DNA of 57,825 nt, taken from the NCBI RefSeq assembly GCF_014196625.1, contig NZ_JACIDZ010000013.1:114354-172178 (forward strand), written 5' to 3'. Source of the stretch: Martelella radicis (GTDB lineage: Bacteria > Pseudomonadota > Alphaproteobacteria > Rhizobiales > Rhizobiaceae). The notes beneath the pieces were generated by a model, which saw nothing but the letters and a program-made list of their open reading frames with translations, searched no databases and was not told the DNA's origin. Below, one piece after another: positions 1 through 57,825 of the stretch (position 1 is the stretch's first letter; every line of letters starts with the position of its first letter). Both the position numbers and the translations under genes were made by a program.

Positions 1-1
1 G

Positions 2-1963
2 TTCGAGGTCAAGAAGGCCGCGCTGACGGTCACAGCCAATAGCGGCTCGATGATCTATGGCGATGCTGTTCCGACGATCGGTTACACGGTGACCGGATGG
101 AAGAACGGTCAGTCCGATGCGCTTCTGACGGACATCGGCGTCACCGCCGATGCGTTTTCGACGTCGGATGTTGGCACAGGCTATAAGACGACGGCTTCCG
201 GAGGAACGCTTTCCGGAAATGCATCCGGCAATTACACGCTGGATTACGTGGACGGCAGCTTCTCGGTTACCCCGCGTGCCCTGAAGATCACGGCCAAGGA
301 CGCGTCAAAGACTTACGGCGATGTCGCCAGCCTGACCGGTTATTCCGTCAATGGCCTTGTCAACGGTGACGAGGTGAACGCCGTAGACCTGACGAGCGTT
401 GGCAGAGCGGCCACCGCCAATGCCGCCTCCTATGACATTGTTGCCTCGGACGCGACGGGCTCGGGTCTTTTGAACTACAAGATCAACTATGTCGACGGCA
501 CATTGACGGTCAACAAGGCCACGCTGACGGTCACGGCCGATAATGGCTCGATGATCTACGGTGATGCCGTGCCGACGATCGGCTACTCTGTCAGCGGCTG
601 GAGAAACGGACAGGACGATGCGCTTCTGACCGGGGTGAACGTTGCCACGAATGCGAGCTCGATCTCCAATGTCGGCAGCACATATTCCACGTTTGCCGCT
701 GGCGGGGAACTGTCCGGCGCGGCCTTCGGCAATTACACGCTCGACTATGTTGATGGCAGTTTCGCTGTGACGCCGCGGGCCTTGACGGTAACGGCATCGG
801 ATGTGGTCAAGACCTATGGCGATACGGCCAGCCTGACCGGCTTCACGACCACCGGGCTCGTCAATGGCGACAGCGTGTCCGCCGTTTCCGAAAAGAGCCT
901 GGGCGCGGATGCCGAAGCTGATGTCGGAAGTTACGATATCATCGCCGGCGGCGCGACGGGCAAGGGTCTTTCGAACTACGTGATCAGCTACGACAAGGGT
1001 ACGTTGACGGTCAACAAGGCGCTGCTGACGGTCACGGCCAATAACGGCTCGATGATCTACGGTGATGCCCTGCCGACGATCGGCTACGCGGTTTCGGGCT
1101 GGAAGAACGGCCAGAACGGGTCGCTGCTTTCCGGGGTTGTCGTGGCCACGGATGCGACCTCTTCTTCCGATGTCGGGGCGGGCTATAGCACCGCCGCTTC
1201 GGGTGGCGCGCTTTCCGGTGCTGCCGCGGGCAATTACGACATCAGCTATGTGGCCGGGTCGATGACGGTCCAGCGCCGTGCGATCACGGTTGCGGCCAAT
1301 GCCGCCGCCAAGACCTATGGCGATCTCGGGCTGTTGAGCTACACGGTCGGCGGCATGGGGCTTGCCAATGGCGATAGCCTTTCGGGCGAGCTTGAAAGCG
1401 CCGGCGTATCCGGTCTTGCGGATGTCGGCTCCTATGCGATTTCGCAAGGCTCGGTGACCGATGCCGCCAATGGCAATTACGCGATCAGCTATGAGGGCAA
1501 CACGCTTGCCGTCACGCCGCGCGCGGTGACCGTGACCGCCAATGATGCGGACAAGGAAGTCGGATTCCCGGCCGGCGCGTTCACCTGGTTCGTCAGCGCG
1601 GGCAATCTCGTCAATGGTGACGCGCTCTCGGGCACGCTTGAAAGCGCCGGCGCGCCGGCCGATGCGCCGGTTGGCGTCTATGCGATTACGGCGGGCAGCC
1701 TGACGGATGCGCAGAACCCCAATTATGCCATCACCTTCGTGCCGGGCGAACTCGAGGTTCTCTCGATCCCTGCGCCGGCGGTCGCGGGCAGTCTGCCGCT
1801 TCCGGAGGCTCAGTTTGGCCCAGGCGGCTTTGCGGGACCGGCAACGCAAATGGCTTTCGGCGGCTCGCAGAACCAGAGCAACCCGTTGATCTTGACGGAT
1901 CCATCGGTGGTTTCGGTTGCCCTTTGCGGGATGGGCGCGCAGACGCTGATTGTCTGCCAGTAA
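2..1963 (+). CDS. TpsA-like exoprotein, C-terminal part with MBG/YDG repeats (5' end outside window)
   Basis: The reading frame is open from the first bases, so the gene starts upstream and only its last 650 or so residues are visible. The sequence is built of bacterial Ig-like MBG/YDG modules: recurring MIYGD or KTYGD, SGNYTLDYV-type strands and LTVTA strands, about 80 residues each and paired into a 167-residue unit. Such modules form long stalks in filamentous-haemagglutinin-like adhesins exported by two-partner secretion. The TpsB pore lies 66 bp downstream, which supports this role. The last 60 residues leave the repeat pattern, are rich in Pro, Gly and Ala, and end with two Cys (CGMGAQTLIVC), possibly a cell-surface anchor. 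Adhesin function is inferred; the N-terminal TPS secretion domain is not in view. Confidence 0.8.
   Translation, partial: FEVKKAALTVTANSGSMIYGDAVPTIGYTVTGWKNGQSDALLTDIGVTADAFSTSDVGTGYKTTASGGTLSGNASGNYTLDYVDGSFSVTPRALKITAKDASKTYGDVASLTGYSVNGLVNGDEVNAVDLTSVGRAATANAASYDIVASDATGSGLLNYKINYVDGTLTVNKATLTVTADNGSMIYGDAVPTIGYSVSGWRNGQDDALLTGVNVATNASSISNVGSTYSTFAAGGELSGAAFGNYTLDYVDGSFAVTPRALTVTASDVVKTYGDTASLTGFTTTGLVNGDSVSAVSEKSLGADAEADVGSYDIIAGGATGKGLSNYVISYDKGTLTVNKALLTVTANNGSMIYGDALPTIGYAVSGWKNGQNGSLLSGVVVATDATSSSDVGAGYSTAASGGALSGAAAGNYDISYVAGSMTVQRRAITVAANAAAKTYGDLGLLSYTVGGMGLANGDSLSGELESAGVSGLADVGSYAISQGSVTDAANGNYAISYEGNTLAVTPRAVTVTANDADKEVGFPAGAFTWFVSAGNLVNGDALSGTLESAGAPADAPVGVYAITAGSLTDAQNPNYAITFVPGELEVLSIPAPAVAGSLPLPEAQFGPGGFAGPATQMAFGGSQNQSNPLILTDPSVVSVALCGMGAQTLIVCQ
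50..1550 (+). repeat. 501-bp tandem repeat within the exoprotein gene
   Basis: The segment beginning ATGATCTA(T/C)GG recurs at 50, 551 and 1052, an exact 501-bp (167-codon) period. The first two units are highly alike and the third diverges after its first module. Exact, in-frame periodicity suggests amplification by recombination, so copy number may vary between strains and assemblies may collapse here. Confidence 0.8.
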
Positions 1964-1986
1964 CGGGATCGACGGATGAATAAATA

Positions 1987-2001
1987 GCCCGCGAAGCGGG
2001 C
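1987..2001 (+). terminator. Short GC hairpin between exoprotein and tpsB genes
   Basis: GCCCGC-GAA-GCGGGC is a perfect 6-bp stem with a 3-nt loop, 23 bp after the exoprotein stop. There is no clean T-tract, so it may only attenuate transcription into tpsB or stabilise the upstream message. Confidence 0.4.
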
Positions 2002-2029
2002 GTGGACTTTTATGCTGGAGTGGGACTGG

Positions 2030-3763
2030 ATGAGAATTTCGATGAACGCCGCGGCGCTGGCAGGCGTGCTTGTGCTCGGCACGCTCCAGACGGGGGCCGC
2101 TTATGCGCAGACCGCCGGCCAGGTGGTCGAGCCCTCCTATGCCCCGCCCGTGATCCGTCAGCCAAGCGGCGGGCTTGTCCTGCCGCAATCGACGGGGCAG
2201 GAAGCGCCGGAAGGGGCGGATCAGCTGTTCGTCACGCCCTCTGGCCTCGATATCGAAGGCGGCCTGCCGGCCCTTGCCGGCGAGACCGCGCGCATTGAGG
2301 CGGAGTTCACCGACAAGCGGGTGAGCGCAGCAGACCTGTTCAGGGCCGCAAACGAGCTCGAGCTTGCCTATATCCGCGCCGGCTATCCGCTGGTGCGCGT
2401 ATCGCTGCCGCCGCAGACGATCGAGGATGGGCAGGAGCTGAAACTGGTGGTCAGCTCAGGCTATGTCGAAGGCGTCGATACCGCCGCTCTGCCAGAGACC
2501 GTGCAGCGCCGGGTGGACGCAGTGATGGCGCCGCTGGTCGATGCCGAGAACCCGAGCGAGAAGGAAATCGAGCGCCGTCTGCTTCTGGCCGGAGACACGC
2601 CCGGCTATGACATGACGTCCACCCTGAAGCGCGGGGATACGCCCGGCGGCACGCTGCTGGCGCTTTCCGGCCGTTACGATCCGGTGACCGGCTTTATCGG
2701 CGTTGCCAATGACCTGACGGAAGAGCTTGGCGACTATTCGATCAGCGCCGGCGTCAATTTCAACAATCTCCTGGGCCTCGGCGAGGTCGGCTATCTGCAG
2801 GTCGGCGGCTGGCCGGGCTTCTCGGAGGGCAATTTTTTCTCCGACGATCCGCGCAACCGCCAGATCGTGGCCGGCTTCACCCTGCCAATGGGCACCAACG
2901 GCGTCTGGCTCAATGTCGAGGGCGTCGACAGCCGCACGCGTTCCGATACCGGGCTTGGTTATGACCTGCCCGACCATTACCAGCGGCTTTCGACCAATCT
3001 CGGATATGACTGGCTGAGAAGCCGCGCCGCCAATGCGTCGACCACCATCAGCTTCGATATTGTCGATGAGGAGCAGACATTCAGGTCGCCTGTGCTTACC
3101 ACGCCGTTCACGCTGGACCGGCTGCGGGTGATCCGGCTGACCCAGTCCGGCGATTATTTCTTCACCTCCGGCGCAAGGGTTGCGGGCTCGGCGACGCTGT
3201 CGCTCGGTCTCGACGGGCTTGGGGCCTATCAGCCGACGGCGGCACTGCCGATGTCGCGCGATGGCGCGGAGCCGGATTTCCAGAGGCTGAAGGCCGAGGG
3301 TAGCTATCTTCAGCCACTCGGCGATCTCTTCAATCTGTCGCTGACAGCCAAGGCGCAGACCTCGTTCGGCAAGCCGCTGGCCTCGTCGGAACAGATGGGC
3401 CTTGGCGGGCTCAACTGGGTCTCGGCCTATATGGTGAGTGAGATCGAGGCGGATACCGGCGCGGCCATGCGCGCCGAATTTGCCTATCCGAACACGTTCC
3501 GGCCGTTTGAAAGCCATACCGGCTTTGCAATTTCGGCAAACCCCTACGTGTTTGCCGCAGGTGGCATCGCCAGGCTCGAACAGCCGACCGTGCTGGAAGA
3601 CGAGATCACCCGCGCGGGCGCCTTCGGCGTCGGCGTGCGCTTCGCCGCCGCCGAGATCGACAGCCCCTATGACGGCAGCCTCACGCTCGAATACGCCCAT
3701 GGCGCCAGCAATGCAGATGGCGATGCCAACCGCTTCAACCTCAGCTTCGTAACAAGGTTCTGA
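2030..3763 (+). CDS. TpsB/ShlB/FhaC-family two-partner secretion transporter
   Basis: Outer-membrane beta-barrel that exports the partner exoprotein. Residues 1-26 form a signal peptide (hydrophobic core, AYA-Q cleavage site). A proline-rich linker follows, then a POTRA domain at about residues 65-150 (LFVTPSGLDIEGG to VVSSGYVEGVD), and the remaining 420 residues are an amphipathic barrel ending in aromatic F (FVTRF), the usual outer-membrane C-terminal signature. At 577 aa it has the normal family length. The ATG at 2030 is chosen because it opens directly on the signal peptide and has GGAG upstream; an ATG six codons earlier (2012) is possible. It lies directly behind the MBG-repeat exoprotein, the expected substrate. 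Confidence 0.85.
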   Translation: MRISMNAAALAGVLVLGTLQTGAAYAQTAGQVVEPSYAPPVIRQPSGGLVLPQSTGQEAPEGADQLFVTPSGLDIEGGLPALAGETARIEAEFTDKRVSAADLFRAANELELAYIRAGYPLVRVSLPPQTIEDGQELKLVVSSGYVEGVDTAALPETVQRRVDAVMAPLVDAENPSEKEIERRLLLAGDTPGYDMTSTLKRGDTPGGTLLALSGRYDPVTGFIGVANDLTEELGDYSISAGVNFNNLLGLGEVGYLQVGGWPGFSEGNFFSDDPRNRQIVAGFTLPMGTNGVWLNVEGVDSRTRSDTGLGYDLPDHYQRLSTNLGYDWLRSRAANASTTISFDIVDEEQTFRSPVLTTPFTLDRLRVIRLTQSGDYFFTSGARVAGSATLSLGLDGLGAYQPTAALPMSRDGAEPDFQRLKAEGSYLQPLGDLFNLSLTAKAQTSFGKPLASSEQMGLGGLNWVSAYMVSEIEADTGAAMRAEFAYPNTFRPFESHTGFAISANPYVFAAGGIARLEQPTVLEDEITRAGAFGVGVRFAAAEIDSPYDGSLTLEYAHGASNADGDANRFNLSFVTRF

Positions 3764-4094
3764 TCCGGCCGGGTTTTGTTGCAGTTGTCGAGCCTGCATG
3801 CGTGTTCGTGGCTGCGCCGAACGTTGAAAATCCGCAGACCGCGGACACAGCTCAGAGTGTCAAGCGGTTGTTTCGAAAGGTACGTCAAAGCAACCTTCTT
3901 CAAGGACGTATCGCTGTTTGGGAGTGCGAACAGCGACATATTGCGCTTCCAGGTGATCCAGCGAGCGGAAGACGAAACCAAGGGGCAGTGATGGGCAGGC
4001 CCGCCGCCGAGGCTACTTGCGCTTCAGCTTATCTTTCGTCAAGCTACGAGAAGAAAATAGGTGTCGGCAGTACTGCTTCCATAGGGAGACTTTT
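3764..4094. other. Intergenic stretch, no gene recognised
   Basis: 331 bp between tpsB and the AraC-type regulator. Short open frames occur but show no family resemblance, no good ribosome site and no shared composition with neighbouring genes. No repeat, tRNA or strong hairpin was seen. Confidence 0.5.
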
Positions 4095-5132
4095 TTGCCA
4101 GAAGAGACCAGAACCGGGCCAATCGGTGAGGATTTGATCCCACGCGATTCGTTCTCTAGCACCGATTACGGACAGTGGCGGGAAGCCATTAGTCAGCTTT
4201 ACGTACCCACTCGTGACGACGCGTTCAGGCGTCCGTTTCGGGTCGACATGAATAGCTTCATGCTGGGGATCGGGACACTAGGTCGCTGTATAAGCGTTGA
4301 ACAGCCCTTCTCGCGCAGCCGTGCCCAGATCGGCCGAGACGGCATCGACAACTACATGGTTCAGATATTCCGAAAAGGGCGGTGCCATGCCCGCGCGCCG
4401 GGCGGCGATATCACGCTTGATGCCGGCGACATCTGTATTTTCGATAACACCGAACCCCTCGACACCGTCAATGAGGACTTTGACCTCATGGCGCTCGCCA
4501 TTCCGCGCAGCAGGCTCGCTCCGTTGCTGCATGATCCGGACGGACAGCACTATCGTCGCGTCCGCGGCGACATTCCGCTCGCCCGCCTTTTCCGTTCTCA
4601 TGTTATGGATGTCTATCGCATCGCGCCTACCATGAAGGCGGAGGACGGGCCGCAGGTTTTTTCGGCGCTCGTCCATTTCCTCGCTGCTGTCATCAACGGC
4701 GGCAGGGACCTCACCGGCGACCAGAAGACCTTGCTGCGAAAGAGTTTGATGCAGGAGGTGCGCCAGCATATCGACAACAACCTCGATAGCGACAAACTCA
4801 CGGTGGAGGACATCTCTGCACGGTTCGGGATGTCGCGCTCCCGGCTCTATGCCCACTTCGAACCGCATGGTGGCGTCGCCGCCTTCGTGCGTCAGCGACG
4901 TCTGGCGGCGGCTTATCAGAAGCTTACCGATCCGCTGGCGCCGCAACCCAAGATCAACATCGTCGCTACGTCGGTGGGGTTCCAATCCGAGAGCGCCTTC
5001 ATTAAGGCTTTTCGCCGGCAATACGGAATGACGCCGGGCGAAGCCAAGCGCCAGCCGCTTGTGGGCGCCGCGCTCTCCCCAAACGCCGCCGCATCCAAAT
5101 ATATCTGGTCCGACTGGTATACGCGCCTCTGA
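4095..5132 (+). CDS. AraC-family transcriptional regulator
   Basis: Predicted DNA-binding activator of 345 aa. The N-terminal 200 residues form a cupin-like AraC-binding domain (the DAGDICIFDNTEPL stretch is typical of the AraC_binding_2 class). The C-terminal 100 residues hold the two helix-turn-helix motifs: VEDISARFGMSRSRLYAHF, then IATSVGF-type and FIKAFRRQYGMTPGEAKR. The start is taken as TTG at 4095 because GGGAG lies 7 bp upstream and the protein then has the usual family length; longer in-frame starts lack a ribosome site. The target is unknown. It is an orphan between the secretion pair and the first sugar importer, about 1 kb from the importer, so control of that importer is only a guess. 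Confidence 0.8.
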   Translation: MPEETRTGPIGEDLIPRDSFSSTDYGQWREAISQLYVPTRDDAFRRPFRVDMNSFMLGIGTLGRCISVEQPFSRSRAQIGRDGIDNYMVQIFRKGRCHARAPGGDITLDAGDICIFDNTEPLDTVNEDFDLMALAIPRSRLAPLLHDPDGQHYRRVRGDIPLARLFRSHVMDVYRIAPTMKAEDGPQVFSALVHFLAAVINGGRDLTGDQKTLLRKSLMQEVRQHIDNNLDSDKLTVEDISARFGMSRSRLYAHFEPHGGVAAFVRQRRLAAAYQKLTDPLAPQPKINIVATSVGFQSESAFIKAFRRQYGMTPGEAKRQPLVGAALSPNAAASKYIWSDWYTRL

Positions 5133-5451
5133 GACGGACCGGCGCAGTGCCGGAGAATGTCATTTCAGGACGTTCGACACATAATTAAGGACGTTCGAGC
5201 GATACAAGGTGTTTTTCTTCCGTTAGTCAGAATGTGGATCCGATGGGCAGCGATTGCGAATGCTCATGGAGAGCCCACGGGACCGGAGATGTGAAATGCC
5301 AGCTACCGCAAAGAGGAGAGGGCGCGCTTTTTCGAGGTGCTCGCGGTTTGGCTGGCGTCCGACCGGTGCGGTGCCTCGGCCGTGTCCTTTTCTTTGAATT
5401 CGCAGGAAAAATTCGCAGCTACTGCCAAACCTTGACGGCCCTATCACAAAA
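5133..5451. other. Intergenic stretch with a possible decayed reading frame
   Basis: 319 bp without a supported gene. A frame from about 5298 to 5440 reads as plausible protein (KEERARFFEVLAVWLASD and onward) but lacks a start codon and has a stop just upstream, so it may be a gene remnant. A short GC hairpin (CCGGC/GCCGG) follows the AraC gene near 5143-5155 without a T-run. Confidence 0.35.
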
Positions 5452-5688
5452 ATGACTTTCAACGACAGATTTCAGCCTTCCAGATCCGGCCGCTCGAACA
5501 GGAGGGCTTTGCGCCTCTTCGTCTGTTCTTGCGGTCATAAATTGCGTTTCGGGAGGTCGTTCTGTGGTCGGTGCGGCCGTGATACGCCTGTTTACAATCG
5601 GCGCTGGCCCCTTTGGCTGGTTTGTTTCCTCATCTTTGTTTTCGCTTTGCTTTTATTACCGCTCTTGTTCAAAACTTTATTGCAGTAG
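5452..5688 (+). CDS. Small zinc-ribbon membrane protein
   Basis: 78 aa. A basic N-terminus is followed by a compact cysteine set, C25-x-C27-G and C38-x2-C41-G, typical of a one-metal zinc ribbon, and then by one hydrophobic segment at about residues 54-76. This gives a cytoplasmic zinc knuckle on a single C-terminal membrane anchor. No family is recognised. The Shine-Dalgarno sequence is weak, so translation is uncertain, but the ordered Cys pairs and clean membrane segment are unlikely in a chance frame. Confidence 0.45.
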   Translation: MTFNDRFQPSRSGRSNRRALRLFVCSCGHKLRFGRSFCGRCGRDTPVYNRRWPLWLVCFLIFVFALLLLPLLFKTLLQ

Positions 5689-6181
5689 AAGCTTAAATGT
5701 AAATCTGCGAAGGCGTTCGATGCTGGTCGGCGCTTTAAGACCTTGGAATATTAAAGTTTGCGAGGTCCCGAAACCACACCGAATGACATCGTCAATCTGC
5801 CTTCGGCCCAATGCCGTTCATTTCGGAGCGCAATATTTTGTAAAAATTAACAAATCAATGTCGCTACACAAGAGAAACAACGGGGCGCAGGAACATATCC
5901 CTTCAAGACCTTTGATACCAAGCATTTTCTTACAGCAATCCTAGGTGCCAGCTCGCTGGGTGGATGCGAGCCTGTGATAGCCTTGCGTGACGTAGGCCAA
6001 TGCTTCGATTTGAAATTGAGCTAGATCTGCGGTAACGCTCGTGAGGTAAAATGACATCGTGAGATTCCGTAAGGGAGGACGGACTTCAAGTGATGCCCAG
6101 TTCGACAAACTACGCTTTCTTCTCGCACCCCCCATGTTCTCTTTGCAGCAAGCACGCAGCAGGACGCTTACAGGTGCTTTC
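5689..6181. other. AT-richer intergenic region upstream of the first sugar importer
   Basis: 493 bp with no supported coding frame. It is richer in A+T than its flanks, especially near 5700-5900, and presumably contains the promoter of the downstream ABC operon. No operator was found that matches the repeat shared by the second sugar locus. Confidence 0.4.
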
Positions 6182-7705
6182 ATGAAGGCATCCCCGCTTC
6201 TTCAAATGGAGGCCATCTCAAAGACCTTTGGTCCGGTGAAGGCGCTTTCCGATGTTGCGATGACCGCGTATGGCGGTGAGGTTCATGCGCTCATGGGCGA
6301 GAACGGCGCGGGCAAATCCACCCTGATGAAAATTCTTTCCGGTGCTTATGTCCCGGACAAGGGCGGCTCTATTCTGGTTGGCGGAGAAGCAATGCCGACC
6401 GGCAACCCGAAAGCGGCCAAGGCGCGTGGCGTGGCGGTGATCTACCAGGAACTGTCGCTTGCGCCCAATCTGACAGTTGCCGAAAATATCTTTCTGGGAG
6501 CGGAGCGTGCGCGGGCAGGTATCGTCGATCGTGCCGAAATGCGGGCCGCGACAAGGCCTATTCTGAAGCGGCTTGGCGTTGACTTTTCTCCGTCGACGAT
6601 TGTTGGTCATCTGTCGCTTGGCGAACGGCAGTTGGTGGAGATCGCGCGCGCCATGTCCGCCAATGCCCGCATCATTGTCATGGACGAGCCGACCACCTCG
6701 CTTTCGAGTCACGAGACGGAGCGCCTGTTCGATGTGATTGCCGCACTGAAGGCAGATGGCATCGCCATCATTTATATCAGCCACCGCATGGATGAAATCT
6801 ACCGGCTTTCCGACCGATGCTCGGTGCTGCGCGACGGCCACTATATCGGCACGCTTGAGCGCAACGAACTGAGCGCGGAGCGCCTGATTTCGATGATGGT
6901 CGGCCGCGAGCTTTCATCTTTCTATACCAAGGAACATGTCGACTACGGCGAAGATACCGAGGTCATTCTCGAGGTGCAGAACATGAGCGCCGGGTCCAAG
7001 GTGAAAGACTGCTCCTTCCGCGTGCGTAAGGGCGAGGTTCTCGGTATTGCAGGGCTTGTCGGGTCAGGCCGCACGGAACTGGCGCGTCTGATCTACGGCG
7101 CCGACAAGGCAAGTGCCGGTAAGGTTTTCCTGAACGGTCGCGAAGTGACGCCGCACAGCCCCGGGGCAGCTCTTGCCGAGGGCATCGTCTACCTGACCGA
7201 AGACCGCAAGCAGCTTGGTCTTTTTCTTGATATGACGATTGCCGACAACATCAACGTCAGCGTGATGGGGAAGGATTCCGGTCCGGGCGGCATTCGTAAT
7301 TTTCGTGCGGCACGCGATCGAGCGAAGCATCAGTTCGAGGCGCTTTCCATCCGCGCGCATTCGCCGTTCGCGAATGTCGGATCGCTTTCGGGCGGCAACC
7401 AGCAAAAGGTGCTGCTTGGCCGGCTGTTGGAAGTGCACCCCAAGGTCATCATTCTGGATGAGCCGACGCGTGGTGTCGATGTCGGGGCGAAATCGGAGAT
7501 CTATAGGATCATTGATGAACTGGCGGGGCAGGGACTTGCCATCATCATGATCTCCAGCGAATTGCCGGAAATCATCAACGTGGCAGACCGTGCAATCGTT
7601 ATGCGCGAGGGCAGTATTGCAGGTGAGGTCAGGTCCGCTGCCGGCAAGCCTATCGAGCAGGAAGCAATCATGCGGTTGTCGACCGGAACACGGGCGGCCG
7701 CCTGA
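6182..7705 (+). CDS. Sugar ABC transporter ATPase, RbsA/MglA type (importer 1)
   Basis: Energises uptake of a sugar. The 507-aa protein has the two fused nucleotide-binding domains of the CUT2 family. The first carries Walker [10 protein letters not shown] (39-47), signature LSLGERQ and Walker [13 protein letters not shown]. The second has the degenerate Walker A typical of the family (GLVGSGRTE) with LSGGNQQKV and [16 protein letters not shown] 6182 opens directly on the domain; the frame extends upstream without conserved content. It is the first gene of a three-gene operon with the permease (32-bp gap) and binding protein. The substrate cannot be read from sequence; the ribose/xylose/galactose class is most likely. 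Confidence 0.9.
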
Positions 7706-7737
7706 AGCGGGAAGGCCGAAAGGCCGGGGAGACGAGT

Positions 7738-8721
7738 ATGAGAGAAGCCGGGAGCGGATCGTCAGGACGCAGATCCCTGAATGTCAGCGCATTGGCAAAG
7801 ACGGTAGGCATGCTGCCGGTGCTGATCCTGCTTGCAATCGGGTTTCAGTTGCTGACTGGCAAATTCCTTGCCGTCAACAACCTGTCGATCGTGCTGCAGC
7901 AGGCATCGATCAACATCGTGCTGGCAGCGGGCATGACCTTCGTGATCCTGACAGGCGGCATCGACCTTTCGGTTGGTTCCATCCTAGCAGCGTCCGCCAT
8001 GGCAGCGGTGATTTTTTCGCTGATGCCGGAACTTGGTTGGCTCGGCGTGCCGGGGGGGCTAGGTCTTGGCCTGGTCTTCGGGCTTGCCAACGGCGCGCTT
8101 GTCTCCTTGTTGCAGCTGCCGCCCTTCATCGTGACCCTTGGATCATTAACAGCGGTGCGTGGGGTTGCGCGGCTGATGGGTAATGACACGACCGTCTTTA
8201 ACGGAGATTTACCGTTCGCGATTATCGGCAACGGGGATATCTTCGGCGTGCCCATTCTCGCTTTGCTGGCGCTGGCCGTCATTCTCGTGTCTTGGTTCAT
8301 TCTCCGCCGTACCGTTCTCGGCACCTGGATTTATGCCGTGGGCGGAAATCAGGAGGCTGCACGGCTGACGGGCATCAAGGTTCCGGTCGTCTTGCTATTC
8401 GTCTATGGCTTCTCCGGCCTGATGGCCGGTCTCGGCGGCGTCATGTCCGCCGCCCGCCTTTATGCTGCCAATGGTCTTCAACTCGGTCAATCCTACGAGC
8501 TTGATGCGATCGCCGCCGTCATTCTGGGAGGAACGAGCTTCGTCGGTGGCGTCGGCTCTATTTGGGGTACGTTGATCGGTGCGCTGATCATCGCTGTCCT
8601 TTCGAACGGCCTCATTCTGACAGGAACGTCCGATATCTGGCAGTTCATCATCAAAGGCCTCGTGATCATTGCCGCCGTGACGCTTGATCGGTTCCGCGGC
8701 AAGAGTTCCGGCACGACCTGA
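7738..8721 (+). CDS. Sugar ABC transporter permease, RbsC type (importer 1)
   Basis: Inner-membrane channel subunit of CUT2 class, 327 aa with 8-10 hydrophobic segments. It contains the family-typical GMTFVILTGGIDLSVGS motif near residue 65 and the cytoplasmic loop NQEAARLTGIKV that contacts the ATPase. C-terminal family signatures (AAVILGGTSFVGGVGS) are intact. It lies between its ATPase and binding-protein genes with gaps of 32 and 45 bp, so co-transcription is expected. Confidence 0.9.
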   Translation: MREAGSGSSGRRSLNVSALAKTVGMLPVLILLAIGFQLLTGKFLAVNNLSIVLQQASINIVLAAGMTFVILTGGIDLSVGSILAASAMAAVIFSLMPELGWLGVPGGLGLGLVFGLANGALVSLLQLPPFIVTLGSLTAVRGVARLMGNDTTVFNGDLPFAIIGNGDIFGVPILALLALAVILVSWFILRRTVLGTWIYAVGGNQEAARLTGIKVPVVLLFVYGFSGLMAGLGGVMSAARLYAANGLQLGQSYELDAIAAVILGGTSFVGGVGSIWGTLIGALIIAVLSNGLILTGTSDIWQFIIKGLVIIAAVTLDRFRGKSSGTT

Positions 8722-8766
8722 CCCGTGCCAGAAAACCTGAAAAAAACCAAAGTGGAGGATGACTAT

Positions 8767-9720
8767 ATGCGCATTTCGAAAAAGATTCTTTTTGCCGGAG
8801 CTGCAGCGCTTGCCATAACGGCCGGCAGCCTTTCCGCCCAGGCTGAAGACAAGCCCCTGAACAGCATCGGCATTTCCGTCGGTCTTCTGGGGAACCCCTT
8901 CTTCGTCGCAACCATCCAGGGCATTGAGGATCGCGCCCGCGAAATCAACCCGGATGTTGAAATCACATCGGTTTCCGCCGATTACGACCTCAATAAGCAG
9001 GTTAGCCAAATCGACAGCTTCATCGCAAAGGGCGTGGACATCATCATGCTGAATGCGGTTGACGACACTGCGATTGCGCCTGCGGTGCAGCGTGCGAAGA
9101 AAGCGGGGATAACCGTTGCGGCCTTTGACGTGTCAGCGCCTGGCGCTGATGTCACGGTCATGACGGACAATATCGCCGCCGGCGAGAAAGCCTGCCAGTA
9201 CATCGTCGATGCGCTCAACGGCAAAGGCAATGTCGCCATCATCAAAGGCCCTTCCTCGTCGTCGCTGAACGACCGGTTTACCGGCTGCATGGACGTATTT
9301 GAGGCCAATGACGGCATCAATGTCGTCTCCAACGACCAGAATGGCGGCGCGGCTCGCGAAGGCGGCATGAACGTGATGCAGGGGCTGCTGACCCGTTATT
9401 CCGATCTCGACGCTGTCTTCGGCGCGAATGACCCGATGGCACTCGGCGCCCAGCTTGCAGCCAAGCAGCTTGGTCGTGATGTCATCATTACCGGTGTCGA
9501 CGGTGCGCCGGACACCGAGAAATCATTGAAGGACCCCAACTCGCTCCTCAAGGCTTCCGCATCGCAGGACCCCTATGTGATGGCAGGCGAGGCACTGGAA
9601 CTTGGTTACAAGTTCTTCAACGGCGAGGAGATCGAGGAGACTACGGTTCTGCTTGAACCCGAGCTCATCACGGCTGACAACATCGACAGCTATAAGGGCT
9701 GGACAGCCAAGCGCGACTGA
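8767..9720 (+). CDS. Periplasmic sugar-binding protein, RbsB-like (importer 1)
   Basis: 317-aa solute-binding protein that delivers sugar to the importer. Residues 1-26 form a signal peptide cut after AQA; the mature part is a Peripla_BP_4 fold beginning with a SIGISVGLLGNPFF strand and containing a DD(T)AIAPAVQ helix and a hinge DAVFGANDPMALGA. ATG 8767 is chosen because GTGGAGG precedes it and the signal peptide begins there. The gene order ATPase-permease-binding protein places it last, before a strong terminator. Confidence 0.88.
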   Translation: MRISKKILFAGAAALAITAGSLSAQAEDKPLNSIGISVGLLGNPFFVATIQGIEDRAREINPDVEITSVSADYDLNKQVSQIDSFIAKGVDIIMLNAVDDTAIAPAVQRAKKAGITVAAFDVSAPGADVTVMTDNIAAGEKACQYIVDALNGKGNVAIIKGPSSSSLNDRFTGCMDVFEANDGINVVSNDQNGGAAREGGMNVMQGLLTRYSDLDAVFGANDPMALGAQLAAKQLGRDVIITGVDGAPDTEKSLKDPNSLLKASASQDPYVMAGEALELGYKFFNGEEIEETTVLLEPELITADNIDSYKGWTAKRD

Positions 9721-9727
9721 TAGAGTG

Positions 9728-9759
9728 GCGAGCCATGTCGAATCGTCGACATGGCTCGC
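9728..9759 (+). terminator. Rho-independent-type terminator of importer 1 operon
   Basis: A perfect 14-bp stem (GCGAGCCATGTCGA and its complement) with a 4-nt ATCG loop starts 8 bp after the binding-protein stop and runs into TTCTTCTT. The length of stem makes termination very likely. Confidence 0.85.
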
Positions 9760-10104
9760 TTCTTCTTGCGCGGTCGCGGTCGGAAAATGAACGGCGCGTG
9801 TTTGTTCCATCTTCACTTCCTCGTGTCCAAAGCGCTCAGCCGTCGCATCTATTCAGGCAACGGGACCGCTGTGTTTTTCCTCCGGTTGTAATAGGCCGTG
9901 GATCGATGGTTCGCGCGCAGAAAATGCTCAGTAGATCGAAAAATATATAACCTCCTCATGCGGTGCGGCGGTCAAATATCTCACAAATCTCGCGCGAATG
10001 CTCCTTCACGCCGGCGCGCTGCTGCACGACAATGCCAGCCTAACAATAACGACGCGGAAATCCGCGCGACCGCTGTAGGGTGTTGCTTGGAGGAGGAGCG
10101 AACC
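9760..10104. other. Promoter region of the epimerase gene
   Basis: About 345 bp without a supported gene. It contains the operator-like repeat at 9969-10003 described separately, and an AT-rich patch (AAAAATATATAA near 9938-9950) that could serve as a promoter element. Confidence 0.45.
9969..10003 (+). promoter_or_regulatory. Putative XylR-like operator, copy 1 (upstream of epimerase)
   Basis: A 35-bp sequence beginning CGGTCAAATA and ending GAATGCTC is about 80% identical to 12348-12382, with AAATCT and GCGC cores at the same spacing. It lies about 100 bp before the epimerase start. Its second copy lies before the dehydrogenase-importer operon and the regulator gene sits between them, so it is probably the regulator's binding site. 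Confidence 0.6.
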
Positions 10105-10950
10105 ATGAAGATCGGTGTGAACACCTGGGTCTGGACGTCGCCATTCACGACGGCCGATTTTGACCTCATCCCGAAGATCGGCAGGATGGGCTTCGACGTG
10201 CTCGAGGTTGCGCTTGATGACCCCGGCCTCATCGATGCGCCTTTGCTTCGGAAAGCTGCTGCCGACAACGGCCTTGCGATCACGGTTTGCGGCGCCTTTG
10301 GCCCGACACGGGACATAGCGAGCGAGGATGCGGCGATCCGCGCGAACGGCGCGAACTACATTCGCTCAAGCATCGCGTTCACTGAGGCCGTCGGCAGCAC
10401 GCTGTTCTCCGGCCCGGTCTATTCCGCCGTCGGCAAGACCCGTATGGTGCCCGAAGCCCAGAAGAAGCGGGAATGGGCGTGGTGCGTCGAAACCCTTCAG
10501 GACATCGCGGGCGCGGCGATGGACGCCGGCGTCACGGTGGGGATCGAACCGCTCAACCGTTTCGAAAGCGATATGGTCAACCTGACCGAACAGGCGCTGG
10601 CGCTGATCGACGATGTCGGCAGCTCCGCTTATGGCATCCATATCGACACCTTCCACGCCAATATCGAGGAAAAGAGCATTCCCGAGGCGATCCGCGCCGC
10701 TGGCAAGCGGCTCGTCCATGTGCATGCCTGCGAGAACGACCGCGGTATCCCCGGCTCCGGACACCAGGACTGGAAAGGCATCCGCGACGCGCTTGCCGAG
10801 ATCGAATATGACGGCGCCCTCGTCATCGAGTCCTTTACGCCCGGCGCGGTCGAGATCGCCAAGGCGGCCTCCATCTGGCGCCCGCTCGCTCCGTCCCAGG
10901 ACGAACTCGCCAGCGCCGGGGCAAACTACCTTCGCAACCTGTTCGGCTGA
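10105..10950 (+). CDS. Ketose 3-epimerase, D-tagatose/D-psicose 3-epimerase family
   Basis: Predicted metal-dependent TIM-barrel epimerase (281 aa) that interconverts ketohexoses at C3, for example fructose/psicose or tagatose/sorbose. The four metal ligands fall at E148, D181, H207 and E242. Their spacing is exactly that of the characterised enzymes (E152, D185, H211, E246 in Pseudomonas D-tagatose 3-epimerase). The family sequences EPLNRFE, HIDTFHANIEE and HACENDRGIPGSGH are all present. ATG 10105 has AGGAGGAG 7 bp upstream. It has its own upstream operator copy and precedes the regulator. The exact sugar is not determined; a pentulose substrate is possible. Confidence 0.82.
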   Translation: MKIGVNTWVWTSPFTTADFDLIPKIGRMGFDVLEVALDDPGLIDAPLLRKAAADNGLAITVCGAFGPTRDIASEDAAIRANGANYIRSSIAFTEAVGSTLFSGPVYSAVGKTRMVPEAQKKREWAWCVETLQDIAGAAMDAGVTVGIEPLNRFESDMVNLTEQALALIDDVGSSAYGIHIDTFHANIEEKSIPEAIRAAGKRLVHVHACENDRGIPGSGHQDWKGIRDALAEIEYDGALVIESFTPGAVEIAKAASIWRPLAPSQDELASAGANYLRNLFG

Positions 10951-11051
10951 CCGCTTGCCATTTCGCTGGGAGCGCGCGGATCCGGACTGTATGATCCGGC
11001 TTCGCGCTGCGAAAAAGTGCTCTTGTGTGGCGCCGTGAAGGGGAGAGGAAG

Positions 11052-12230
11052 GTGGACGAGAGAAATATCGCACTCATTATCGAAACGTCGAACAGCTATG
11101 CGCGCGGCATTCTTCACGGCATTCATGAATATGCCCGCACGCGGCGCGGCTGGACGCTCTATCTCACCGAGCATGGCCGCCACGAAATCGACGAGTCTTT
11201 TGTCGGAAACTGGAAATTCGACGGCGTCATAGCCCGCATCGAAACCGACCAGATGGCGCGGATCATCAAGGCGATGAACGTGCCCACGGTCGATGTCAGC
11301 GCCGCCCGGCTGATCGAGGGCATTCCCTGGGTCGAGACCGATGACGAGGCGATCACGCATCTCGCTCTCAACCATCTGCGCGATTGCGGGCTGCAGAACT
11401 TCGCCTTTTTCGGCGACCCCTTCTACAATTGGTCGATCTGGCGTCAGCACGCCTTCGAGCGCATTCTCGGCCACCCCGATATCATCCGGTCGCGGATCTA
11501 CAACCTGCCGAAGCGCAAGGAGCCGCGCGTGCGGTGGTGGACCCAGCGCGAACCGATCCGCGCGTGGCTCAACGCGCTGCCAAAGCCGGTCGGCATCTTT
11601 GCGTGCTACGACGCCTGTGGACAGCAACTGGTTGAGATCTGCCGCTATTACGGGTTCATGGTGCCCGAGGATATCGCCATCGTCGGCGTCGATAATGACG
11701 AGCTCCTGTGCGAGATCACCACGCCGACCATGTCGAGCATTATTCCCAATTCACTTGCCGCCGGGGCCTATGCCGCCGAAATTCTCGACCGGTTGATGCT
11801 TGGCGAAAAACTTTCGGGGCGCAAGCACTCGGTGGAGCCGCTCGGGGTGCGAAAGCGCGTGTCCACCGATATGCTGACCGTGCGCGACCGCCATGTCGCC
11901 GAGGCCATCGCCTTCATCCGGAAAAACGCCCACAAGAATATCAGGGTCGAGGACATCCTGGACATCGTGCCGCTGTCCCGTCGCGTGCTCGAAGCGCGTT
12001 TCCGCAAGGCGCTCGATCGCACCCCGCACCAGGAGATCCTGCGCGTGCGAACGAATGCGGTCAGGGAGCTTCTGCTGGAGACGGACATGTCCCTGTCCGA
12101 GATCAGCGAAGCGCTCGGCATTCAGCACCCCGAATATCTGAGCGTGTTTTTCAAGAAGGAAACCGGCCTGACGCCGCGCGAATACCGCGAACAGGTCAAG
12201 GGGCGCGCCTTGCCCAAATTGCCGGACTGA
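11052..12230 (+). CDS. XylR-like sugar-responsive regulator (LacI-type sensor fused to AraC DNA-binding domain)
   Basis: 392 aa. The N-terminal 270 residues form a periplasmic-binding-protein-like sensor (NIALIIETSNSYARGILHGI opening, PVGIFACYDACGQQ, VGVDNDELLCE), as in the xylose regulator XylR. The C-terminal 105 residues are an AraC helix-turn-helix pair (VEDILDIVPLSRRVLEARF and ISEALGIQHPEYLSVFFKKETGLTPREYR). GTG 11052 is chosen because a GGGGAGAGGAA ribosome site lies just upstream and the sensor begins at once. It probably binds the repeated operator flanking it and switches on the epimerase, dehydrogenase and importer when the sugar is present. Confidence 0.85.
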   Translation: MDERNIALIIETSNSYARGILHGIHEYARTRRGWTLYLTEHGRHEIDESFVGNWKFDGVIARIETDQMARIIKAMNVPTVDVSAARLIEGIPWVETDDEAITHLALNHLRDCGLQNFAFFGDPFYNWSIWRQHAFERILGHPDIIRSRIYNLPKRKEPRVRWWTQREPIRAWLNALPKPVGIFACYDACGQQLVEICRYYGFMVPEDIAIVGVDNDELLCEITTPTMSSIIPNSLAAGAYAAEILDRLMLGEKLSGRKHSVEPLGVRKRVSTDMLTVRDRHVAEAIAFIRKNAHKNIRVEDILDIVPLSRRVLEARFRKALDRTPHQEILRVRTNAVRELLLETDMSLSEISEALGIQHPEYLSVFFKKETGLTPREYREQVKGRALPKLPD

Positions 12231-12347
12231 CTGAAAACGCTGGGACTGACAGGACGGCTGCGGCACAAAGTGCAGCGGCCCGTTTATCCGTGGGAGTACT
12301 CCAATTTAGTTCAATATTACGCCACGCGTTTCATGGTTCTATAATTT

Positions 12348-12382
12348 CGGTCAAATACATCAAAAATCTAGCGCAAATATTC
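12348..12382 (+). promoter_or_regulatory. Putative XylR-like operator, copy 2 (upstream of dehydrogenase-importer operon)
   Basis: Second copy of the 35-bp element, beginning CGGTCAAATA and ending AAATATTC, 59 bp before the dehydrogenase start. It aligns without gaps to the copy at 9969-10003. The surrounding 100 bp are clearly AT-rich compared with the genes, as expected for a promoter. Confidence 0.6.
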
Positions 12383-12440
12383 ATTCTCAAATACTGCGGC
12401 ATCCCCAATAATCCAGATCAAGGAGAAACTGGGGGATACC

Positions 12441-13550
12441 ATGGAAAAGGCAAGAGTTGGTTTGATCGGGCTTGGTTTCGGGTCGGAATTCATTCCGATC
12501 TATCAGGCGCATCCGAAAGCCGAGGTTACGGCGATCTGCCAGCGTTCAAAGTCCAAGCTGAACAAGGTTGGCGACCAGTTCGGCATCGAGACGCGGTACA
12601 CGGATTTCCGCGACGTGCTGACCGACCCGAACGTCGATTTCGTGCATATCAACAGCCCGATCCCCGATCACGCGCCGCAGACCATTGCCGCGCTGAAGGC
12701 CGGCAAGCACGTCATGTGCACCGTTCCTATGGCGACAACGCTGGACGAGGCCCGGGAGATCGTCGACCTCGTGCGCGAGACCGGGCTCAAATACATGATG
12801 GCCGAAACGGTTGTCTATGCGCGCGAATATCTGTTCATCAAGGAACTTTATGACAAGGGCGAACTGGGCAGGATCCAGTACCTGCAGGCTTCGCACCCTC
12901 AGAACATGGAGGGCTGGCCAGACTACTGGAAGGACATGGTGCCGATGCATTACGCCACCCATGTCGTGGCCCCGCTCATGGCCATGGTTGACGGCATGGC
13001 CGATTATGTCTCCTGTTTCGGCTCCGGCACGATCAACGAAGAGTGCGCGTCCCGTTCCGGCTCGAAATTCGCCGTCGAATCCTGCCAGATCAAGATCAGG
13101 GATTCCGACGTCGCCGCTCATGTCTGGCGCTTCCTGTGGGACACCGCGCGCCAGTACCGCGAGTCGATCGACGTCTACGGCTCGAAAAAGAGCTTCGAAT
13201 GGCAGCTCATCACCGACGAGAACCCGGTGCTGCACACTGCAAACAGGCCCGAGCCGGAGATCGCCGAGCGCGTCGAGGTGCCGGACTATGCGCACCGGCT
13301 GCCCGAGGAAATCCGGAAGTTCACCCGCGGCATCGTCGACGAGGACCATCTCAGTTTCGTTCAGGGCGGCGGGCACGGCGGTTCGCATCCGCACCTGGTG
13401 AATGCGTTCATCAATGCGCTCCTCGAGGACCGCGACCCGTTCCCGAATGTCGAGCAATCCGCCAACTGGACCGCGGTCGGCATCTGCGCCCACCAGTCTG
13501 CGCTCAAGGGCGGGGAGATCGTCAAGGTGCCCGACTTCACGAGGCGCTGA
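12441..13550 (+). CDS. Gfo/Idh/MocA-family NAD(P)-dependent oxidoreductase
   Basis: Predicted sugar or polyol dehydrogenase, 369 aa. The Rossmann NAD(P) site GLIGLGFGSEF lies at residues 8-18, followed by the family domain with DFVHINSPIPDHAP. The usual EKP motif is replaced by VPM (CTVPMATT), so the catalytic Lys found in many members is absent at that place. A downstream PMHYATHVVAP segment supplies candidate active-site His. It is first in an operon with importer 2 (39-bp gap to the ATPase) and has its own operator copy. It probably oxidises the imported sugar or the epimerised product; substrate unknown. Confidence 0.83.
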   Translation: MEKARVGLIGLGFGSEFIPIYQAHPKAEVTAICQRSKSKLNKVGDQFGIETRYTDFRDVLTDPNVDFVHINSPIPDHAPQTIAALKAGKHVMCTVPMATTLDEAREIVDLVRETGLKYMMAETVVYAREYLFIKELYDKGELGRIQYLQASHPQNMEGWPDYWKDMVPMHYATHVVAPLMAMVDGMADYVSCFGSGTINEECASRSGSKFAVESCQIKIRDSDVAAHVWRFLWDTARQYRESIDVYGSKKSFEWQLITDENPVLHTANRPEPEIAERVEVPDYAHRLPEEIRKFTRGIVDEDHLSFVQGGGHGGSHPHLVNAFINALLEDRDPFPNVEQSANWTAVGICAHQSALKGGEIVKVPDFTRR

Positions 13551-13589
13551 GGCAGCGAATGAGCCATCGTTCGGCCGAGGGAGGGGACC

Positions 13590-15074
13590 ATGGACGAGAT
13601 ACTGCGTCTGTCGCGCATTTCAAAGACGTTTCCGGGCGTACGGGCGCTGGAGGACATTTCCTTCGACGTCAGGCGCGGCGAGGTTCACTGCCTGTGCGGC
13701 GAGAACGGCGCGGGCAAGTCGACGCTGATCAAGGTCCTCTCCGGTGCGCACCAGCCAGACGAAGGCGGCGAGATCCTGTTTGACGGCAAGCCGGTTTCGC
13801 TGACGCCGCGCTCGGCGCTGCAACTGGGCATTCACACCATCTATCAGGAGCATATCGTCTTCAACGACCTCTCGATCACCGAGAACATCTTCACCGGCGC
13901 CGAGATCACCCGCTGGGGCCTCCAGCAGCGCCAGCAGATGCGCAAGGAGGCCGAGAAGGTTCTGAGATATCTGAAGAGCGACTTGTCGCCCGATCTGAAG
14001 ATGCGCGATCTGACCAGCGGCCAGCAGAAGGTGGTCGAGATCGCCAAGGCGGTGCTGTTCAATTCGAACCTCGTCATCCTCGACGAGCCGACGGCTTCCT
14101 TCTCCTCCAGGGAAATCGACACGGTCCTCGAGATCGTCAGGACGGTGCGAGAGAACGGCATCGGCGTCATCTACATCTCGCACCACCTGGACGAGGTGTT
14201 CGAGATCGGCGACCGGGCGACGGTCCTGCGCGACGGGCGCAAGGTCAGCGTCCATCCGATTTCCGGCCTCGCCAGATCGACCCTGATCAAGGATATGGTC
14301 GGACGCGACCCTTCGACCTTCTACGAGCGCGAGCGCATTCGACCGGGCGAGGTGGCGCTGTCGGTCCGCAACGTCACCGGCAACGGCGTGAAGGATGTCT
14401 CGTTCGACTTGCGCCGCGGCGAGATTCTCGGCTTTGCCGGCATGGTCGGTTCCGGACGATCCGAACTGATGGAGGTGTTGTTCGGCAGCGCGCCGATCGT
14501 TCATGGCGACATTCTGATCAACGGCAAAAAGGTCCATCATTCGAGCCCGAAGGCGGCGATCCGCAACAAGATGTGCTTTATCACCGAGGACCGCCAGAAC
14601 ACCGGCCTGTTCCTGCAAAAGACCATCGCGGAGAATGTCGCCGTCGCCAATATGGTGAACACGCGCAACTTCATCGCGCGCCCCGGCGAAGACGAGGCCG
14701 TCGGCGAGAAATACATCAGGCAGTTGAACATCAAGGCGCCGGACGCCCGCACCCGGGCCGTCAACCTGTCCGGCGGAAACCAGCAGAAGGTGGTGCTGGG
14801 CAAGTGGTTCAACACCGGGGGCGAGATCTTCATCTTCGACGAGCCGTCCCACGGCGTCGATGTCGGCTCCAAGCAGGAAATCTACAAGGTGATGGTCGAG
14901 CTGTTGAAGGAGGGCAAGGCCATCCTGATGGTCTCCTCCGACATGCCGGAGGTGATTTCGATGAGTGATCGCGTGATCGTCTTCAAGAAGGGCGAGATCG
15001 CAGGGGAACTGACCGGTGAGGAGATAACCGAAGAGAACATCCTCACCCTTTCAATAGGAGACCAGGAAGAGTGA
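13590..15074 (+). CDS. Sugar ABC transporter ATPase, RbsA/MglA type (importer 2)
   Basis: 494-aa tandem nucleotide-binding protein of the CUT2 class. The first domain has Walker [10 protein letters not shown] (37-45), signature TSGQQKVVEIAKA and Walker B LVILDEPTASFS. The second has degenerate Walker [24 protein letters not shown] and FIFDEPSHGVDVG. The start is preceded by GAGGGAGGGG. Its stop overlaps the permease start by 4 bp (GTGA), indicating translational coupling. It is similar in plan to the ATPase of importer 1 but clearly diverged, so the two are separate systems rather than a recent duplication. Confidence 0.9.
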   Translation: MDEILRLSRISKTFPGVRALEDISFDVRRGEVHCLCGENGAGKSTLIKVLSGAHQPDEGGEILFDGKPVSLTPRSALQLGIHTIYQEHIVFNDLSITENIFTGAEITRWGLQQRQQMRKEAEKVLRYLKSDLSPDLKMRDLTSGQQKVVEIAKAVLFNSNLVILDEPTASFSSREIDTVLEIVRTVRENGIGVIYISHHLDEVFEIGDRATVLRDGRKVSVHPISGLARSTLIKDMVGRDPSTFYERERIRPGEVALSVRNVTGNGVKDVSFDLRRGEILGFAGMVGSGRSELMEVLFGSAPIVHGDILINGKKVHHSSPKAAIRNKMCFITEDRQNTGLFLQKTIAENVAVANMVNTRNFIARPGEDEAVGEKYIRQLNIKAPDARTRAVNLSGGNQQKVVLGKWFNTGGEIFIFDEPSHGVDVGSKQEIYKVMVELLKEGKAILMVSSDMPEVISMSDRVIVFKKGEIAGELTGEEITEENILTLSIGDQEE

Positions 15075-16222
15075 GCACGCGCGACAACACCAGTTCCACG
15101 CCGGTCGTCAAGACGTCGCTGTTCAAGCGGCACGAGAACCTGACCGTGCTTTCGATCTTTTTGAGCTTTGTACTCATCATCGTGCTTTGGCAGTTGATCG
15201 CCTCGGGATTCTCCAAATATCCGACTTTCATCAGCCCGGTGAACATCCTCAACATCCTCCAGCAGGTCGCCGTGCCCGGCATCATCGCGGTGTCGATGAC
15301 CATGGTGATGATTTCGGGCGGCATCGACCTGTCGGTCGGCATGCTGGCCTCGCTGGTCTCGATCGTCGTGTCTCTCGGCATCTCGCGCTGGGGTTTCGGC
15401 GTCGTGCCGTCCATTGCGCTCGGAATCTCGGCGGCGATCGTTTTGGAAGCGGTTATGGGCTTCATCATCTCGCGCACCCGCATCGAACCGTTCATCATCA
15501 CGCTTGGCGGCATGATCTCGTTCCAGGGCATTGCGCTGCTCCTGTCCAATTCACGTGAAGTCGTGATGAAGGGCGAGCTCGATTTCCTGACCGCCAACCT
15601 GATCGAAGGGGCGAGGGACCCGATCACCGGGCTGGCGCTTCGGGTGCCGCCTTATGTGCTGATCTTTTTCCTGGTCGCGCTGATCGGCGGGCTGATGCTG
15701 ACCTACACGAAGTTCGGGCGGCGCATCTATGCCGTCGGCACCAATCCGCGCGCCGCTTTCCTGGCCGGCATCGACGTCAAGAACATGAAGCTTGCCGTTT
15801 ACTGCATCCAGGGTCTTCTGGTGGGTATCGGCGCCACCATGCTGCTGGCGCGCATCAATACCGGCATCATCACCCTCGGACAGGGCCTGGAAATCGACAC
15901 CATCGCCATGGTGGTCATCGGCGGCACGGCCCTTTCCGGGGGCCGGGGCAACATCGTCGGCACGCTGATCGGCGTCATATTCCTCGGCTCGATCGCCAAC
16001 GCCATGAACATGCTGAGGCTGCCTTCGGAGGTTCAGTTCCTGGCCAAGGGACTGATCATCATCATCGCCGTCTCGGCCGGAGACGTTTCCCGGCGTATTT
16101 CCGACTACCGGACGCTGAAACGGGAAAGGGCGAGTGCACGGGCGGCTGCCGCGGCAGCCACCGGAGGGGCAAACCAGCAAGGGCAGGAGATGCTTTCGGC
16201 AAGGCCGAAGCAAACCGTGTGA
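15071..16222 (+). CDS. Sugar ABC transporter permease, RbsC type (importer 2)
   Basis: 383-aa CUT2 permease with 8-10 membrane segments, the motif TMVMISGGIDLSVGM and the ATPase-contact loop TNPRAAFLAGIDV. The GTG start overlaps the ATPase stop. Compared with the importer 1 permease it is longer at both ends, with a C-terminal Ala/Gly/Gln-rich cytoplasmic tail. The DNA encoding that tail contains a perfect 16-bp palindrome (16144-16159). Confidence 0.9.
   Translation: MSTRDNTSSTPVVKTSLFKRHENLTVLSIFLSFVLIIVLWQLIASGFSKYPTFISPVNILNILQQVAVPGIIAVSMTMVMISGGIDLSVGMLASLVSIVVSLGISRWGFGVVPSIALGISAAIVLEAVMGFIISRTRIEPFIITLGGMISFQGIALLLSNSREVVMKGELDFLTANLIEGARDPITGLALRVPPYVLIFFLVALIGGLMLTYTKFGRRIYAVGTNPRAAFLAGIDVKNMKLAVYCIQGLLVGIGATMLLARINTGIITLGQGLEIDTIAMVVIGGTALSGGRGNIVGTLIGVIFLGSIANAMNMLRLPSEVQFLAKGLIIIIAVSAGDVSRRISDYRTLKRERASARAAAAAATGGANQQGQEMLSARPKQTV
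16144..16159 (+). repeat. Perfect 16-bp GC palindrome in the 3' end of the permease gene
   Basis: GGCTGCCGCGGCAGCC lies about 100 bp before the binding-protein start. It differs at one base from the core of the hairpin that follows the binding-protein gene at 17354-17381. It may be an mRNA-stability element, or simply an Ala-codon run. Confidence 0.45.
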
Positions 16223-16262
16223 CGTCGAGGGGCGGAACACAAACACAAGAGGGAGAAGGAAA

Positions 16263-17330
16263 ATGAAGAAGCTTACACTTTCGCTGATGACGGCCATTGC
16301 CGTCGGCACCATGGCCATCGGAGCCCAGGCCGAAGACAAGGTCATCGGCTACTACATGGATGCCTCCGATGACTTCTACAAGGCCGGTTACGAGGTGTTC
16401 AGGACCCTTGCTGAACGTCAGGGCTGGACGGTGCTTGACGTGGTCGGCCAGGGCACCGCGCCGGAACAGATCGCCGCCGTCGAGAACTTCATTACCCAGG
16501 GCGTTGACGCGCTTCTGGTCGTGCAGAACTCGCCGGAAACCACATCGCGGACGCTGAAACTCGCCCATGACGCCGGCATTCCCGAGTTCCACCTGACGCA
16601 TAACCCACCCAACGAGCCGGGTCTTGCCGGCTTTGCCGGCTACGACTGGGTCAAGATCGGCGAATATGCCGGCGAGTCGGCCCTGGAGCACGGCGTTGGG
16701 CGCCTTGTTATGATCGAGGGCAAGCTCGGTCAGGGCACCGCCTCCGGCCAGACCGAGGGTTTCCTGAAGGCCTATGACGAGCAGGGCAAGGATATCGGCA
16801 ATCTCGCCGAGAATGTCGGCGTCAAGGGTGCCGGCGGCGAAGACCTGCAGGTGGTGTTCTGGGGTTCGGGCGGCTGGTTCGCCGACCCGGCCAAGAAGGT
16901 GATGCAGGATGCGATTACCAGCCTTGGCCCGGATGGTTTCGACGGCGTCTACGTCCACAATGACGAGATGATGGCCGGCGTGCTGCAGGCCTTCGAGGAG
17001 GCAGGTCTCGACCCGTCCGAATACTGGCTCGGCGCCTCGAACGGCAAGGAAAAGTCCTGGGATTGGGTCGAGGACGGCCTTATCACCATGGATGTGAACG
17101 AAACCGCGACCCTCGAGGCCGACATCGCCCATCAGCAGATCAAGGCCTACTTCGCCGGCGAGGACTACAAGAAGGCTGTGTTCGTGTCCGTCATCCCCTT
17201 CAATCAGGACAATATCGATCGCGACAAGCTGGTGCCGTTCTTCCATGACGACTACATGGCCAAGCGCGATGCGGGCGCTTTCGTCTACGACATCAACGAT
17301 CCGCAGTTTCGTGATAATCCAGACTACTAA
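16263..17330 (+). CDS. Periplasmic sugar-binding protein (importer 2)
   Basis: 355-aa solute-binding protein. Residues 1-23 form a signal peptide (cut after AQA). The mature part is a Peripla_BP_4-like fold (VIGYYMDASDDFYKAGYEVF, GVDALLVVQNSPETT, VYVHNDEMMAGVLQAFEEAG). ATG 16263 has GGGAGAAGG upstream and starts the signal sequence. It is the last gene of the dehydrogenase-importer operon and ends at a double terminator. It shares the general fold with the importer 1 binding protein but little obvious sequence, so a different sugar is likely. Confidence 0.87.
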   Translation: MKKLTLSLMTAIAVGTMAIGAQAEDKVIGYYMDASDDFYKAGYEVFRTLAERQGWTVLDVVGQGTAPEQIAAVENFITQGVDALLVVQNSPETTSRTLKLAHDAGIPEFHLTHNPPNEPGLAGFAGYDWVKIGEYAGESALEHGVGRLVMIEGKLGQGTASGQTEGFLKAYDEQGKDIGNLAENVGVKGAGGEDLQVVFWGSGGWFADPAKKVMQDAITSLGPDGFDGVYVHNDEMMAGVLQAFEEAGLDPSEYWLGASNGKEKSWDWVEDGLITMDVNETATLEADIAHQQIKAYFAGEDYKKAVFVSVIPFNQDNIDRDKLVPFFHDDYMAKRDAGAFVYDINDPQFRDNPDY

Positions 17331-17353
17331 ATCCTCCGCAGCGTCTGGACCCT

Positions 17354-17381
17354 GGAGGAGGCTGCCTCGGCAGCCTCCTCC
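17354..17381 (+). terminator. Strong hairpin after importer 2 binding-protein gene
   Basis: A 12-bp perfect GC stem (GGAGGAGGCTGC and its complement) with a CTCG tetraloop starts 23 bp after the stop. It has no T-run, so it more likely protects the mRNA end, with the following hairpin completing termination. Confidence 0.7.
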
Positions 17382-17406
17382 AAACGATCGAAAACCGATC
17401 GTTTTT
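17382..17406 (+). terminator. Rho-independent terminator of the importer 2 operon
   Basis: AAACGATCG, a 5-nt loop and CGATCGTTT followed by further T residues form a classic intrinsic terminator immediately after the GC hairpin at 17354. Confidence 0.8.
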
Positions 17407-17444
17407 GTCGTCTGTTTTTGCGATTCTGCAAACTTCGGGAAATA

Positions 17445-17482
17445 GGGGGCAGGACAGGAGCAGTGCGAAATCGTACGCTAAG
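17445..17482 (+). repeat. Left terminal inverted repeat of the Tn3-family element
   Basis: 38 bp, GGGGGCAGGACAGGAGCAGT then GCGAAATCG and TACGCTAAG. It differs from the right copy at positions 5, 7, 9 and 13; similarity extends about 8 bp further inward. Confidence 0.85.
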
Positions 17483-17485
17483 GTC

Positions 17486-17500
17486 GAACGGAACATGAAC
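17486..17500 (+). promoter_or_regulatory. LexA-box-like sequence inside the transposon left end
   Basis: GAACGGAACATGAAC fits the alphaproteobacterial SOS box GAAC-N7-GAAC and lies 126 bp before tnpA. Only eight bases are fixed, so about one match per strand is expected by chance in a window this size; the location is the only extra support. Confidence 0.3.
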
Positions 17501-17625
17501 TGTCTCGGATCTCGGGTGTGCGGCCTCCGATCTCTGTGGATTGGCACCGTTAGGCTCCAGTTTTGGTATCTTCGTCCGTCCGACTCGACAACGCTCTGGG
17601 CAGATTGGTCGTGTGGGGTTGGGCG

Positions 17626-20601
17626 ATGGCAAAACGGAAGCTTCTCAAAGTTCATGATCGACAGAAGATTTTCGACATACCAGCCGCCGAGGATAGCCTG
17701 ATCCGGCACTATTCGTTGTCACCGGCGGATCGTCTGGAGATTGAGCTACGGAGGCGTAAGCATAATCGGCTTGGTTTTGCCGTGCAGCTATGTCTGATGC
17801 GATATCCTGGCCGAGTACTGGGAGCAGAAGAGACCCCGCCCCGCGCCATGCTTCGATATGTTGCTGACCAAATCGGCGCCGACCCAGAAGCATTTGCGCT
17901 TTATGCACGCCGTGAAGAAACCCGTCGCGATCACACGGCGCGGCTCATGGTGTATCTGAATACGAGAAGCGCGACGGCGCAAGATCGTCGAGCCGCGCTA
18001 TTGGCTGCGATTCAATCGGCCACGATGTCCGACGACGGTGCTGCGATAGCCAGTTCCATTGTCACCACATTTCATGAACGTGGATCTCTTCTGCCCGCAA
18101 TCGACACGATCGAACGGATCGGCCTTGCCGGCCGCGCTATAGCTCGCCGTCGGGCGGAGAGAACTCTGATTGAAGACATCCCGCTCGATACGCTTCAATC
18201 ATTGGACAAGCTATTGGAGGTTGACCCGGCTATCGGCCAGACGCGCTTTCATTGGCTGCGGTCGGCGCCAGAAGCGCCGGGTGCGTCGAACCTGGTTGGA
18301 TTGACTGAACGGATTGCATTCCTGCGCAAGCTAAAAATCGATCCGAAACTGCAGGCGCGCATATCATCGGGCCGGTGGGACCAGATGATCCGCGAGGGCA
18401 ACGCCACGCCGGCATGGCTGGCCAACGACTTCAATGCGAGTCGCCGGCACGCTTTGATCGTGGCGCAGGTCATCAAGCTCGGCCAGAAGCTCACGGACGA
18501 TGCAGTGTCGATGTTCATCAAGCTGATGGGTCGGCTGTTCTCGCAAGCCAAAAACCGCAAGAAGCAGCGACACATGGACTGCAGGCCGGATACTGGCAAG
18601 GCGCTGCGTATGTTCCTCGACACGATCACAGCCCTACAGTCCGCGAACGATCATGGCGGGAACGCATTGGAGGTTCTTGATCAGGAAGTTGGATGGCACC
18701 GGCTGCTCCGGATGAAGCCTGAGCTTGAATCGATGGTCGAGGACAACGAGGCGTCGCCATTAACTTTGGCGGCCGAGAAATATGCGACCGTCAACAAGTA
18801 TATTGGTGCGTTCCTGCAGGCGTTCACGTTCCGCTCAGCGCGCCGCCACGATCCGCTTCTTGCGGCGATTGCGTTGCTGACACGGCTCTACCTGGAGAAG
18901 CGTCGGGCGCTTCCGGAGCGCATCCCAATCACCCACCTCAGCCAAGCTGATCGAAGGCTCATCCTCGGGCAGGGGAAGCCCGATCGTCGTCTCTATGAGA
19001 TTGCAACCCTTGCGGCTTTGCGGGGCCGGCTTAGATCTGCGGACGTTTGGGTCGATGGCAGCCGATCCTTCCGGCCGATCGACGAGCATCTGATGCCGCG
19101 GTCGACATTCACCACGATGAAGGAGGAGGACCGGCTCGGACTAGGCGTCCAAAGTGACGGTGTGAAGTGGCTTGCCGAAGTGCGGCAGATGCTCGACTTC
19201 AACCTGAAGCGCCTGGCGCACAGAGCACGATCTGGAAAGCTCGAAGGTGTTCGGCTTGAAGCCGGGACCTTGATCGTCACACCAGTCGCCGGCGAGGTTC
19301 CCGCTACAGCCGAGGAATTGAAGGCAGAGATCAGCGATATGTATCCAATGGTTGAAGTTCCCGACCTGTTGAGGGAAGTGCACGATTGGACCGGCTTTGC
19401 GGATTGCTTCACGCACGTTCGCACGGGTGACAACCCGAGGAATGTCTCGGCCATGCTGGCGGGCGTTCTGGCAGATGCGACCAACCTGGGGCCGAAGCGG
19501 ATGGCGAGCGCGTCCAAAGGTATCAGTGCTCACCAGATCGGCTGGATGCGCTCGTTCCACGCCCGGTCGGAGACCTATCGCGCGGCGCAAGCGTGCATCA
19601 CCGATGAGCACACTTGTCACCCGCATGCCCGACTTTGGGGTAATGGAACGACCGCGTCATCCGACGGGCAGTTCTTTCGCGCGAGCGATAGAGCGGCGAA
19701 GCGCGGCGATGCCAATCTTCACTACGGCAGCGAGCCAGGCTCGAAATTCTATAGCCATCTGTCAGATCAATACGGCTATTTCAGCATCTTGCCGATCAGC
19801 CCGACCGAAAGCGAGGCAGCCTATGTGCTCGACGGGCTGTTCGATCAGGACACGATCCTCGACATCCAGGAACACTTCACCGATACGGGCGGTGCAAGCG
19901 ACCATGTCTTCGGACTGTTCGCCTTGATCGGCAAACGCTTTGCGCCTCGGCTGCGCAATCTCAAAGATCGGAAATTCCACACATTCGAGAAAGGCGATGC
20001 ATATCCCGCGCTGTCGAACCACATCGGGGCGCCGATCAATGCCACCCTGATCCTCGACCATTGGGACGATCTGCTGCATCTGGCGGCGTCGATCACAACG
20101 CGATCCGTAGTGCCGTCCACGATCTTGAAGAAGCTGTCAGCATCACCGAAGGAAAGCCAGCTCGCAAAGGCGCTACGGGAACTTGGCCGGATCGAGCGAT
20201 CGCTGTTCATGATTGAATGGTACTCAAGTCCAGCGCTACGCCGGCGTTGCCAGGCCGGCCTTAACAAGGGCGAGGCGGCACATAAGCTGAAGCGCGCCGT
20301 TTTCTTCCACGAGCGTGGAGAAATCCGCGACCGATCGTTCGAAAGCCAGGCCTTCCGCGCCTCCGGTCTGAACCTCGTCGTCAGTGCGATTGTCCACTGG
20401 AACACGGTCTATATCGAACGGGCCGTTACCCACTTACGCAACATGCGTCGTGAGATTCCGGATCACCTGCTCAAGCACATCTCGCCGCTGAGCTGGGAGC
20501 ACATCAATCTGACAGGCATTTACACTTGGGATAGCGAGCAGCATCTGTTGGAAGGTTTCCGGTCGCTTCGCCTTCCAGCTGGGCTGCGGCGGGCTGCCTA
20601 G
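17626..20601 (+). CDS. tnpA: Tn3-family transposase
   Basis: 991-aa DDE transposase for replicative transposition, of full family length. The N-terminal region has the Tn3-type DUF4158 pattern ([23 protein letters not shown]). The catalytic triad is present at D617 (LADATNLG), D680 (SSDGQFF) and E883 (LNKGEAA). ATG 17626 opens the conserved N-terminus; the frame extends a little upstream without homology. It is intact, so the element may still be active if a resolvase acts in trans or cointegrates resolve by homologous recombination. Confidence 0.92.
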
Positions 20602-20620
20602 AATTCCCGCTTCGTTCGCC

Positions 20621-20658
20621 CTTAGCGTACGATTTCGCACTGCTCTTGTTCCGACCCC
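20621..20658 (-). repeat. Right terminal inverted repeat of the Tn3-family element
   Basis: Reverse complement reads GGGGTCGGAACAAGAGCAGT then GCGAAATCGTACGCTAAG, matching 34 of 38 bases of the left end. Confidence 0.85.
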
Positions 20659-20726
20659 AACCTTATGAAATGCCATAGTTTCTTTGAGCAGTCATATGGT
20701 CGTTCTTACGTTGTCTCCGGCGTCGC

Positions 20727-20849
20727 TTACGCTGCTGATGGTATTGCTGGCGGAGCGTTGAAGTAAGTCTAATCGGGTGTCTTCCGTTCAAGCGATGAAT
20801 GCGGACGGCTGCCGTTGTAAAAGGCCAGATACCAACGTCGGAGGTGGGT
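20727..20849 (-). pseudogene. IS3-family transposase (OrfB) C-terminal remnant
   Basis: On the minus strand the reading LRRWYLAFYNGSRPHSSLER then KTPD, a stop, and TYFNAPPAIPSAA matches the C-terminus of IS3-group integrase-type transposases. Everything upstream of LRRW is missing and a TAG replaces the usual Gln/Glu after KTPD. It is a dead fragment 70 bp from the Tn3 right end, showing repeated insertion at this site. Confidence 0.75.
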
Positions 20850-20869
20850 TCATAATCAATCAGATGGCT

Positions 20870-21517
20870 CTACAATGACCTGCTTCGCTTAGAGTTCGAC
20901 TTGTGCTTCCCGGCTTCCGCTAGCGTTAGGGCGGGGTTGTGTGTCTTCCCGGCTATTCTATCCGCAGCTTCGCGCCAGGTCGCGCTGTCGGTCAACTGAG
21001 ACCGCTTGACCTTTAGCCTTTCGCAGCCAGGTATCTCCTTGATCGTCTTGATGAGGCTCTGAACTTGGTTCTTGTAGAGCCAAGGATTGAGATAAATGGT
21101 GTCAATCCACGCATGCGGGCAGCTGATGAAGATCGCCGGCTGCTGCTCGGAGTCTGTCTCGATTACAATCCGGTATTCATTCTCGTCTTTGAAACCGTAG
21201 CGCTTCAAAAAGGGGAGGTCTTTGACACAACCGGGGGAGAGTTCTTTCACCTCGGCAAGCTTCAGGTATTTGACCTCGCTGTAACGAATCTTTGTGCCTG
21301 GCTCCGGCTGATGGCTGTCGAGATACGCTTCGAGCGGCTGCCTTTTCAGAACTAGGCATGCGCCGTATAGACCACCTGCCTTGCTGAGGCTTTTATACAC
21401 CCGCATGAATAGCTGATCGTTTCGGTCGTCCCAGCTCTCGGGATTCAAAACGGCCAGCTGTTGCTGTCGCAGGGTGTCGATCAGCGCCACAATGGACATA
21501 TAGCGCCTGATACTCAT
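20870..21517 (-). CDS. DUF2971-like protein, possibly internally shortened
   Basis: 215 aa from ATG 21517. Features recalled from DUF2971-type proteins are present: IDTLRQQQLAVLNPESWDDR near the start, then a VEYLKL-like KYLKLAEVKEL, FLKRYGFKDENEYRIVIETD, and IYLNPWLYKNQVQSLI with PGCERLKVKRSQLTDS. Relatives I recall carry a Cys- and His/Trp-containing stretch (ETYHHW) between the N-terminal third and the GACL strand. Here GGLYG runs straight into ACLVLKRQPL, so about 25 residues may be deleted. The open frame continues upstream but without conserved content. DUF2971 genes are frequent in defence and mobile regions; no biochemical role can be assigned. Confidence 0.55.
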   Translation of the reverse strand: MSIRRYMSIVALIDTLRQQQLAVLNPESWDDRNDQLFMRVYKSLSKAGGLYGACLVLKRQPLEAYLDSHQPEPGTKIRYSEVKYLKLAEVKELSPGCVKDLPFLKRYGFKDENEYRIVIETDSEQQPAIFISCPHAWIDTIYLNPWLYKNQVQSLIKTIKEIPGCERLKVKRSQLTDSATWREAADRIAGKTHNPALTLAEAGKHKSNSKRSRSL

Positions 21518-21679
21518 CTTCTTCGTCTTCCTAATGATTTTCACGCCCCACTCTTCTGGTCTCTCAGCATAAACTCTATAAGCTTGACCAAGCAAGGTTG
21601 CAGGCAACCAGATCGTTCGTAGACGAAGTCGAGTGGAGTATGTTTTCGTTAGCCAAATCTTTTTTCGAGTAGCAGACAA

Positions 21680-21877
21680 TCCTCTATCCGCCCCAAGGAG
21701 GACGGAAAGGGCTTGCGAAGTAAGTATTTCTCTGACCCGCTGGCGCAAATCCGCAGCTTGCGGAACCGCATTGCGCATCACAAGCCGGTCATGATGTGGA
21801 ACTTGCCGAGGCTCTACGCCACCGTTGTAGAAATGACCGGCTGGCCGCCGAGCAAATTGCGCTGTATCTCCTGCTAA
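21680..21877 (+). pseudogene. Abi-like domain C-terminal remnant
   Basis: The plus-strand frame reads SKYFSDPLAQIRSLRNRIAH then HKPVMMWNLPRLYATVVEMT and GW before a stop. This matches the LRNRIAHHEPI...L..D...I.ELIGW pattern of Abi-like (abortive-infection-associated) proteins. A stop lies at 21650 in the same frame and no start is visible, so only a fragment survives. It separates the DUF2971-like and HNH genes. Confidence 0.4.
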
Positions 21878-21907
21878 AAGAACCGAAAGGGTAGTAATTC
21901 TGACCGC

Positions 21908-23029
21908 ATGAGCAACCGTGACGATTTTTCGCAAAAGACAAAGAACAGCGTGGCAGCGCGTGCTGGGTGGCGGTGCTCCTTCACGGGATGCACACAATCG
22001 ACACACGGTCCGAGTGCTGAATCGCCCGATGCGGTCTCTAACATCGGAGTAGCCGCTCATATCTGCGCAGCAGCGCCGGGGCCGGGGGCGCGGCGCTATG
22101 ACAAAACCATGAGCCGCGAGGAACGGTCGGGCATTGGCAATGCCATCTGGCTTTGCGCAAACCATGCCACATTAATCGACCGCGATGAAGCGACTTATAC
22201 CCCCGCAATCCTGCGGGCAATGAAGGCGGCGCGCGAACAGGCAAGTGAAGAGGATCTGCTAGCCGGTAAAAGCGCAGGCCTTTTCGCGATCGGTCCCGAC
22301 ATCGTGTGCACGGGCGAGCTTGCCCAAGTCACGTCAGGGAGTTGGACCCTGCATCCGAAGCATTTCGTGGCAGGTGACATGCACTTGCTGATCGGCTTTA
22401 TCGACAGTTTTCCCAGTCGCGAGGTGGAGGACAAGTACGTGCTTTCAAGCCAGTTGGGCGATGGCCGGGTGCTTTCGGGAGCGCCGACACTCATGATGAA
22501 GGCTAGCGGGAACATACTGACATGCCCCGTTGCTCCGTCCGCCCCGCGCATCAATGCACAGAAGCTTGGCAAGAGCTTGGCGCTTGACCCGAAAACAAAC
22601 GATATCTCTCTTTCTGGCGGCGACATCGCCTGGGTTTCTGGCGTCGATTATCTCCAACAGGGAATGCAGTCGCTTCTTTCGATGCAACGCGGCGAAAACG
22701 TCTTTGTCGCAACGGCGGGAATGCGCTTTTTCGAGTACTTCACCGAATTCAATGGCACGGCTTGGCTTTCGCGATTGCTAATGCTTGATGTGATCCGTCA
22801 AGCGGCGATACCCGACACCGACCTCACAGCGAAAGCACCGCCGTCGACACCATTGCGGTGCGTGACCCGCGTCCACAACGTCGAACTGCTCTCGGAAATC
22901 CCCGGAAAAAACCGGCTGGAATTGCGCGTCGATCTTGACGTGCAAGGCGTTGGCCGCTGGTCGCGCGAATTGTCGATCTACATGCCGACCAGCGAGCAGA
23001 TGCGGGAGCGCGTGAAGCTCATAAAATAA
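21908..23029 (+). CDS. HNH-nuclease-like protein with unrecognised C-terminal domain
   Basis: 373 aa. Residues 1-120 match a zinc-dependent HNH/ββα-metal nuclease module often fused to other domains in defence loci: C23-x4-C28, the INIGVAAHI-type strand with H51, N78, and C83-x2-H86 followed by LIDRDEATYTP. The candidate catalytic set is H51, N78 and H86. Residues 130-373 resemble nothing I recognise, contain no membrane segment, and are predicted mixed alpha/beta; they may sense or bind a partner. It is a single gene beside IS, DUF2971 and Abi debris, which suggests an anti-phage or plasmid-defence role, by inference only. The ribosome site is weak (GAAAGGG, 17 bp upstream). Confidence 0.65.
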   Translation: MSNRDDFSQKTKNSVAARAGWRCSFTGCTQSTHGPSAESPDAVSNIGVAAHICAAAPGPGARRYDKTMSREERSGIGNAIWLCANHATLIDRDEATYTPAILRAMKAAREQASEEDLLAGKSAGLFAIGPDIVCTGELAQVTSGSWTLHPKHFVAGDMHLLIGFIDSFPSREVEDKYVLSSQLGDGRVLSGAPTLMMKASGNILTCPVAPSAPRINAQKLGKSLALDPKTNDISLSGGDIAWVSGVDYLQQGMQSLLSMQRGENVFVATAGMRFFEYFTEFNGTAWLSRLLMLDVIRQAAIPDTDLTAKAPPSTPLRCVTRVHNVELLSEIPGKNRLELRVDLDVQGVGRWSRELSIYMPTSEQMRERVKLIK

Positions 23030-23071
23030 GCGGGTACGCGGACGGCAGCTTCTCCCGCCATTATTCTGAAA

Positions 23072-23091
23072 GCCGACTGTCAGCAGTCGGC
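23072..23091. terminator. Hairpin between convergent HNH and dinB genes
   Basis: GCCGACTG-TCAG-CAGTCGGC is a perfect 8-bp stem with a 4-nt loop, placed between the two convergent stops. It has no T-run on either strand, so bidirectional termination is plausible but unproved. Confidence 0.45.
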
Positions 23092-23178
23092 CCCATTACC
23101 GACGTTCAAAGCGTGCCAAGGTTTTCTTCCGTTTCTGTCGACCTGCAGAGTATATGTCGTTTCATTCGGGCGTGGGGA

Positions 23179-24321
23179 TCACAGCAAACTCATTTGAGGC
23201 TCTCGTATCCCATCAGAGCTTTCCCCCAATGAGGAAAGGGTAATCCCGAGCAGGCGGATCCCCTTCTGAACTGGAAACAACTCAGTCAACAACACGCTGG
23301 CAATCTCGACAATCTCGCTTGCACTTCGCATGCTCTGCCCGACCGACCGGCTCCGTGTGATCTGCTGGAAGTCCGCGTATTTCACCTTCAGTGTCACGGT
23401 CCTCCCACTAACCTGCTTGTTCTCGGCATGGCGCCAGACCTTCTCGGCAAGCGGGATCAACTCCGCCCTTGCTGACTCCAGCTCGAATATATCGGTAGCA
23501 AACGTGTCTTCCGCGCCGATGGATTTGCGCGGCCGATTGGGTTGAACCGGCCGCTCGTCGATCCCCCGCGAGATCCGATAATACCAGCTACCCGACTTGC
23601 CGAAGTTATCACGCAGGAAGGTGAGCGATTTCTCGCGCAGGTCGGCCCCGGTCACGATCCCAAGCCGTTGCATCTTCTCGGCCGTCGCCGGCCCAACGCC
23701 ATGGAATTTCTTGACGGCAAGGTCAGCGACAAAGACTGGCCCCATCTTCGGCGTGATCACAGCCTGACCGTTTGGCTTGTTCAGATCGCTCGCCATCTTT
23801 GCGAGGAACTTGCAGTAGGAAATCCCGGCAGACGCATTCAGACCGGTCACTTCCTTGATCCGGGCGCGAATGATCGTCGCGATTTCGGTTGCGAACGCGA
23901 TGGCCTGCTTGTTCTCGGTCACATCAAGATAGGCCTCATCGAGCGAAAGTGGTTCGATCAGATCTGTATGCTCGGCAAATATCTGATGGATTTGCGCCGA
24001 GACCGACCGGTAGACGTCAAACCGTGGTTTCACGAACACCAGGTCGGGACAGCGGCGCTTTGCTGTCACTGACGGCAAGGCGGAACGCACGCCAAACGCC
24101 CGCGCCTCGTAGCTGGCAGCGGCAACCACGCCTCTCGCCGCCGAGCCTCCAACCGCGACCGGCTTGCCGCGCAGGTCGGGATTGTCGCGCTGTTCGACTG
24201 AGGCATAGAAGGCATCCATGTCGACATGGATGATCTTGCGGATGACCGGGGCGGCATCATCCGTTTCGACCTCGTGGTCTCTTTCCAAAACTGTCAGTTC
24301 GTTCGGCGTGGCCATGGCCAT
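23179..24321 (-). CDS. dinB: DNA polymerase IV (Y-family translesion polymerase)
   Basis: 380 aa. The Y-family palm motif VDMDAFYASVE lies at residues 33-43 (metal ligand D34, with D36) and SLDEAYLDVT supplies the second acidic pair. A helix-hairpin-helix/little-finger region follows (FHGVGPATAEKMQRLGI, IDERPVQPNRPRKSIGAEDT), and the short C-terminus has a beta-clamp-type hydrophobic end (PQMSLL). It bypasses damaged template at low fidelity. It is the last gene of the helicase-yedK-dinB operon, 25 bp after yedK. Chromosomal dinB copies usually stand alone, so the linkage here is informative. Confidence 0.93.
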   Translation of the reverse strand: MAMATPNELTVLERDHEVETDDAAPVIRKIIHVDMDAFYASVEQRDNPDLRGKPVAVGGSAARGVVAAASYEARAFGVRSALPSVTAKRRCPDLVFVKPRFDVYRSVSAQIHQIFAEHTDLIEPLSLDEAYLDVTENKQAIAFATEIATIIRARIKEVTGLNASAGISYCKFLAKMASDLNKPNGQAVITPKMGPVFVADLAVKKFHGVGPATAEKMQRLGIVTGADLREKSLTFLRDNFGKSGSWYYRISRGIDERPVQPNRPRKSIGAEDTFATDIFELESARAELIPLAEKVWRHAENKQVSGRTVTLKVKYADFQQITRSRSVGQSMRSASEIVEIASVLLTELFPVQKGIRLLGITLSSLGESSDGIREPQMSLL

Positions 24322-24346
24322 CTCAAGAGCGTGATCCGGGACGACG

Positions 24347-25009
24347 TTAGTCGTCTTCGGGGTTTTCAGGAGGATCGACGAGGACCAGCATGTTGCCGGG
24401 CAGCGGCCGCTGAAGGTGTTTCACATCTGCCCATTCTCCGGTGAGCCAGAGATCGACCTCCTCCGGTGTCGTCAGGATCGCGGGCATTGCTTTCTCATGA
24501 ATGGGTTTGACGATCTCGTTCGGCGTTGTCGTCAGGAATCCGAACAGTTCATATTCCTGTTCACCATCCCGGACCTTCCGCACGCCCTTCCACGGCGTCC
24601 AGAAACCGGCGAAGAACATCAGGGGTCGGTCCGGGTCCTGAGCAAACCAGGCATTCGGCACGCGTCCGCCCTCCACCTTGCTCGCAGGGTCAGGTTCAGC
24701 AAACGAGGTGAACGGCACGACACAGCGGCTTGTCGGCCCAAGCCAGCGCCGCCAATGCGGAGAGCCGACATTGCGGATATTGGTGACCCCGCGATCGGCC
24801 TTGCCTTTGACGAAGGCCGGCGGCGTCGGCATGCCCCAGGTGGCACTGACAATTTCCCGATTGCCACCGCCATCGACGCGAACGATCGGCGCCAGCGTGT
24901 TGGGATAGACATTGAGCGACGGCTCGTTCCATCCGGCCTTGTCGCTCATCGCCTTCGTAAACTCGACGACGGCATCCCGTGTCGTCGTCAGATTGTAGAG
25001 ATTGCACAA
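24347..25009 (-). CDS. yedK: SRAP/YedK-family abasic-site DNA-protein crosslink protein
   Basis: 220 aa. SRAP (YedK/HMCES) proteins covalently trap abasic sites in single-stranded DNA through Cys2. The start is set at TTG 25009 because it places Cys directly after the initiator (M-C-N-L-Y-N) and AGGGGGACAGGA lies just upstream; starts further upstream would bury the catalytic Cys. The other active-site residues are in place: N77 (TNIRN), E105 (FAEP) and H171 (PIHEKAMPAIL). It is 13 bp after the helicase stop and 25 bp before dinB, so all three are probably co-transcribed, consistent with protecting gaps while translesion polymerases work. Confidence 0.9.
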   Translation of the reverse strand: MCNLYNLTTTRDAVVEFTKAMSDKAGWNEPSLNVYPNTLAPIVRVDGGGNREIVSATWGMPTPPAFVKGKADRGVTNIRNVGSPHWRRWLGPTSRCVVPFTSFAEPDPASKVEGGRVPNAWFAQDPDRPLMFFAGFWTPWKGVRKVRDGEQEYELFGFLTTTPNEIVKPIHEKAMPAILTTPEEVDLWLTGEWADVKHLQRPLPGNMLVLVDPPENPEDD

Positions 25010-25022
25010 ATTCCTGTCCCCC

Positions 25023-27092
25023 TCAGCGCCACATCCCGCGCATCCGCGCGCCGACATCGAGACGCACCTGGCGCGGGCCCGCGTTGCTCTGTTGCCCCGG
25101 TTTCACCACCGGCCATGTCCTGTTCTCAAAATGCTGCAACAACATAGCGGGAATGAACCGGGTTCGCGAGGCATAGACAGGCCTGTCGCCGGTCGAGGAC
25201 TGCCCGTGCGTGAAGAAGCGCTGGGGAACGACAAGGTTCAAACTGTCCCGCGCTCGCGTCATCGCCACGTAAAGCAGGCGCCGCTCTTCCTCGATGTCGT
25301 CGGTCGTGCCGACGCCGAGATCGGAGGGAATGCAGCCGTCGACGGCATTGAGGACGAAGACCGAGCGCCACTCTTGGCCTTTGGCCGAATGGATGGTCGA
25401 AAGGATCAGATAGTCCTCATCGAGCAGCGGAACACCGGCCTGGCCGGAGGTGGCGTCCGGAGGGTCGAGCGTCAGCTCGGTCAGGAACCGTTCCCGTGAC
25501 GGATAGCCGGCGGCAATGTCTTCAAGCTGCAGAAGATCGGCACGGCGCATCTCGAAGTCTTCATGGATGCGCTCCAGATACGGCTCATACCACGCCCGGA
25601 CCCGGCCGAGCTCCGCGGGCCAGCCCATGTTTGATTGGCGGAGTTCCGTGACCAAAGACACAAGACCCGGCCAGTCAGCCGCCGCACGCGAGGGCGCCGG
25701 CAAAGTCGCGAGGGTCTCGACCGGGTCAGCTGTTTCCGCGATCGCATCCAGCGCGGTTTGCGCCGAGGCCGGTCCGACACCTGGCAAGAGCTGCATCAGC
25801 CGGAAGCCCGCCACGCGATCGCGCATGTTCTGGGCAAACCGGAGGGCTGCCAGCATGTCCTTTACATGGGCGGAATCGAGGAATTTCAGGCCGCCGAACT
25901 TCACGAAGGGAATGTTGCGGCGGGTGAGTTCCACCTCCAGCGGTCCGCTATGGTGGCTTGCCCGAAACAGCACGGCCTGATCCTTCAGCCGCATGCCACC
26001 CTCGCGGTTGTCGAGGACCTCATCGGCAATGAACCGCGCCTGATCGCCCTCGTCGCGAACCGTCACAAGCCGCGGCTTTTCGGTTGAGACGCGGTCGGTC
26101 CAGAGATCCTTGGTGTAGCGCTCCTGGGCAAGGCCGATGACGCCATTGGCGGCCGCGAGGATCGGCTGCGTCGACCGGTAATTGCGGTCGAGCGTGATCA
26201 CCTCGGCCTTCGGCGAGAATTCATTCGGAAAGTCGAGGATGTTGCGAACCGTGGCCGCCCGGAACGAATAGATCGACTGCGCATCGTCACCGACAACGGT
26301 CAGACCCCGCCCTCCAAGTTTGAGCGCCATCAGGATCGAGGACTGCAGGCGGTTGGTATCCTGATATTCATCGACCAAGACATGATCCCAGCGTCCGCCG
26401 ATCTCATTCGCAAGCACCGGGTCGCCCATGGTCTGCGCCCAGTAGAGCAGCAGGTCATCGTAATCGAGGACGTTCTGGATCTGCTTGGCCTCGACATAGG
26501 CCGCAAACAATTCCCTCAGCTCCTTTTCCCAGGCCGTGCACCACGGAAAGTTCGCTCTCAGGATTTCCGCGAGCGGCGCCTCGGCGTTGACGGTGCGCGA
26601 ATAGATCGAAAGGCAGGTGCCCTTGGCCGGAAACCGGTTTTCTGTCTTCGAGAAACCAAGGTCGTGCCGGGCGAGGTTCATCAGATCGGCCGAATCCTCG
26701 CGGTCATGGATTGTGAACTGCGGATCGAGACCGAGCTCGATCGCATATTCGCGCAACAGCCGGGCGCCGATTCCATGGAAGGTACCGGACCAGGCTAGTC
26801 CGTCGGCCATGATCCCGGCCCTGTCACCAAGCGCCTTCGCGCAGATCCGCTCGACGCGTCTGCCCATTTCGGCCGCGGCGCGCCGGGAAAAGGTCATCAG
26901 CAGGATCCGGCGAGGATCGGCGCCGGAGATGACGAGCTGGGCCACGCGATGGGCAAGCGTGTCAGTCTTGCCGGACCCCGCGCCTGCGATGATCAGCAGC
27001 GGTCCGCCAATGGCGCCATCAGGCAAATCCATGCCATGCAGAACTGCGGCTCGCTGATTTTCGTTCAATTTTTCGAGATGCGCCGCGCTCAT
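25023..27092 (-). CDS. UvrD/Rep-type superfamily 1 DNA helicase
   Basis: 689-aa 3'-5' helicase. Q-motif ENQRAAVL, Walker A IIAGAGSGKTDTLAHR, motif Ia FSRRAAAEMGRR, Walker B VLVDEYQDTNRLQ, motif III GDDAQSIYSFRAA, motif IV LDRNYRST, motif V LSTIHSAKGQEWRSVFV and motif VI VAMTRARDSL are all intact, making an active motor likely. ATG 27092 is preferred over an in-frame TTG ten codons upstream because it has TTGAGG upstream. The protein ends near residue 689 without a recognisable extra domain. It heads the operon helicase-yedK-dinB, divergent from imuA across the LexA box. The operon suggests a DNA-damage role rather than a housekeeping UvrD copy. Confidence 0.88.
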   Translation of the reverse strand: MSAAHLEKLNENQRAAVLHGMDLPDGAIGGPLLIIAGAGSGKTDTLAHRVAQLVISGADPRRILLMTFSRRAAAEMGRRVERICAKALGDRAGIMADGLAWSGTFHGIGARLLREYAIELGLDPQFTIHDREDSADLMNLARHDLGFSKTENRFPAKGTCLSIYSRTVNAEAPLAEILRANFPWCTAWEKELRELFAAYVEAKQIQNVLDYDDLLLYWAQTMGDPVLANEIGGRWDHVLVDEYQDTNRLQSSILMALKLGGRGLTVVGDDAQSIYSFRAATVRNILDFPNEFSPKAEVITLDRNYRSTQPILAAANGVIGLAQERYTKDLWTDRVSTEKPRLVTVRDEGDQARFIADEVLDNREGGMRLKDQAVLFRASHHSGPLEVELTRRNIPFVKFGGLKFLDSAHVKDMLAALRFAQNMRDRVAGFRLMQLLPGVGPASAQTALDAIAETADPVETLATLPAPSRAAADWPGLVSLVTELRQSNMGWPAELGRVRAWYEPYLERIHEDFEMRRADLLQLEDIAAGYPSRERFLTELTLDPPDATSGQAGVPLLDEDYLILSTIHSAKGQEWRSVFVLNAVDGCIPSDLGVGTTDDIEEERRLLYVAMTRARDSLNLVVPQRFFTHGQSSTGDRPVYASRTRFIPAMLLQHFENRTWPVVKPGQQSNAGPRQVRLDVGARMRGMWR

Positions 27093-27209
27093 GCCGTTTT
27101 GCCTCAAGCCCTTGTGATTCAACGATGCGCGCCTTGCACATCGGTGTTCTGTCCCGGCTGCCGTCCACAGGGCCCGCCAATGGTGCCGATTGACTCAATA
27201 CCGGGAAAA

Positions 27210-27224
27210 GAACAAATAAGGAAC
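27210..27224 (+). promoter_or_regulatory. LexA (SOS) box between divergent damage-response operons
   Basis: GAACAAATAAGGAAC is an exact GAAC-N7-GAAC direct repeat, the SOS box of Alphaproteobacteria. It sits 52 bp before imuA and 118 bp before the divergent helicase start. Known imuA-imuB-dnaE2 cassettes are LexA-controlled, which fits; control of the minus-strand operon by the same site is inferred. Confidence 0.85.
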
Positions 27225-27275
27225 ATACCGGAGAATTCCGCCGTTGCAAAGTCCTGAAGGAGACAGTCCGACCTC

Positions 27276-28037
27276 ATGCCGAACCCCGCCGTCAGTCCCG
27301 CCATCGCAGAGCTTCGGGAGCGCATCGCGCATCTCGAAGGACCGGGCGGACGTGCGCGCTCGGTCCTGCCCTTCGGTCTGAAGGACATAGATCGCAAACT
27401 GCCGGGCGGCGGTCTGGCGCTCGGCTGTCTCCATGAGGTGGCGGGTGGCGGCAATGGCGCCGTCGATGGCGCCGCAGCCGCGCTGTTCGTGGCCGGCATT
27501 GCCGCACGCACCCGAGGCAAGGTGCTCTGGGTGGTCACGCGTCCCGATCTCTTTGCACCGGCAATCGCCCAAGCCGGGCTTCAGCCCGACCGCGTGATCC
27601 ATGTCGAGGCTGGCGACGAAAAGGCATTACTCGCCTGTTTCGAGGAAGGGCTTCGCCATGGCGGGCTTGGCGCGGTTGTCGCCGAAACGGCGCGTCTTTC
27701 CATGACGGCCTCGCGCCGTCTTCAACTGGCGGCTGAGACGTCCAACACCATTGGGCTGGCACTGCGCCGATGGCGACGGCAGACCGAGGCGGGCGATTTC
27801 GGGCAGCCGACGGCGAGCGTCACCCGCTGGCGGGTTTCCGTCCTGCCCTCGCGGCCTCTGCCTGTTCCAGGCCTTGGCCGCGCGCGCTGGCTGGTAGAGC
27901 TCATCCGATGTCGTGCCGGCGAAAGTGCTGATTTTGAACTGGAGGCGTGTGATGACACGGGTCGTCTCGCTCTTCCTTCCGAGGTGGCCGACGGATCGCC
28001 TCAGAAGGAAGTCGGGCGACGCATCGCCTCCCGCTGA
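27276..28037 (+). CDS. imuA: ImuA, RecA-like accessory protein of mutasome
   Basis: 253 aa with RecA-fold features (LPFGLKDIDRKLPGGGLALG opening, VLWVVTRPDLFAPAIAQAGL strand-helix). The Walker A loop is degenerate (GGGNGAVDGAA). ImuA works with ImuB and DnaE2 in damage-induced mutagenesis. It has AAGGAG upstream of ATG 27276 and is the first gene after the LexA box. Its 3' end overlaps imuB by 86 bp, common in this cassette. Confidence 0.88.
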   Translation: MPNPAVSPAIAELRERIAHLEGPGGRARSVLPFGLKDIDRKLPGGGLALGCLHEVAGGGNGAVDGAAAALFVAGIAARTRGKVLWVVTRPDLFAPAIAQAGLQPDRVIHVEAGDEKALLACFEEGLRHGGLGAVVAETARLSMTASRRLQLAAETSNTIGLALRRWRRQTEAGDFGQPTASVTRWRVSVLPSRPLPVPGLGRARWLVELIRCRAGESADFELEACDDTGRLALPSEVADGSPQKEVGRRIASR

Positions 28038-29475
28038 TGCGCCGCTCGTCATGGTCGGCCGCACCGGCCGCCGCCGTCTGATCACGGCACTCGACGCCAA
28101 TGCCGAACAGCTTGGTGTCCGTATCGGCATGGCCGTCACCAAGGCGCAAGCCCTTGTGCCGGGCCTGGTGATCGCCAATTCAGATCCTGCCGCCGAGGCT
28201 GAGGGGCTGAACAAGCTGGCGCTCTGGGCGCTTCAGCGGGTTTCGCCCGTGGTCATGGCCGATCCGCCGGATGGTCTGGTGATCGATACGACCGGCGCCG
28301 ATCATCTGCATGGCGGAGAGGACGCCATGCTTGCCGACATGGTCCGGCGCTTTGCAGCGGCCGCCGTCGAGGCGCGTGCTGCGGTCGCGGACACTTGGGG
28401 CGCCGCGCATGCCGCAGCCCGGCTTCTGGCTCGACCCACGATCGTCATTCCACCGGGAGAAACCGAGGCGATGCTGCGAACCTTGCCGCTTTCAGCACTC
28501 AGGCTCGATCCCAGTAAGGTGTCCGACCTGCACACACTCGGCTTCGAGACTATCGCCGAGCTGCTGGATCAGCCGCGCGCACCGCTGACCCTGCGCTTCG
28601 GCCCGGAAGTCGTCCGGCGGCTGGACCAGGCGCTTGGTCGGATAGCCGAGCCGGTCGATCCGATCCGCTCGCCGGAGCTGGTCGAAGTGCGCAAGGCCTT
28701 CGCCGAGCCCATCGGCGCCCCGGAGACAATCGCCCGCTATATCGGGAAACTCGCAGACGCCCTCTGTCTTGAACTCGAAAAGCGCGGCCTTGGCGCACGG
28801 CGGCTGGATCTTCTTTTCCACCGCGTCGATAGCACCATGCAGTTCATCCGCGTCGGCACTGCCCAGCCGGTGCGCGATCCTCGACGCCTTGTCCGCCTGT
28901 TCCGCGACAGGTTGGAGACCGTTGATCCGGGCTTCGGGATAGAGATCATGGTGCTGGTCGCGATCCAAGCCGAACCGTTGCGTGAGAAGCAGACGATCTC
29001 CTCCCTGATTGAGGAGCCAGAGGCCGATGTTTCCGACCTCGTCGATGTCCTCGCCAACCGCGTCGGCGAACATCGGCTTTGCCGGTTCGTGCCGGTTCAA
29101 AGCGATGTGCCCGAACGCTCGGTCGCCCGCATTGCTCCGCTTGCGCCGGAGACCGGACTCACATGGGACGGCGACTGGCCGCGCCCCCCACGGCTGTTGC
29201 CAAGACCGGAGCCGATCGAGACCATGGCGCTTCTACCGGATCACCCTCCGGTCTGGTTCACCTGGCGCGGCGTGCGCCGTCGTATCCGTCGTGCCGATGG
29301 ACCGGAGCGGGTCCGTGGCGAATGGTGGAAGCGGGATGCCGAACTGACAGCCGTCCGCGACTATTTCCGGGTTGAGGACGACACCGGCGAGCGCTACTGG
29401 CTGTTTCGCTCCGGCGACGGCGAGCATGAGGATAGCGGCTCACACCGCTGGTTCATCCATGGGATCTTCGGATGA
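27952..29475 (+). CDS. imuB: ImuB, catalytically inactive Y-family protein of mutasome
   Basis: 507 aa. Y-family fold with palm opening [17 protein letters not shown], where active polymerases have the D-x-D-x-F-x-A-S metal site, so ImuB is expected to lack polymerase activity. It keeps the family strand [14 protein letters not shown] and fingers/thumb features. It acts as hub joining DnaE2, ImuA and the beta clamp. ATG 27952 has GGAGGCG upstream. The start lies inside imuA and the stop overlaps dnaE2 by 4 bp (ATGA), so all three are translationally coupled. Confidence 0.9.
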
Positions 29476-32400
29476 CCGGGCCGCGCTACGCCGAACTGCA
29501 GGTGACCACGCATTTCTCGTTTCTGCGCGGAGCGAGCAGCTGCGAGGAACTGTTCGCCCGCGCCGCAGACCTCGGCATCGAGGCCATCGGTGTCGTTGAC
29601 CGCAATTCGCTGGCTGGCGTCGTGCGGGCATTCGAAGCTTCACGGCAGACCGGCGTCCGGCTGGTGGTCGGCTGCCGCCTCGACCTTGCCGACGGCCTGC
29701 CGGTCCTCGTCTACCCGACCGACCGGGCCGCCTATGCCCGGCTATGCCGATTGCTGTCGCTCGGCAAGAAGCGGGCCGGCAAAGGCAAGTGTCACCTCGA
29801 ATGGACCGACCTCGTCGCCTATGGCGAGGGGCTAATTGCCGTCCTGGTACCGGATCGGGCCGATGATGACTGCGCCATGCATCTGCGCCGCCTGCGGGAA
29901 GCTTTCGGGGATCGCGCCTATCTGGCGCTGACACTGCGACGGCGGCCGAACGATCAGCTCCGGCTCTGGCAACTTTCGAACCTGGCTGCCGCAACGCGGG
30001 TCCCGACTACTGTCACGAATGAAGTTCTCTTCCACGCGGTCGGCCGGCAGATGATGCAGGATCTCGTCACCGCGATCCGGCACAATGTCACCATCGATGA
30101 ACTCGGTCATCGCCGCGAGCGTTTTGCCGATCGCTACCTGAAGCCGCCGGAAGAGATGCACCGGCTGTTCGACCGCTACCCGGAAGCGCTCGCCCGCACG
30201 ATCGAGATCATGGACCGGTGCAGGTTCTCGCTCACCGAACTCGCCTATCAATATCCGGAGGAAAAGCTCTTTCCGGATCTCAGCCCACAGCAGGCACTGG
30301 AAAAGCTCACCTGGGAAGGTGCCGCCGAGCGCTATCCCGAAGGCCTGCCCGACAAGGTGCGTTCCAAACTCAACCATGAGCTGGCGCTGATCGAGAGGCT
30401 GGACTATGCGCCCTACTTCCTGACGGTGAATGCGATTGTCCGCTTTGCCCGCTCCAGGGACATTCTCTGTCAGGGTCGGGGATCGGCCGCCAATTCCGCC
30501 GTCTGCTATGTTCTCGGCGTGACCTCGGTCGATCCGGACCGCAATGATCTCCTGTTTGAACGCTTCGTCTCGGAGGAACGGCGCGAGCCGCCGGACATCG
30601 ATGTGGATTTCGAGCACGAACGCCGCGAGGACGTCATCCAGTGGGTCTATCAGACCTATGGCCGCGAGCGGTCCGCGCTCTGTTCCACCGTCATCCGCTA
30701 CCGCGCCAAGGGCGCGCTCCGTGATGTCGGCAAGGCGCTCGGCCTGACCGAAGACCTGACCAAAACGCTGTCGTCACAGGTCTGGGGCTGGTCCGAGGGC
30801 GTCGAGGAGAAGCACGCCCAGGAACTGAACCTCAATATGGGCGACAGACGTCTGCGGCTCGCTTTGGAGCTTGCGCGACAACTCGTCGGCACGCCGCGCC
30901 ATCTCTCCCAGCACCCGGGCGGCTTTGTCCTGACCCGCGACCGGCTTGATGAACTGGTGCCGATCGAGCCAGCGGCCATGGAAGACCGGCAGGTCATCGA
31001 ATGGGACAAGGACGATATCGACGTTCTCAAATTCATGAAGGTCGACGTGCTGGCCCTCGGCATGCTCTCCTGCATGCGCCGCGCCTTCGACCTGTTGGCG
31101 GAATACAAGGATATCCGGTTGGATCTCGCCACCATCCCGGCCGAGGATCCACGCACCTATGCGATGATCCGCAAGGCCGACACGCTCGGCACATTCCAGA
31201 TCGAAAGCCGGGCGCAAATGGCGATGCTGCCTCGCATCAAGCCGCGGACCTTCTACGATCTCGTCATCGAGGTCGCGATCGTCCGGCCCGGGCCGATCCA
31301 GGGCGATATGGTCCATCCCTATCTGCGCCGGCGCGAGGGCAAGGAAGATGTGACCTATCCGAAGCCCGAGCTCGAAGCGGTGCTTGGCAAAACGCTTGGC
31401 GTGCCGCTGTTTCAGGAGCAGGCCATGCGGGTTGCCATCGACTGCGCCGGGTTCACTGCCGGCGAGGCCGATCAGCTCCGCCGCGCCATGGCAACCTTCA
31501 AGCACACCGGCGGGGTATCGAAATTCGGCGCCAAGCTGATCGATGGCATGGTCGCCAATGGTTATGAGCGCGAATTCGCGGAGCGCACCTTCAGGCAGCT
31601 TGAAGGCTTTGGCTCCTATGGTTTTCCGGAAAGCCATGCGGCAAGCTTCGCGCTGATCGCCTACGCCTCATCCTGGATGAAGTGCTGGCACCCGGATGCC
31701 TTTTGCTGCGCGCTGCTCAATGCCCAGCCGATGGGATTCTATGCCCCGGCCCAGATCGTGCGCGACGCCCGCGACCACGGCGTTGAAGTCCGTCCGGTCT
31801 GCGTCAATGCAAGCCGATGGGATTGCACGCTGGAACCGACGAACCGCGACGACGGGCGTTTTGCCGTCCGCCTTGGGCTACGGCTGGTGAAGGGCCTCGC
31901 CAATGCCGAAGCCGCCCGGCTGGTCTCCTGTCGGGAAGACACGCTGTTTGCTTCGGTCGACGATCTCTGGCGTCGCGCCGGTATTCCTGCCGCCGCTCTG
32001 GTCGAACTCGCCGAGGCCGATGCATTCAGGCCGTCACTCGGGCTTGCCCGCCGCGAGGCGCTCTGGGCGATCAAGGCCCTCAGGGACGAACCGCTGCCGC
32101 TCTTTGCCGCTGCTGCAAGGCGTGAGGCCGGTATTGTACCCGAGCAGGCCGAGCCGGAGCCCCTTCTCAAACCCATGGAGGCCGGCCGGGAGGTGGTCGA
32201 GGATTACGGCCATCTGGGCCTGACCCTCAGGAAGCATCCGGTATCGTTTCTGCGGTCGAAGCTGACCCGACAGCGGTTCAGCTCCTGTGCCGAAGCCGTC
32301 TCGCTGCGCGACGGTCGCTGGGTCGACCTCGCTGGCCTCGTTCTTGTCCGCCAGCGACCGGGCTCGGCGAAGGGTGTGATGTTCATCACGCTTGAGGACG

Positions 32401-32732
32401 AAACCGCCGTGGCCAATCTCGTCGTCTGGGCCAAGGTGTTCGAGAAATACCGCCGCACCGTTCTCGGGTCCGGCATGCTCGGCGTTAAAGGGCGGGTCCA
32501 GCGAGAGGGCGAGGTTGTCCATATCGTTGCCCGCGAGCTAATTGATCTATCCGGCGAGCTTGCAAGCGTCGGCAGCCGGGATACAGCCTTTCCGCTTCCT
32601 CACGGGCGCGGCGACGAGTTTCATCATGGGGCGGCGGCGCCTGATCCACGCGGCATGCCGAAGCCACGCGATATGTTCGACCCCTATGGGCATATCGATG
32701 AGATCAAGGTGAAGCCGCGTGACTTTCGATGA
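29472..32732 (+). CDS. dnaE2: Error-prone DNA polymerase III alpha subunit DnaE2 (ImuC)
   Basis: 1086 aa, normal for DnaE2. An N-terminal PHP domain ([35 protein letters not shown]) is followed by the C-family palm with the acidic set D375, D377 and D379 ([14 protein letters not shown]), fingers ([20 protein letters not shown]), and a C-terminal OB domain ([19 protein letters not shown]). It performs lesion bypass and is the main source of SOS mutagenesis in bacteria lacking Pol V. It is last in the imuA-imuB-dnaE2 operon. Confidence 0.95.
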
Positions 32733-33102
32733 TCGCTGCGAACCCCTTATGGAGGGAGTGCTTTCGATTGTGCTTTGATAGACACGCCCCGTGCTTCGTC
32801 GTCCATCCGGACTGTTTTCTTTCCGGTTGCGGCGCCTTTTTGCGCAAAGCTGATGCAACCTGCCATGGCGGAGGAATGTCTTGCCGTTGTTGCTGGGATC
32901 AATTGACGATGGGACTGTAAGACCCGGTGTCTGTCAGCAACGTCTCCGCCCCAAAAAAGACGGTTTCCGCCTTCGGCAAACCCTCCGTCTTTTTGTGTTC
33001 TCCGCCGCCCTTCGCTTCGCTGCGGCCCTGAAGGGTGCAGTCATCCTTTTCCGGTCCTTCCTGGCGTCCCTGTCAATTCGATCAAACAACGGAGACATAC
33101 CA
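32733..33102. other. Leader region before the DUF736 gene
   Basis: 370 bp without a supported gene. It contains a terminator-like hairpin at 32954-32994. The position suggests a boundary between the SOS cassette and the conjugation module. Confidence 0.4.
32954..32994 (+). terminator. Intrinsic terminator after the SOS cassette
   Basis: AAAAAGACGG and CCGTCTTTTT pair perfectly around a 21-nt loop that can itself partly pair (TTTCCG/CGGCAAA). A-rich on one side and T-rich on the other, it could stop transcription in both directions. Confidence 0.7.
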
Positions 33103-33423
33103 ATGGCAGACCTGATCAACTTCATCCGCTTCAACGACAACGGCACTTTGGAAGGCAACATCGCCGCACTGGACTTCGACTTCGACATCACTGGCGAAGA
33201 GCTCAACAGCACGAACCCGAAAGCGCCTGTCTACCGCTTGTATGGCGTATCCCCGCGAGGCCGGAAGATCGAGGTTGGCGGCATCTGGCGTCAGACGAAC
33301 CAGAACGGCGAAGAGTATCTGCAGCTGACTGCTGCGACCCCGAGCCGGGCTTTCCGTGCAAACCTCGGCAAGTTTCCCGGCCAGGACGACGATGACCTGA
33401 TGACCGTGATCCCCTGGAGCTAA
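33103..33423 (+). CDS. DUF736 family protein
   Basis: 106 aa. The full DUF736 pattern is present (short beta-strand-rich protein with GTLEGNIAALDFDF and YRLYG, a GGIWRQTN motif, and PSRAFRANLGKFPGQDDDDL near the end). The function is unknown. DUF736 genes are very common on conjugative plasmids and integrative elements of Alphaproteobacteria, so it marks the start of the transfer region. ATG 33103 is preceded by GGAG, 8 bp upstream. A strong terminator follows, so it is probably monocistronic and independently expressed. Confidence 0.85.
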   Translation: MADLINFIRFNDNGTLEGNIAALDFDFDITGEELNSTNPKAPVYRLYGVSPRGRKIEVGGIWRQTNQNGEEYLQLTAATPSRAFRANLGKFPGQDDDDLMTVIPWS

Positions 33424-33430
33424 GGCTCCA

Positions 33431-33457
33431 CCGGCGCGGCGGTATCCGCCGCGCCGG
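33431..33457 (+). terminator. Terminator after the DUF736 gene
   Basis: A perfect 12-bp GC stem (CCGGCGCGGCGG and its complement) with a TAT loop begins 8 bp after the stop and continues into TTCT. Confidence 0.8.
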
Positions 33458-33650
33458 TTCTGGCAAATCCGCGCCGACCTGAATAGTCCGCACTTGTGTC
33501 CCAGCCCTACTCAAATTAAGTATCATGCATTGAGAAATGCCCGCCATTATCAAGTCAACGACCGACGCCCGTGGGGGTGTCGTGGTTCATGACGGACTTT
33601 GACGCATATAAAAGAAGCACTAAGTGGGCTTGAACAGCTGTCGCGAGAGA

Positions 33651-34082
33651 ATGACCAGAGACGAGATCATAAAAGGGCTGGGTGCGCAGCCACACGACCC
33701 GTTTGTGTGGTTCGAGGGACCACCGGTTCTGGAGCAAATACCCCCAGGAACTGTGGGTGTTAACGCTCTCAAGGTGGCAAGCGCCATCGAGAACCGGCCG
33801 AGCCGCTACGTGCACTTGCTGCCGATATTGCGCATGAGCCTGATCGGGCTGATCTATGATCCGCAGCTCGATGGCGGCATCTTGCCCCTCCAAATGCTTG
33901 CCGACCGTCTTGGCGTCAGCCGGTTTACGATCCCGCGCAACTGCGTCGTGCTTGAGGAGATGGGGCTGTTTTATAAGGTCACGAAGAACGGCCGCTACGC
34001 TGTCGAGCCTGATACGGCGTTGGTCGTGTTTCATGACCTGTTCGTTCCGTTGCCGGCGAAACGGCTCCGCAAAGACGATTGA
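33651..34082 (+). CDS. Winged-helix DNA-binding protein, unassigned
   Basis: 143 aa from ATG 33651 (a GTG nine codons upstream is possible). Residues 80-130 form a clear winged helix-turn-helix: LPLQMLADRLGVSRFTIPRN as the recognition unit and LFYKVTKNGRYAV as the wing. The N-terminal half has no known domain. It could be a regulator of the transfer or toxin-antitoxin genes downstream. No family is recognised with confidence. Confidence 0.6.
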   Translation: MTRDEIIKGLGAQPHDPFVWFEGPPVLEQIPPGTVGVNALKVASAIENRPSRYVHLLPILRMSLIGLIYDPQLDGGILPLQMLADRLGVSRFTIPRNCVVLEEMGLFYKVTKNGRYAVEPDTALVVFHDLFVPLPAKRLRKDD

Positions 34083-34289
34083 TGCACAGCGATAGCTGGG
34101 TCAAACATATAAAAAACAAGAGAATTATTCTTCTGGTTCTGGTAAAGTTGGCATGGTCAATAGACCTACGCTGGATTTGTCGACCAAGAGCGAGAGTGGA
34201 TAGCAGGGCCGTGCCGGTTCAAGGGTTGAGAGATTCCAGGAAGACCGGCCTGACTGCAAAACCTCACCGATCTGAAGAAGGAAAAGACC

Positions 34290-34499
34290 ATGGCGAGCAC
34301 CCTTGAAAAGACGCGCATCTCCGATGCCGAAATGGAACAGCGACGCCGGCTGGTCAACAGCGCCGATCATTCCAATGCCATGGAAGGCCTGAAGCGCGAT
34401 CCTGCCACCGACCAAATTTTCGAGGCTTTCATTCGCGGCGAGATCGAGGCCACCGACATCGTTCCGATGCTCAAAGAGTTCCGCGCCGCCAACGGATGA
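34290..34499 (+). CDS. VbhA-like antitoxin of a Fic toxin
   Basis: 69-aa class I Fic inhibitor. The inhibitory helix motif S-x-x-x-E-G is present as S28, E32 and G33 (HSNAMEG); the Glu blocks ATP gamma-phosphate binding in the partner Fic active site. A C-terminal segment (EAFIRGEIEATDIVPMLKEF) is typical of the family. A GAAGAAGG ribosome site precedes ATG 34290. The stop overlaps the toxin start by 4 bp (ATGA), giving coupled translation. Confidence 0.88.
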   Translation: MASTLEKTRISDAEMEQRRRLVNSADHSNAMEGLKRDPATDQIFEAFIRGEIEATDIVPMLKEFRAANG

Positions 34500-35410
34500 C
34501 GAACTACGCTTACGAAAACCGTACCCTCAAGAACATCGATGGCTTAACCGATCACGCCAAGCTCTCTGCCGTTGAGGCGGAACGGGTTGCGGGCCGGCTC
34601 ATCGAACTGCGTCTTGGGGGTGGGCCGCAGCCGACCTTTGATGCCCGGCATCTGAAAGCGCTTCACCATCATCTTTTTCAGGACGTCTATGAATGGGCCG
34701 GGCGCACCCGAGACGAGTGGGTACAGCTTTCTGATGGCACTGTCGCGACCATGCCGAAAATGCAGAAGATTGATGGCGAGCAATTCGCGATTGGACCGGC
34801 CATTTCCAGCGCACTGAACCGATTTTCCGACGACCTGCGCGGTCAGAATTTCCTGCGCGGTTTCGACAGGGAGACGTTTGCCGACCAGGCCGCAGTCTAC
34901 TTTAATCGGCTCAACTCGATTCATCCGTTTCGCGAAGGCAATGGCCGGGCGCAGAGGGAATTCATGACTGCGCTGGCGAAGAACGCCGGTCACGAACTCA
35001 ATTTTGATGTCGTGTCGGCCGAGCGCATGGCGCAAGCCAGTATTGCCGGTCATGAACGCGGCGATGTGGATGCCTTGAAGCGTATGTTCCGCGAGATCTC
35101 TGATCCTGAACGTGTGCAAGCCTTGGAGAAGGCACAGAATTTCCTGACCTCGCAAGGCTTTGACTGGCAAAATCGCTATATGGCAACGACTGAGCCTGGC
35201 CGTCGCTATGATGGCGTTCTGGTCGGGGTCGGCGGGTCGGATTTCATGATGCATGACAAGCAGAATATTCTCGTCGGCAAGACAAAAGACCTGCCAAGGC
35301 CGTTGCCCGAGCAAGGGCAGCATGTGACGTTCGAAACGCCACAGAAGACCCGCGCGAACGTCCGAGAGGGTAGGGGGCGTGACGACGACTTTGGCCACGG
35401 CCTCGGCTAA
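34496..35410 (+). CDS. Fic-family AMP-transferase toxin, VbhT-like
   Basis: 304 aa. Fic proteins add AMP to target proteins; VbhT-type toxins modify gyrase and topoisomerase IV. The Fic motif HPFREGNGR at residues 143-151 is complete (catalytic H143, N149, R151). The flanking core (HLKALHHHLFQDVYEWAGRTR, FNRLNSI) is normal. The last 90 residues differ from VbhT. Instead of a BID translocation domain there is a short module (YDGVLVGVGGSDFMMHD with GQHVTFETP) resembling the KfrB-type small beta domain of plasmid proteins. Cognate antitoxin overlaps upstream. Confidence 0.88.
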   Translation: MTNYAYENRTLKNIDGLTDHAKLSAVEAERVAGRLIELRLGGGPQPTFDARHLKALHHHLFQDVYEWAGRTRDEWVQLSDGTVATMPKMQKIDGEQFAIGPAISSALNRFSDDLRGQNFLRGFDRETFADQAAVYFNRLNSIHPFREGNGRAQREFMTALAKNAGHELNFDVVSAERMAQASIAGHERGDVDALKRMFREISDPERVQALEKAQNFLTSQGFDWQNRYMATTEPGRRYDGVLVGVGGSDFMMHDKQNILVGKTKDLPRPLPEQGQHVTFETPQKTRANVREGRGRDDDFGHGLG

Positions 35411-35529
35411 AATCCCATCCTTGTGATTTTGCTGTGCAGATTGCCGGCTGGACGCCGGATTCGGTCGCGGCCCTTAGGCCGCGGTTCTCTTCTTTTTCTG
35501 CCGGGATAGAGTACGGCTCCTTAGTCAGC

Positions 35530-35632
35530 GTCAATGACGAACGGTGCCCCCAATTTTGCCGCTGCCCTGCGGGCAGCAACAAAATCGGCACCCCCATTCA
35601 CCGGCCTTGCCGGTCGCTTCGCGATCATTGAC
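35530..35632 (+). other. Strongly folded non-coding region (three-way-junction-like)
   Basis: An outer stem GTCAATGA (35530-35537) / TCATTGAC (35625-35632) encloses two hairpins. The first combines GGTGCC/GGCACC, ATTTTG/CAAAAT and GCTGCCC/GGGCAGC within 35543-35592. The second is ACCGGC-CTT-GCCGGT at 35600-35614. All stems are perfect Watson-Crick. This could be a structured RNA, a plasmid single-strand origin, or a protein-binding DNA structure. It lies between the Fic toxin and the 57-aa protein gene. Confidence 0.6.
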
Positions 35633-35657
35633 ACTGCCCTGCGATCACCGGTGGCCG

Positions 35658-35685
35658 GTTTCCGTCAACAAAAGGAGACGGAAAC
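35658..35685 (+). promoter_or_regulatory. Hairpin presenting the ribosome-binding site of the 57-aa protein
   Basis: GTTTCCGTC (35658-35666) pairs perfectly with GACGGAAAC (35677-35685), whose last base adjoins the ATG. The AAGGAG ribosome site sits in or beside the 10-nt loop. Stem opening or a bound protein could control translation. A further small hairpin, ACCGG-TGG-CCGGT, precedes it at 35647-35659, overlapping by two bases, so the two are alternative folds. Confidence 0.55.
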
Positions 35686-35859
35686 ATGACGACTATCGAT
35701 CAGATCAATGAACTTCGCGCCGAGCTGACGAACTGCGACTTCTCAAAGGCCGAGCGGCAGGATGCTGAAGCAGAACTTGAAAAGCTGGAAGCACTGGTAG
35801 CAGCAGAGGAGCTTCAGTTTGAGCAGGACTTGGCAGCCTGGAACGCTGACCGCGAATGA
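35686..35859 (+). CDS. 57-aa acidic coiled-coil protein
   Basis: Short but well-supported gene: ATG 35686 with AAAGGAG upstream and a terminator hairpin 10 bp after the stop. The protein is acidic and almost wholly helical (AELEKLEALVAAEELQFEQD), probably a coiled coil, with one Cys. No family is recognised. Its size, charge and plasmid setting would fit an antirestriction, regulatory or partner-binding protein, but nothing decides between them. The elaborate upstream fold suggests tight control. Confidence 0.6.
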   Translation: MTTIDQINELRAELTNCDFSKAERQDAEAELEKLEALVAAEELQFEQDLAAWNADRE

Positions 35860-35869
35860 GGGCAGTTTC

Positions 35870-35890
35870 AGGAAGGCTGTCAGCCTTCCT
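35870..35890 (+). terminator. Terminator hairpin after the 57-aa protein gene
   Basis: AGGAAGGC-TGTCA-GCCTTCCT, a perfect 8-bp stem with a 5-nt loop, followed by GTTCTCT, 10 bp after the stop. Confidence 0.65.
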
Positions 35891-36040
35891 GTTCTCTAGC
35901 CGACACCCGAAAAGCCGAATATTTTGAGCGCTGAAGCTGCTATTCCGTGCGCCAGTTCAAAATAGAAAGCTTGAAGTCAGGAAAACTATCGAACCGACAA
36001 ATCGAGCAATGCTGCACGAATACGTAACATGAGCAGGCTG

Positions 36041-36080
36041 TGACTTATAGTTTGCAATTTAGCCCGGTGTGACCTATAGT
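36041..36080 (+). promoter_or_regulatory. Direct repeats before higBA, likely autoregulatory operator
   Basis: TGACTTATAGT (36041-36051) recurs as TGACCTATAGT (36070-36080), spaced 29 bp start to start, about three helical turns, and ends 7 bp before the toxin ATG. Such repeats are usual binding sites for the HTH antitoxin. Confidence 0.55.
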
Positions 36081-36086
36081 AGGCAT

Positions 36087-36383
36087 ATGGTCGAGTTAAT
36101 CAAAACGGCAACATTTGATCGCTGGCTTTCGAGCCTAAAAGACCGAACTGTAGCCGCAAAGGTCGCCGCTCGCCTCGTGCGACTTTCAATGGGCAATCCC
36201 GGTGATGTGGAGCCCGTGGGATCGGGGATTTCCGAGCTTCGAATTCACTACGGCAAGGGATATCGAGTTTACTATATGAGGCGCGGCGAGTTGATTATCG
36301 TTTTGCTTTGCGGCGGCGACAAGTCGACGCAGAAAAAGGACATCAAGGCCGCAAAAATGCTGGCCGACGAGTGGAAGGATTGA
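36087..36383 (+). CDS. HigB/RelE-superfamily addiction module toxin
   Basis: 98 aa, probable ribosome-dependent mRNA interferase of the Gp49/HigB-like type. The sequence follows the family closely: FDRWLSSLKDRTVAAKVAAR, LSMGNPGDVEPVGSGISELR, YGKGYRVYYMRRG, LLCGGDKSTQKKDI and AKMLADEW. ATG 36087 opens the conserved domain, although a good ribosome site is not evident. It is toxin-first, 4 bp before its antitoxin, as in higBA loci. Confidence 0.88.
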   Translation: MVELIKTATFDRWLSSLKDRTVAAKVAARLVRLSMGNPGDVEPVGSGISELRIHYGKGYRVYYMRRGELIIVLLCGGDKSTQKKDIKAAKMLADEWKD

Positions 36384-36387
36384 AACT

Positions 36388-36735
36388 ATGGCAAGGGAAG
36401 TTTTTAGCCGTTTCGATGCGGCCGATTACCTGAAAACCAACGAAGATATTGCTGCCTTCCTGGATGCCGCGATGGAAGAAGGCGGAGACGATCCTGAGTA
36501 TATCGCTGTCGTTCTTGGAACCATTGCGCGAGCGCGCAATATGAGCCAGTTGGCGCGTGACACCGGGCTTTCTCGGGAAGGTCTTTCGCGCGCGCTTTCC
36601 GGCAACGGGAACCCGACAATGGCAACGTTGATGAAAGTGGCCAAAGCGCTCGATCTTAAAATTCAGGTTGTTCCTGCCTTGTCTGCAGGAGCAGCTTCGA
36701 GTGCTTCAGAACATCGAGCCGCTTCCCAAGTGTAG
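36388..36735 (+). CDS. HigA-like antitoxin (addiction module XRE-type)
   Basis: 115 aa. An N-terminal FDAADYLKTNEDIAAFLDAAME segment, which embraces the toxin in this family, is followed by an XRE-type HTH at residues 50-90 (MSQLARDTGLSREGLSRALS with NPTMATLMKVAKALDLKIQV). It neutralises the upstream toxin and probably represses the operon through the TGAC(T/C)TATAGT repeats. The C-terminal 15 residues are disordered Ala/Ser. Confidence 0.88.
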   Translation: MAREVFSRFDAADYLKTNEDIAAFLDAAMEEGGDDPEYIAVVLGTIARARNMSQLARDTGLSREGLSRALSGNGNPTMATLMKVAKALDLKIQVVPALSAGAASSASEHRAASQV

Positions 36736-36807
36736 TCCTGCCGACCTGCTGCGCGGAAGGGCGTTTGATGCCTGTTGATGGCGTGACCACCGTGCGTCAA
36801 CCACGGG

Positions 36808-37059
36808 TCAGTCGCGGTAGCCGCGCTTGCGCTTGCTTTGCTCCAGAATGGCGAGTGCATCATGGGCCTGTCCGGCCGAGGTGAACCAATCGAGCTTCAG
36901 CTGACCGCTGGTCCCGATCCGGCCCCAGCGGCGCACAAGGCACCAGTCTCCGAACAGGCCGCCCTCGATACTGAGATGATAGAACCGCCACTTATTCGTG
37001 GCCGGCTCGATGCGGCGCAGGAGCACTTCAGTCGGGAAAAGATCAAACTGTCCCAGCAT
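36808..37059 (-). CDS. WGR-domain protein
   Basis: 83 aa consisting of little but a WGR domain: NKWRFYHLSIEGGLFGDWCL then VRRWGRIGTSGQLKLDWF. WGR domains bind nucleic acid ends or nicked DNA, best known from PARP enzymes and in some bacterial proteins. The gene starts 2 bp after the coupling-protein stop, so the two are very likely translated together. Small WGR genes beside coupling-protein genes are familiar in alphaproteobacterial transfer regions; a role at the nicked oriT is an attractive inference. Confidence 0.82.
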   Translation of the reverse strand: MLGQFDLFPTEVLLRRIEPATNKWRFYHLSIEGGLFGDWCLVRRWGRIGTSGQLKLDWFTSAGQAHDALAILEQSKRKRGYRD

Positions 37060-37061
37060 CT

Positions 37062-38927
37062 TTAAATCCCCGGCAATTGCCCATCGAACAGGTCGAGCGT
37101 GTCGCCTTCTACCATCGCGGTGTTCCTGGGCGTGTCGACCGGCTCCATTCCCTTGAGAACGTCAATGGCCTCTTTCGGATAGTTTGCGCCACAGTCCGTC
37201 TGACCGGTCTCAATATCGTCGTCAGTCGTGAAACCTTCAAGTCGGCTGGCAGTGATAAGGTCGAGGGTCCATTGCGCTGGCGCTTGAGCATCGCGCGCAT
37301 GGGGGAGGAAGGTATAGGGAACGCGCACCTTGTAGACGTCCTCGCCAATGCCCGTGACGAGGACATCGATACCGTTCTTGCGAGGCCCGAGCTGCGTCTC
37401 GAATTCGGAGCGCTCAATCGTGTTCTCGCGCCGCTCGTCGCGCACCCATTCCTGCCCGTTTCCGCGTGGCTCACGACGATTATAGACCACTGTGGCCTGA
37501 CCGACATCGCTTTCAAGTCGCTGCGCGGTCGGTCCCGCATTCACTTTGGCGATGATCTTCGTTCCGACGATCGACATCCACGCGTCGGCGCGTTCGCGCC
37601 CATAGGTGTCACGGATCTGTGCAATATCCTGAACGCCGAGGCACACGCAAACACCCTTCGATCGTCCGATATCCAGTAGCGCGGAAAACCGGCTGATCTT
37701 CGGTAACTGGGCGAATTCGTCGACGAAAAACCAGATGCGGCGGAGCTTGGCGTCGCCAAGTTCCGGATCGGACACGATGCCGGAGGCAATGGTCAAAAAC
37801 GCGCTGATCCAGCCGTCAGACTGGTCAGAAAACCGGCCAGACTTTTGCAGGATGACGGTGCGCCGATCTGTTTTGTAGAGCAGCCAGTCGCGCAACGAAA
37901 AGCGTTCCAGACCTTCATAATTCGCCCATGCCGTTGCAAGCAGACGCAGCGTGTTCGTATCAGCGGTGAGCGTCGAAAGCGTCGAGGCGACTTGTCGATA
38001 GTCAGCGTCCAGAAAGCGAACCGCATCGGGATGATAGCGATGCGCGACCTCAAGAAGTTCAAGATGGTCACGGCGCGTCTCGGCTACCAGATCGGCCCAC
38101 GTCCACCTTCCAGGGTTCTCATGCATAAGGCGTATGGTGCACGCGGCCAGCACGGCACGAGCCGAGTTGGAAAAGAACCGATCTCTTGATTCAGGGATCA
38201 GTCGCGTGGACAGTTCAACGGCATCCTCTGCAATGCGCAGATCCTTGGCGATATCCCAGACATGCGAGCGCCGATCCTGCGGAGCAATGATGATTGGCTG
38301 CACCCTGGAACCATCCGGCTTGATCGTTGGCGGCAGCTTCTCGGTAAAGTCTCCCTTGATATCGAAGACGAGAACCTTGTCATGTCGCGCGATCGCGGAG
38401 ACGATCAGCCCGATCATGGTCTGCGTCTTGCCGCCGCCAATGGAGCCAAAGATGATGAAGTGTCGCACCTCGCGCTCGAGCGCCAGCCGCCATCCGTTGA
38501 ACCAGTGAAGGCCGTCCCTCTTGTCGATCTTTTCGGCTTTTGCGGCTCGCAGCAGTTCGGGCATGCTTGCGACGGTCCGGCCGGACTTGATCCATTTGTC
38601 CGGTGGCATGAGGAAGGCAATATAGCCGCCGATCAAAATAGCAATGATGCCTGTCACGAGCGTGGCAGTCACCAACCATTGGAGTTTAGACAGATCGGCC
38701 GGGACATAGCCGAGTGCCTGAATGAAGTGACTTCGGCAAAGATCGGAGGACCAGAATTTGAGGCAGTCGACCAACTGCGAAACCGATAGGCGGTAGGCCG
38801 ATCCGTTCGGGGCGTTCCATGAACGAAGCGCAAAAAAATAAACCCAGACAAGTGCCGAGATGCCCACAAGGAAGAGACCGGCATAGAGCAGAATAGCAAA
38901 TTCGGAACGTCTGGGTTTGGTGATCAT
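37062..38927 (-). CDS. VirD4/TrwB/TraD-like conjugative coupling ATPase
   Basis: 621 aa. Two N-terminal membrane helices (about 10-32 and 84-106) anchor a cytoplasmic hexameric motor. Walker A is FGSIGGGKTQT (about 158-168), followed by VLVFDIKGDFTEKLPP. Walker B-like IWFFVDEFAQLPK and the C-terminal GTKIIAKVNAGPTAQ region are present. It links the relaxase-DNA complex to the secretion channel. It is of the TrwB/TraD (TrwB_AAD_bind) type rather than the Ti TraG type usually found beside TraC and TraD. The ATG overlaps the traD stop by 4 bp. Confidence 0.88.
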   Translation of the reverse strand: MITKPRRSEFAILLYAGLFLVGISALVWVYFFALRSWNAPNGSAYRLSVSQLVDCLKFWSSDLCRSHFIQALGYVPADLSKLQWLVTATLVTGIIAILIGGYIAFLMPPDKWIKSGRTVASMPELLRAAKAEKIDKRDGLHWFNGWRLALEREVRHFIIFGSIGGGKTQTMIGLIVSAIARHDKVLVFDIKGDFTEKLPPTIKPDGSRVQPIIIAPQDRRSHVWDIAKDLRIAEDAVELSTRLIPESRDRFFSNSARAVLAACTIRLMHENPGRWTWADLVAETRRDHLELLEVAHRYHPDAVRFLDADYRQVASTLSTLTADTNTLRLLATAWANYEGLERFSLRDWLLYKTDRRTVILQKSGRFSDQSDGWISAFLTIASGIVSDPELGDAKLRRIWFFVDEFAQLPKISRFSALLDIGRSKGVCVCLGVQDIAQIRDTYGRERADAWMSIVGTKIIAKVNAGPTAQRLESDVGQATVVYNRREPRGNGQEWVRDERRENTIERSEFETQLGPRKNGIDVLVTGIGEDVYKVRVPYTFLPHARDAQAPAQWTLDLITASRLEGFTTDDDIETGQTDCGANYPKEAIDVLKGMEPVDTPRNTAMVEGDTLDLFDGQLPGI

Positions 38928-39178
38928 TGGCGCAACGCCTCGCGACCCAGCTTGATCATTTGTTCGCGAAGTCGAGCGTCACCCTTTCTCCGATTTCCTG
39001 TCAGCAGAACGCCAAGAATGTAGGCGCGGTCCTCATCTCCGAGGCTTGCTTTGATGACCAGTCCGCCAAGCTCGATCTTGTGACGGGTGTCTTCGCTTCG
39101 TTCGCGCTTGCGCATTTTTCTATACTCGCCTTGCAGGGTGCTAAGCGTTCTGCGCAACGCCAGAAGGTCGCTGTTCAT
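38924..39178 (-). CDS. traD: Ti-type conjugal transfer protein TraD
   Basis: 84 aa. The core matches the small TraD of Agrobacterium/rhizobial plasmids: KRERSEDTRHKIELGGLVIK then ASLGDEDRAYILGVLLTG. It is a probable relaxosome accessory protein. ATG 39178 has GGGAGG directly adjacent, an unusually short spacing, and overlaps traC by 38 bp, so translation may depend on ribosomes finishing traC. Its stop overlaps the coupling-protein start. Confidence 0.75.
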   Translation of the reverse strand: MNSDLLALRRTLSTLQGEYRKMRKRERSEDTRHKIELGGLVIKASLGDEDRAYILGVLLTGNRRKGDARLREQMIKLGREALRQ

Positions 39179-39380
39179 CCTCCCGCCCGGCGCGAAAGGA
39201 GTGAACCATCTCGGCAAATGCCGCCTCAAGTTCATTCTCCGAAAGATCAAGGGTTTCGACGCCGGCCTTCATGGCGATTTGTCCAATCCTGAGTGCTTCC
39301 TTTTCTTCAGCTTCGCGCAGCTGCTTTTGCAGAGTTCTGATCTGGTCACGGATCGCGGAAGGGGATTTGGCGCGGGCCAT
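39141..39380 (-). CDS. traC: Ti-type conjugal transfer protein TraC
   Basis: 79 aa. Matches rhizobial TraC: MARAKSPSAIRDQIRTLQKQ, then a coiled coil with EKEALRIGQIAMKAGVETLD and LSENELEAAFAEMVHSF. A relaxosome accessory factor thought to assist oriT nicking. ATG 39380 is preceded by a strong AAAAGGAG ribosome site. It is the first gene of the minus-strand transfer operon traC-traD-coupling protein-WGR, divergent from traA across the oriT region, the same arrangement as in Ti plasmids. Confidence 0.8.
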   Translation of the reverse strand: MARAKSPSAIRDQIRTLQKQLREAEEKEALRIGQIAMKAGVETLDLSENELEAAFAEMVHSFRAGREDEQRPSGVAQNA

Positions 39381-39516
39381 GTTTTTCTCCTTTTCGGCAT
39401 TGAACGGTGAGAAGATTGCAGCGATGTTCTGTGTTTGTAAACACCGATGATGCATGAAAATGAACCCATGCGATGTAAGGTGGATCGGCGCAGCCGATAC
39501 CGCACTCCGTCATGCG

Positions 39517-39544
39517 AACAAAACGATCGTTTTGTTAAATGCGC
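39517..39544 (+). other. Probable origin of transfer (oriT), RSF1010/R1162-like
   Basis: A perfect 20-bp palindrome AACAAAACGATCGTTTTGTT (39517-39536) is followed at once by TAAATGCGC (39536-39544). In the R1162/RSF1010 and Ti oriT family an inverted repeat is followed by TAA(A/G)TGCGC, with the nick in that core. Position between divergent traC and traA, and a MOBQ-type relaxase next door, agree. Here the core continues ACTT rather than the usual CCCT. Confidence 0.7.
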
Positions 39545-39549
39545 ACTTA

Positions 39550-39570
39550 TACATTGTTTTCAACAATGTA
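39550..39570 (+). promoter_or_regulatory. Inverted repeat in the traA leader
   Basis: TACATTGTT-TTC-AACAATGTA, a perfect 9-bp inverted repeat with 3-nt spacer, 19 bp before the traA start and just beyond the oriT core. It could bind a regulator or relaxosome protein, or form a hairpin in the traA leader. Confidence 0.5.
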
Positions 39571-39588
39571 AGATGGTACGCGGGTTCC

Positions 39589-42500
39589 ATGGCGATCTAT
39601 CATTTGCGCGCTCATCAGATATCCCGTGGCAAAGGGCAGAGTGCCGTTGCTGCCGCAGCATACCGCCACGCGACACATATGAACGTCGCACGCTCTGGCG
39701 AGATCGCCGACTACAGCCGAAAGAAGGGCTGTATCCACAGTGAAGTCGCATTGCCCGAAGGCGCCCCGCGGTGGATACATGCGTGGCATGATCGATATTC
39801 GCCACATGAGCTTGCCGAGCATTTCTGGAACCGTGTCGAAACCAGCGAAAAGCGCGATGACGCTCAACTCGCGCACGAGTTCGTCGTCGCGCTGCCCGTT
39901 GAGTTGTCCGTAGAGCAGAATAAGGCTCTGGTTCGTGACTTTGTGCGGGATCAGTTCGCGGCCCGCGGGCAGGTGGCAGACTGGAACTATCATGATGCTA
40001 CAGGCAATCCGCATGTTCACATCATGGTGGCGTTGCGGCCGCTGACAGAGACAGGTTTTGGCCCAAAACGGGTTCCGGTTCTTGATGGTGACGGTGAACC
40101 GGTCCGAAGGCCGCCAAAGGTCGAGGGTCAAAAAGGGGAGATCGTCTATCAGCACTTCGCAGGATGGAGGGACCGTCTTCCCGAGATCCGCGCGGCGTGG
40201 TCACAGGAGGTCAATCGTCATTTGGTCGAGCATGGCTATGACACGACGGTCGACCATCGCAGCTTTGAAGATCGGGACATTCCGCTGGAGCCGACGACGC
40301 ATCGCGGTCCCGCCGTTGACGACATGGAAGCGCGCGGCATTCAGACCGAGATGGTGCAGCAGCACCACCAGGTCATGCGTGAGAATTTCCGCAGGCTGGC
40401 GGAAGATCCTTCGCTTGTTGTGAAAATGATCACGGCGGAAAAGTCCGTCTTCGATGAGCGCGATGTTGCGAAGTTGATCCACCGGTATGCGTCAACGTCT
40501 GAAGAATTTACAGGACTTTTCCTGCGGGTTGGCGCGCTCGATAACCTTGTGACGCTTTCCCAGGAAATCCGCGACCCGTTCACGAACAAGCTTCTTGAGC
40601 GGGAGAAAATGACGACGCGAGACGTTCTGCATATGGAAGCGCGGATGATCGACGGCGTGCGTCAGCGCGCGACGGATCAGTCGTTCGGCGCCCCGCCGCG
40701 TCGTGTCGAGAAGGCGCTTGCGGAATTCTCGAAGTCGCATGGATTTTCTCTTTCCGACGAACAGGCAATGGTGGTCCGCGCCGTCACGTCCGATCGCGGC
40801 GTTTCGACGGTGGTCGGCTATGCGGGTGCGGGTAAGTCCACGGTGATGGATGTCGTGCGGCAGGTGTACGAAGGGCAGGGGCGGCGTGTTGTTGGCGGTG
40901 CGCTTGCCGGCAAGGCGGCCGAGGGCTTGTCTGAATCGGCGGGTATCGAGAGCCGGACGCTGGCGTCCTGGCGCATGTCGTGGGAGCACGACAAGCACCG
41001 CCTTCAGAAAGGCGACGTGTTCGTTCTCGATGAAGCCGGAATGGTCTCATCAAACGACATGGCGATGTTGGTTGATGCGGTGAACGCGGCACAGGCCAAG
41101 CTTATTCTTGTTGGAGATGCGCGTCAGCTTCAGCCTATTCAGGCTGGCGCTGCGTTTCGCGCCATTGCGGATAATACCGGGTTTATCGAACTGACCGAGG
41201 TGCGCCGTCAAAGCGAAGCTTGGATGCGGGACGCCTCCCTGGCATTTGGCCGCGGCGATAGTCGCGCGGCGCTTGAAGCGTATGCCGACAAGGGACACAT
41301 CCATATCCTGAGCCATCGTGACGACGCCATGTCTGAGCTGGTTGGAGCATGGGGTGCCGATTGGCGTGCAGGCGCCGATACACTGATGCTGGCGCACACC
41401 AAGGACGCGGTGTTCAGTCTGAATGAACGGGCACGCCATATCATCAAGGCGCACGGGGGGCTTCAAAACGAAGTGTCGTTTGACGCGGTGCGTGGGCCGC
41501 GCGCTTTCGCCGTTGGCGACCGGCTGTTGTTCCTGGAAAATGATCGCGACCTTGGCGTCAAGAACGGGATGCTGGCGACCGTTGAGAAAGCGAATGACGG
41601 CATTCTTGACGTTCGGCTTGACAATGGCAGGGCCGTTACGGTCAACCATGAGCATTACAATAACGTTGATTATGGCTACGCGACCACGATCCATAAATCT
41701 CAAGGATCGACTGTCGACCGGGTGCATGTGCTTGCCACACAGATGATGGATGCGCAGCTTTCCTATGTCGCGCTATCGCGTCATCGCCAGACGGTCACGC
41801 TTTATGCAGGTCGGAATGACTTTCCTGAAACCACGGATTTGCTGGACACGCTGTCGCGCGACCGACTCAAGGATTCAACATTGGCCTATGAGCATACGCC
41901 CGACTATCAGCTCGAACGTGACGCGTTTGTGCGGCGGCGCGACCTTCCGGACATTGGCGAACTGCGCGATCTTTGGCGTCGATCGCTCGATGCCATGCGT
42001 TCGCGGTTCGCGGCTATTGGGGAACGGTTCAGGGCAATCTCCGAGCGGCTTTCGCTTGCGCGTCCACAAGCCGTTGAAGTCTCGTCAAATGTCCCGCCTG
42101 CCGCCGGCGCGCGGGCTGTTGAGGCTAAAAGGGAGATCAGGCTTCCCGAATTGACGCCAGCGGTCAGTAAGGCGCTTTCCCGGCTTTCGGAAGTGGACCG
42201 CAACACGAAAGGCTATAGCGGCAAACGGGGGCGCTGGTTCCGCGCTGCCGAAACCGAGCTGACGCAGATGTCGTCAGCAACCGATCTGGTCATGTTCAAT
42301 GACCAGATCGCAGCGCTCGTTTCTCCGGTTGAGGTTCGATCTCTCGGTCGCGATCCGGATGAGAACAAGTTTCAGTCACTTGTCGCGCATCTTCCGCCAT
42401 CGGCGCAGACCTTCATCAAGGAAAATTGGCAGCTCGTGCATGTCGGTCAGCTGGCCGCAGACGACAAGAGCCGCGTTGATGTTGCGTCCGTCATGGTCAC

Positions 42501-43344
42501 GGAGCGGCGCGATGCTGGCCTTGAGGCCGATTATGAAAAGGAGCGGGCACGTTATCGCCTTCCGGATGAACCGCTTATTCCGGCCGTGACGAAATGGCCC
42601 GTTTCGGTCGAAGCCGTTGCCCGTGATCCTGCCAATCAGGCGGCCGTCACCAAGGCCCTGCACCAGTCTGCGCTTCAGAACATGGGCAAGGTCTGGCGCG
42701 ATCCGGCCGCGATCCTCGACAAGCTGGCGGCGGCGGTGACGGATGGCTCTGATGTCATTCAGGTCCTCAAAGCGATGGACGAAAACCCGGCATCACTAGG
42801 CGATTTGCACGGCAAAACAAACTTCCTGGGGCGTCCTGATGAGGAGCGGAAAGCAGCACTTGCGGCGGTGATGCCGGCGACCAGTAGCGCTGATGCCTTT
42901 GTCGGATCATTGAAGGTGAGCATTGAGGGTGCCGAAAAGTCGGAGAGAAAGCTGCGAAGCCAGATGGCCGCGCCAATCGACGGACTGTCGCCGGCCGCCA
43001 AAGATGTGCTGGCCTCTCTGTCGGAAGCCTCCAGTCTTCCGGAACGCTCTGACGAACGTCGCGCTCTTGAAAGGGCGGCGGTCGAGGACAGGGAAGCGAT
43101 CGGCCAACTACGGGGTGTCGCTCATGATATCAGTGCAAGGTTTGGTGACGGCAGTGGTGTGCCGGACCGGGATATGATCGCACGTGCGATGCCGGATCTT
43201 TCTCCAGAAGAAAGATCGGGGATCTATCGTGATGCCCGCCAGATCTGCGCTGCCTATGACAGGTGTGTTGAGATCGATCGGACACAACGGCGCGAAACTC
43301 GCCTCGAGCACGAGAAGTCGCGGTATCATTCTATCGGGAGATAA
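39589..43344 (+). CDS. traA: TraA relaxase-helicase (MOBQ, Ti type)
   Basis: 1251 aa. The N-terminal 250 residues are a MobA/MobL relaxase: catalytic Tyr at Y25 (AYRHATHM), and the metal-binding three-His motif at H135, H142 and H144 (HDATGNPHVHIM). Residues 380-780 are a RecD2/TraI-type helicase with Walker A VVGYAGAGKST (about 408-418), FVLDEAGMVSS and a C-terminal YATTIHKSQGSTVDRVHV motif. The last 400 residues are helical and unassigned. It nicks oriT and leads the strand into the recipient. ATG 39589 gives the conserved MAIYHLRAHQISRG start, although its ribosome site is poor. Confidence 0.92.
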   Translation: MAIYHLRAHQISRGKGQSAVAAAAYRHATHMNVARSGEIADYSRKKGCIHSEVALPEGAPRWIHAWHDRYSPHELAEHFWNRVETSEKRDDAQLAHEFVVALPVELSVEQNKALVRDFVRDQFAARGQVADWNYHDATGNPHVHIMVALRPLTETGFGPKRVPVLDGDGEPVRRPPKVEGQKGEIVYQHFAGWRDRLPEIRAAWSQEVNRHLVEHGYDTTVDHRSFEDRDIPLEPTTHRGPAVDDMEARGIQTEMVQQHHQVMRENFRRLAEDPSLVVKMITAEKSVFDERDVAKLIHRYASTSEEFTGLFLRVGALDNLVTLSQEIRDPFTNKLLEREKMTTRDVLHMEARMIDGVRQRATDQSFGAPPRRVEKALAEFSKSHGFSLSDEQAMVVRAVTSDRGVSTVVGYAGAGKSTVMDVVRQVYEGQGRRVVGGALAGKAAEGLSESAGIESRTLASWRMSWEHDKHRLQKGDVFVLDEAGMVSSNDMAMLVDAVNAAQAKLILVGDARQLQPIQAGAAFRAIADNTGFIELTEVRRQSEAWMRDASLAFGRGDSRAALEAYADKGHIHILSHRDDAMSELVGAWGADWRAGADTLMLAHTKDAVFSLNERARHIIKAHGGLQNEVSFDAVRGPRAFAVGDRLLFLENDRDLGVKNGMLATVEKANDGILDVRLDNGRAVTVNHEHYNNVDYGYATTIHKSQGSTVDRVHVLATQMMDAQLSYVALSRHRQTVTLYAGRNDFPETTDLLDTLSRDRLKDSTLAYEHTPDYQLERDAFVRRRDLPDIGELRDLWRRSLDAMRSRFAAIGERFRAISERLSLARPQAVEVSSNVPPAAGARAVEAKREIRLPELTPAVSKALSRLSEVDRNTKGYSGKRGRWFRAAETELTQMSSATDLVMFNDQIAALVSPVEVRSLGRDPDENKFQSLVAHLPPSAQTFIKENWQLVHVGQLAADDKSRVDVASVMVTERRDAGLEADYEKERARYRLPDEPLIPAVTKWPVSVEAVARDPANQAAVTKALHQSALQNMGKVWRDPAAILDKLAAAVTDGSDVIQVLKAMDENPASLGDLHGKTNFLGRPDEERKAALAAVMPATSSADAFVGSLKVSIEGAEKSERKLRSQMAAPIDGLSPAAKDVLASLSEASSLPERSDERRALERAAVEDREAIGQLRGVAHDISARFGDGSGVPDRDMIARAMPDLSPEERSGIYRDARQICAAYDRCVEIDRTQRRETRLEHEKSRYHSIGR

Positions 43345-43472
43345 GCGCTCCAAAATCGGCAAGAATGGTGACGGATCGCCCTTTTGTTCCCTTGTATGTT
43401 GCATCAAGGTGGCCATTGTGGTGAATTGCAGATGTAATACGCTGCAGTTTCCGCACCGCAAGAGGTTTTCCC

Positions 43473-43976
43473 ATGCGCATCGCGATCAGCCTGGCACTGG
43501 CTGTGCTCGCTGGCTGTACCAGCACAAGAGACACCCCGTCGGATTCCCCTACGATCAATTACATCGACAATCAAGTCCATCTCGTTCGAAGCGAGTTGAA
43601 CGACGCGGCGCTCTATCAAAATGTCCTGGAGCCGCGCGCTACCAATACGGTTGAGGTGCGCAATCCGGAGATTGCCCAAGGCCCGCTTATGAAGATCGTT
43701 CATGCCGAATGGCAGGGAACGTTGGATGAACTGACAACGCGGGTTGCCAGCGAAGTGGACTATAGCGTGTCAGCGTCCGGGGAAAAGTCCGGCGCTCCGA
43801 TTTTGATCTCGACCAATTTCTACAATCTGACGGCCTTGGGATTGCTTCGGGAAGCCTATGGGCAGGCGAAGGGGCGAGCGCGCCTTGTGATCGATCAGGG
43901 CGCCAGACACATGACGATCTATTACGCTCGCCCTGAGCAAAGCCCGATCCCGCATCAGGAGGACCTCAAGCCGTGA
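43473..43976 (+). CDS. dotD: DotD/TraH-like lipoprotein of type IVB secretion
   Basis: 167-aa predicted outer-membrane lipoprotein. The signal peptide ends in the lipobox LAGC with C15 as lipidated residue. The soluble part (INYIDNQVHLVRSELNDAAL, PLMKIVHAEWQGTLDELTTR and a beta-rich C-terminus ending HMTIYYARPEQ) resembles DotD and IncI TraH, a secretin-N0-like domain of the core complex. The stop overlaps the dotC start by 4 bp (GTGA). Assignment rests on sequence pattern plus the order DotD-DotC-DotB, equal to traH-traI-traJ of IncI plasmids. Confidence 0.78.
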   Translation: MRIAISLALAVLAGCTSTRDTPSDSPTINYIDNQVHLVRSELNDAALYQNVLEPRATNTVEVRNPEIAQGPLMKIVHAEWQGTLDELTTRVASEVDYSVSASGEKSGAPILISTNFYNLTALGLLREAYGQAKGRARLVIDQGARHMTIYYARPEQSPIPHQEDLKP

Positions 43977-44887
43977 GCCAGCCCCTTTTTCATCGTCGCA
44001 ACCGTGCCATGGCGCTGACAGGTTTTCTTATGGCCGCGCTTTTGTCTTCATGCACAACCATGAAGGACGAAACCCCGGAACCGCCGCCCATCCCGCAGCT
44101 CGGCGGCCCTGACGACCTCACCAATCCGAGATATGCGCCGTTGTCTTACAAGCAGTTTGCTTCCCGGGCCAAACGCGGAAAGCTTGGCGGGACCGAGGTT
44201 GAGGAGCAGCGCTATTCGGTCCTTCGGGACGCTGCCCTTGCCTATGGGGCACAAGCAGGATTTGAGCGGCGCAGCTGGGAGATCATGAACGATCTGGAGC
44301 GTGAATCGGTCAAGCTCTCTGAAACCTTCAATTTCAACCGGGTCGCGTTCAAGGCGCCGCGGGAAACAGGCTACGTGTTGCCGCCGGTGATCACCCGCGC
44401 CACGGCAGCGATCAATGTCACCGACAACGGCCGCAAGAGCGTCGCCGCCGACGAATACTACCGCATCGAGGAGCCCGGCCGACTGGTCGCCATTCTGCCG
44501 ACCTGGCGCGACTATCTTGTGCTCCCGCTCGATACGCCGCGTGAGCCTGACGATCGCCTGTTGCCCAAGGATGACGATGAAACGAAGATCTGGTCGCAAT
44601 ATCTCGATGAGGGCTGGGCGCAGGGCGTGCAGCAGGCCGACGCTGCTTTGCAGGAAAACATGAACCTGTTGCGGCGCGACTACCTCGGCATGGTCGAGTA
44701 TCGCAAGGCGTTGGAAGCCGGCCTTATTACCAACCTCGTGCTGAAGTCGAGCGAGACGCGCGCGGCCGGTGATGTCGACGAGCTCTATATCGGGGAGCGC
44801 CGTGTGGAGATCGACGATGCCGCCCGGTTCGTCAAGAACCCTGCCCGATGGAAGCCGATCCAGAGACGTTTTCAGGTGGCCAAGTAA
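43973..44887 (+). CDS. dotC: DotC/TraI-like lipoprotein of type IVB secretion
   Basis: 304 aa. The lipobox LLSSC (C27) makes it an outer-membrane lipoprotein. The DotC pattern is clear: ALAYGAQAGFERRSWEIMND, a TGYVLPPVITRATAA stretch, PTWRDYLVLPLDTP, then DEGWAQGVQQADAAL and LRRDYLGMVEYRKALEAGL. With DotD and DotH it builds the outer-membrane core of Dot/Icm-type channels; no DotH homologue is seen here. It starts at GTG 43973 inside the dotD stop (an ATG at 44009 is also possible). Its TAA stop shares a base with the dotB ATG (TAATG). Confidence 0.85.
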   Translation: MSQPLFHRRNRAMALTGFLMAALLSSCTTMKDETPEPPPIPQLGGPDDLTNPRYAPLSYKQFASRAKRGKLGGTEVEEQRYSVLRDAALAYGAQAGFERRSWEIMNDLERESVKLSETFNFNRVAFKAPRETGYVLPPVITRATAAINVTDNGRKSVAADEYYRIEEPGRLVAILPTWRDYLVLPLDTPREPDDRLLPKDDDETKIWSQYLDEGWAQGVQQADAALQENMNLLRRDYLGMVEYRKALEAGLITNLVLKSSETRAAGDVDELYIGERRVEIDDAARFVKNPARWKPIQRRFQVAK

Positions 44888-46095
44888 TGCCGGCGGTTGA
44901 TCTCTCGAATTTGACGGAAGACGCCTATGACCCAAGGGAACCCTATGCCCGTGTCCTGACCCATGAGCCGTTGCGTTTTGACGGCGACATGGACCCGTTT
45001 CAACAGTTGCTGGTCGGGGCCTCCATCAAAGGGGCGTCGGACATCCGGATACAGACCGACAGTCGTATCCGGATCAAGATGCACGGCACGCAGCATTTTG
45101 CGACGGCAAAGCCCCTGAACGCCTCCGAGGTTTTGAGTATCCTGAGCCATATGTGGCGGTCGGAAGATGCCTTCAGCATTCTGCGTCAAGGGCGGCCGCT
45201 GGACTTTTCGTTCGAGGTGCCGATCGATCGCCACCGACGTCAGCGTTTCCGCGTGAACGCCAAGGGCGTGATGAAAGGTGCCGGCGACGGCATTTCCATG
45301 ACGATGCGGCCGCTGCCGACAAAAACCCCCACCATCGATGATGTTGGCCTGGACCGCGAGGTCCGCCCACACATGTCGCCCCAGCATGGCATCGTCGTTG
45401 TCGCCGGCGCGACGGGTCAGGGAAAGTCCACGACACTTGCCGGGATCACGCGATTTCATCTTGAAAACACGACCGATCCGAAAGCGATCGTCGATCTGCA
45501 GGCGCCAATCGAGTTCACATATTCCGACGTGCTGACCGATCACAGCGACTGCGCATCCTCCATCGAGCAGTCGGAAATCGGCGAAGGGCGCAACCTGCCA
45601 TCTTTCGGCGACGGGGTGTGGGCGGCACTGCGCTGCGCGCCTGATATTATTTCGTTGGGCGAGGCCCGCGACAAAGCTTCCCTCGAGGGATGCCTTGAGG
45701 CCAGTCTGACCGGCCACTTGGTTTACACCACCACGCATGCCGGATCGGTTGCGGAAGGCTTGCGACGAATGGTCGTGAACTTTCCGGCCGAAGACCGCGA
45801 TGCGCGCGCATTCGACCTGATCACGTCGCTCCAGCTCTTCGTCGTTCAGCACCTGGTCCGCACCAGCGACCATCGCGGCCGCGTGCCGCTGCGCGAGTAT
45901 CTGCTGTTTGATGACTATGTGCGCGATCAGTTTGTTTCTGTCCCTATCGGCGACTGGCCCAAGGTTGTGAGCCGTCTGATGCAGGAGCCGGCCGACCGCG
46001 TTCTTGCACGCTCCATGCATGATGCGGCCCAGCAGAAAGTTGATGAGGGCAAGGTTTCGTATGACGACGTCAGGCGATTGCTGCCGCGCCATTAG
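44887..46095 (+). CDS. dotB: DotB/TraJ-like type IVB secretion ATPase
   Basis: 402-aa VirB11/PilT-class hexameric ATPase. The N-terminal domain contains IKGASDIRIQTDSRIRIKMH. Walker A is GATGQGKST (174-182, K180). Walker B-like CAPDIISLGEARDKASLEGC and a His-box TGHLVYTTTHAGSVAEGLRR follow, all intact. DotB energises the type IVB channel. The start shares bases with the dotC stop, so dotD-dotC-dotB form one coupled operon. The rest of a type IVB system (DotH, DotG, DotO, DotA, Icm proteins) is not in the window. Confidence 0.87.
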   Translation: MPAVDLSNLTEDAYDPREPYARVLTHEPLRFDGDMDPFQQLLVGASIKGASDIRIQTDSRIRIKMHGTQHFATAKPLNASEVLSILSHMWRSEDAFSILRQGRPLDFSFEVPIDRHRRQRFRVNAKGVMKGAGDGISMTMRPLPTKTPTIDDVGLDREVRPHMSPQHGIVVVAGATGQGKSTTLAGITRFHLENTTDPKAIVDLQAPIEFTYSDVLTDHSDCASSIEQSEIGEGRNLPSFGDGVWAALRCAPDIISLGEARDKASLEGCLEASLTGHLVYTTTHAGSVAEGLRRMVVNFPAEDRDARAFDLITSLQLFVVQHLVRTSDHRGRVPLREYLLFDDYVRDQFVSVPIGDWPKVVSRLMQEPADRVLARSMHDAAQQKVDEGKVSYDDVRRLLPRH

Positions 46096-46122
46096 TGGCT
46101 GATGATCACGAAGGAGGAAGAC

Positions 46123-46428
46123 ATGAAAATTCCCAGGTACCTTCGCCCAGTCAAGGACCAGAAGAGCTATGAGGCCGGCGTCGGAGAACGTGCTGTTCGA
46201 AAGCTTGTCTATTGGCCAATCATCTTGCTTCTCTGCTTGCCGGCCGCAGCCGTGATGGCAGCCGTTGCTCTCTCCTTCGGCCTGTTGTTCCTGAAATTCC
46301 TGAACATAATTGAGACTGCAATTGCAGATCACGACTGGCTCATGTTGTTTTTGATCGCTCTCGCTGCCATGGCTATCCTGTCGCTATGGAAGCTCGCCTA
46401 CGTGATTCATCGGTATTTCATTCTTTAA
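46123..46428 (+). CDS. Small membrane protein, unassigned
   Basis: 101 aa with a basic, soluble N-terminus of about 30 residues and two strong hydrophobic stretches (about 30-60 and 67-90). AAGGAGGAAG just upstream of ATG 46123 is an excellent ribosome site, and it lies 27 bp after dotB, so it is almost surely part of that operon. Its position is where IncI plasmids carry traK/IcmT, also a small membrane protein, but no clear sequence likeness was seen. It may be a divergent channel component. Confidence 0.65.
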   Translation: MKIPRYLRPVKDQKSYEAGVGERAVRKLVYWPIILLLCLPAAAVMAAVALSFGLLFLKFLNIIETAIADHDWLMLFLIALAAMAILSLWKLAYVIHRYFIL

Positions 46429-46574
46429 TTAGCATTTGCAGAATGGTGAATGGTCCTAACTCCTTTGTGCCGGGTCCGTAATTTGGCCTGCTTTGGGAAT
46501 GACCACGACGGGTGAAAAAAGGACTGCGGCTTGCTCTTGCCTGCGATTACGCTGAAGCAGCCGTCGCGGGTGCT

Positions 46575-47189
46575 TTAATGTCGATCCCATTCATGCCGCA
46601 GAATAGCGTACTGCATGGTGTTTTCGTAGATTGGATTTCCGGCGCTGTCGTTTTGGAACGTCACATATTCCAAGAATAGGCCTTCCACTCGCATGCCAAG
46701 CTTTTCGCAGAGCCGCCGCGACGAGGCGTTGTGATCTTCAACATACGCGTAGATGCGCCTTGTACTTTGATGAATGAACAACTCGGCAAACAAGGCCTCT
46801 GCCGCCTCTAAAGCATAGCCCTTGCCACTGAACAGTGGATTGAAATTCCAGCCCACTGAAACAGTATCAGGTTGTTGAGGTTTCTCTGGATCGTCAGGCC
46901 AGGCAGGATCTGGATGGATGAACAGGTCGCCAATGAGCTGACCTGATTCCTTCAGGCAAACGGCGACATACTCGTCGTCGCCAGCGCGTTTCAGAACCTC
47001 CCTTTCGGCTGCCGCCAGATCAGCAAGTTTTAGCGAGAAAAAGCAACTCGCAACAGGCTCGCGCAGATATGCGAACAAGGTCTCCGCATCACCCACACGG
47101 AAATTTCTGATGCTCAGACGGTCAGTTTGGATCGTTTTCAACGGCTCAATTCCCTGCGTTCCAGACTTATAGAAAACCAAAGATGCCAT
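46575..47189 (-). CDS. GNAT-family acetyltransferase (RimJ/RimL type)
   Basis: 204 aa. Acetyl-CoA-dependent N-acetyltransferase fold: LKTIQTDRLSIRNFRVGDAE at the start of the domain, SVGWNFNPLFSGKGYALEAA with the G-K-G-Y-A acetyl-CoA loop, then RRIYAYVEDHNASSRRLCEK and LGM. The substrate is unknown (ribosomal protein, amino acid or antibiotic are all possible in this class). A TTG at 47141 would begin exactly at the conserved domain (KTIQTDRL) and may be the true start. It marks the return to ordinary genes after the transfer module. Confidence 0.78.
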   Translation of the reverse strand: MASLVFYKSGTQGIEPLKTIQTDRLSIRNFRVGDAETLFAYLREPVASCFFSLKLADLAAAEREVLKRAGDDEYVAVCLKESGQLIGDLFIHPDPAWPDDPEKPQQPDTVSVGWNFNPLFSGKGYALEAAEALFAELFIHQSTRRIYAYVEDHNASSRRLCEKLGMRVEGLFLEYVTFQNDSAGNPIYENTMQYAILRHEWDRH

Positions 47190-47264
47190 CGCGCGTTTCT
47201 TTGATCGCTATTCTTCCCCGGCATTCGGGGCCGCACGATCTTCTTGCTTTTTTGCCGCTCGGCC

Positions 47265-47714
47265 TCATGAGGTAAATGGGCGGTCGGGGGATGGAGGTGC
47301 CGGCCCGAATGCCTGAGGCGAAAGCACGATATCGGCAAGGGTATAGTGATCGAAGACAGACAGGAAGGATGTGAGTGCTTCGTTCAGTATCGCCGGCAGT
47401 TTGCAGCTTTTCGTGACGAGACACGCATTTCCGGTCGCGAAGCACTCGACAAGCGCAAAATCCGCCTCTGTTGTGCGAATGATCGCGCCGAGATTGATTT
47501 TCTCGGGCGGAAGCGCCAGACGGAAGCCGCCGGAGCGACCGCGAATACTGATCAGGTACCCGTTCCTGGTGAGCGCATTCACGACCTTCATCAGATGTGT
47601 CTTCGAGATCGCATAGGCTGCCGACGTCTCCTCGATCGTGATCAGCCTGTCGCCCGCTGACGCTGCATACATCAGAACGCGCAGAGCATAATCGGAAAAG
47701 GTTGTCAGACGCAT
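47265..47714 (-). CDS. nsrR: NsrR, Rrf2-family nitric-oxide-sensing repressor
   Basis: 149 aa. Rrf2 winged helix (RLTTFSDYALRVLMYAA, SAAYAISKTHLMKVVNALTR, GRSGGFRLALPPEKI) followed by the iron-sulfur ligand cysteines C91, C98 and C104 (CFATGNACLVTKSC). This closely matches NsrR, whose cluster is destroyed by NO, relieving repression. ATG 47714 is used because GGAG lies 7-8 bp upstream and MRLTTFSDYALR is the usual N-terminus. It sits beside nnrU and near nnrS, genes of NO protection, and NsrR-like boxes precede both. Confidence 0.85.
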   Translation of the reverse strand: MRLTTFSDYALRVLMYAASAGDRLITIEETSAAYAISKTHLMKVVNALTRNGYLISIRGRSGGFRLALPPEKINLGAIIRTTEADFALVECFATGNACLVTKSCKLPAILNEALTSFLSVFDHYTLADIVLSPQAFGPAPPSPDRPFTS

Positions 47715-47795
47715 CGGCAAACTCCATGGATGCTGTTTAATGGAATGCAGCCATCAGAGGACATACCGCATCCAACCATTTCCCCTGTAACGGCA

Positions 47796-47820
47796 ATATC
47801 ATATATCGTAAATGAATCTT
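47796..47820 (+). promoter_or_regulatory. Possible NsrR box before nnrU
   Basis: On the minus strand AAGATTCATTT starts a sequence resembling the NsrR palindrome AAGATGYATTT-N-AAATRCATCTT. The first half matches well and the second half (ACGATATATGAT) only partly. It is 29 bp upstream of the nnrU ATG and also faces nsrR. Confidence 0.45.
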
Positions 47821-47848
47821 ATATTTCGCACGGCGACGGGACCGAAAC

Positions 47849-48538
47849 ATGGCGAATTTTCTGCTTGCGATCCTTGCTTTTCTGCTGGCCCATGTCATTC
47901 CACCGGCGCCGCCCGTGCGGGCACGGCTGATTGCCCTGCTGGGGCGTCCTGTCTACCTCTTCACCTATTCTTTTCTGTCGATCGTGTTTCTGGTCTGGAT
48001 CATCGCCGCGGGCCGATCTGCGCCGTTGATTTACCTCTGGTATCCCGCGCCCTGGCAGGCCCTTATTCCGTTGGTCGCGATGCCGTTCGCGTTCTGGTTT
48101 ATCGTCGTGGGGTTGGCGGTGCAAAACCGGGTTTCGATCACGTTTCGGCGCGCTGGGGAGGCGGGCTCACAAGGGCCGATAACCGCAATAACCCGCCACC
48201 CCGTGCTTGTCGGCTTCCTGCTTTGGTCGCTCGCGCACATTCCGCCAAATGGTGATGTTGTTTCGCTGATCCTCTTTGGCGGCATGGGGCTTCTGGCGCT
48301 TGCGGGAATCCCGGTACTCGACCGCCGGGCGCGGCGCCGGCTCAGCGATGCCGAATGGGCGGCAGTCCGCGCGCAAACGTCCATCGTGCCTTTTCTGGCA
48401 ATCCTTGAAGGGCGCGCGCACCTGCGTTCGGAAAGAAACTTCTGGCTTTGGACAGGCCTTGGGCTGGCCTTCTATGTCTGGTTTCTGTTTCAGGGTCACC
48501 GCCTGCTGATCGGCGTTGACCCGCTGACCTGGTTCTAA
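47849..48538 (+). CDS. nnrU: NnrU family membrane protein
   Basis: 229 aa with six or so membrane helices. NnrU-type sequence: an N-terminal LAFLLAHVIPPAPPVRARLI, FTYSFLSIVFLVWIIAAGR, and a conserved loop GPITAITRHPVLVGFLLWSL with the H-P pair. NnrU is needed for full nitrite/NO reduction in Rhodobacter and Paracoccus relatives, with unknown biochemistry; it is similar to NnuR/isoprenylcysteine methyltransferase-like membrane proteins. Convergent with nnrS, 24 bp apart, and divergent from nsrR. Confidence 0.85.
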   Translation: MANFLLAILAFLLAHVIPPAPPVRARLIALLGRPVYLFTYSFLSIVFLVWIIAAGRSAPLIYLWYPAPWQALIPLVAMPFAFWFIVVGLAVQNRVSITFRRAGEAGSQGPITAITRHPVLVGFLLWSLAHIPPNGDVVSLILFGGMGLLALAGIPVLDRRARRRLSDAEWAAVRAQTSIVPFLAILEGRAHLRSERNFWLWTGLGLAFYVWFLFQGHRLLIGVDPLTWF

Positions 48539-48562
48539 CCGATTTCGATCTGCTGCCGCCGC

Positions 48563-49756
48563 TCAATTGCGCGGGCTAAACAGCATGGGCCCGTAAACCA
48601 CGCAGAACCCGGCAAAGGCGAGAACCCAGGCCAGTCCGGCAAGGGGCATCAGCGAGAATGTCCAGCCCGGATTGAAGGCGGCTAGAATGCGCAGAACCAG
48701 TGCGATCATGATGGCCAGATAGATTGCCACGGTTGCCGGTGGAGCGGTCAGCGCATGGCCTGTATGGCCGCGGCTGGCGCGGGTCATGATGGCAAGCGTC
48801 ATGCCGCCGATTGCGCCCACGGTCCAGCAGTGCACGGCAGCACTTTCAGCACCTGCATGGCCTGCGAGCGCTGCATAGCCGGCTAACACAAAGCCCAGAC
48901 TGACCGGCAGAAATGCTAGGTGCAGAATGAAGGCCAGCGGCTCGGCAAGGGTTTTCAGCGGGCGCCAGCGCCATTGCCGCACCAGGTTGAGGATGCCGAT
49001 GGTCATCAGCAGGATGCCCAAAACCTGCTCTTCGAGCGCATAGGCTGGAAGCACGACCCAGGCGCAAAGACCTGCAGCGCTTATGACCATCACAAACCGG
49101 TCGAACTGACCGAAAGAAGGCGGAAGAACCGGATAGTCCCGTTTCTTGAGCCAGTTCCGTGTGAAGCTCGGGACAACCCGACCGCCGATGATCTGGATCA
49201 GCATGATGACCAGTGCAATAGCGGCGCGTTCGCCATAGATCGACGTGCCGTAGCGGATGTTCTCATAATAGAACAGAAGCTGCGTGGCGGTGAGCAGCGA
49301 CAGAACCACGATAAGCTTCAGGTTCCGCCAATTGCGGCCCGCCAAAATTTCCCGCGTTAGAAATCCGATCAGCGCCAGCGGAAGTGCCAAGGCTGCAAGA
49401 TAGACAAACACAGGGGGGAGCGCTGCCGAAAAAGCGACAACGACGCGCGCTCCGAGCCAGAGACCAAACAGGCCCGCTAGCGGCCAACCAACCACCGGCA
49501 GGCGTCCCGTCCAGTTGGGAACGGAGGTCAGAAGAAAGCCTGCGATAATGGCTGGTATATAGCCGAACAGCAATTCGTGGACGTGCCATGAGACAGGCGT
49601 GAACATGCTCGGAACCTGGATGAACCCCAGATACCACGGCACCCAGAGCGCGATCAGCAGTGCTGCGTCAAGCGCGCCGAAAAAGAAGAAGGGTCGGAAG
49701 CCGTAGCTGAAAATCGCTGGCCCTTGCCATGCGCGTTGTCTTGCCATTGTCGTCAT
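48563..49756 (-). CDS. nnrS: NnrS family haem-copper membrane protein
   Basis: 397 aa, about 12 membrane helices. NnrS hallmarks: FSYGFRPFFFFGALDAALLI at the N-terminus, VSWHVHELLFGYIPAIIAGF with the His pair, FLLTSVPNWTGR and VHCWTVGAIGGMTLAIMTRA. NnrS lowers NO damage to iron-sulfur and iron-dinitrosyl targets. An NsrR-like palindrome lies 40-62 bp upstream, so NO-induced expression through NsrR is likely. Confidence 0.88.
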   Translation of the reverse strand: MTTMARQRAWQGPAIFSYGFRPFFFFGALDAALLIALWVPWYLGFIQVPSMFTPVSWHVHELLFGYIPAIIAGFLLTSVPNWTGRLPVVGWPLAGLFGLWLGARVVVAFSAALPPVFVYLAALALPLALIGFLTREILAGRNWRNLKLIVVLSLLTATQLLFYYENIRYGTSIYGERAAIALVIMLIQIIGGRVVPSFTRNWLKKRDYPVLPPSFGQFDRFVMVISAAGLCAWVVLPAYALEEQVLGILLMTIGILNLVRQWRWRPLKTLAEPLAFILHLAFLPVSLGFVLAGYAALAGHAGAESAAVHCWTVGAIGGMTLAIMTRASRGHTGHALTAPPATVAIYLAIMIALVLRILAAFNPGWTFSLMPLAGLAWVLAFAGFCVVYGPMLFSPRN

Positions 49757-49795
49757 TGTTCATCTCGGAAGTCGTATCGGGCGCGCCCGGATTAA

Positions 49796-49818
49796 AAGAC
49801 GCATTTAATATTCATCTT
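49796..49818 (-). promoter_or_regulatory. NsrR box before nnrS
   Basis: AAGACGCATTTAATATTCAT followed by CTT is an imperfect 23-bp palindrome fitting the NsrR consensus (AAGATGYATTT-N-AAATRCATCTT) with only a few mismatches, 40-62 bp before the nnrS start. The match is better than that at nnrU. Confidence 0.7.
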
Positions 49819-49899
49819 TTAATTTAAGGGTCAACACGATGCCGGACGGGAGGCGAATATGTCGCGCCGGGTCAAGATATGATCGATATCAGAGTGGCG

Positions 49900-50601
49900 T
49901 CAGGTTTTTGGGTCGTCGATCAGTGATGTTGGCTTGGCAAGCGTTTCCAGCGCCTTGATGTCGGTAAGCCGGATGGTCGTGCCATCCACTTCGACGCCGT
50001 AGGGTTTCAGCGTGTTGAAGGCGCGCGACAGGTTTTCCGGGGTCATGCCGAGCAGAGAGGCGAGCGTACGCTTGTCGTAGGGCAGTTCGAACGTTCCAGT
50101 GCCGTTGCCGAATTCGTGGTCCTGGCGCAGTAGCGTGTTCGCCAGCCGTTCGACGGAACTGCGCAGCTTGAGGCCCTTGTGCTCCTTGATGACATAACGG
50201 TAGCTGCCGGCCATCTCCAGCACCATTGCCCTTGCGAAGGCGTCATCGAGCTCGAAGATCGATCGGACGTTTTCCGAAGGGATCAGCAATATTTTCGAAC
50301 GCGCCCGTGTGCGCGCCGACATCAGATAAACCGCATCCTTCAAGACGGCGGCAAGGATGAAGGCGCTGACCGGATGCACCATCGCCATCGTCGCCTCGCG
50401 GCGGTTGGCATTGGCATAAAGCTCGACGCAGCCCTCGATCACCACATAGAGAAAGTCCGCCGGATCACCCTCATGCACCAGATCGAGCTGTGGCGGAAAG
50501 GTCTGCAGATAGGCCGCCTGCATCAGCGCCTCGAAATTCTCCTCGCCCATGCTGTTGAACAGGCCGAGCGCCCGCACCTGGGGCAAATCGGATGACCGCA
50601 T
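49900..50601 (-). CDS. narR: CRP/FNR-family regulator, NarR-like
   Basis: 233 aa. The cyclic-nucleotide-type sensor barrel lies at residues 15-125 and the HTH at about 170-205 (DKRTLASLLGMTPENLSRAF). It lacks the N-terminal Cys set of FNR, so it does not hold an oxygen-labile cluster by itself. A cluster-free FNR relative divergent from fused narK and narGH matches NarR of Paracoccus, which activates nar genes in response to nitrate/nitrite. The recognition helix residues E-x-x-S-R agree with FNR-type boxes such as that at 50748. The NarR name rests mainly on context. Confidence 0.78.
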   Translation of the reverse strand: MRSSDLPQVRALGLFNSMGEENFEALMQAAYLQTFPPQLDLVHEGDPADFLYVVIEGCVELYANANRREATMAMVHPVSAFILAAVLKDAVYLMSARTRARSKILLIPSENVRSIFELDDAFARAMVLEMAGSYRYVIKEHKGLKLRSSVERLANTLLRQDHEFGNGTGTFELPYDKRTLASLLGMTPENLSRAFNTLKPYGVEVDGTTIRLTDIKALETLAKPTSLIDDPKT

Positions 50602-50747
50602 CTCTTTGCCTTGATTTTTTTCGTGTCCTCAATTGATAAATTTAGCAGCAACTGCCGGCATCCGCAACACATCCATTTGACGATGATTTCAGCGCGGGAA
50701 GGCAATTTCACACGCAATTCTTGTTTGTCCCGCGTCGCCCGTCAACC

Positions 50748-50761
50748 TTGACTTAGGTCAA
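50748..50761 (+). promoter_or_regulatory. FNR/NarR-type box before narK
   Basis: TTGACTTAGGTCAA is a perfect TTGAC-N4-GTCAA palindrome, 83 bp before narK. Ten bases are fixed, so a chance match in this window is improbable. It fits activation of narKGH by the divergent CRP/FNR regulator or by FNR itself. Confidence 0.85.
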
Positions 50762-50843
50762 CTTCGTGGGGCTGCAAAACCCCCTAGCTCTCAGGCACAA
50801 TTTCCAATGAGCGGGCTTCCGCTCGAGCCTTAGGGGGCATGTC

Positions 50844-53519
50844 ATGTCTGCAATTGACGGTGTTTCGCGAAGTGATCAGCGCCGGGCGCTCGGTCTCAGC
50901 ACGGTGGCGTTCACGGTCTGCTTCGCGGTCTGGACGATCTTCGCCATCATCGGGGTCGAGATCAAAAGCGAACTCGGCCTTTCCGAAACCCAGTTCGGCA
51001 TTCTGGTGGCGACGCCGGTTCTCACCGGCTCGCTGTCGCGGCTGATGCTCGGCATCTGGACCGAGCAGTATGGCGGACGGCTGGTTTTTCCGTTGCAGAT
51101 GCTGCTGGCCGCGGCGGCGACCTTTCTTCTGACCACCGCCACGACCTATCCGCTGTTTCTGCTGGCCGCCCTCGGCGTCGGTCTCGCCGGCGGCTCCTTT
51201 GCCGTTGGCGTCACCTATGTGTCGCACTGGTATCCGCCGGAAAAGCAGGGCACGGCGCTCGGCATTTTCGGCGCCGGCAATGTCGGCGCGGCGGTGACCA
51301 AATTCGGCGCGCCCTTTGTCATGGTGGCCTTCGGCTGGCAGGCGGTCGCCAATGTCTGGGCCTTCGCGCTTGCGGCCATTGCCGTCATCTTCTTCGTCTT
51401 CTCCAAGCATGATCCGGTGTTCGAGGCCCGTAGGCGTTCCGGCGCGAAGGCGACCACGGTCGCGGCCCAGCTTGCGCCGCTGAAGAACCTGCAGGTCTGG
51501 CGTTTCTCGCTCTACTATTTCTTCGTCTTCGGCGCGTTTGTCGCGCTGGCGCTGTGGTTGCCGCATTATCTGGTCGATGTCTATGGCGTCGATATCCGCA
51601 CCGCGGGCATGGCGGCGGCGGCCTTCTCTCTCTCGGCAAGCCTGTTCCGCGCCTATGGCGGGCATCTGGCCGACCGGTTCGGCGCACGCTCGGTGATGTA
51701 CTGGACCTTCGGTTTTGCGCTGCTTCTGCTGTTCATGCTGTCCTATCCGCCGACCAGCTACACGATCCATGCCAAGGGCGGTGACATCATCTTCTCGACG
51801 GCGATGAGCTTCGGCGCCTTCGTGCTGATGATCTTCTGCCTGGGTTTCTTCATGAGCCTCGGCAAGGCGGCGGTCTACAAGCATATCCCGGTCTATTATC
51901 CCGACAATGTCGGTTCGGTCGGTGGCCTTGTCGGCATGATCGGCGGTCTCGGCGGCTTCGTCCTGCCGATCGTCTTCGGCACGCTTTTGGACCTGACCGG
52001 CGTCTACACCACCTGCTTTGCCTTCCTGTTCGTGCTGGTGCTCGTCGCCCTGACATGGATGCATCTCTCCATCCGGCAGATGGAGCGCCGCAACCGGGCG
52101 GGTGACGACACCCTGCCGGAGCTGCCGGAATTCGAGGGCATGACGCCGAAGACTTCCGCAGCGACGCTCACCGAATGGAACCCGGAAGACAAGACCTTCT
52201 GGGAACAGACCGGGCGGAAGATCGCCAAGCGCAATCTCTGGATTTCCATTCCCGCGCTGCTTCTGGCCTTCTCGGTCTGGATGGTGTGGTCGGTCGTGGT
52301 CGCGCGGCTTCCGGCAATCGGCTTCGATTTCACTGATGCCCAGCTGTTCTGGCTGGCGGCGCTGCCGGGGCTTTCGGGCGCCACGCTCAGGATCTTCTAC
52401 TCCTTCATGGTGCCGATCTTCGGCGGGCGGCTGTGGACCACGCTTTCCACCGCCTCGCTGCTTCTGCCGGCCATGGGCATCGGCTATGCCGTGCAGAACC
52501 CGGAAACGCCCTATCTCATATTCCTGGTTCTGGCACTTCTGTGCGGTCTCGGCGGCGGCAATTTCGCCTCGTCCATGGCCAATATCAGCTTCTTCTTCCC
52601 CAAGGCCGAAAAGGGCAACGCGCTCGCCATGAATGCCGGTCTCGGCAATCTCGGGGTCTCGGTCATGCAGTTCCTGGTGCCGCTCGTCATCACCATGGGC
52701 GTTTTCGGCGCGCTCGGCGGCGAACCGCAGGCGCTGTCGGATGGCGGAAGGCTGTGGCTGCAGAATGCCGGCTTCGTCTGGGTGCCGTTCATCATTGCCG
52801 CCACAGTTGCCGCCTATTTCGGCATGAACGACATTGCCTCGGCCAAGGCCTCCTTTGCCGATCAGGCCGTGATCTTCTCGCGCTTCCACAACTGGATCAT
52901 GTGCATTCTCTATACCGGCACATTCGGCTCGTTCATCGGCTATTCGGCGGGTTTCCCGCTCTTGATGAAAACCCAGTTCCCCGAGGTCAATGCGCTCTCC
53001 TACGCCTTCCTCGGCCCGCTGGTCGGCGCGCTGAGCCGGGCGGGCACGGGCTGGATTTCCGATCGCTTCGGCGGCGGACGGGTGACCTTCTGGACCTTCG
53101 TCGGCATGTTCGTCGCTGTCGTCGGCGTGCTGCAATTCCTGCCGCATGGCGGTGAGGGCGGCAATTTCTGGGCCTTCTTCGCCTGTTTCATGGCGCTGTT
53201 CTTCCTCACCGGCGTCGGCAATGCATCGACCTTCCAGATGATCCCGGCAATCATGCGCCGGGAAGTGCCCCGCCTGATGCCGGAACTGGATGCGGGCGCG
53301 CTGCAGAAGCAGACGGATCGCGAGAGTGCGGCGATCATCGCCTTCACCTCGGCAATCGCAGCTTACGGCGCATTCTTCATCCCGAAATCCTACGGCACCT
53401 CGATCTCGATGACCGGCGGACCGGACATGGCGCTGTGGGGCTTCGGCATCTTCTACGTGCTCTGCGCCCTGCTCACCTTCTTCTACTACACCCGCCGCAA
53501 CGCGCCGGTGCCCTGCTGA
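50844..53519 (+). CDS. narK: Fused NarK1-NarK2 nitrate/nitrite transporter
   Basis: 891 aa, two MFS transporters in one chain with about 24 helices. The first half (1-420) begins RRALGLSTVAFTVCFAVWTI and has the MFS G-motif (RLMLGIWTEQYGGR). A cytoplasmic linker (about 420-460) leads to the second half (RNLWISIPALLLAFSVWMVW, GLGGGNFASSMANISFFFPK). In the Paracoccus fusion, NarK1 imports nitrate with protons and NarK2 exchanges nitrate for nitrite. It supplies the membrane nitrate reductase encoded next and has the TTGAC-N4-GTCAA box upstream. Confidence 0.92.
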   Translation: MSAIDGVSRSDQRRALGLSTVAFTVCFAVWTIFAIIGVEIKSELGLSETQFGILVATPVLTGSLSRLMLGIWTEQYGGRLVFPLQMLLAAAATFLLTTATTYPLFLLAALGVGLAGGSFAVGVTYVSHWYPPEKQGTALGIFGAGNVGAAVTKFGAPFVMVAFGWQAVANVWAFALAAIAVIFFVFSKHDPVFEARRRSGAKATTVAAQLAPLKNLQVWRFSLYYFFVFGAFVALALWLPHYLVDVYGVDIRTAGMAAAAFSLSASLFRAYGGHLADRFGARSVMYWTFGFALLLLFMLSYPPTSYTIHAKGGDIIFSTAMSFGAFVLMIFCLGFFMSLGKAAVYKHIPVYYPDNVGSVGGLVGMIGGLGGFVLPIVFGTLLDLTGVYTTCFAFLFVLVLVALTWMHLSIRQMERRNRAGDDTLPELPEFEGMTPKTSAATLTEWNPEDKTFWEQTGRKIAKRNLWISIPALLLAFSVWMVWSVVVARLPAIGFDFTDAQLFWLAALPGLSGATLRIFYSFMVPIFGGRLWTTLSTASLLLPAMGIGYAVQNPETPYLIFLVLALLCGLGGGNFASSMANISFFFPKAEKGNALAMNAGLGNLGVSVMQFLVPLVITMGVFGALGGEPQALSDGGRLWLQNAGFVWVPFIIAATVAAYFGMNDIASAKASFADQAVIFSRFHNWIMCILYTGTFGSFIGYSAGFPLLMKTQFPEVNALSYAFLGPLVGALSRAGTGWISDRFGGGRVTFWTFVGMFVAVVGVLQFLPHGGEGGNFWAFFACFMALFFLTGVGNASTFQMIPAIMRREVPRLMPELDAGALQKQTDRESAAIIAFTSAIAAYGAFFIPKSYGTSISMTGGPDMALWGFGIFYVLCALLTFFYYTRRNAPVPC

Positions 53520-53543
53520 TCGCCCGAAACAAAGGAACGGATC

Positions 53544-56500
53544 ATGTCTCTTCTCCTCGACCGCCTCAACTTTCTGGCGCGCAAGAATGTCGGCACATTC
53601 TCCGATGGCCACGGCGTGACCACCAATGAAAATCGTGACTGGGAAGACGCCTATCGCAAGCGCTGGCAGCACGACAAGATCGTGCGCTCCACCCATGGGG
53701 TGAACTGCACGGGCTCCTGCTCGTGGAAGATCTACGTCAAGGGCGGGATCGTGACCTGGGAAACCCAGCAGACCGACTATCCGCGCACAAGGCCGGATAT
53801 GCCCAACCACGAGCCGCGCGGCTGTTCGCGTGGCGCCAGCTACAGCTGGTACATGTACTCGGCCAACCGGGTGAAATACCCGCTGATCCGGGCGCGGCTC
53901 CTGAAGCTCTGGCGCAAGGAACGCGCCGACAAGAGCCCGGTCGCCGCCTGGAGGGCCATTCAGGACGATCCGGCAAAGCGGGCCGACTATATCAAGGTGC
54001 GCGGCCTTGGCGGTTTCGTGCGCGCCACCTGGGACGAGGTCAACGAGCTCATCGCGGCGGCCAACGCCTATACCGCGAAGAGGTGGGGGCCCGACCGCGT
54101 CATCGGATTCTCGCCGATCCCGGCGATGTCGATGGTCTCTTACGCGGCCGGGTCCCGCTACCTGTCGCTGCTCGGCGGCACCTGCATGTCGTTTTACGAC
54201 TGGTATTGCGACCTGCCGCCGGCCTCGCCGATGACATGGGGCGAGCAGACCGACGTACCGGAATCGGCCGACTGGTACAATGCCGGCTTTCTGATGCTCT
54301 GGGGCTCCAACGTGCCGCAGACCCGCACGCCGGACGCGCATTTCTACACCGAGGTGCGCTACAAGGGCACAAAGTCGGTGGTCGTGTCGCCGGACTATTC
54401 GGAAGCCGCGAAATTCTCAGATCTCTGGCTGCACCCGAAACAGGGCACTGACGCGGCGCTCGCCATGGCGCTCGGCCACGTGATCCTGCGCGAGTACCAC
54501 CTCGATCGGAAGGTCGGCTATTTCGACGACTACTGTCGCCGTTACACCGACATGCCGATGCTGGTGCGGCTGGTGAAACAGGACGGCCGTTTGGTGCCGG
54601 AACGCTTCCTCCGCGCCTCCGATTTCAAGGACGGTCTCGGCGAGAACAACAATCCGGACTGGAAGACGGTCGGCTTCGACGCCAGGACCGGCGAGGTCGT
54701 CGCCCCGCGTGGTTCGGCCGGCTATCGCTGGGGCGAAAAGGGCAAGTGGAACCTGGAACAGAAGGATGGCGCGGGCAGCGACATCGATCTGGTCATGAGC
54801 CTTGCCGAAAAACATGATGGCGTCGAGGATGTCGCTTTCCCCTATTTCGGCAGCCGGGCCCACGACTATTTCGAAGGCACCGACCATGACGACATTCTGG
54901 CGCGCAAGGTGCCGGTTCGCCGTGTGGCGCTCGCAGAGGGCGAGGCGGTGGTCGCCACGGTATTCGACCTGTTCGTCGCCAATTACGGTCTCGACCGCGG
55001 CTTCGGCGGTGACAATGTCGCCAGCTCCTTCGATGATGGAACGCCCTATACGCCGGCATGGGCGGAAAAGATCACCGGCGTGCCGCGCGAACAGATCATC
55101 GCGACGGCCCGCGCCTTTGCAGGCAACGCGGAGAAGACCAATGGCCGCTCCATGGTCATCCTCGGTGCCGGCCTGAACCACTGGTACCACATGGATATGA
55201 ACTATCGCGGCATCATCAACATGTTGGTGATGTGCGGCTGTATCGGCCAGTCCGGCGGCGGCTGGAGCCATTATGTCGGCCAGGAAAAACTGCGGCCGCA
55301 GACCGGCTGGCTGCCGCTCGCCTTCGGGCTCGACTGGCAGCGCCCGCCGCGCCACATGAACTCGACCTCGTTCTTCTACGCCCATACCGATCAGTGGCGT
55401 TACGAGACGGTGAAGGTCGATGAGCTTCTGTCGCCCACCGCGCCGGAAGGCCCGTGGGATGCGACGCTGATCGACTATAATATCCGCGCCGAGCGGATGG
55501 GCTGGCTGCCCTCAGCGCCGCAACTGCGGACCAACCCGCTGGAGGTCGCCCGTGCGGCGGAAGCCTCGGGCCAAAAGCCCGCCGTATATATCGCCGATGC
55601 GCTGAAATCCGGAACGCTTTCGATGTCCTGCGAGGACCCGGACGCGGAGGAAAACTGGCCACGCAACATGTTTGTCTGGCGCTCCAACCTGCTCGGCTCG
55701 TCGGGCAAGGGACACGAGTATTTCCTCAAGCACCTGCTCGGCACATCCCACGGTCTGCTTGGCAAGGATCTCGGCGACGAGGGCCGTCAGGAGGTCCGTG
55801 AGGCCGTCTGGCATGACGAAGCGCCGGAAGGAAAGCTCGATCTGCTGGTCACGCTCGACTTCCGCATGTCGACCACCTGCGTCTATTCCGACATCGTGCT
55901 GCCGACGGCGACATGGTACGAGAAGAACGACCTCAACACTTCCGACATGCACCCCTTCATCCACCCGCTGACCAGTGCGGCCGATCCGGCCTGGCAGTCG
56001 CTCTCGGACTGGGAAATCTTCAAGGGCATCGCAAAGACGTTCTCGGAGGTCGCGCCGGAAGTGCTCGGCGTCGAAAAGGATGTCGTCCTTGTGCCGACCC
56101 TGCACGACACCCCCGGCGAACTCGCCCAGCCCTTCGATGTGAAGGACTGGAAAAAGGGCGAAACCGATCCGGTTCCCGGCAAGACCATGCCGACGGTCGC
56201 CGTGGTCGAGCGGGATTATCCCAATCTCTACAAGCGCTTCACTTCCGTCGGCCCGCTGCTCGACAAGCTCGGCAATGGCGGCAAGGGGATTTCCTGGAAC
56301 ACCGAGCATGAAGTCGGCCTGCTCGGCAAACTCAACGGTACGGTGACGGAAGAGGGGGCCTCGAAGGGGCGCCCGAAGATCGAAACCGATATCGATGCCA
56401 CGGAGGTGATCCTGTCGCTTGCGCCGGAAACCAATGGCGAGGTTGCGGTCAAGGCCTGGGAGGCGCTCTCGGCGATTACCGGACGCGACCACACCCATCT

Positions 56501-57287
56501 CGCCCTTCCGAAAGAGGACGAGAAAATCCGCTTTCGCGACATCGTCGCCCAGCCACGCAAGATCATTTCCTCGCCGACATGGTCGGGGCTGGAATCGGAA
56601 AAGGTCTGCTACAACGCCTGCTACACAAACGTCCACGAACTGATCCCGTGGCGCACGCTCTCCGGGCGGCAGCAGCTCTATCAGGACCATCTTTGGATGC
56701 GGGCCTTTGGCGAGGCCTTCTGCGTCTACCGTCCGCCGATCGACACCGGAACCGTGACGCCGGCGATCGAGGCGCGCCTCGACGGCCAGCCGCATCTGGT
56801 GCTGAACTTCATCACCCCGCACCAGAAATGGGGCATCCATTCCACCTATACCGACAACCTGTTGATGCTGACGCTGAACCGCGGCGGCCCGGTGGTGTGG
56901 ATTTCCGAACCGGATGCCGCCCGCGCCGGCATCGTCGATAATGACTGGGTCGAGGTCTACAACGCCAATGGCGCGCTGGTCGCCCGCGCGGTGGTCTCGC
57001 AGCGCATGAAGGACGGCACGATCTTCATGTACCACGCGCAGGAAAAGATCGTGAACACGCCCGGCTCGCCGCTGACCGGCCAGCGCGGCGGCATTCACAA
57101 CTCCGTCACCCGCGTGATCCCGAAGCCGACCCACATGATCGGCGGCTATGCCCATCAGGCCTACGGTTTCAACTACTACGGAACCGTCGGGTCCAACCGC
57201 GATGAATTCGTCGTCGTCCGCAAGCTCGAAAATGTCGACTGGATGGATGACGCCCCAAGCCTTGCTGGAAAGGAGGCCGCAGAATGA
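53544..57287 (+). CDS. narG: Respiratory nitrate reductase alpha subunit NarG
   Basis: 1247-aa molybdenum enzyme subunit that reduces nitrate to nitrite on the cytoplasmic face. The FS0 [4Fe-4S] ligands are all present: H51, C55, C59 and C94 (HGVNCTGSC, RGCSRG). The Mo-bis-MGD pocket has GTCMSFYDWYCDLPPASPMT with the Asp ligand in DWYCD. The C-terminal molybdopterin dinucleotide domain ends near HMIGGYAHQAYGFNYYG. Full length. AAAGGAACG precedes the start, 24 bp after narK. The stop overlaps narH by 4 bp (ATGA). Confidence 0.96.
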   Translation: MSLLLDRLNFLARKNVGTFSDGHGVTTNENRDWEDAYRKRWQHDKIVRSTHGVNCTGSCSWKIYVKGGIVTWETQQTDYPRTRPDMPNHEPRGCSRGASYSWYMYSANRVKYPLIRARLLKLWRKERADKSPVAAWRAIQDDPAKRADYIKVRGLGGFVRATWDEVNELIAAANAYTAKRWGPDRVIGFSPIPAMSMVSYAAGSRYLSLLGGTCMSFYDWYCDLPPASPMTWGEQTDVPESADWYNAGFLMLWGSNVPQTRTPDAHFYTEVRYKGTKSVVVSPDYSEAAKFSDLWLHPKQGTDAALAMALGHVILREYHLDRKVGYFDDYCRRYTDMPMLVRLVKQDGRLVPERFLRASDFKDGLGENNNPDWKTVGFDARTGEVVAPRGSAGYRWGEKGKWNLEQKDGAGSDIDLVMSLAEKHDGVEDVAFPYFGSRAHDYFEGTDHDDILARKVPVRRVALAEGEAVVATVFDLFVANYGLDRGFGGDNVASSFDDGTPYTPAWAEKITGVPREQIIATARAFAGNAEKTNGRSMVILGAGLNHWYHMDMNYRGIINMLVMCGCIGQSGGGWSHYVGQEKLRPQTGWLPLAFGLDWQRPPRHMNSTSFFYAHTDQWRYETVKVDELLSPTAPEGPWDATLIDYNIRAERMGWLPSAPQLRTNPLEVARAAEASGQKPAVYIADALKSGTLSMSCEDPDAEENWPRNMFVWRSNLLGSSGKGHEYFLKHLLGTSHGLLGKDLGDEGRQEVREAVWHDEAPEGKLDLLVTLDFRMSTTCVYSDIVLPTATWYEKNDLNTSDMHPFIHPLTSAADPAWQSLSDWEIFKGIAKTFSEVAPEVLGVEKDVVLVPTLHDTPGELAQPFDVKDWKKGETDPVPGKTMPTVAVVERDYPNLYKRFTSVGPLLDKLGNGGKGISWNTEHEVGLLGKLNGTVTEEGASKGRPKIETDIDATEVILSLAPETNGEVAVKAWEALSAITGRDHTHLALPKEDEKIRFRDIVAQPRKIISSPTWSGLESEKVCYNACYTNVHELIPWRTLSGRQQLYQDHLWMRAFGEAFCVYRPPIDTGTVTPAIEARLDGQPHLVLNFITPHQKWGIHSTYTDNLLMLTLNRGGPVVWISEPDAARAGIVDNDWVEVYNANGALVARAVVSQRMKDGTIFMYHAQEKIVNTPGSPLTGQRGGIHNSVTRVIPKPTHMIGGYAHQAYGFNYYGTVGSNRDEFVVVRKLENVDWMDDAPSLAGKEAAE

Positions 57288-57825
57288 AGGTCCGCGCACA
57301 GATCGGCATGGTGTTGAACCTCGATAAATGCATCGGGTGCCACACCTGCTCCGTCACCTGCAAGAACGTCTGGACGAACCGCGAAGGCGTTGAATACGCC
57401 TGGTTCAACAACGTCGAGACCAAGCCGGGGATCGGCTTTCCCAAGGAATGGGAAAACCAGAAGAAATGGAATGGCGGTTGGGTCCGAAAGAAGAACGGCC
57501 GGATCGAGCCGAGGATGGGCGCCAAATGGCGCATCCTCGCCAAGATCTTCGCCAATCCCGACCTGCCGGAAATCGACGATTATTACGAACCCTTCGATTT
57601 CGATTACGGCCATCTTCAGACCGCCGGCGAGAGCAAGACCATGCCGACGGCCCGGCCGCGCTCGAAGCTGACCGGCGAACGCATGGAAAAGATCGAATGG
57701 GGGCCGAACTGGGAGGAAATCCTCGGCGGCGAATTCGAGAAGCGCTCCAAGGACGTGAATTTCGAAGGCGTCGAGAAGGAAATCTACGGCCAGTTCGAAA
57801 ACACCTTCATGATGTATCTGCCGCG
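57284..57825 (+). CDS. narH: Respiratory nitrate reductase beta subunit NarH (3' end outside window)
   Basis: First 180 codons of the iron-sulfur electron-transfer subunit. The opening MKVRAQIGMVLNLDKCIGCH contains the first cluster motif C16-x2-C19-x2-C22-x3-C26 (CIGCHTCSVTC), and the NarH-typical NREGVEYAWFNNVETKPGIG follows. The start overlaps the narG stop (ATGA). Downstream narJ and narI are expected but lie beyond the window. Confidence 0.95.
   Translation, partial: MKVRAQIGMVLNLDKCIGCHTCSVTCKNVWTNREGVEYAWFNNVETKPGIGFPKEWENQKKWNGGWVRKKNGRIEPRMGAKWRILAKIFANPDLPEIDDYYEPFDFDYGHLQTAGESKTMPTARPRSKLTGERMEKIEWGPNWEEILGGEFEKRSKDVNFEGVEKEIYGQFENTFMMYLP

What the first reader, a model, noticed from the sequence alone, without database searches (positions are those of the whole stretch)
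36808..46428. Hybrid conjugation module: Ti-type DNA processing with type IVB (Dot/TraHIJ) channel parts
Seen: TraC, TraD, MOBQ TraA and an RSF1010-like oriT, as in Ti plasmids, but with a TrwB/TraD-type coupling ATPase, a WGR protein and DotD-DotC-DotB directly after traA. Ti-type systems normally use a VirB-like trb channel. DotD, DotC and DotB alone cannot form a known channel; no DotH, DotG, DotO or DotA is visible. Either the rest of a type IVB system lies elsewhere on the replicon or these three serve a reduced, undescribed transfer apparatus.
Basis: partly seen in the sequence, partly recalled or inferred. Interest (0 to 1): 0.75.

Follow-up and report, generated by a model that had tools for sequence, protein, structure and literature searches.

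The report
Complete two-part plasmid conjugation system
These genes are one half of a plasmid transfer machine whose other half lies on the same DNA piece; it joins a Dot-type channel to a Ti-plasmid-type DNA-processing kit through a borrowed coupling motor, in outline already published for a sister plasmid.

Summary
Observation confirmed. The window is the end of a 172-kb plasmid contig (C13) of a Martelella-like genome. The missing type IVB parts lie on that contig (C13:33821-48811): dotA, dotO, dotI, dotH, dotG, icmT, and weakly assigned traX/icmV- and traQ-like genes. The VirB4/TrbE family has no match in the genome. So this is no three-gene apparatus but half of a structurally complete MPF_I/type IVB system with a Ti-type DNA-processing half (MOBQ TraA, TraC, TraD, MOBQ-like oriT). 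TraA and DotC+DotB trees each put the hybrids in one clade: probably one fusion. The real oddity is coupling: DotM is absent from 10 of 10 hybrid records or genomes tested but present in 5 of 5 conventional MPF_I plasmids, and a TrwB/TraD-type protein stands where TraG or DotL would be. TraA ends in a BID-like secretion signal; three relatives carry a Fic toxin with such a tail. Bartling et al. 2017 already described the superoperon on pMM259 as an Icm/Dot system with traA; the listings and passages I saw do not mention the coupling swap. Transfer is untested.

The parts
34496..35410 (+). Fic-family toxin gene, 304 aa, HPFREGNGR motif; here without the BID tail that three relatives have. Neighbour, not core part
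   Evidence: PF02661 56.9 bits; motif; no BID region
36808..37059 (-). WGR-domain protein, 83 aa; Martelella-only neighbour among the loci searched
   Evidence: PF05406 69.8 bits; 3 of 18 hybrid loci, all Martelella
37062..38927 (-). TrwB/TraD-type coupling ATPase (T4CP), 621 aa
   Evidence: PF10412 203.5 vs PF02534 62 bits; profile of 4 rows finds TrwB of R388 in the PDB (1e9r, 1.2e-16); best other local profile is F TraD (94 bits) over VirD4 (30)
38924..39250 (-). TraD, accessory relaxosome protein (relatives annotate a start equivalent to 39178)
   Evidence: PF06412 51.1 bits
39141..39380 (-). TraC, accessory relaxosome protein, 79 aa
   Evidence: PF07820 51.5 bits, scanned as the longer ORF to 39455
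39541..39570 (.). Candidate oriT: GCGCACTTA next to a 9-bp perfect inverted repeat (39550-39558 / 39562-39570)
39589..43344 (+). TraA, MOBQ relaxase-helicase, 1251 aa, with C-terminal BID-like region
   Evidence: TIGR02768 890 bits; PF03389, AAA_30; BID region. Scanned with one extra codon, from 39586
43473..43976 (+). DotD/TraH, 167 aa (lipoprotein by family; lipobox by eye only)
   Evidence: PF16816 50.7 bits
43973..44887 (+). DotC/TraI, 304 aa (lipoprotein by family; lipobox by eye only)
   Evidence: PF16932 197 bits
44848..46095 (+). DotB/TraJ-type ATPase; 415-aa ORF, pMM259 and AD-3 annotate a start equivalent to 44887 (402 aa)
   Evidence: TIGR02524 231, TIGR02525 206 bits; Walker A GATGQGKS
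46102..46428 (+). orf102, small protein (membrane protein by eye) that belongs to the system: its homologue lies beside dotA in Sinorhizobium, Shinella and G424
   Evidence: with positions

Best explanation
The region is the DNA-processing and coupling half, plus three channel genes, of a structurally complete type IVB (MPF_I, IncI/Dot-like) conjugation system split in two on one RepABC plasmid. Proposed working: TraA with TraC and TraD nicks oriT at 39541-39570 (inferred from sequence); the TrwB/TraD-type ATPase recruits the TraA-DNA complex by its C-terminal BID-like signal (inferred) and hands it to a type IVB envelope channel of DotC/DotD/DotH/DotG with DotI, DotA and IcmT, energised by DotO and DotB, the rest of which is encoded at C13:33821-48811 (genes shown; assembly and transfer inferred). 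Relative to known MPF_I systems the DotL/DotM coupling subcomplex is missing and a TrwB/TraD-type coupler stands in for it; relative to Ti-type systems both TraG and the trb channel are replaced.
For: Second half on the same contig: DotA TIGR04346 252 bits (cut-off 100), IcmT NF038220 84 (cut-off 40), DotG NF033900 149 (under its equivalog cut-off of 750); DotI PF11393 162.5, DotH PF12293 182; DotO 35.7% identical over 96% of its length to proteins annotated IcmB and phmmer 2e-80 from Pantoea TraU. repABC on the same contig at 78.5-82.2 kb and a second repC at 49.2 kb. No VirB4 family match in the genome. Conserved order T4CP-TraD-TraC-TraA-DotD-DotC-DotB in 10 of the 11 hybrid loci scanned that cover it; in the eleventh, G617, the contig starts at TraC. 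Hybrids form one clade in TraA (10 of 23 rows, SH-aLRT 100) and in DotC+DotB (10 of 15 rows, 100) with largely matching inner branching. DotM_C (PF23127) in 5 of 5 conventional MPF_I plasmids, 0 of 5 hybrid plasmids, 0 of 5 hybrid-bearing genomes. Purifying selection on both halves (14 transfer-region genes).
Against: No transfer assay. The two blocks are 102 kb apart inside the contig and the contig was not shown to be circular. Two Martelella plasmids have lost parts: lutilitoris lacks the dotO 5' part, the TraQ-like genes and part of the thioredoxin-fold gene; AD-3 has only a dotO fragment and no dotI to icmT in the 66 of 166.5 kb fetched. With single Pantoea proteins as queries only 7 of 22 hit C13 at E <= 0.01, one of them TrbC against the coupler itself at 14 bits; TraH, TraK, TraO, TraQ, TraX and TrbA gave nothing, so several assignments need profiles. 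TraX, TraQ and the unassigned channel genes rest on weak scores or synteny. DotL was excluded by the profile scores of the coupler and by lack of DotM, not by a dedicated DotL family search of the genome.
Confidence: 0.87

Rival explanations
1. Only DotB, DotC and DotD serve: a reduced channel, or parts that remodel a helper plasmid's channel (as recalled for SGI1, which swaps single subunits of its helper).
For: The three genes stand apart from the rest, directly behind traA.
Against: The other core genes are open on the same contig and the same split set recurs in other genera, with the two blocks only about 2 kb apart in Shinella.
Confidence: 0.02
2. The channel mainly delivers proteins (such as Fic toxins) to other cells and DNA transfer is secondary or lost.
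For: BID-tagged Fic in 3 relatives; a Fic gene lies near the module here; a type IVB system with a Zeta/BID gene and no relaxase found is reported on linear Rhizobiaceae plasmids (PMC13293297, passages).
Against: TraA and TraC are kept in 11 of 11 and TraD in 10 of 11 hybrid loci scanned that cover the region, the oriT-like nonamer in 11 of 12, with one base changed in the twelfth; TraA is under purifying selection in the pair tested; the Fic of the window has no BID tail.
Confidence: 0.08
3. A non-functional relic in this strain.
For: Sister plasmids show deletions; the two halves are far apart.
Against: All 15 genes compared with pMM259 (14 transfer-region genes and repC) are open without stops, dN/dS 0.03-0.21.
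Confidence: 0.08

Closest known systems
Icm/Dot T4SS with traA on pMM259 of Martelella mediterranea DSM 17316 (Bartling et al. 2017, PMC5613091; passages read)
   Same: Same genes and order by annotation, 91.6% DNA identity over 99% of 36500-46600; the paper calls it an extremely divergent secretion system whose traA indicates a role in conjugation, and notes synteny in Sinorhizobium sp. CCBAU 05631 and Ochrobactrum anthropi OAB.
   Different: In the passages found the paper says nothing of the coupling protein of this system, of DotL (no occurrence) or of the TraA tail. pMM259 carries a second, VirB-type system; the window's genome has no VirB4 match.
IncI1 R64 / IncM pCTX-M3 (MPF_I, type IVB conjugation)
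   Same: TraH/I/J/K/M/N/O/U/Y homologues make the channel.
   Different: Those use TrbC (DotL) and TrbA (DotM), both needed for transfer (PMC6112013, passages), and MOBP relaxases (recalled); here DotM is absent, the coupler is TrwB/TraD-type and the relaxase MOBQ.
Ti-type Dtr/trb plasmid conjugation
   Same: TraA (TIGR02768 over cut-off), TraC, TraD, oriT between traA and traCD.
   Different: No TraG-type coupler in the module and no VirB4/TrbE match in the genome.
VbhTA / TraA-BID of Bartonella pVbh (Harms et al. 2017, PMC5675462; passages)
   Same: Relaxase with C-terminal BID; Fic toxin with a relaxase-like BID tail on the same plasmid or contig (3 relatives).
   Different: pVbh uses a VirB-type channel; here the channel is type IVB and the coupler TrwB/TraD-type.

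Membership tests
MPF_I / type IVB conjugation system | Core channel set DotA, B, C, D, G, H, I, O and IcmT | tested here: met
   DotB, DotD and DotG are under their NCBIfam equivalog cut-offs
MPF_I / type IVB conjugation system | DotL-DotM (TrbC-TrbA) coupling subcomplex | tested here: not met
   DotM_C 0 of 10 hybrid records or genomes vs 5 of 5 conventional plasmids; coupler scores as TraD/TrwB, not TrbC/DotL
MPF_I / type IVB conjugation system | Accompanying type IVb thin pilus (PilN, PilO2, PilR, PilS, PilV) as in IncI plasmids | tested here: not met
   no tblastn hit on C13 at E <= 1e-4 with Pantoea queries; the PilQ query hits only dotB. Rest of the genome not searched. Not essential to the class (recalled)
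Ti-type conjugation system | TraA relaxase, TraC, TraD, oriT between them | tested here: met
   TIGR02768 over cut-off; TraC and TraD over the Pfam cut-offs, under the NCBIfam cut-offs; oriT-like site
Ti-type conjugation system | TraG (VirD4-type) coupling protein and trb (VirB-like) channel | tested here: not met
BID-tagged T4SS substrate (TraA) | C-terminal BID domain | tested here: inconclusive
   window TraA 28.5 bits, cut-off 29.5; 5 of 8 hybrid TraA scanned pass; a profile of 7 rows finds BepE (4yk3, 8.7e-6) and only Bartonella Beps in the PDB at E <= 0.1; the fold prediction is too poor there, pLDDT under 50
MOBQ oriT | Cleavage at the conserved nick site by TraA | not testable with these tools
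   needs a nicking assay

The most novel reading that the evidence does not exclude
In one clade of Hyphomicrobiales plasmids a type IVB channel lost its DotL/DotM receptor and was re-targeted by a TrwB/TraD-type coupling protein, so that BID-tagged cargo, the TraA relaxase and on some plasmids a VbhT-like Fic toxin, is now exported through a Dot-type channel. BID signals would then be read by couplers outside the VirD4 group and be independent of channel class, and type IVB channels would not need DotL/DotM.
Probability: 0.55. Interest if true: 0.66.

Novelty: new variant of a known kind. Interest (0 to 1): 0.43.

Why it matters
It is a natural coupling-protein swap between two T4SS classes, kept in at least six genera, which makes it testable what a type IVB channel needs from its substrate receptor and whether BID signals depend on VirD4-type couplers. 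In practice, MOB-suite typing (PLSDB) gave MPF_I to none of the seven hybrid plasmids whose typing I read (two of the seven have damaged channels), and two are filed as non-mobilizable, so this family is probably under-counted. The system itself was published in outline in 2017, which limits the surprise.

Tried and rejected
Reduced three-gene channel or helper remodelling: rejected. A trb/VirB channel elsewhere in the genome: no VirB4/TrbE match (the model rang in 1 of 14 control genomes). The first DotM search rang nowhere, controls included, so I repeated it with records known to be MPF_I. Order-wide searches found the T4CP clade (E <= 1e-60) and DotC (E <= 1e-20) in only 1 of 397 genomes each, the window's own; family-wide, DotC in 11 of 394 at E <= 1e-5 (10 strong in six genus codes, 1 weak, G583, which shows no TraA beside it); genus-wide, the T4CP in 8 of 13, own included. 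The search for related loci with DotC gave 3 loci, all titled Martelella. AlphaFold of the TraA C-terminus gave mean pLDDT 60.6 and under 50 across the BID part, so no fold search was run. Fetched but not analysed: L031-L052 beyond their search rows, L064, L068 and L070-L073; L074 and L086-L103 only by profile scan (L097 also in the TraA tree). Trees were quick IQ-TREE runs with flagged long branches (G617, G481, n078, n084; Pantoea, G583). In one search the start codons of the five unnamed hybrid loci and of four of the five non-hybrid TraA loci were rough guesses; the motif was seen in 1 of those 5 non-hybrid loci (Ciceribacter), so that control is weak. Literature: searches, and passages of nine papers, showed no mention of the coupling swap; no paper was read in full and the library holds only openly licensed papers.
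Full report
What is there. The window is G000:C13:114354-172178, the end of a 172,178-bp contig in a 4.99-Mb, 41-contig genome. Its nearest named relatives in the plasmid collection are Martelella: 36500-46600 matches six records over 98-99% at 91.4-92.8% DNA identity, five filed under Martelella and one under Dysgonomonadaceae.

The missing half. Using the second transfer cluster of M. lutilitoris plasmid plas-001 as a DNA probe, the own genome matches at C13:33676-41744 and 45291-50469. Reading C13 gives, on the minus strand from 44296 down to 33821: a 173-aa gene, two TraQ-like genes, DotO (1008 aa), four unassigned genes, a TraX/IcmV-like gene, DotA; and on the plus strand a thioredoxin-fold gene (44403), DotI, DotH, DotG, IcmT (to 48811) and repC (49197). 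Assignments: DotA, IcmT, DotG, DotI, DotH, DotO. TraQ- and TraX-like labels rest on weak scores, and the thioredoxin fold is under the Pfam cut-offs. The halves are 102 kb apart inside the contig; if the contig closes near its ends, dotB and dotA would be about 45.6 kb apart plus any gap, but a simple test found no end overlap. C13 also carries repABC at 78462-82161, so it is most likely a plasmid.

No rival channel. The VirB4/TrbE family PF03135 has no match in the genome. Besides the window's coupler, PF02534 finds one VirD4-like protein on C15 (98634-99758), 1.7 kb from a resolvase-family recombinase.

Recurrence. The DotA-to-IcmT block is complete in own, NC18, Aminobacter, Sinorhizobium (dotO in two frames), Shinella, G617, G588 and G481 and, by annotation, in pMM259. 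It was only partly within the fetched stretch in G424, beyond the contig end in G496, and damaged in M. lutilitoris and AD-3. In Shinella the two blocks are about 2 kb apart, so the wide split in the window looks secondary (inference). The conventional MPF_I loci scanned (Methylosinus, Bosea, P. putida, Pantoea) score far lower and lack the TraA-DotDCB junction.

Origin. The ten hybrid TraAs are one side of a branch among 23 rows (SH-aLRT 100), and the ten hybrid DotC+DotB pairs likewise among 15 (100). In both, Aminobacter pairs with G424 inside a group with Sinorhizobium, G496 and Shinella; G588 pairs with G481; own pairs with pMM259. The order of Sinorhizobium and G496 and the places of G617 and of the Martelella pair differ or are open. 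One fusion followed by joint descent is the simplest reading. Both are quick trees with flagged long branches.

Coupling. The 621-aa coupler scores 203.5 bits with TrwB_AAD_bind and 62 with the VirD4/TraG family, as does its G588 homologue (217 vs 36); by contrast pMM259 VirD4 and the Ciceribacter TraG-like protein score the other way (277 vs 66, 209 vs 60), and Pantoea TrbC scores near threshold with both. In the PDB a profile of four couplers finds TrwB of R388 and, weakly, one HerA-like helicase. DotM_C is present in all five conventional MPF_I plasmids tested and absent from five hybrid plasmids and five hybrid-bearing genomes. In R64 and pCTX-M3 both trbA (DotM) and trbC (DotL) are needed for transfer (PMC6112013, passages). 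So the hybrid appears to have exchanged the receptor end of the machine.

Cargo signal. The C-terminal region of TraA carries a BID-like domain: over the Pfam cut-off in 5 of 8 hybrid TraAs scanned, under it in the window (28.5 vs 29.5), Shinella (24.4) and G617 (26.0); a profile of seven rows finds three Bartonella Bep sequences and nothing else in the PDB at E <= 0.1; a local profile finds the region in 12 of 12 hybrid TraAs, five of which were in the profile. In Aminobacter, Sinorhizobium and G424 a Fic protein bears a tail 54-58% identical to the C-terminus of TraA of the same plasmid (same contig in G424), the kind of pattern that Harms et al. describe for VbhT, there virtually identical (PMC5675462, passages). 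A 2019 review says that the vast majority of BID substrates are linked to VirB/VirD4-like systems and that their VirD4 couplers form one group (PMC6509941, passages); here they sit with a type IVB channel and a TrwB/TraD-type coupler. A Zeta/BID gene beside dot/icm genes on linear Rhizobiaceae plasmids was noted in 2025 (PMC13293297, passages), so the neighbourhood of BID and type IVB genes is not wholly new in print.

oriT. 39541-39570 holds GCGCACTTA and a perfect inverted repeat; on the minus strand this reads TAAGTGCGC after a hairpin, the arrangement I recall for RSF1010. The nonamer is exact in 11 of 12 hybrid loci and GCGCAATTA in G588; in the sequences printed (not G617's) the repeat arms differ between Martelella, the Aminobacter/Sinorhizobium/Shinella group, G588 and G481 yet still pair, by eye. 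The four Martelella rows are near copies.

Function in this strain. All 15 genes compared with pMM259 are open in both, with dN/dS 0.03-0.21, which speaks against decay. No transfer data exist here.

Verdict. The finding is real; its puzzle has a plain solution, already in print in outline: Bartling et al. call the pMM259 superoperon an Icm/Dot T4SS with relaxase traA and judge the plasmid still conjugative. What remains of interest is the coupling swap with BID cargo, which the searches named in Tried and rejected did not find described.

Noticed in passing
L011:12342-14021, L028:26875-28554, L055:4077-5777: Fic toxins whose C-terminal ~250-270 aa are 54-58% identical to the C-terminus of TraA of the same plasmid or contig (VbhT-like); Fic proteins of the Martelella loci (window 34496-35410, L007, L019, L026) lack this tail.
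   Followed up: partly
   Followed up: no
window 46102-46428: orf102 is a conserved member: in Sinorhizobium, Shinella and G424 its homologue lies beside dotA, in Martelella it stands behind dotB.
   Followed up: partly
L007:10048-12235; L026 end and L030: Sister plasmids with damaged channels: M. lutilitoris lacks the equivalent of C13:41745-45290; AD-3 keeps only a dotO fragment and shows no dotI-dotH-dotG-icmT in the 66 of 166.5 kb fetched. The dotO of pSS05631d is split over two frames.
   Followed up: partly
CP070277.1: A record named Dysgonomonadaceae bacterium zrk40 has a plasmid of the same length (166348) and the same match identities as M. lutilitoris plas-001: probably a mix-up or co-culture.
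   Followed up: no
L053:10221-11849 (G000:C15): A second, VirD4-like coupling ATPase near a resolvase-family recombinase on another contig of the same genome.
   Followed up: partly
PMC11104534 (passage): A 2024 survey of the marine mobilome lists DotD, called a chimeric type IVB secretion protein, among the core Pfam models of its elements; possibly the same or similar hybrids.
   Followed up: no
window 17563-20601; C13:49197-50501: A 1012-aa open frame that looks like a Tn3-family transposase (by eye only), and a second repC beside icmT in addition to repABC.
   Followed up: partly
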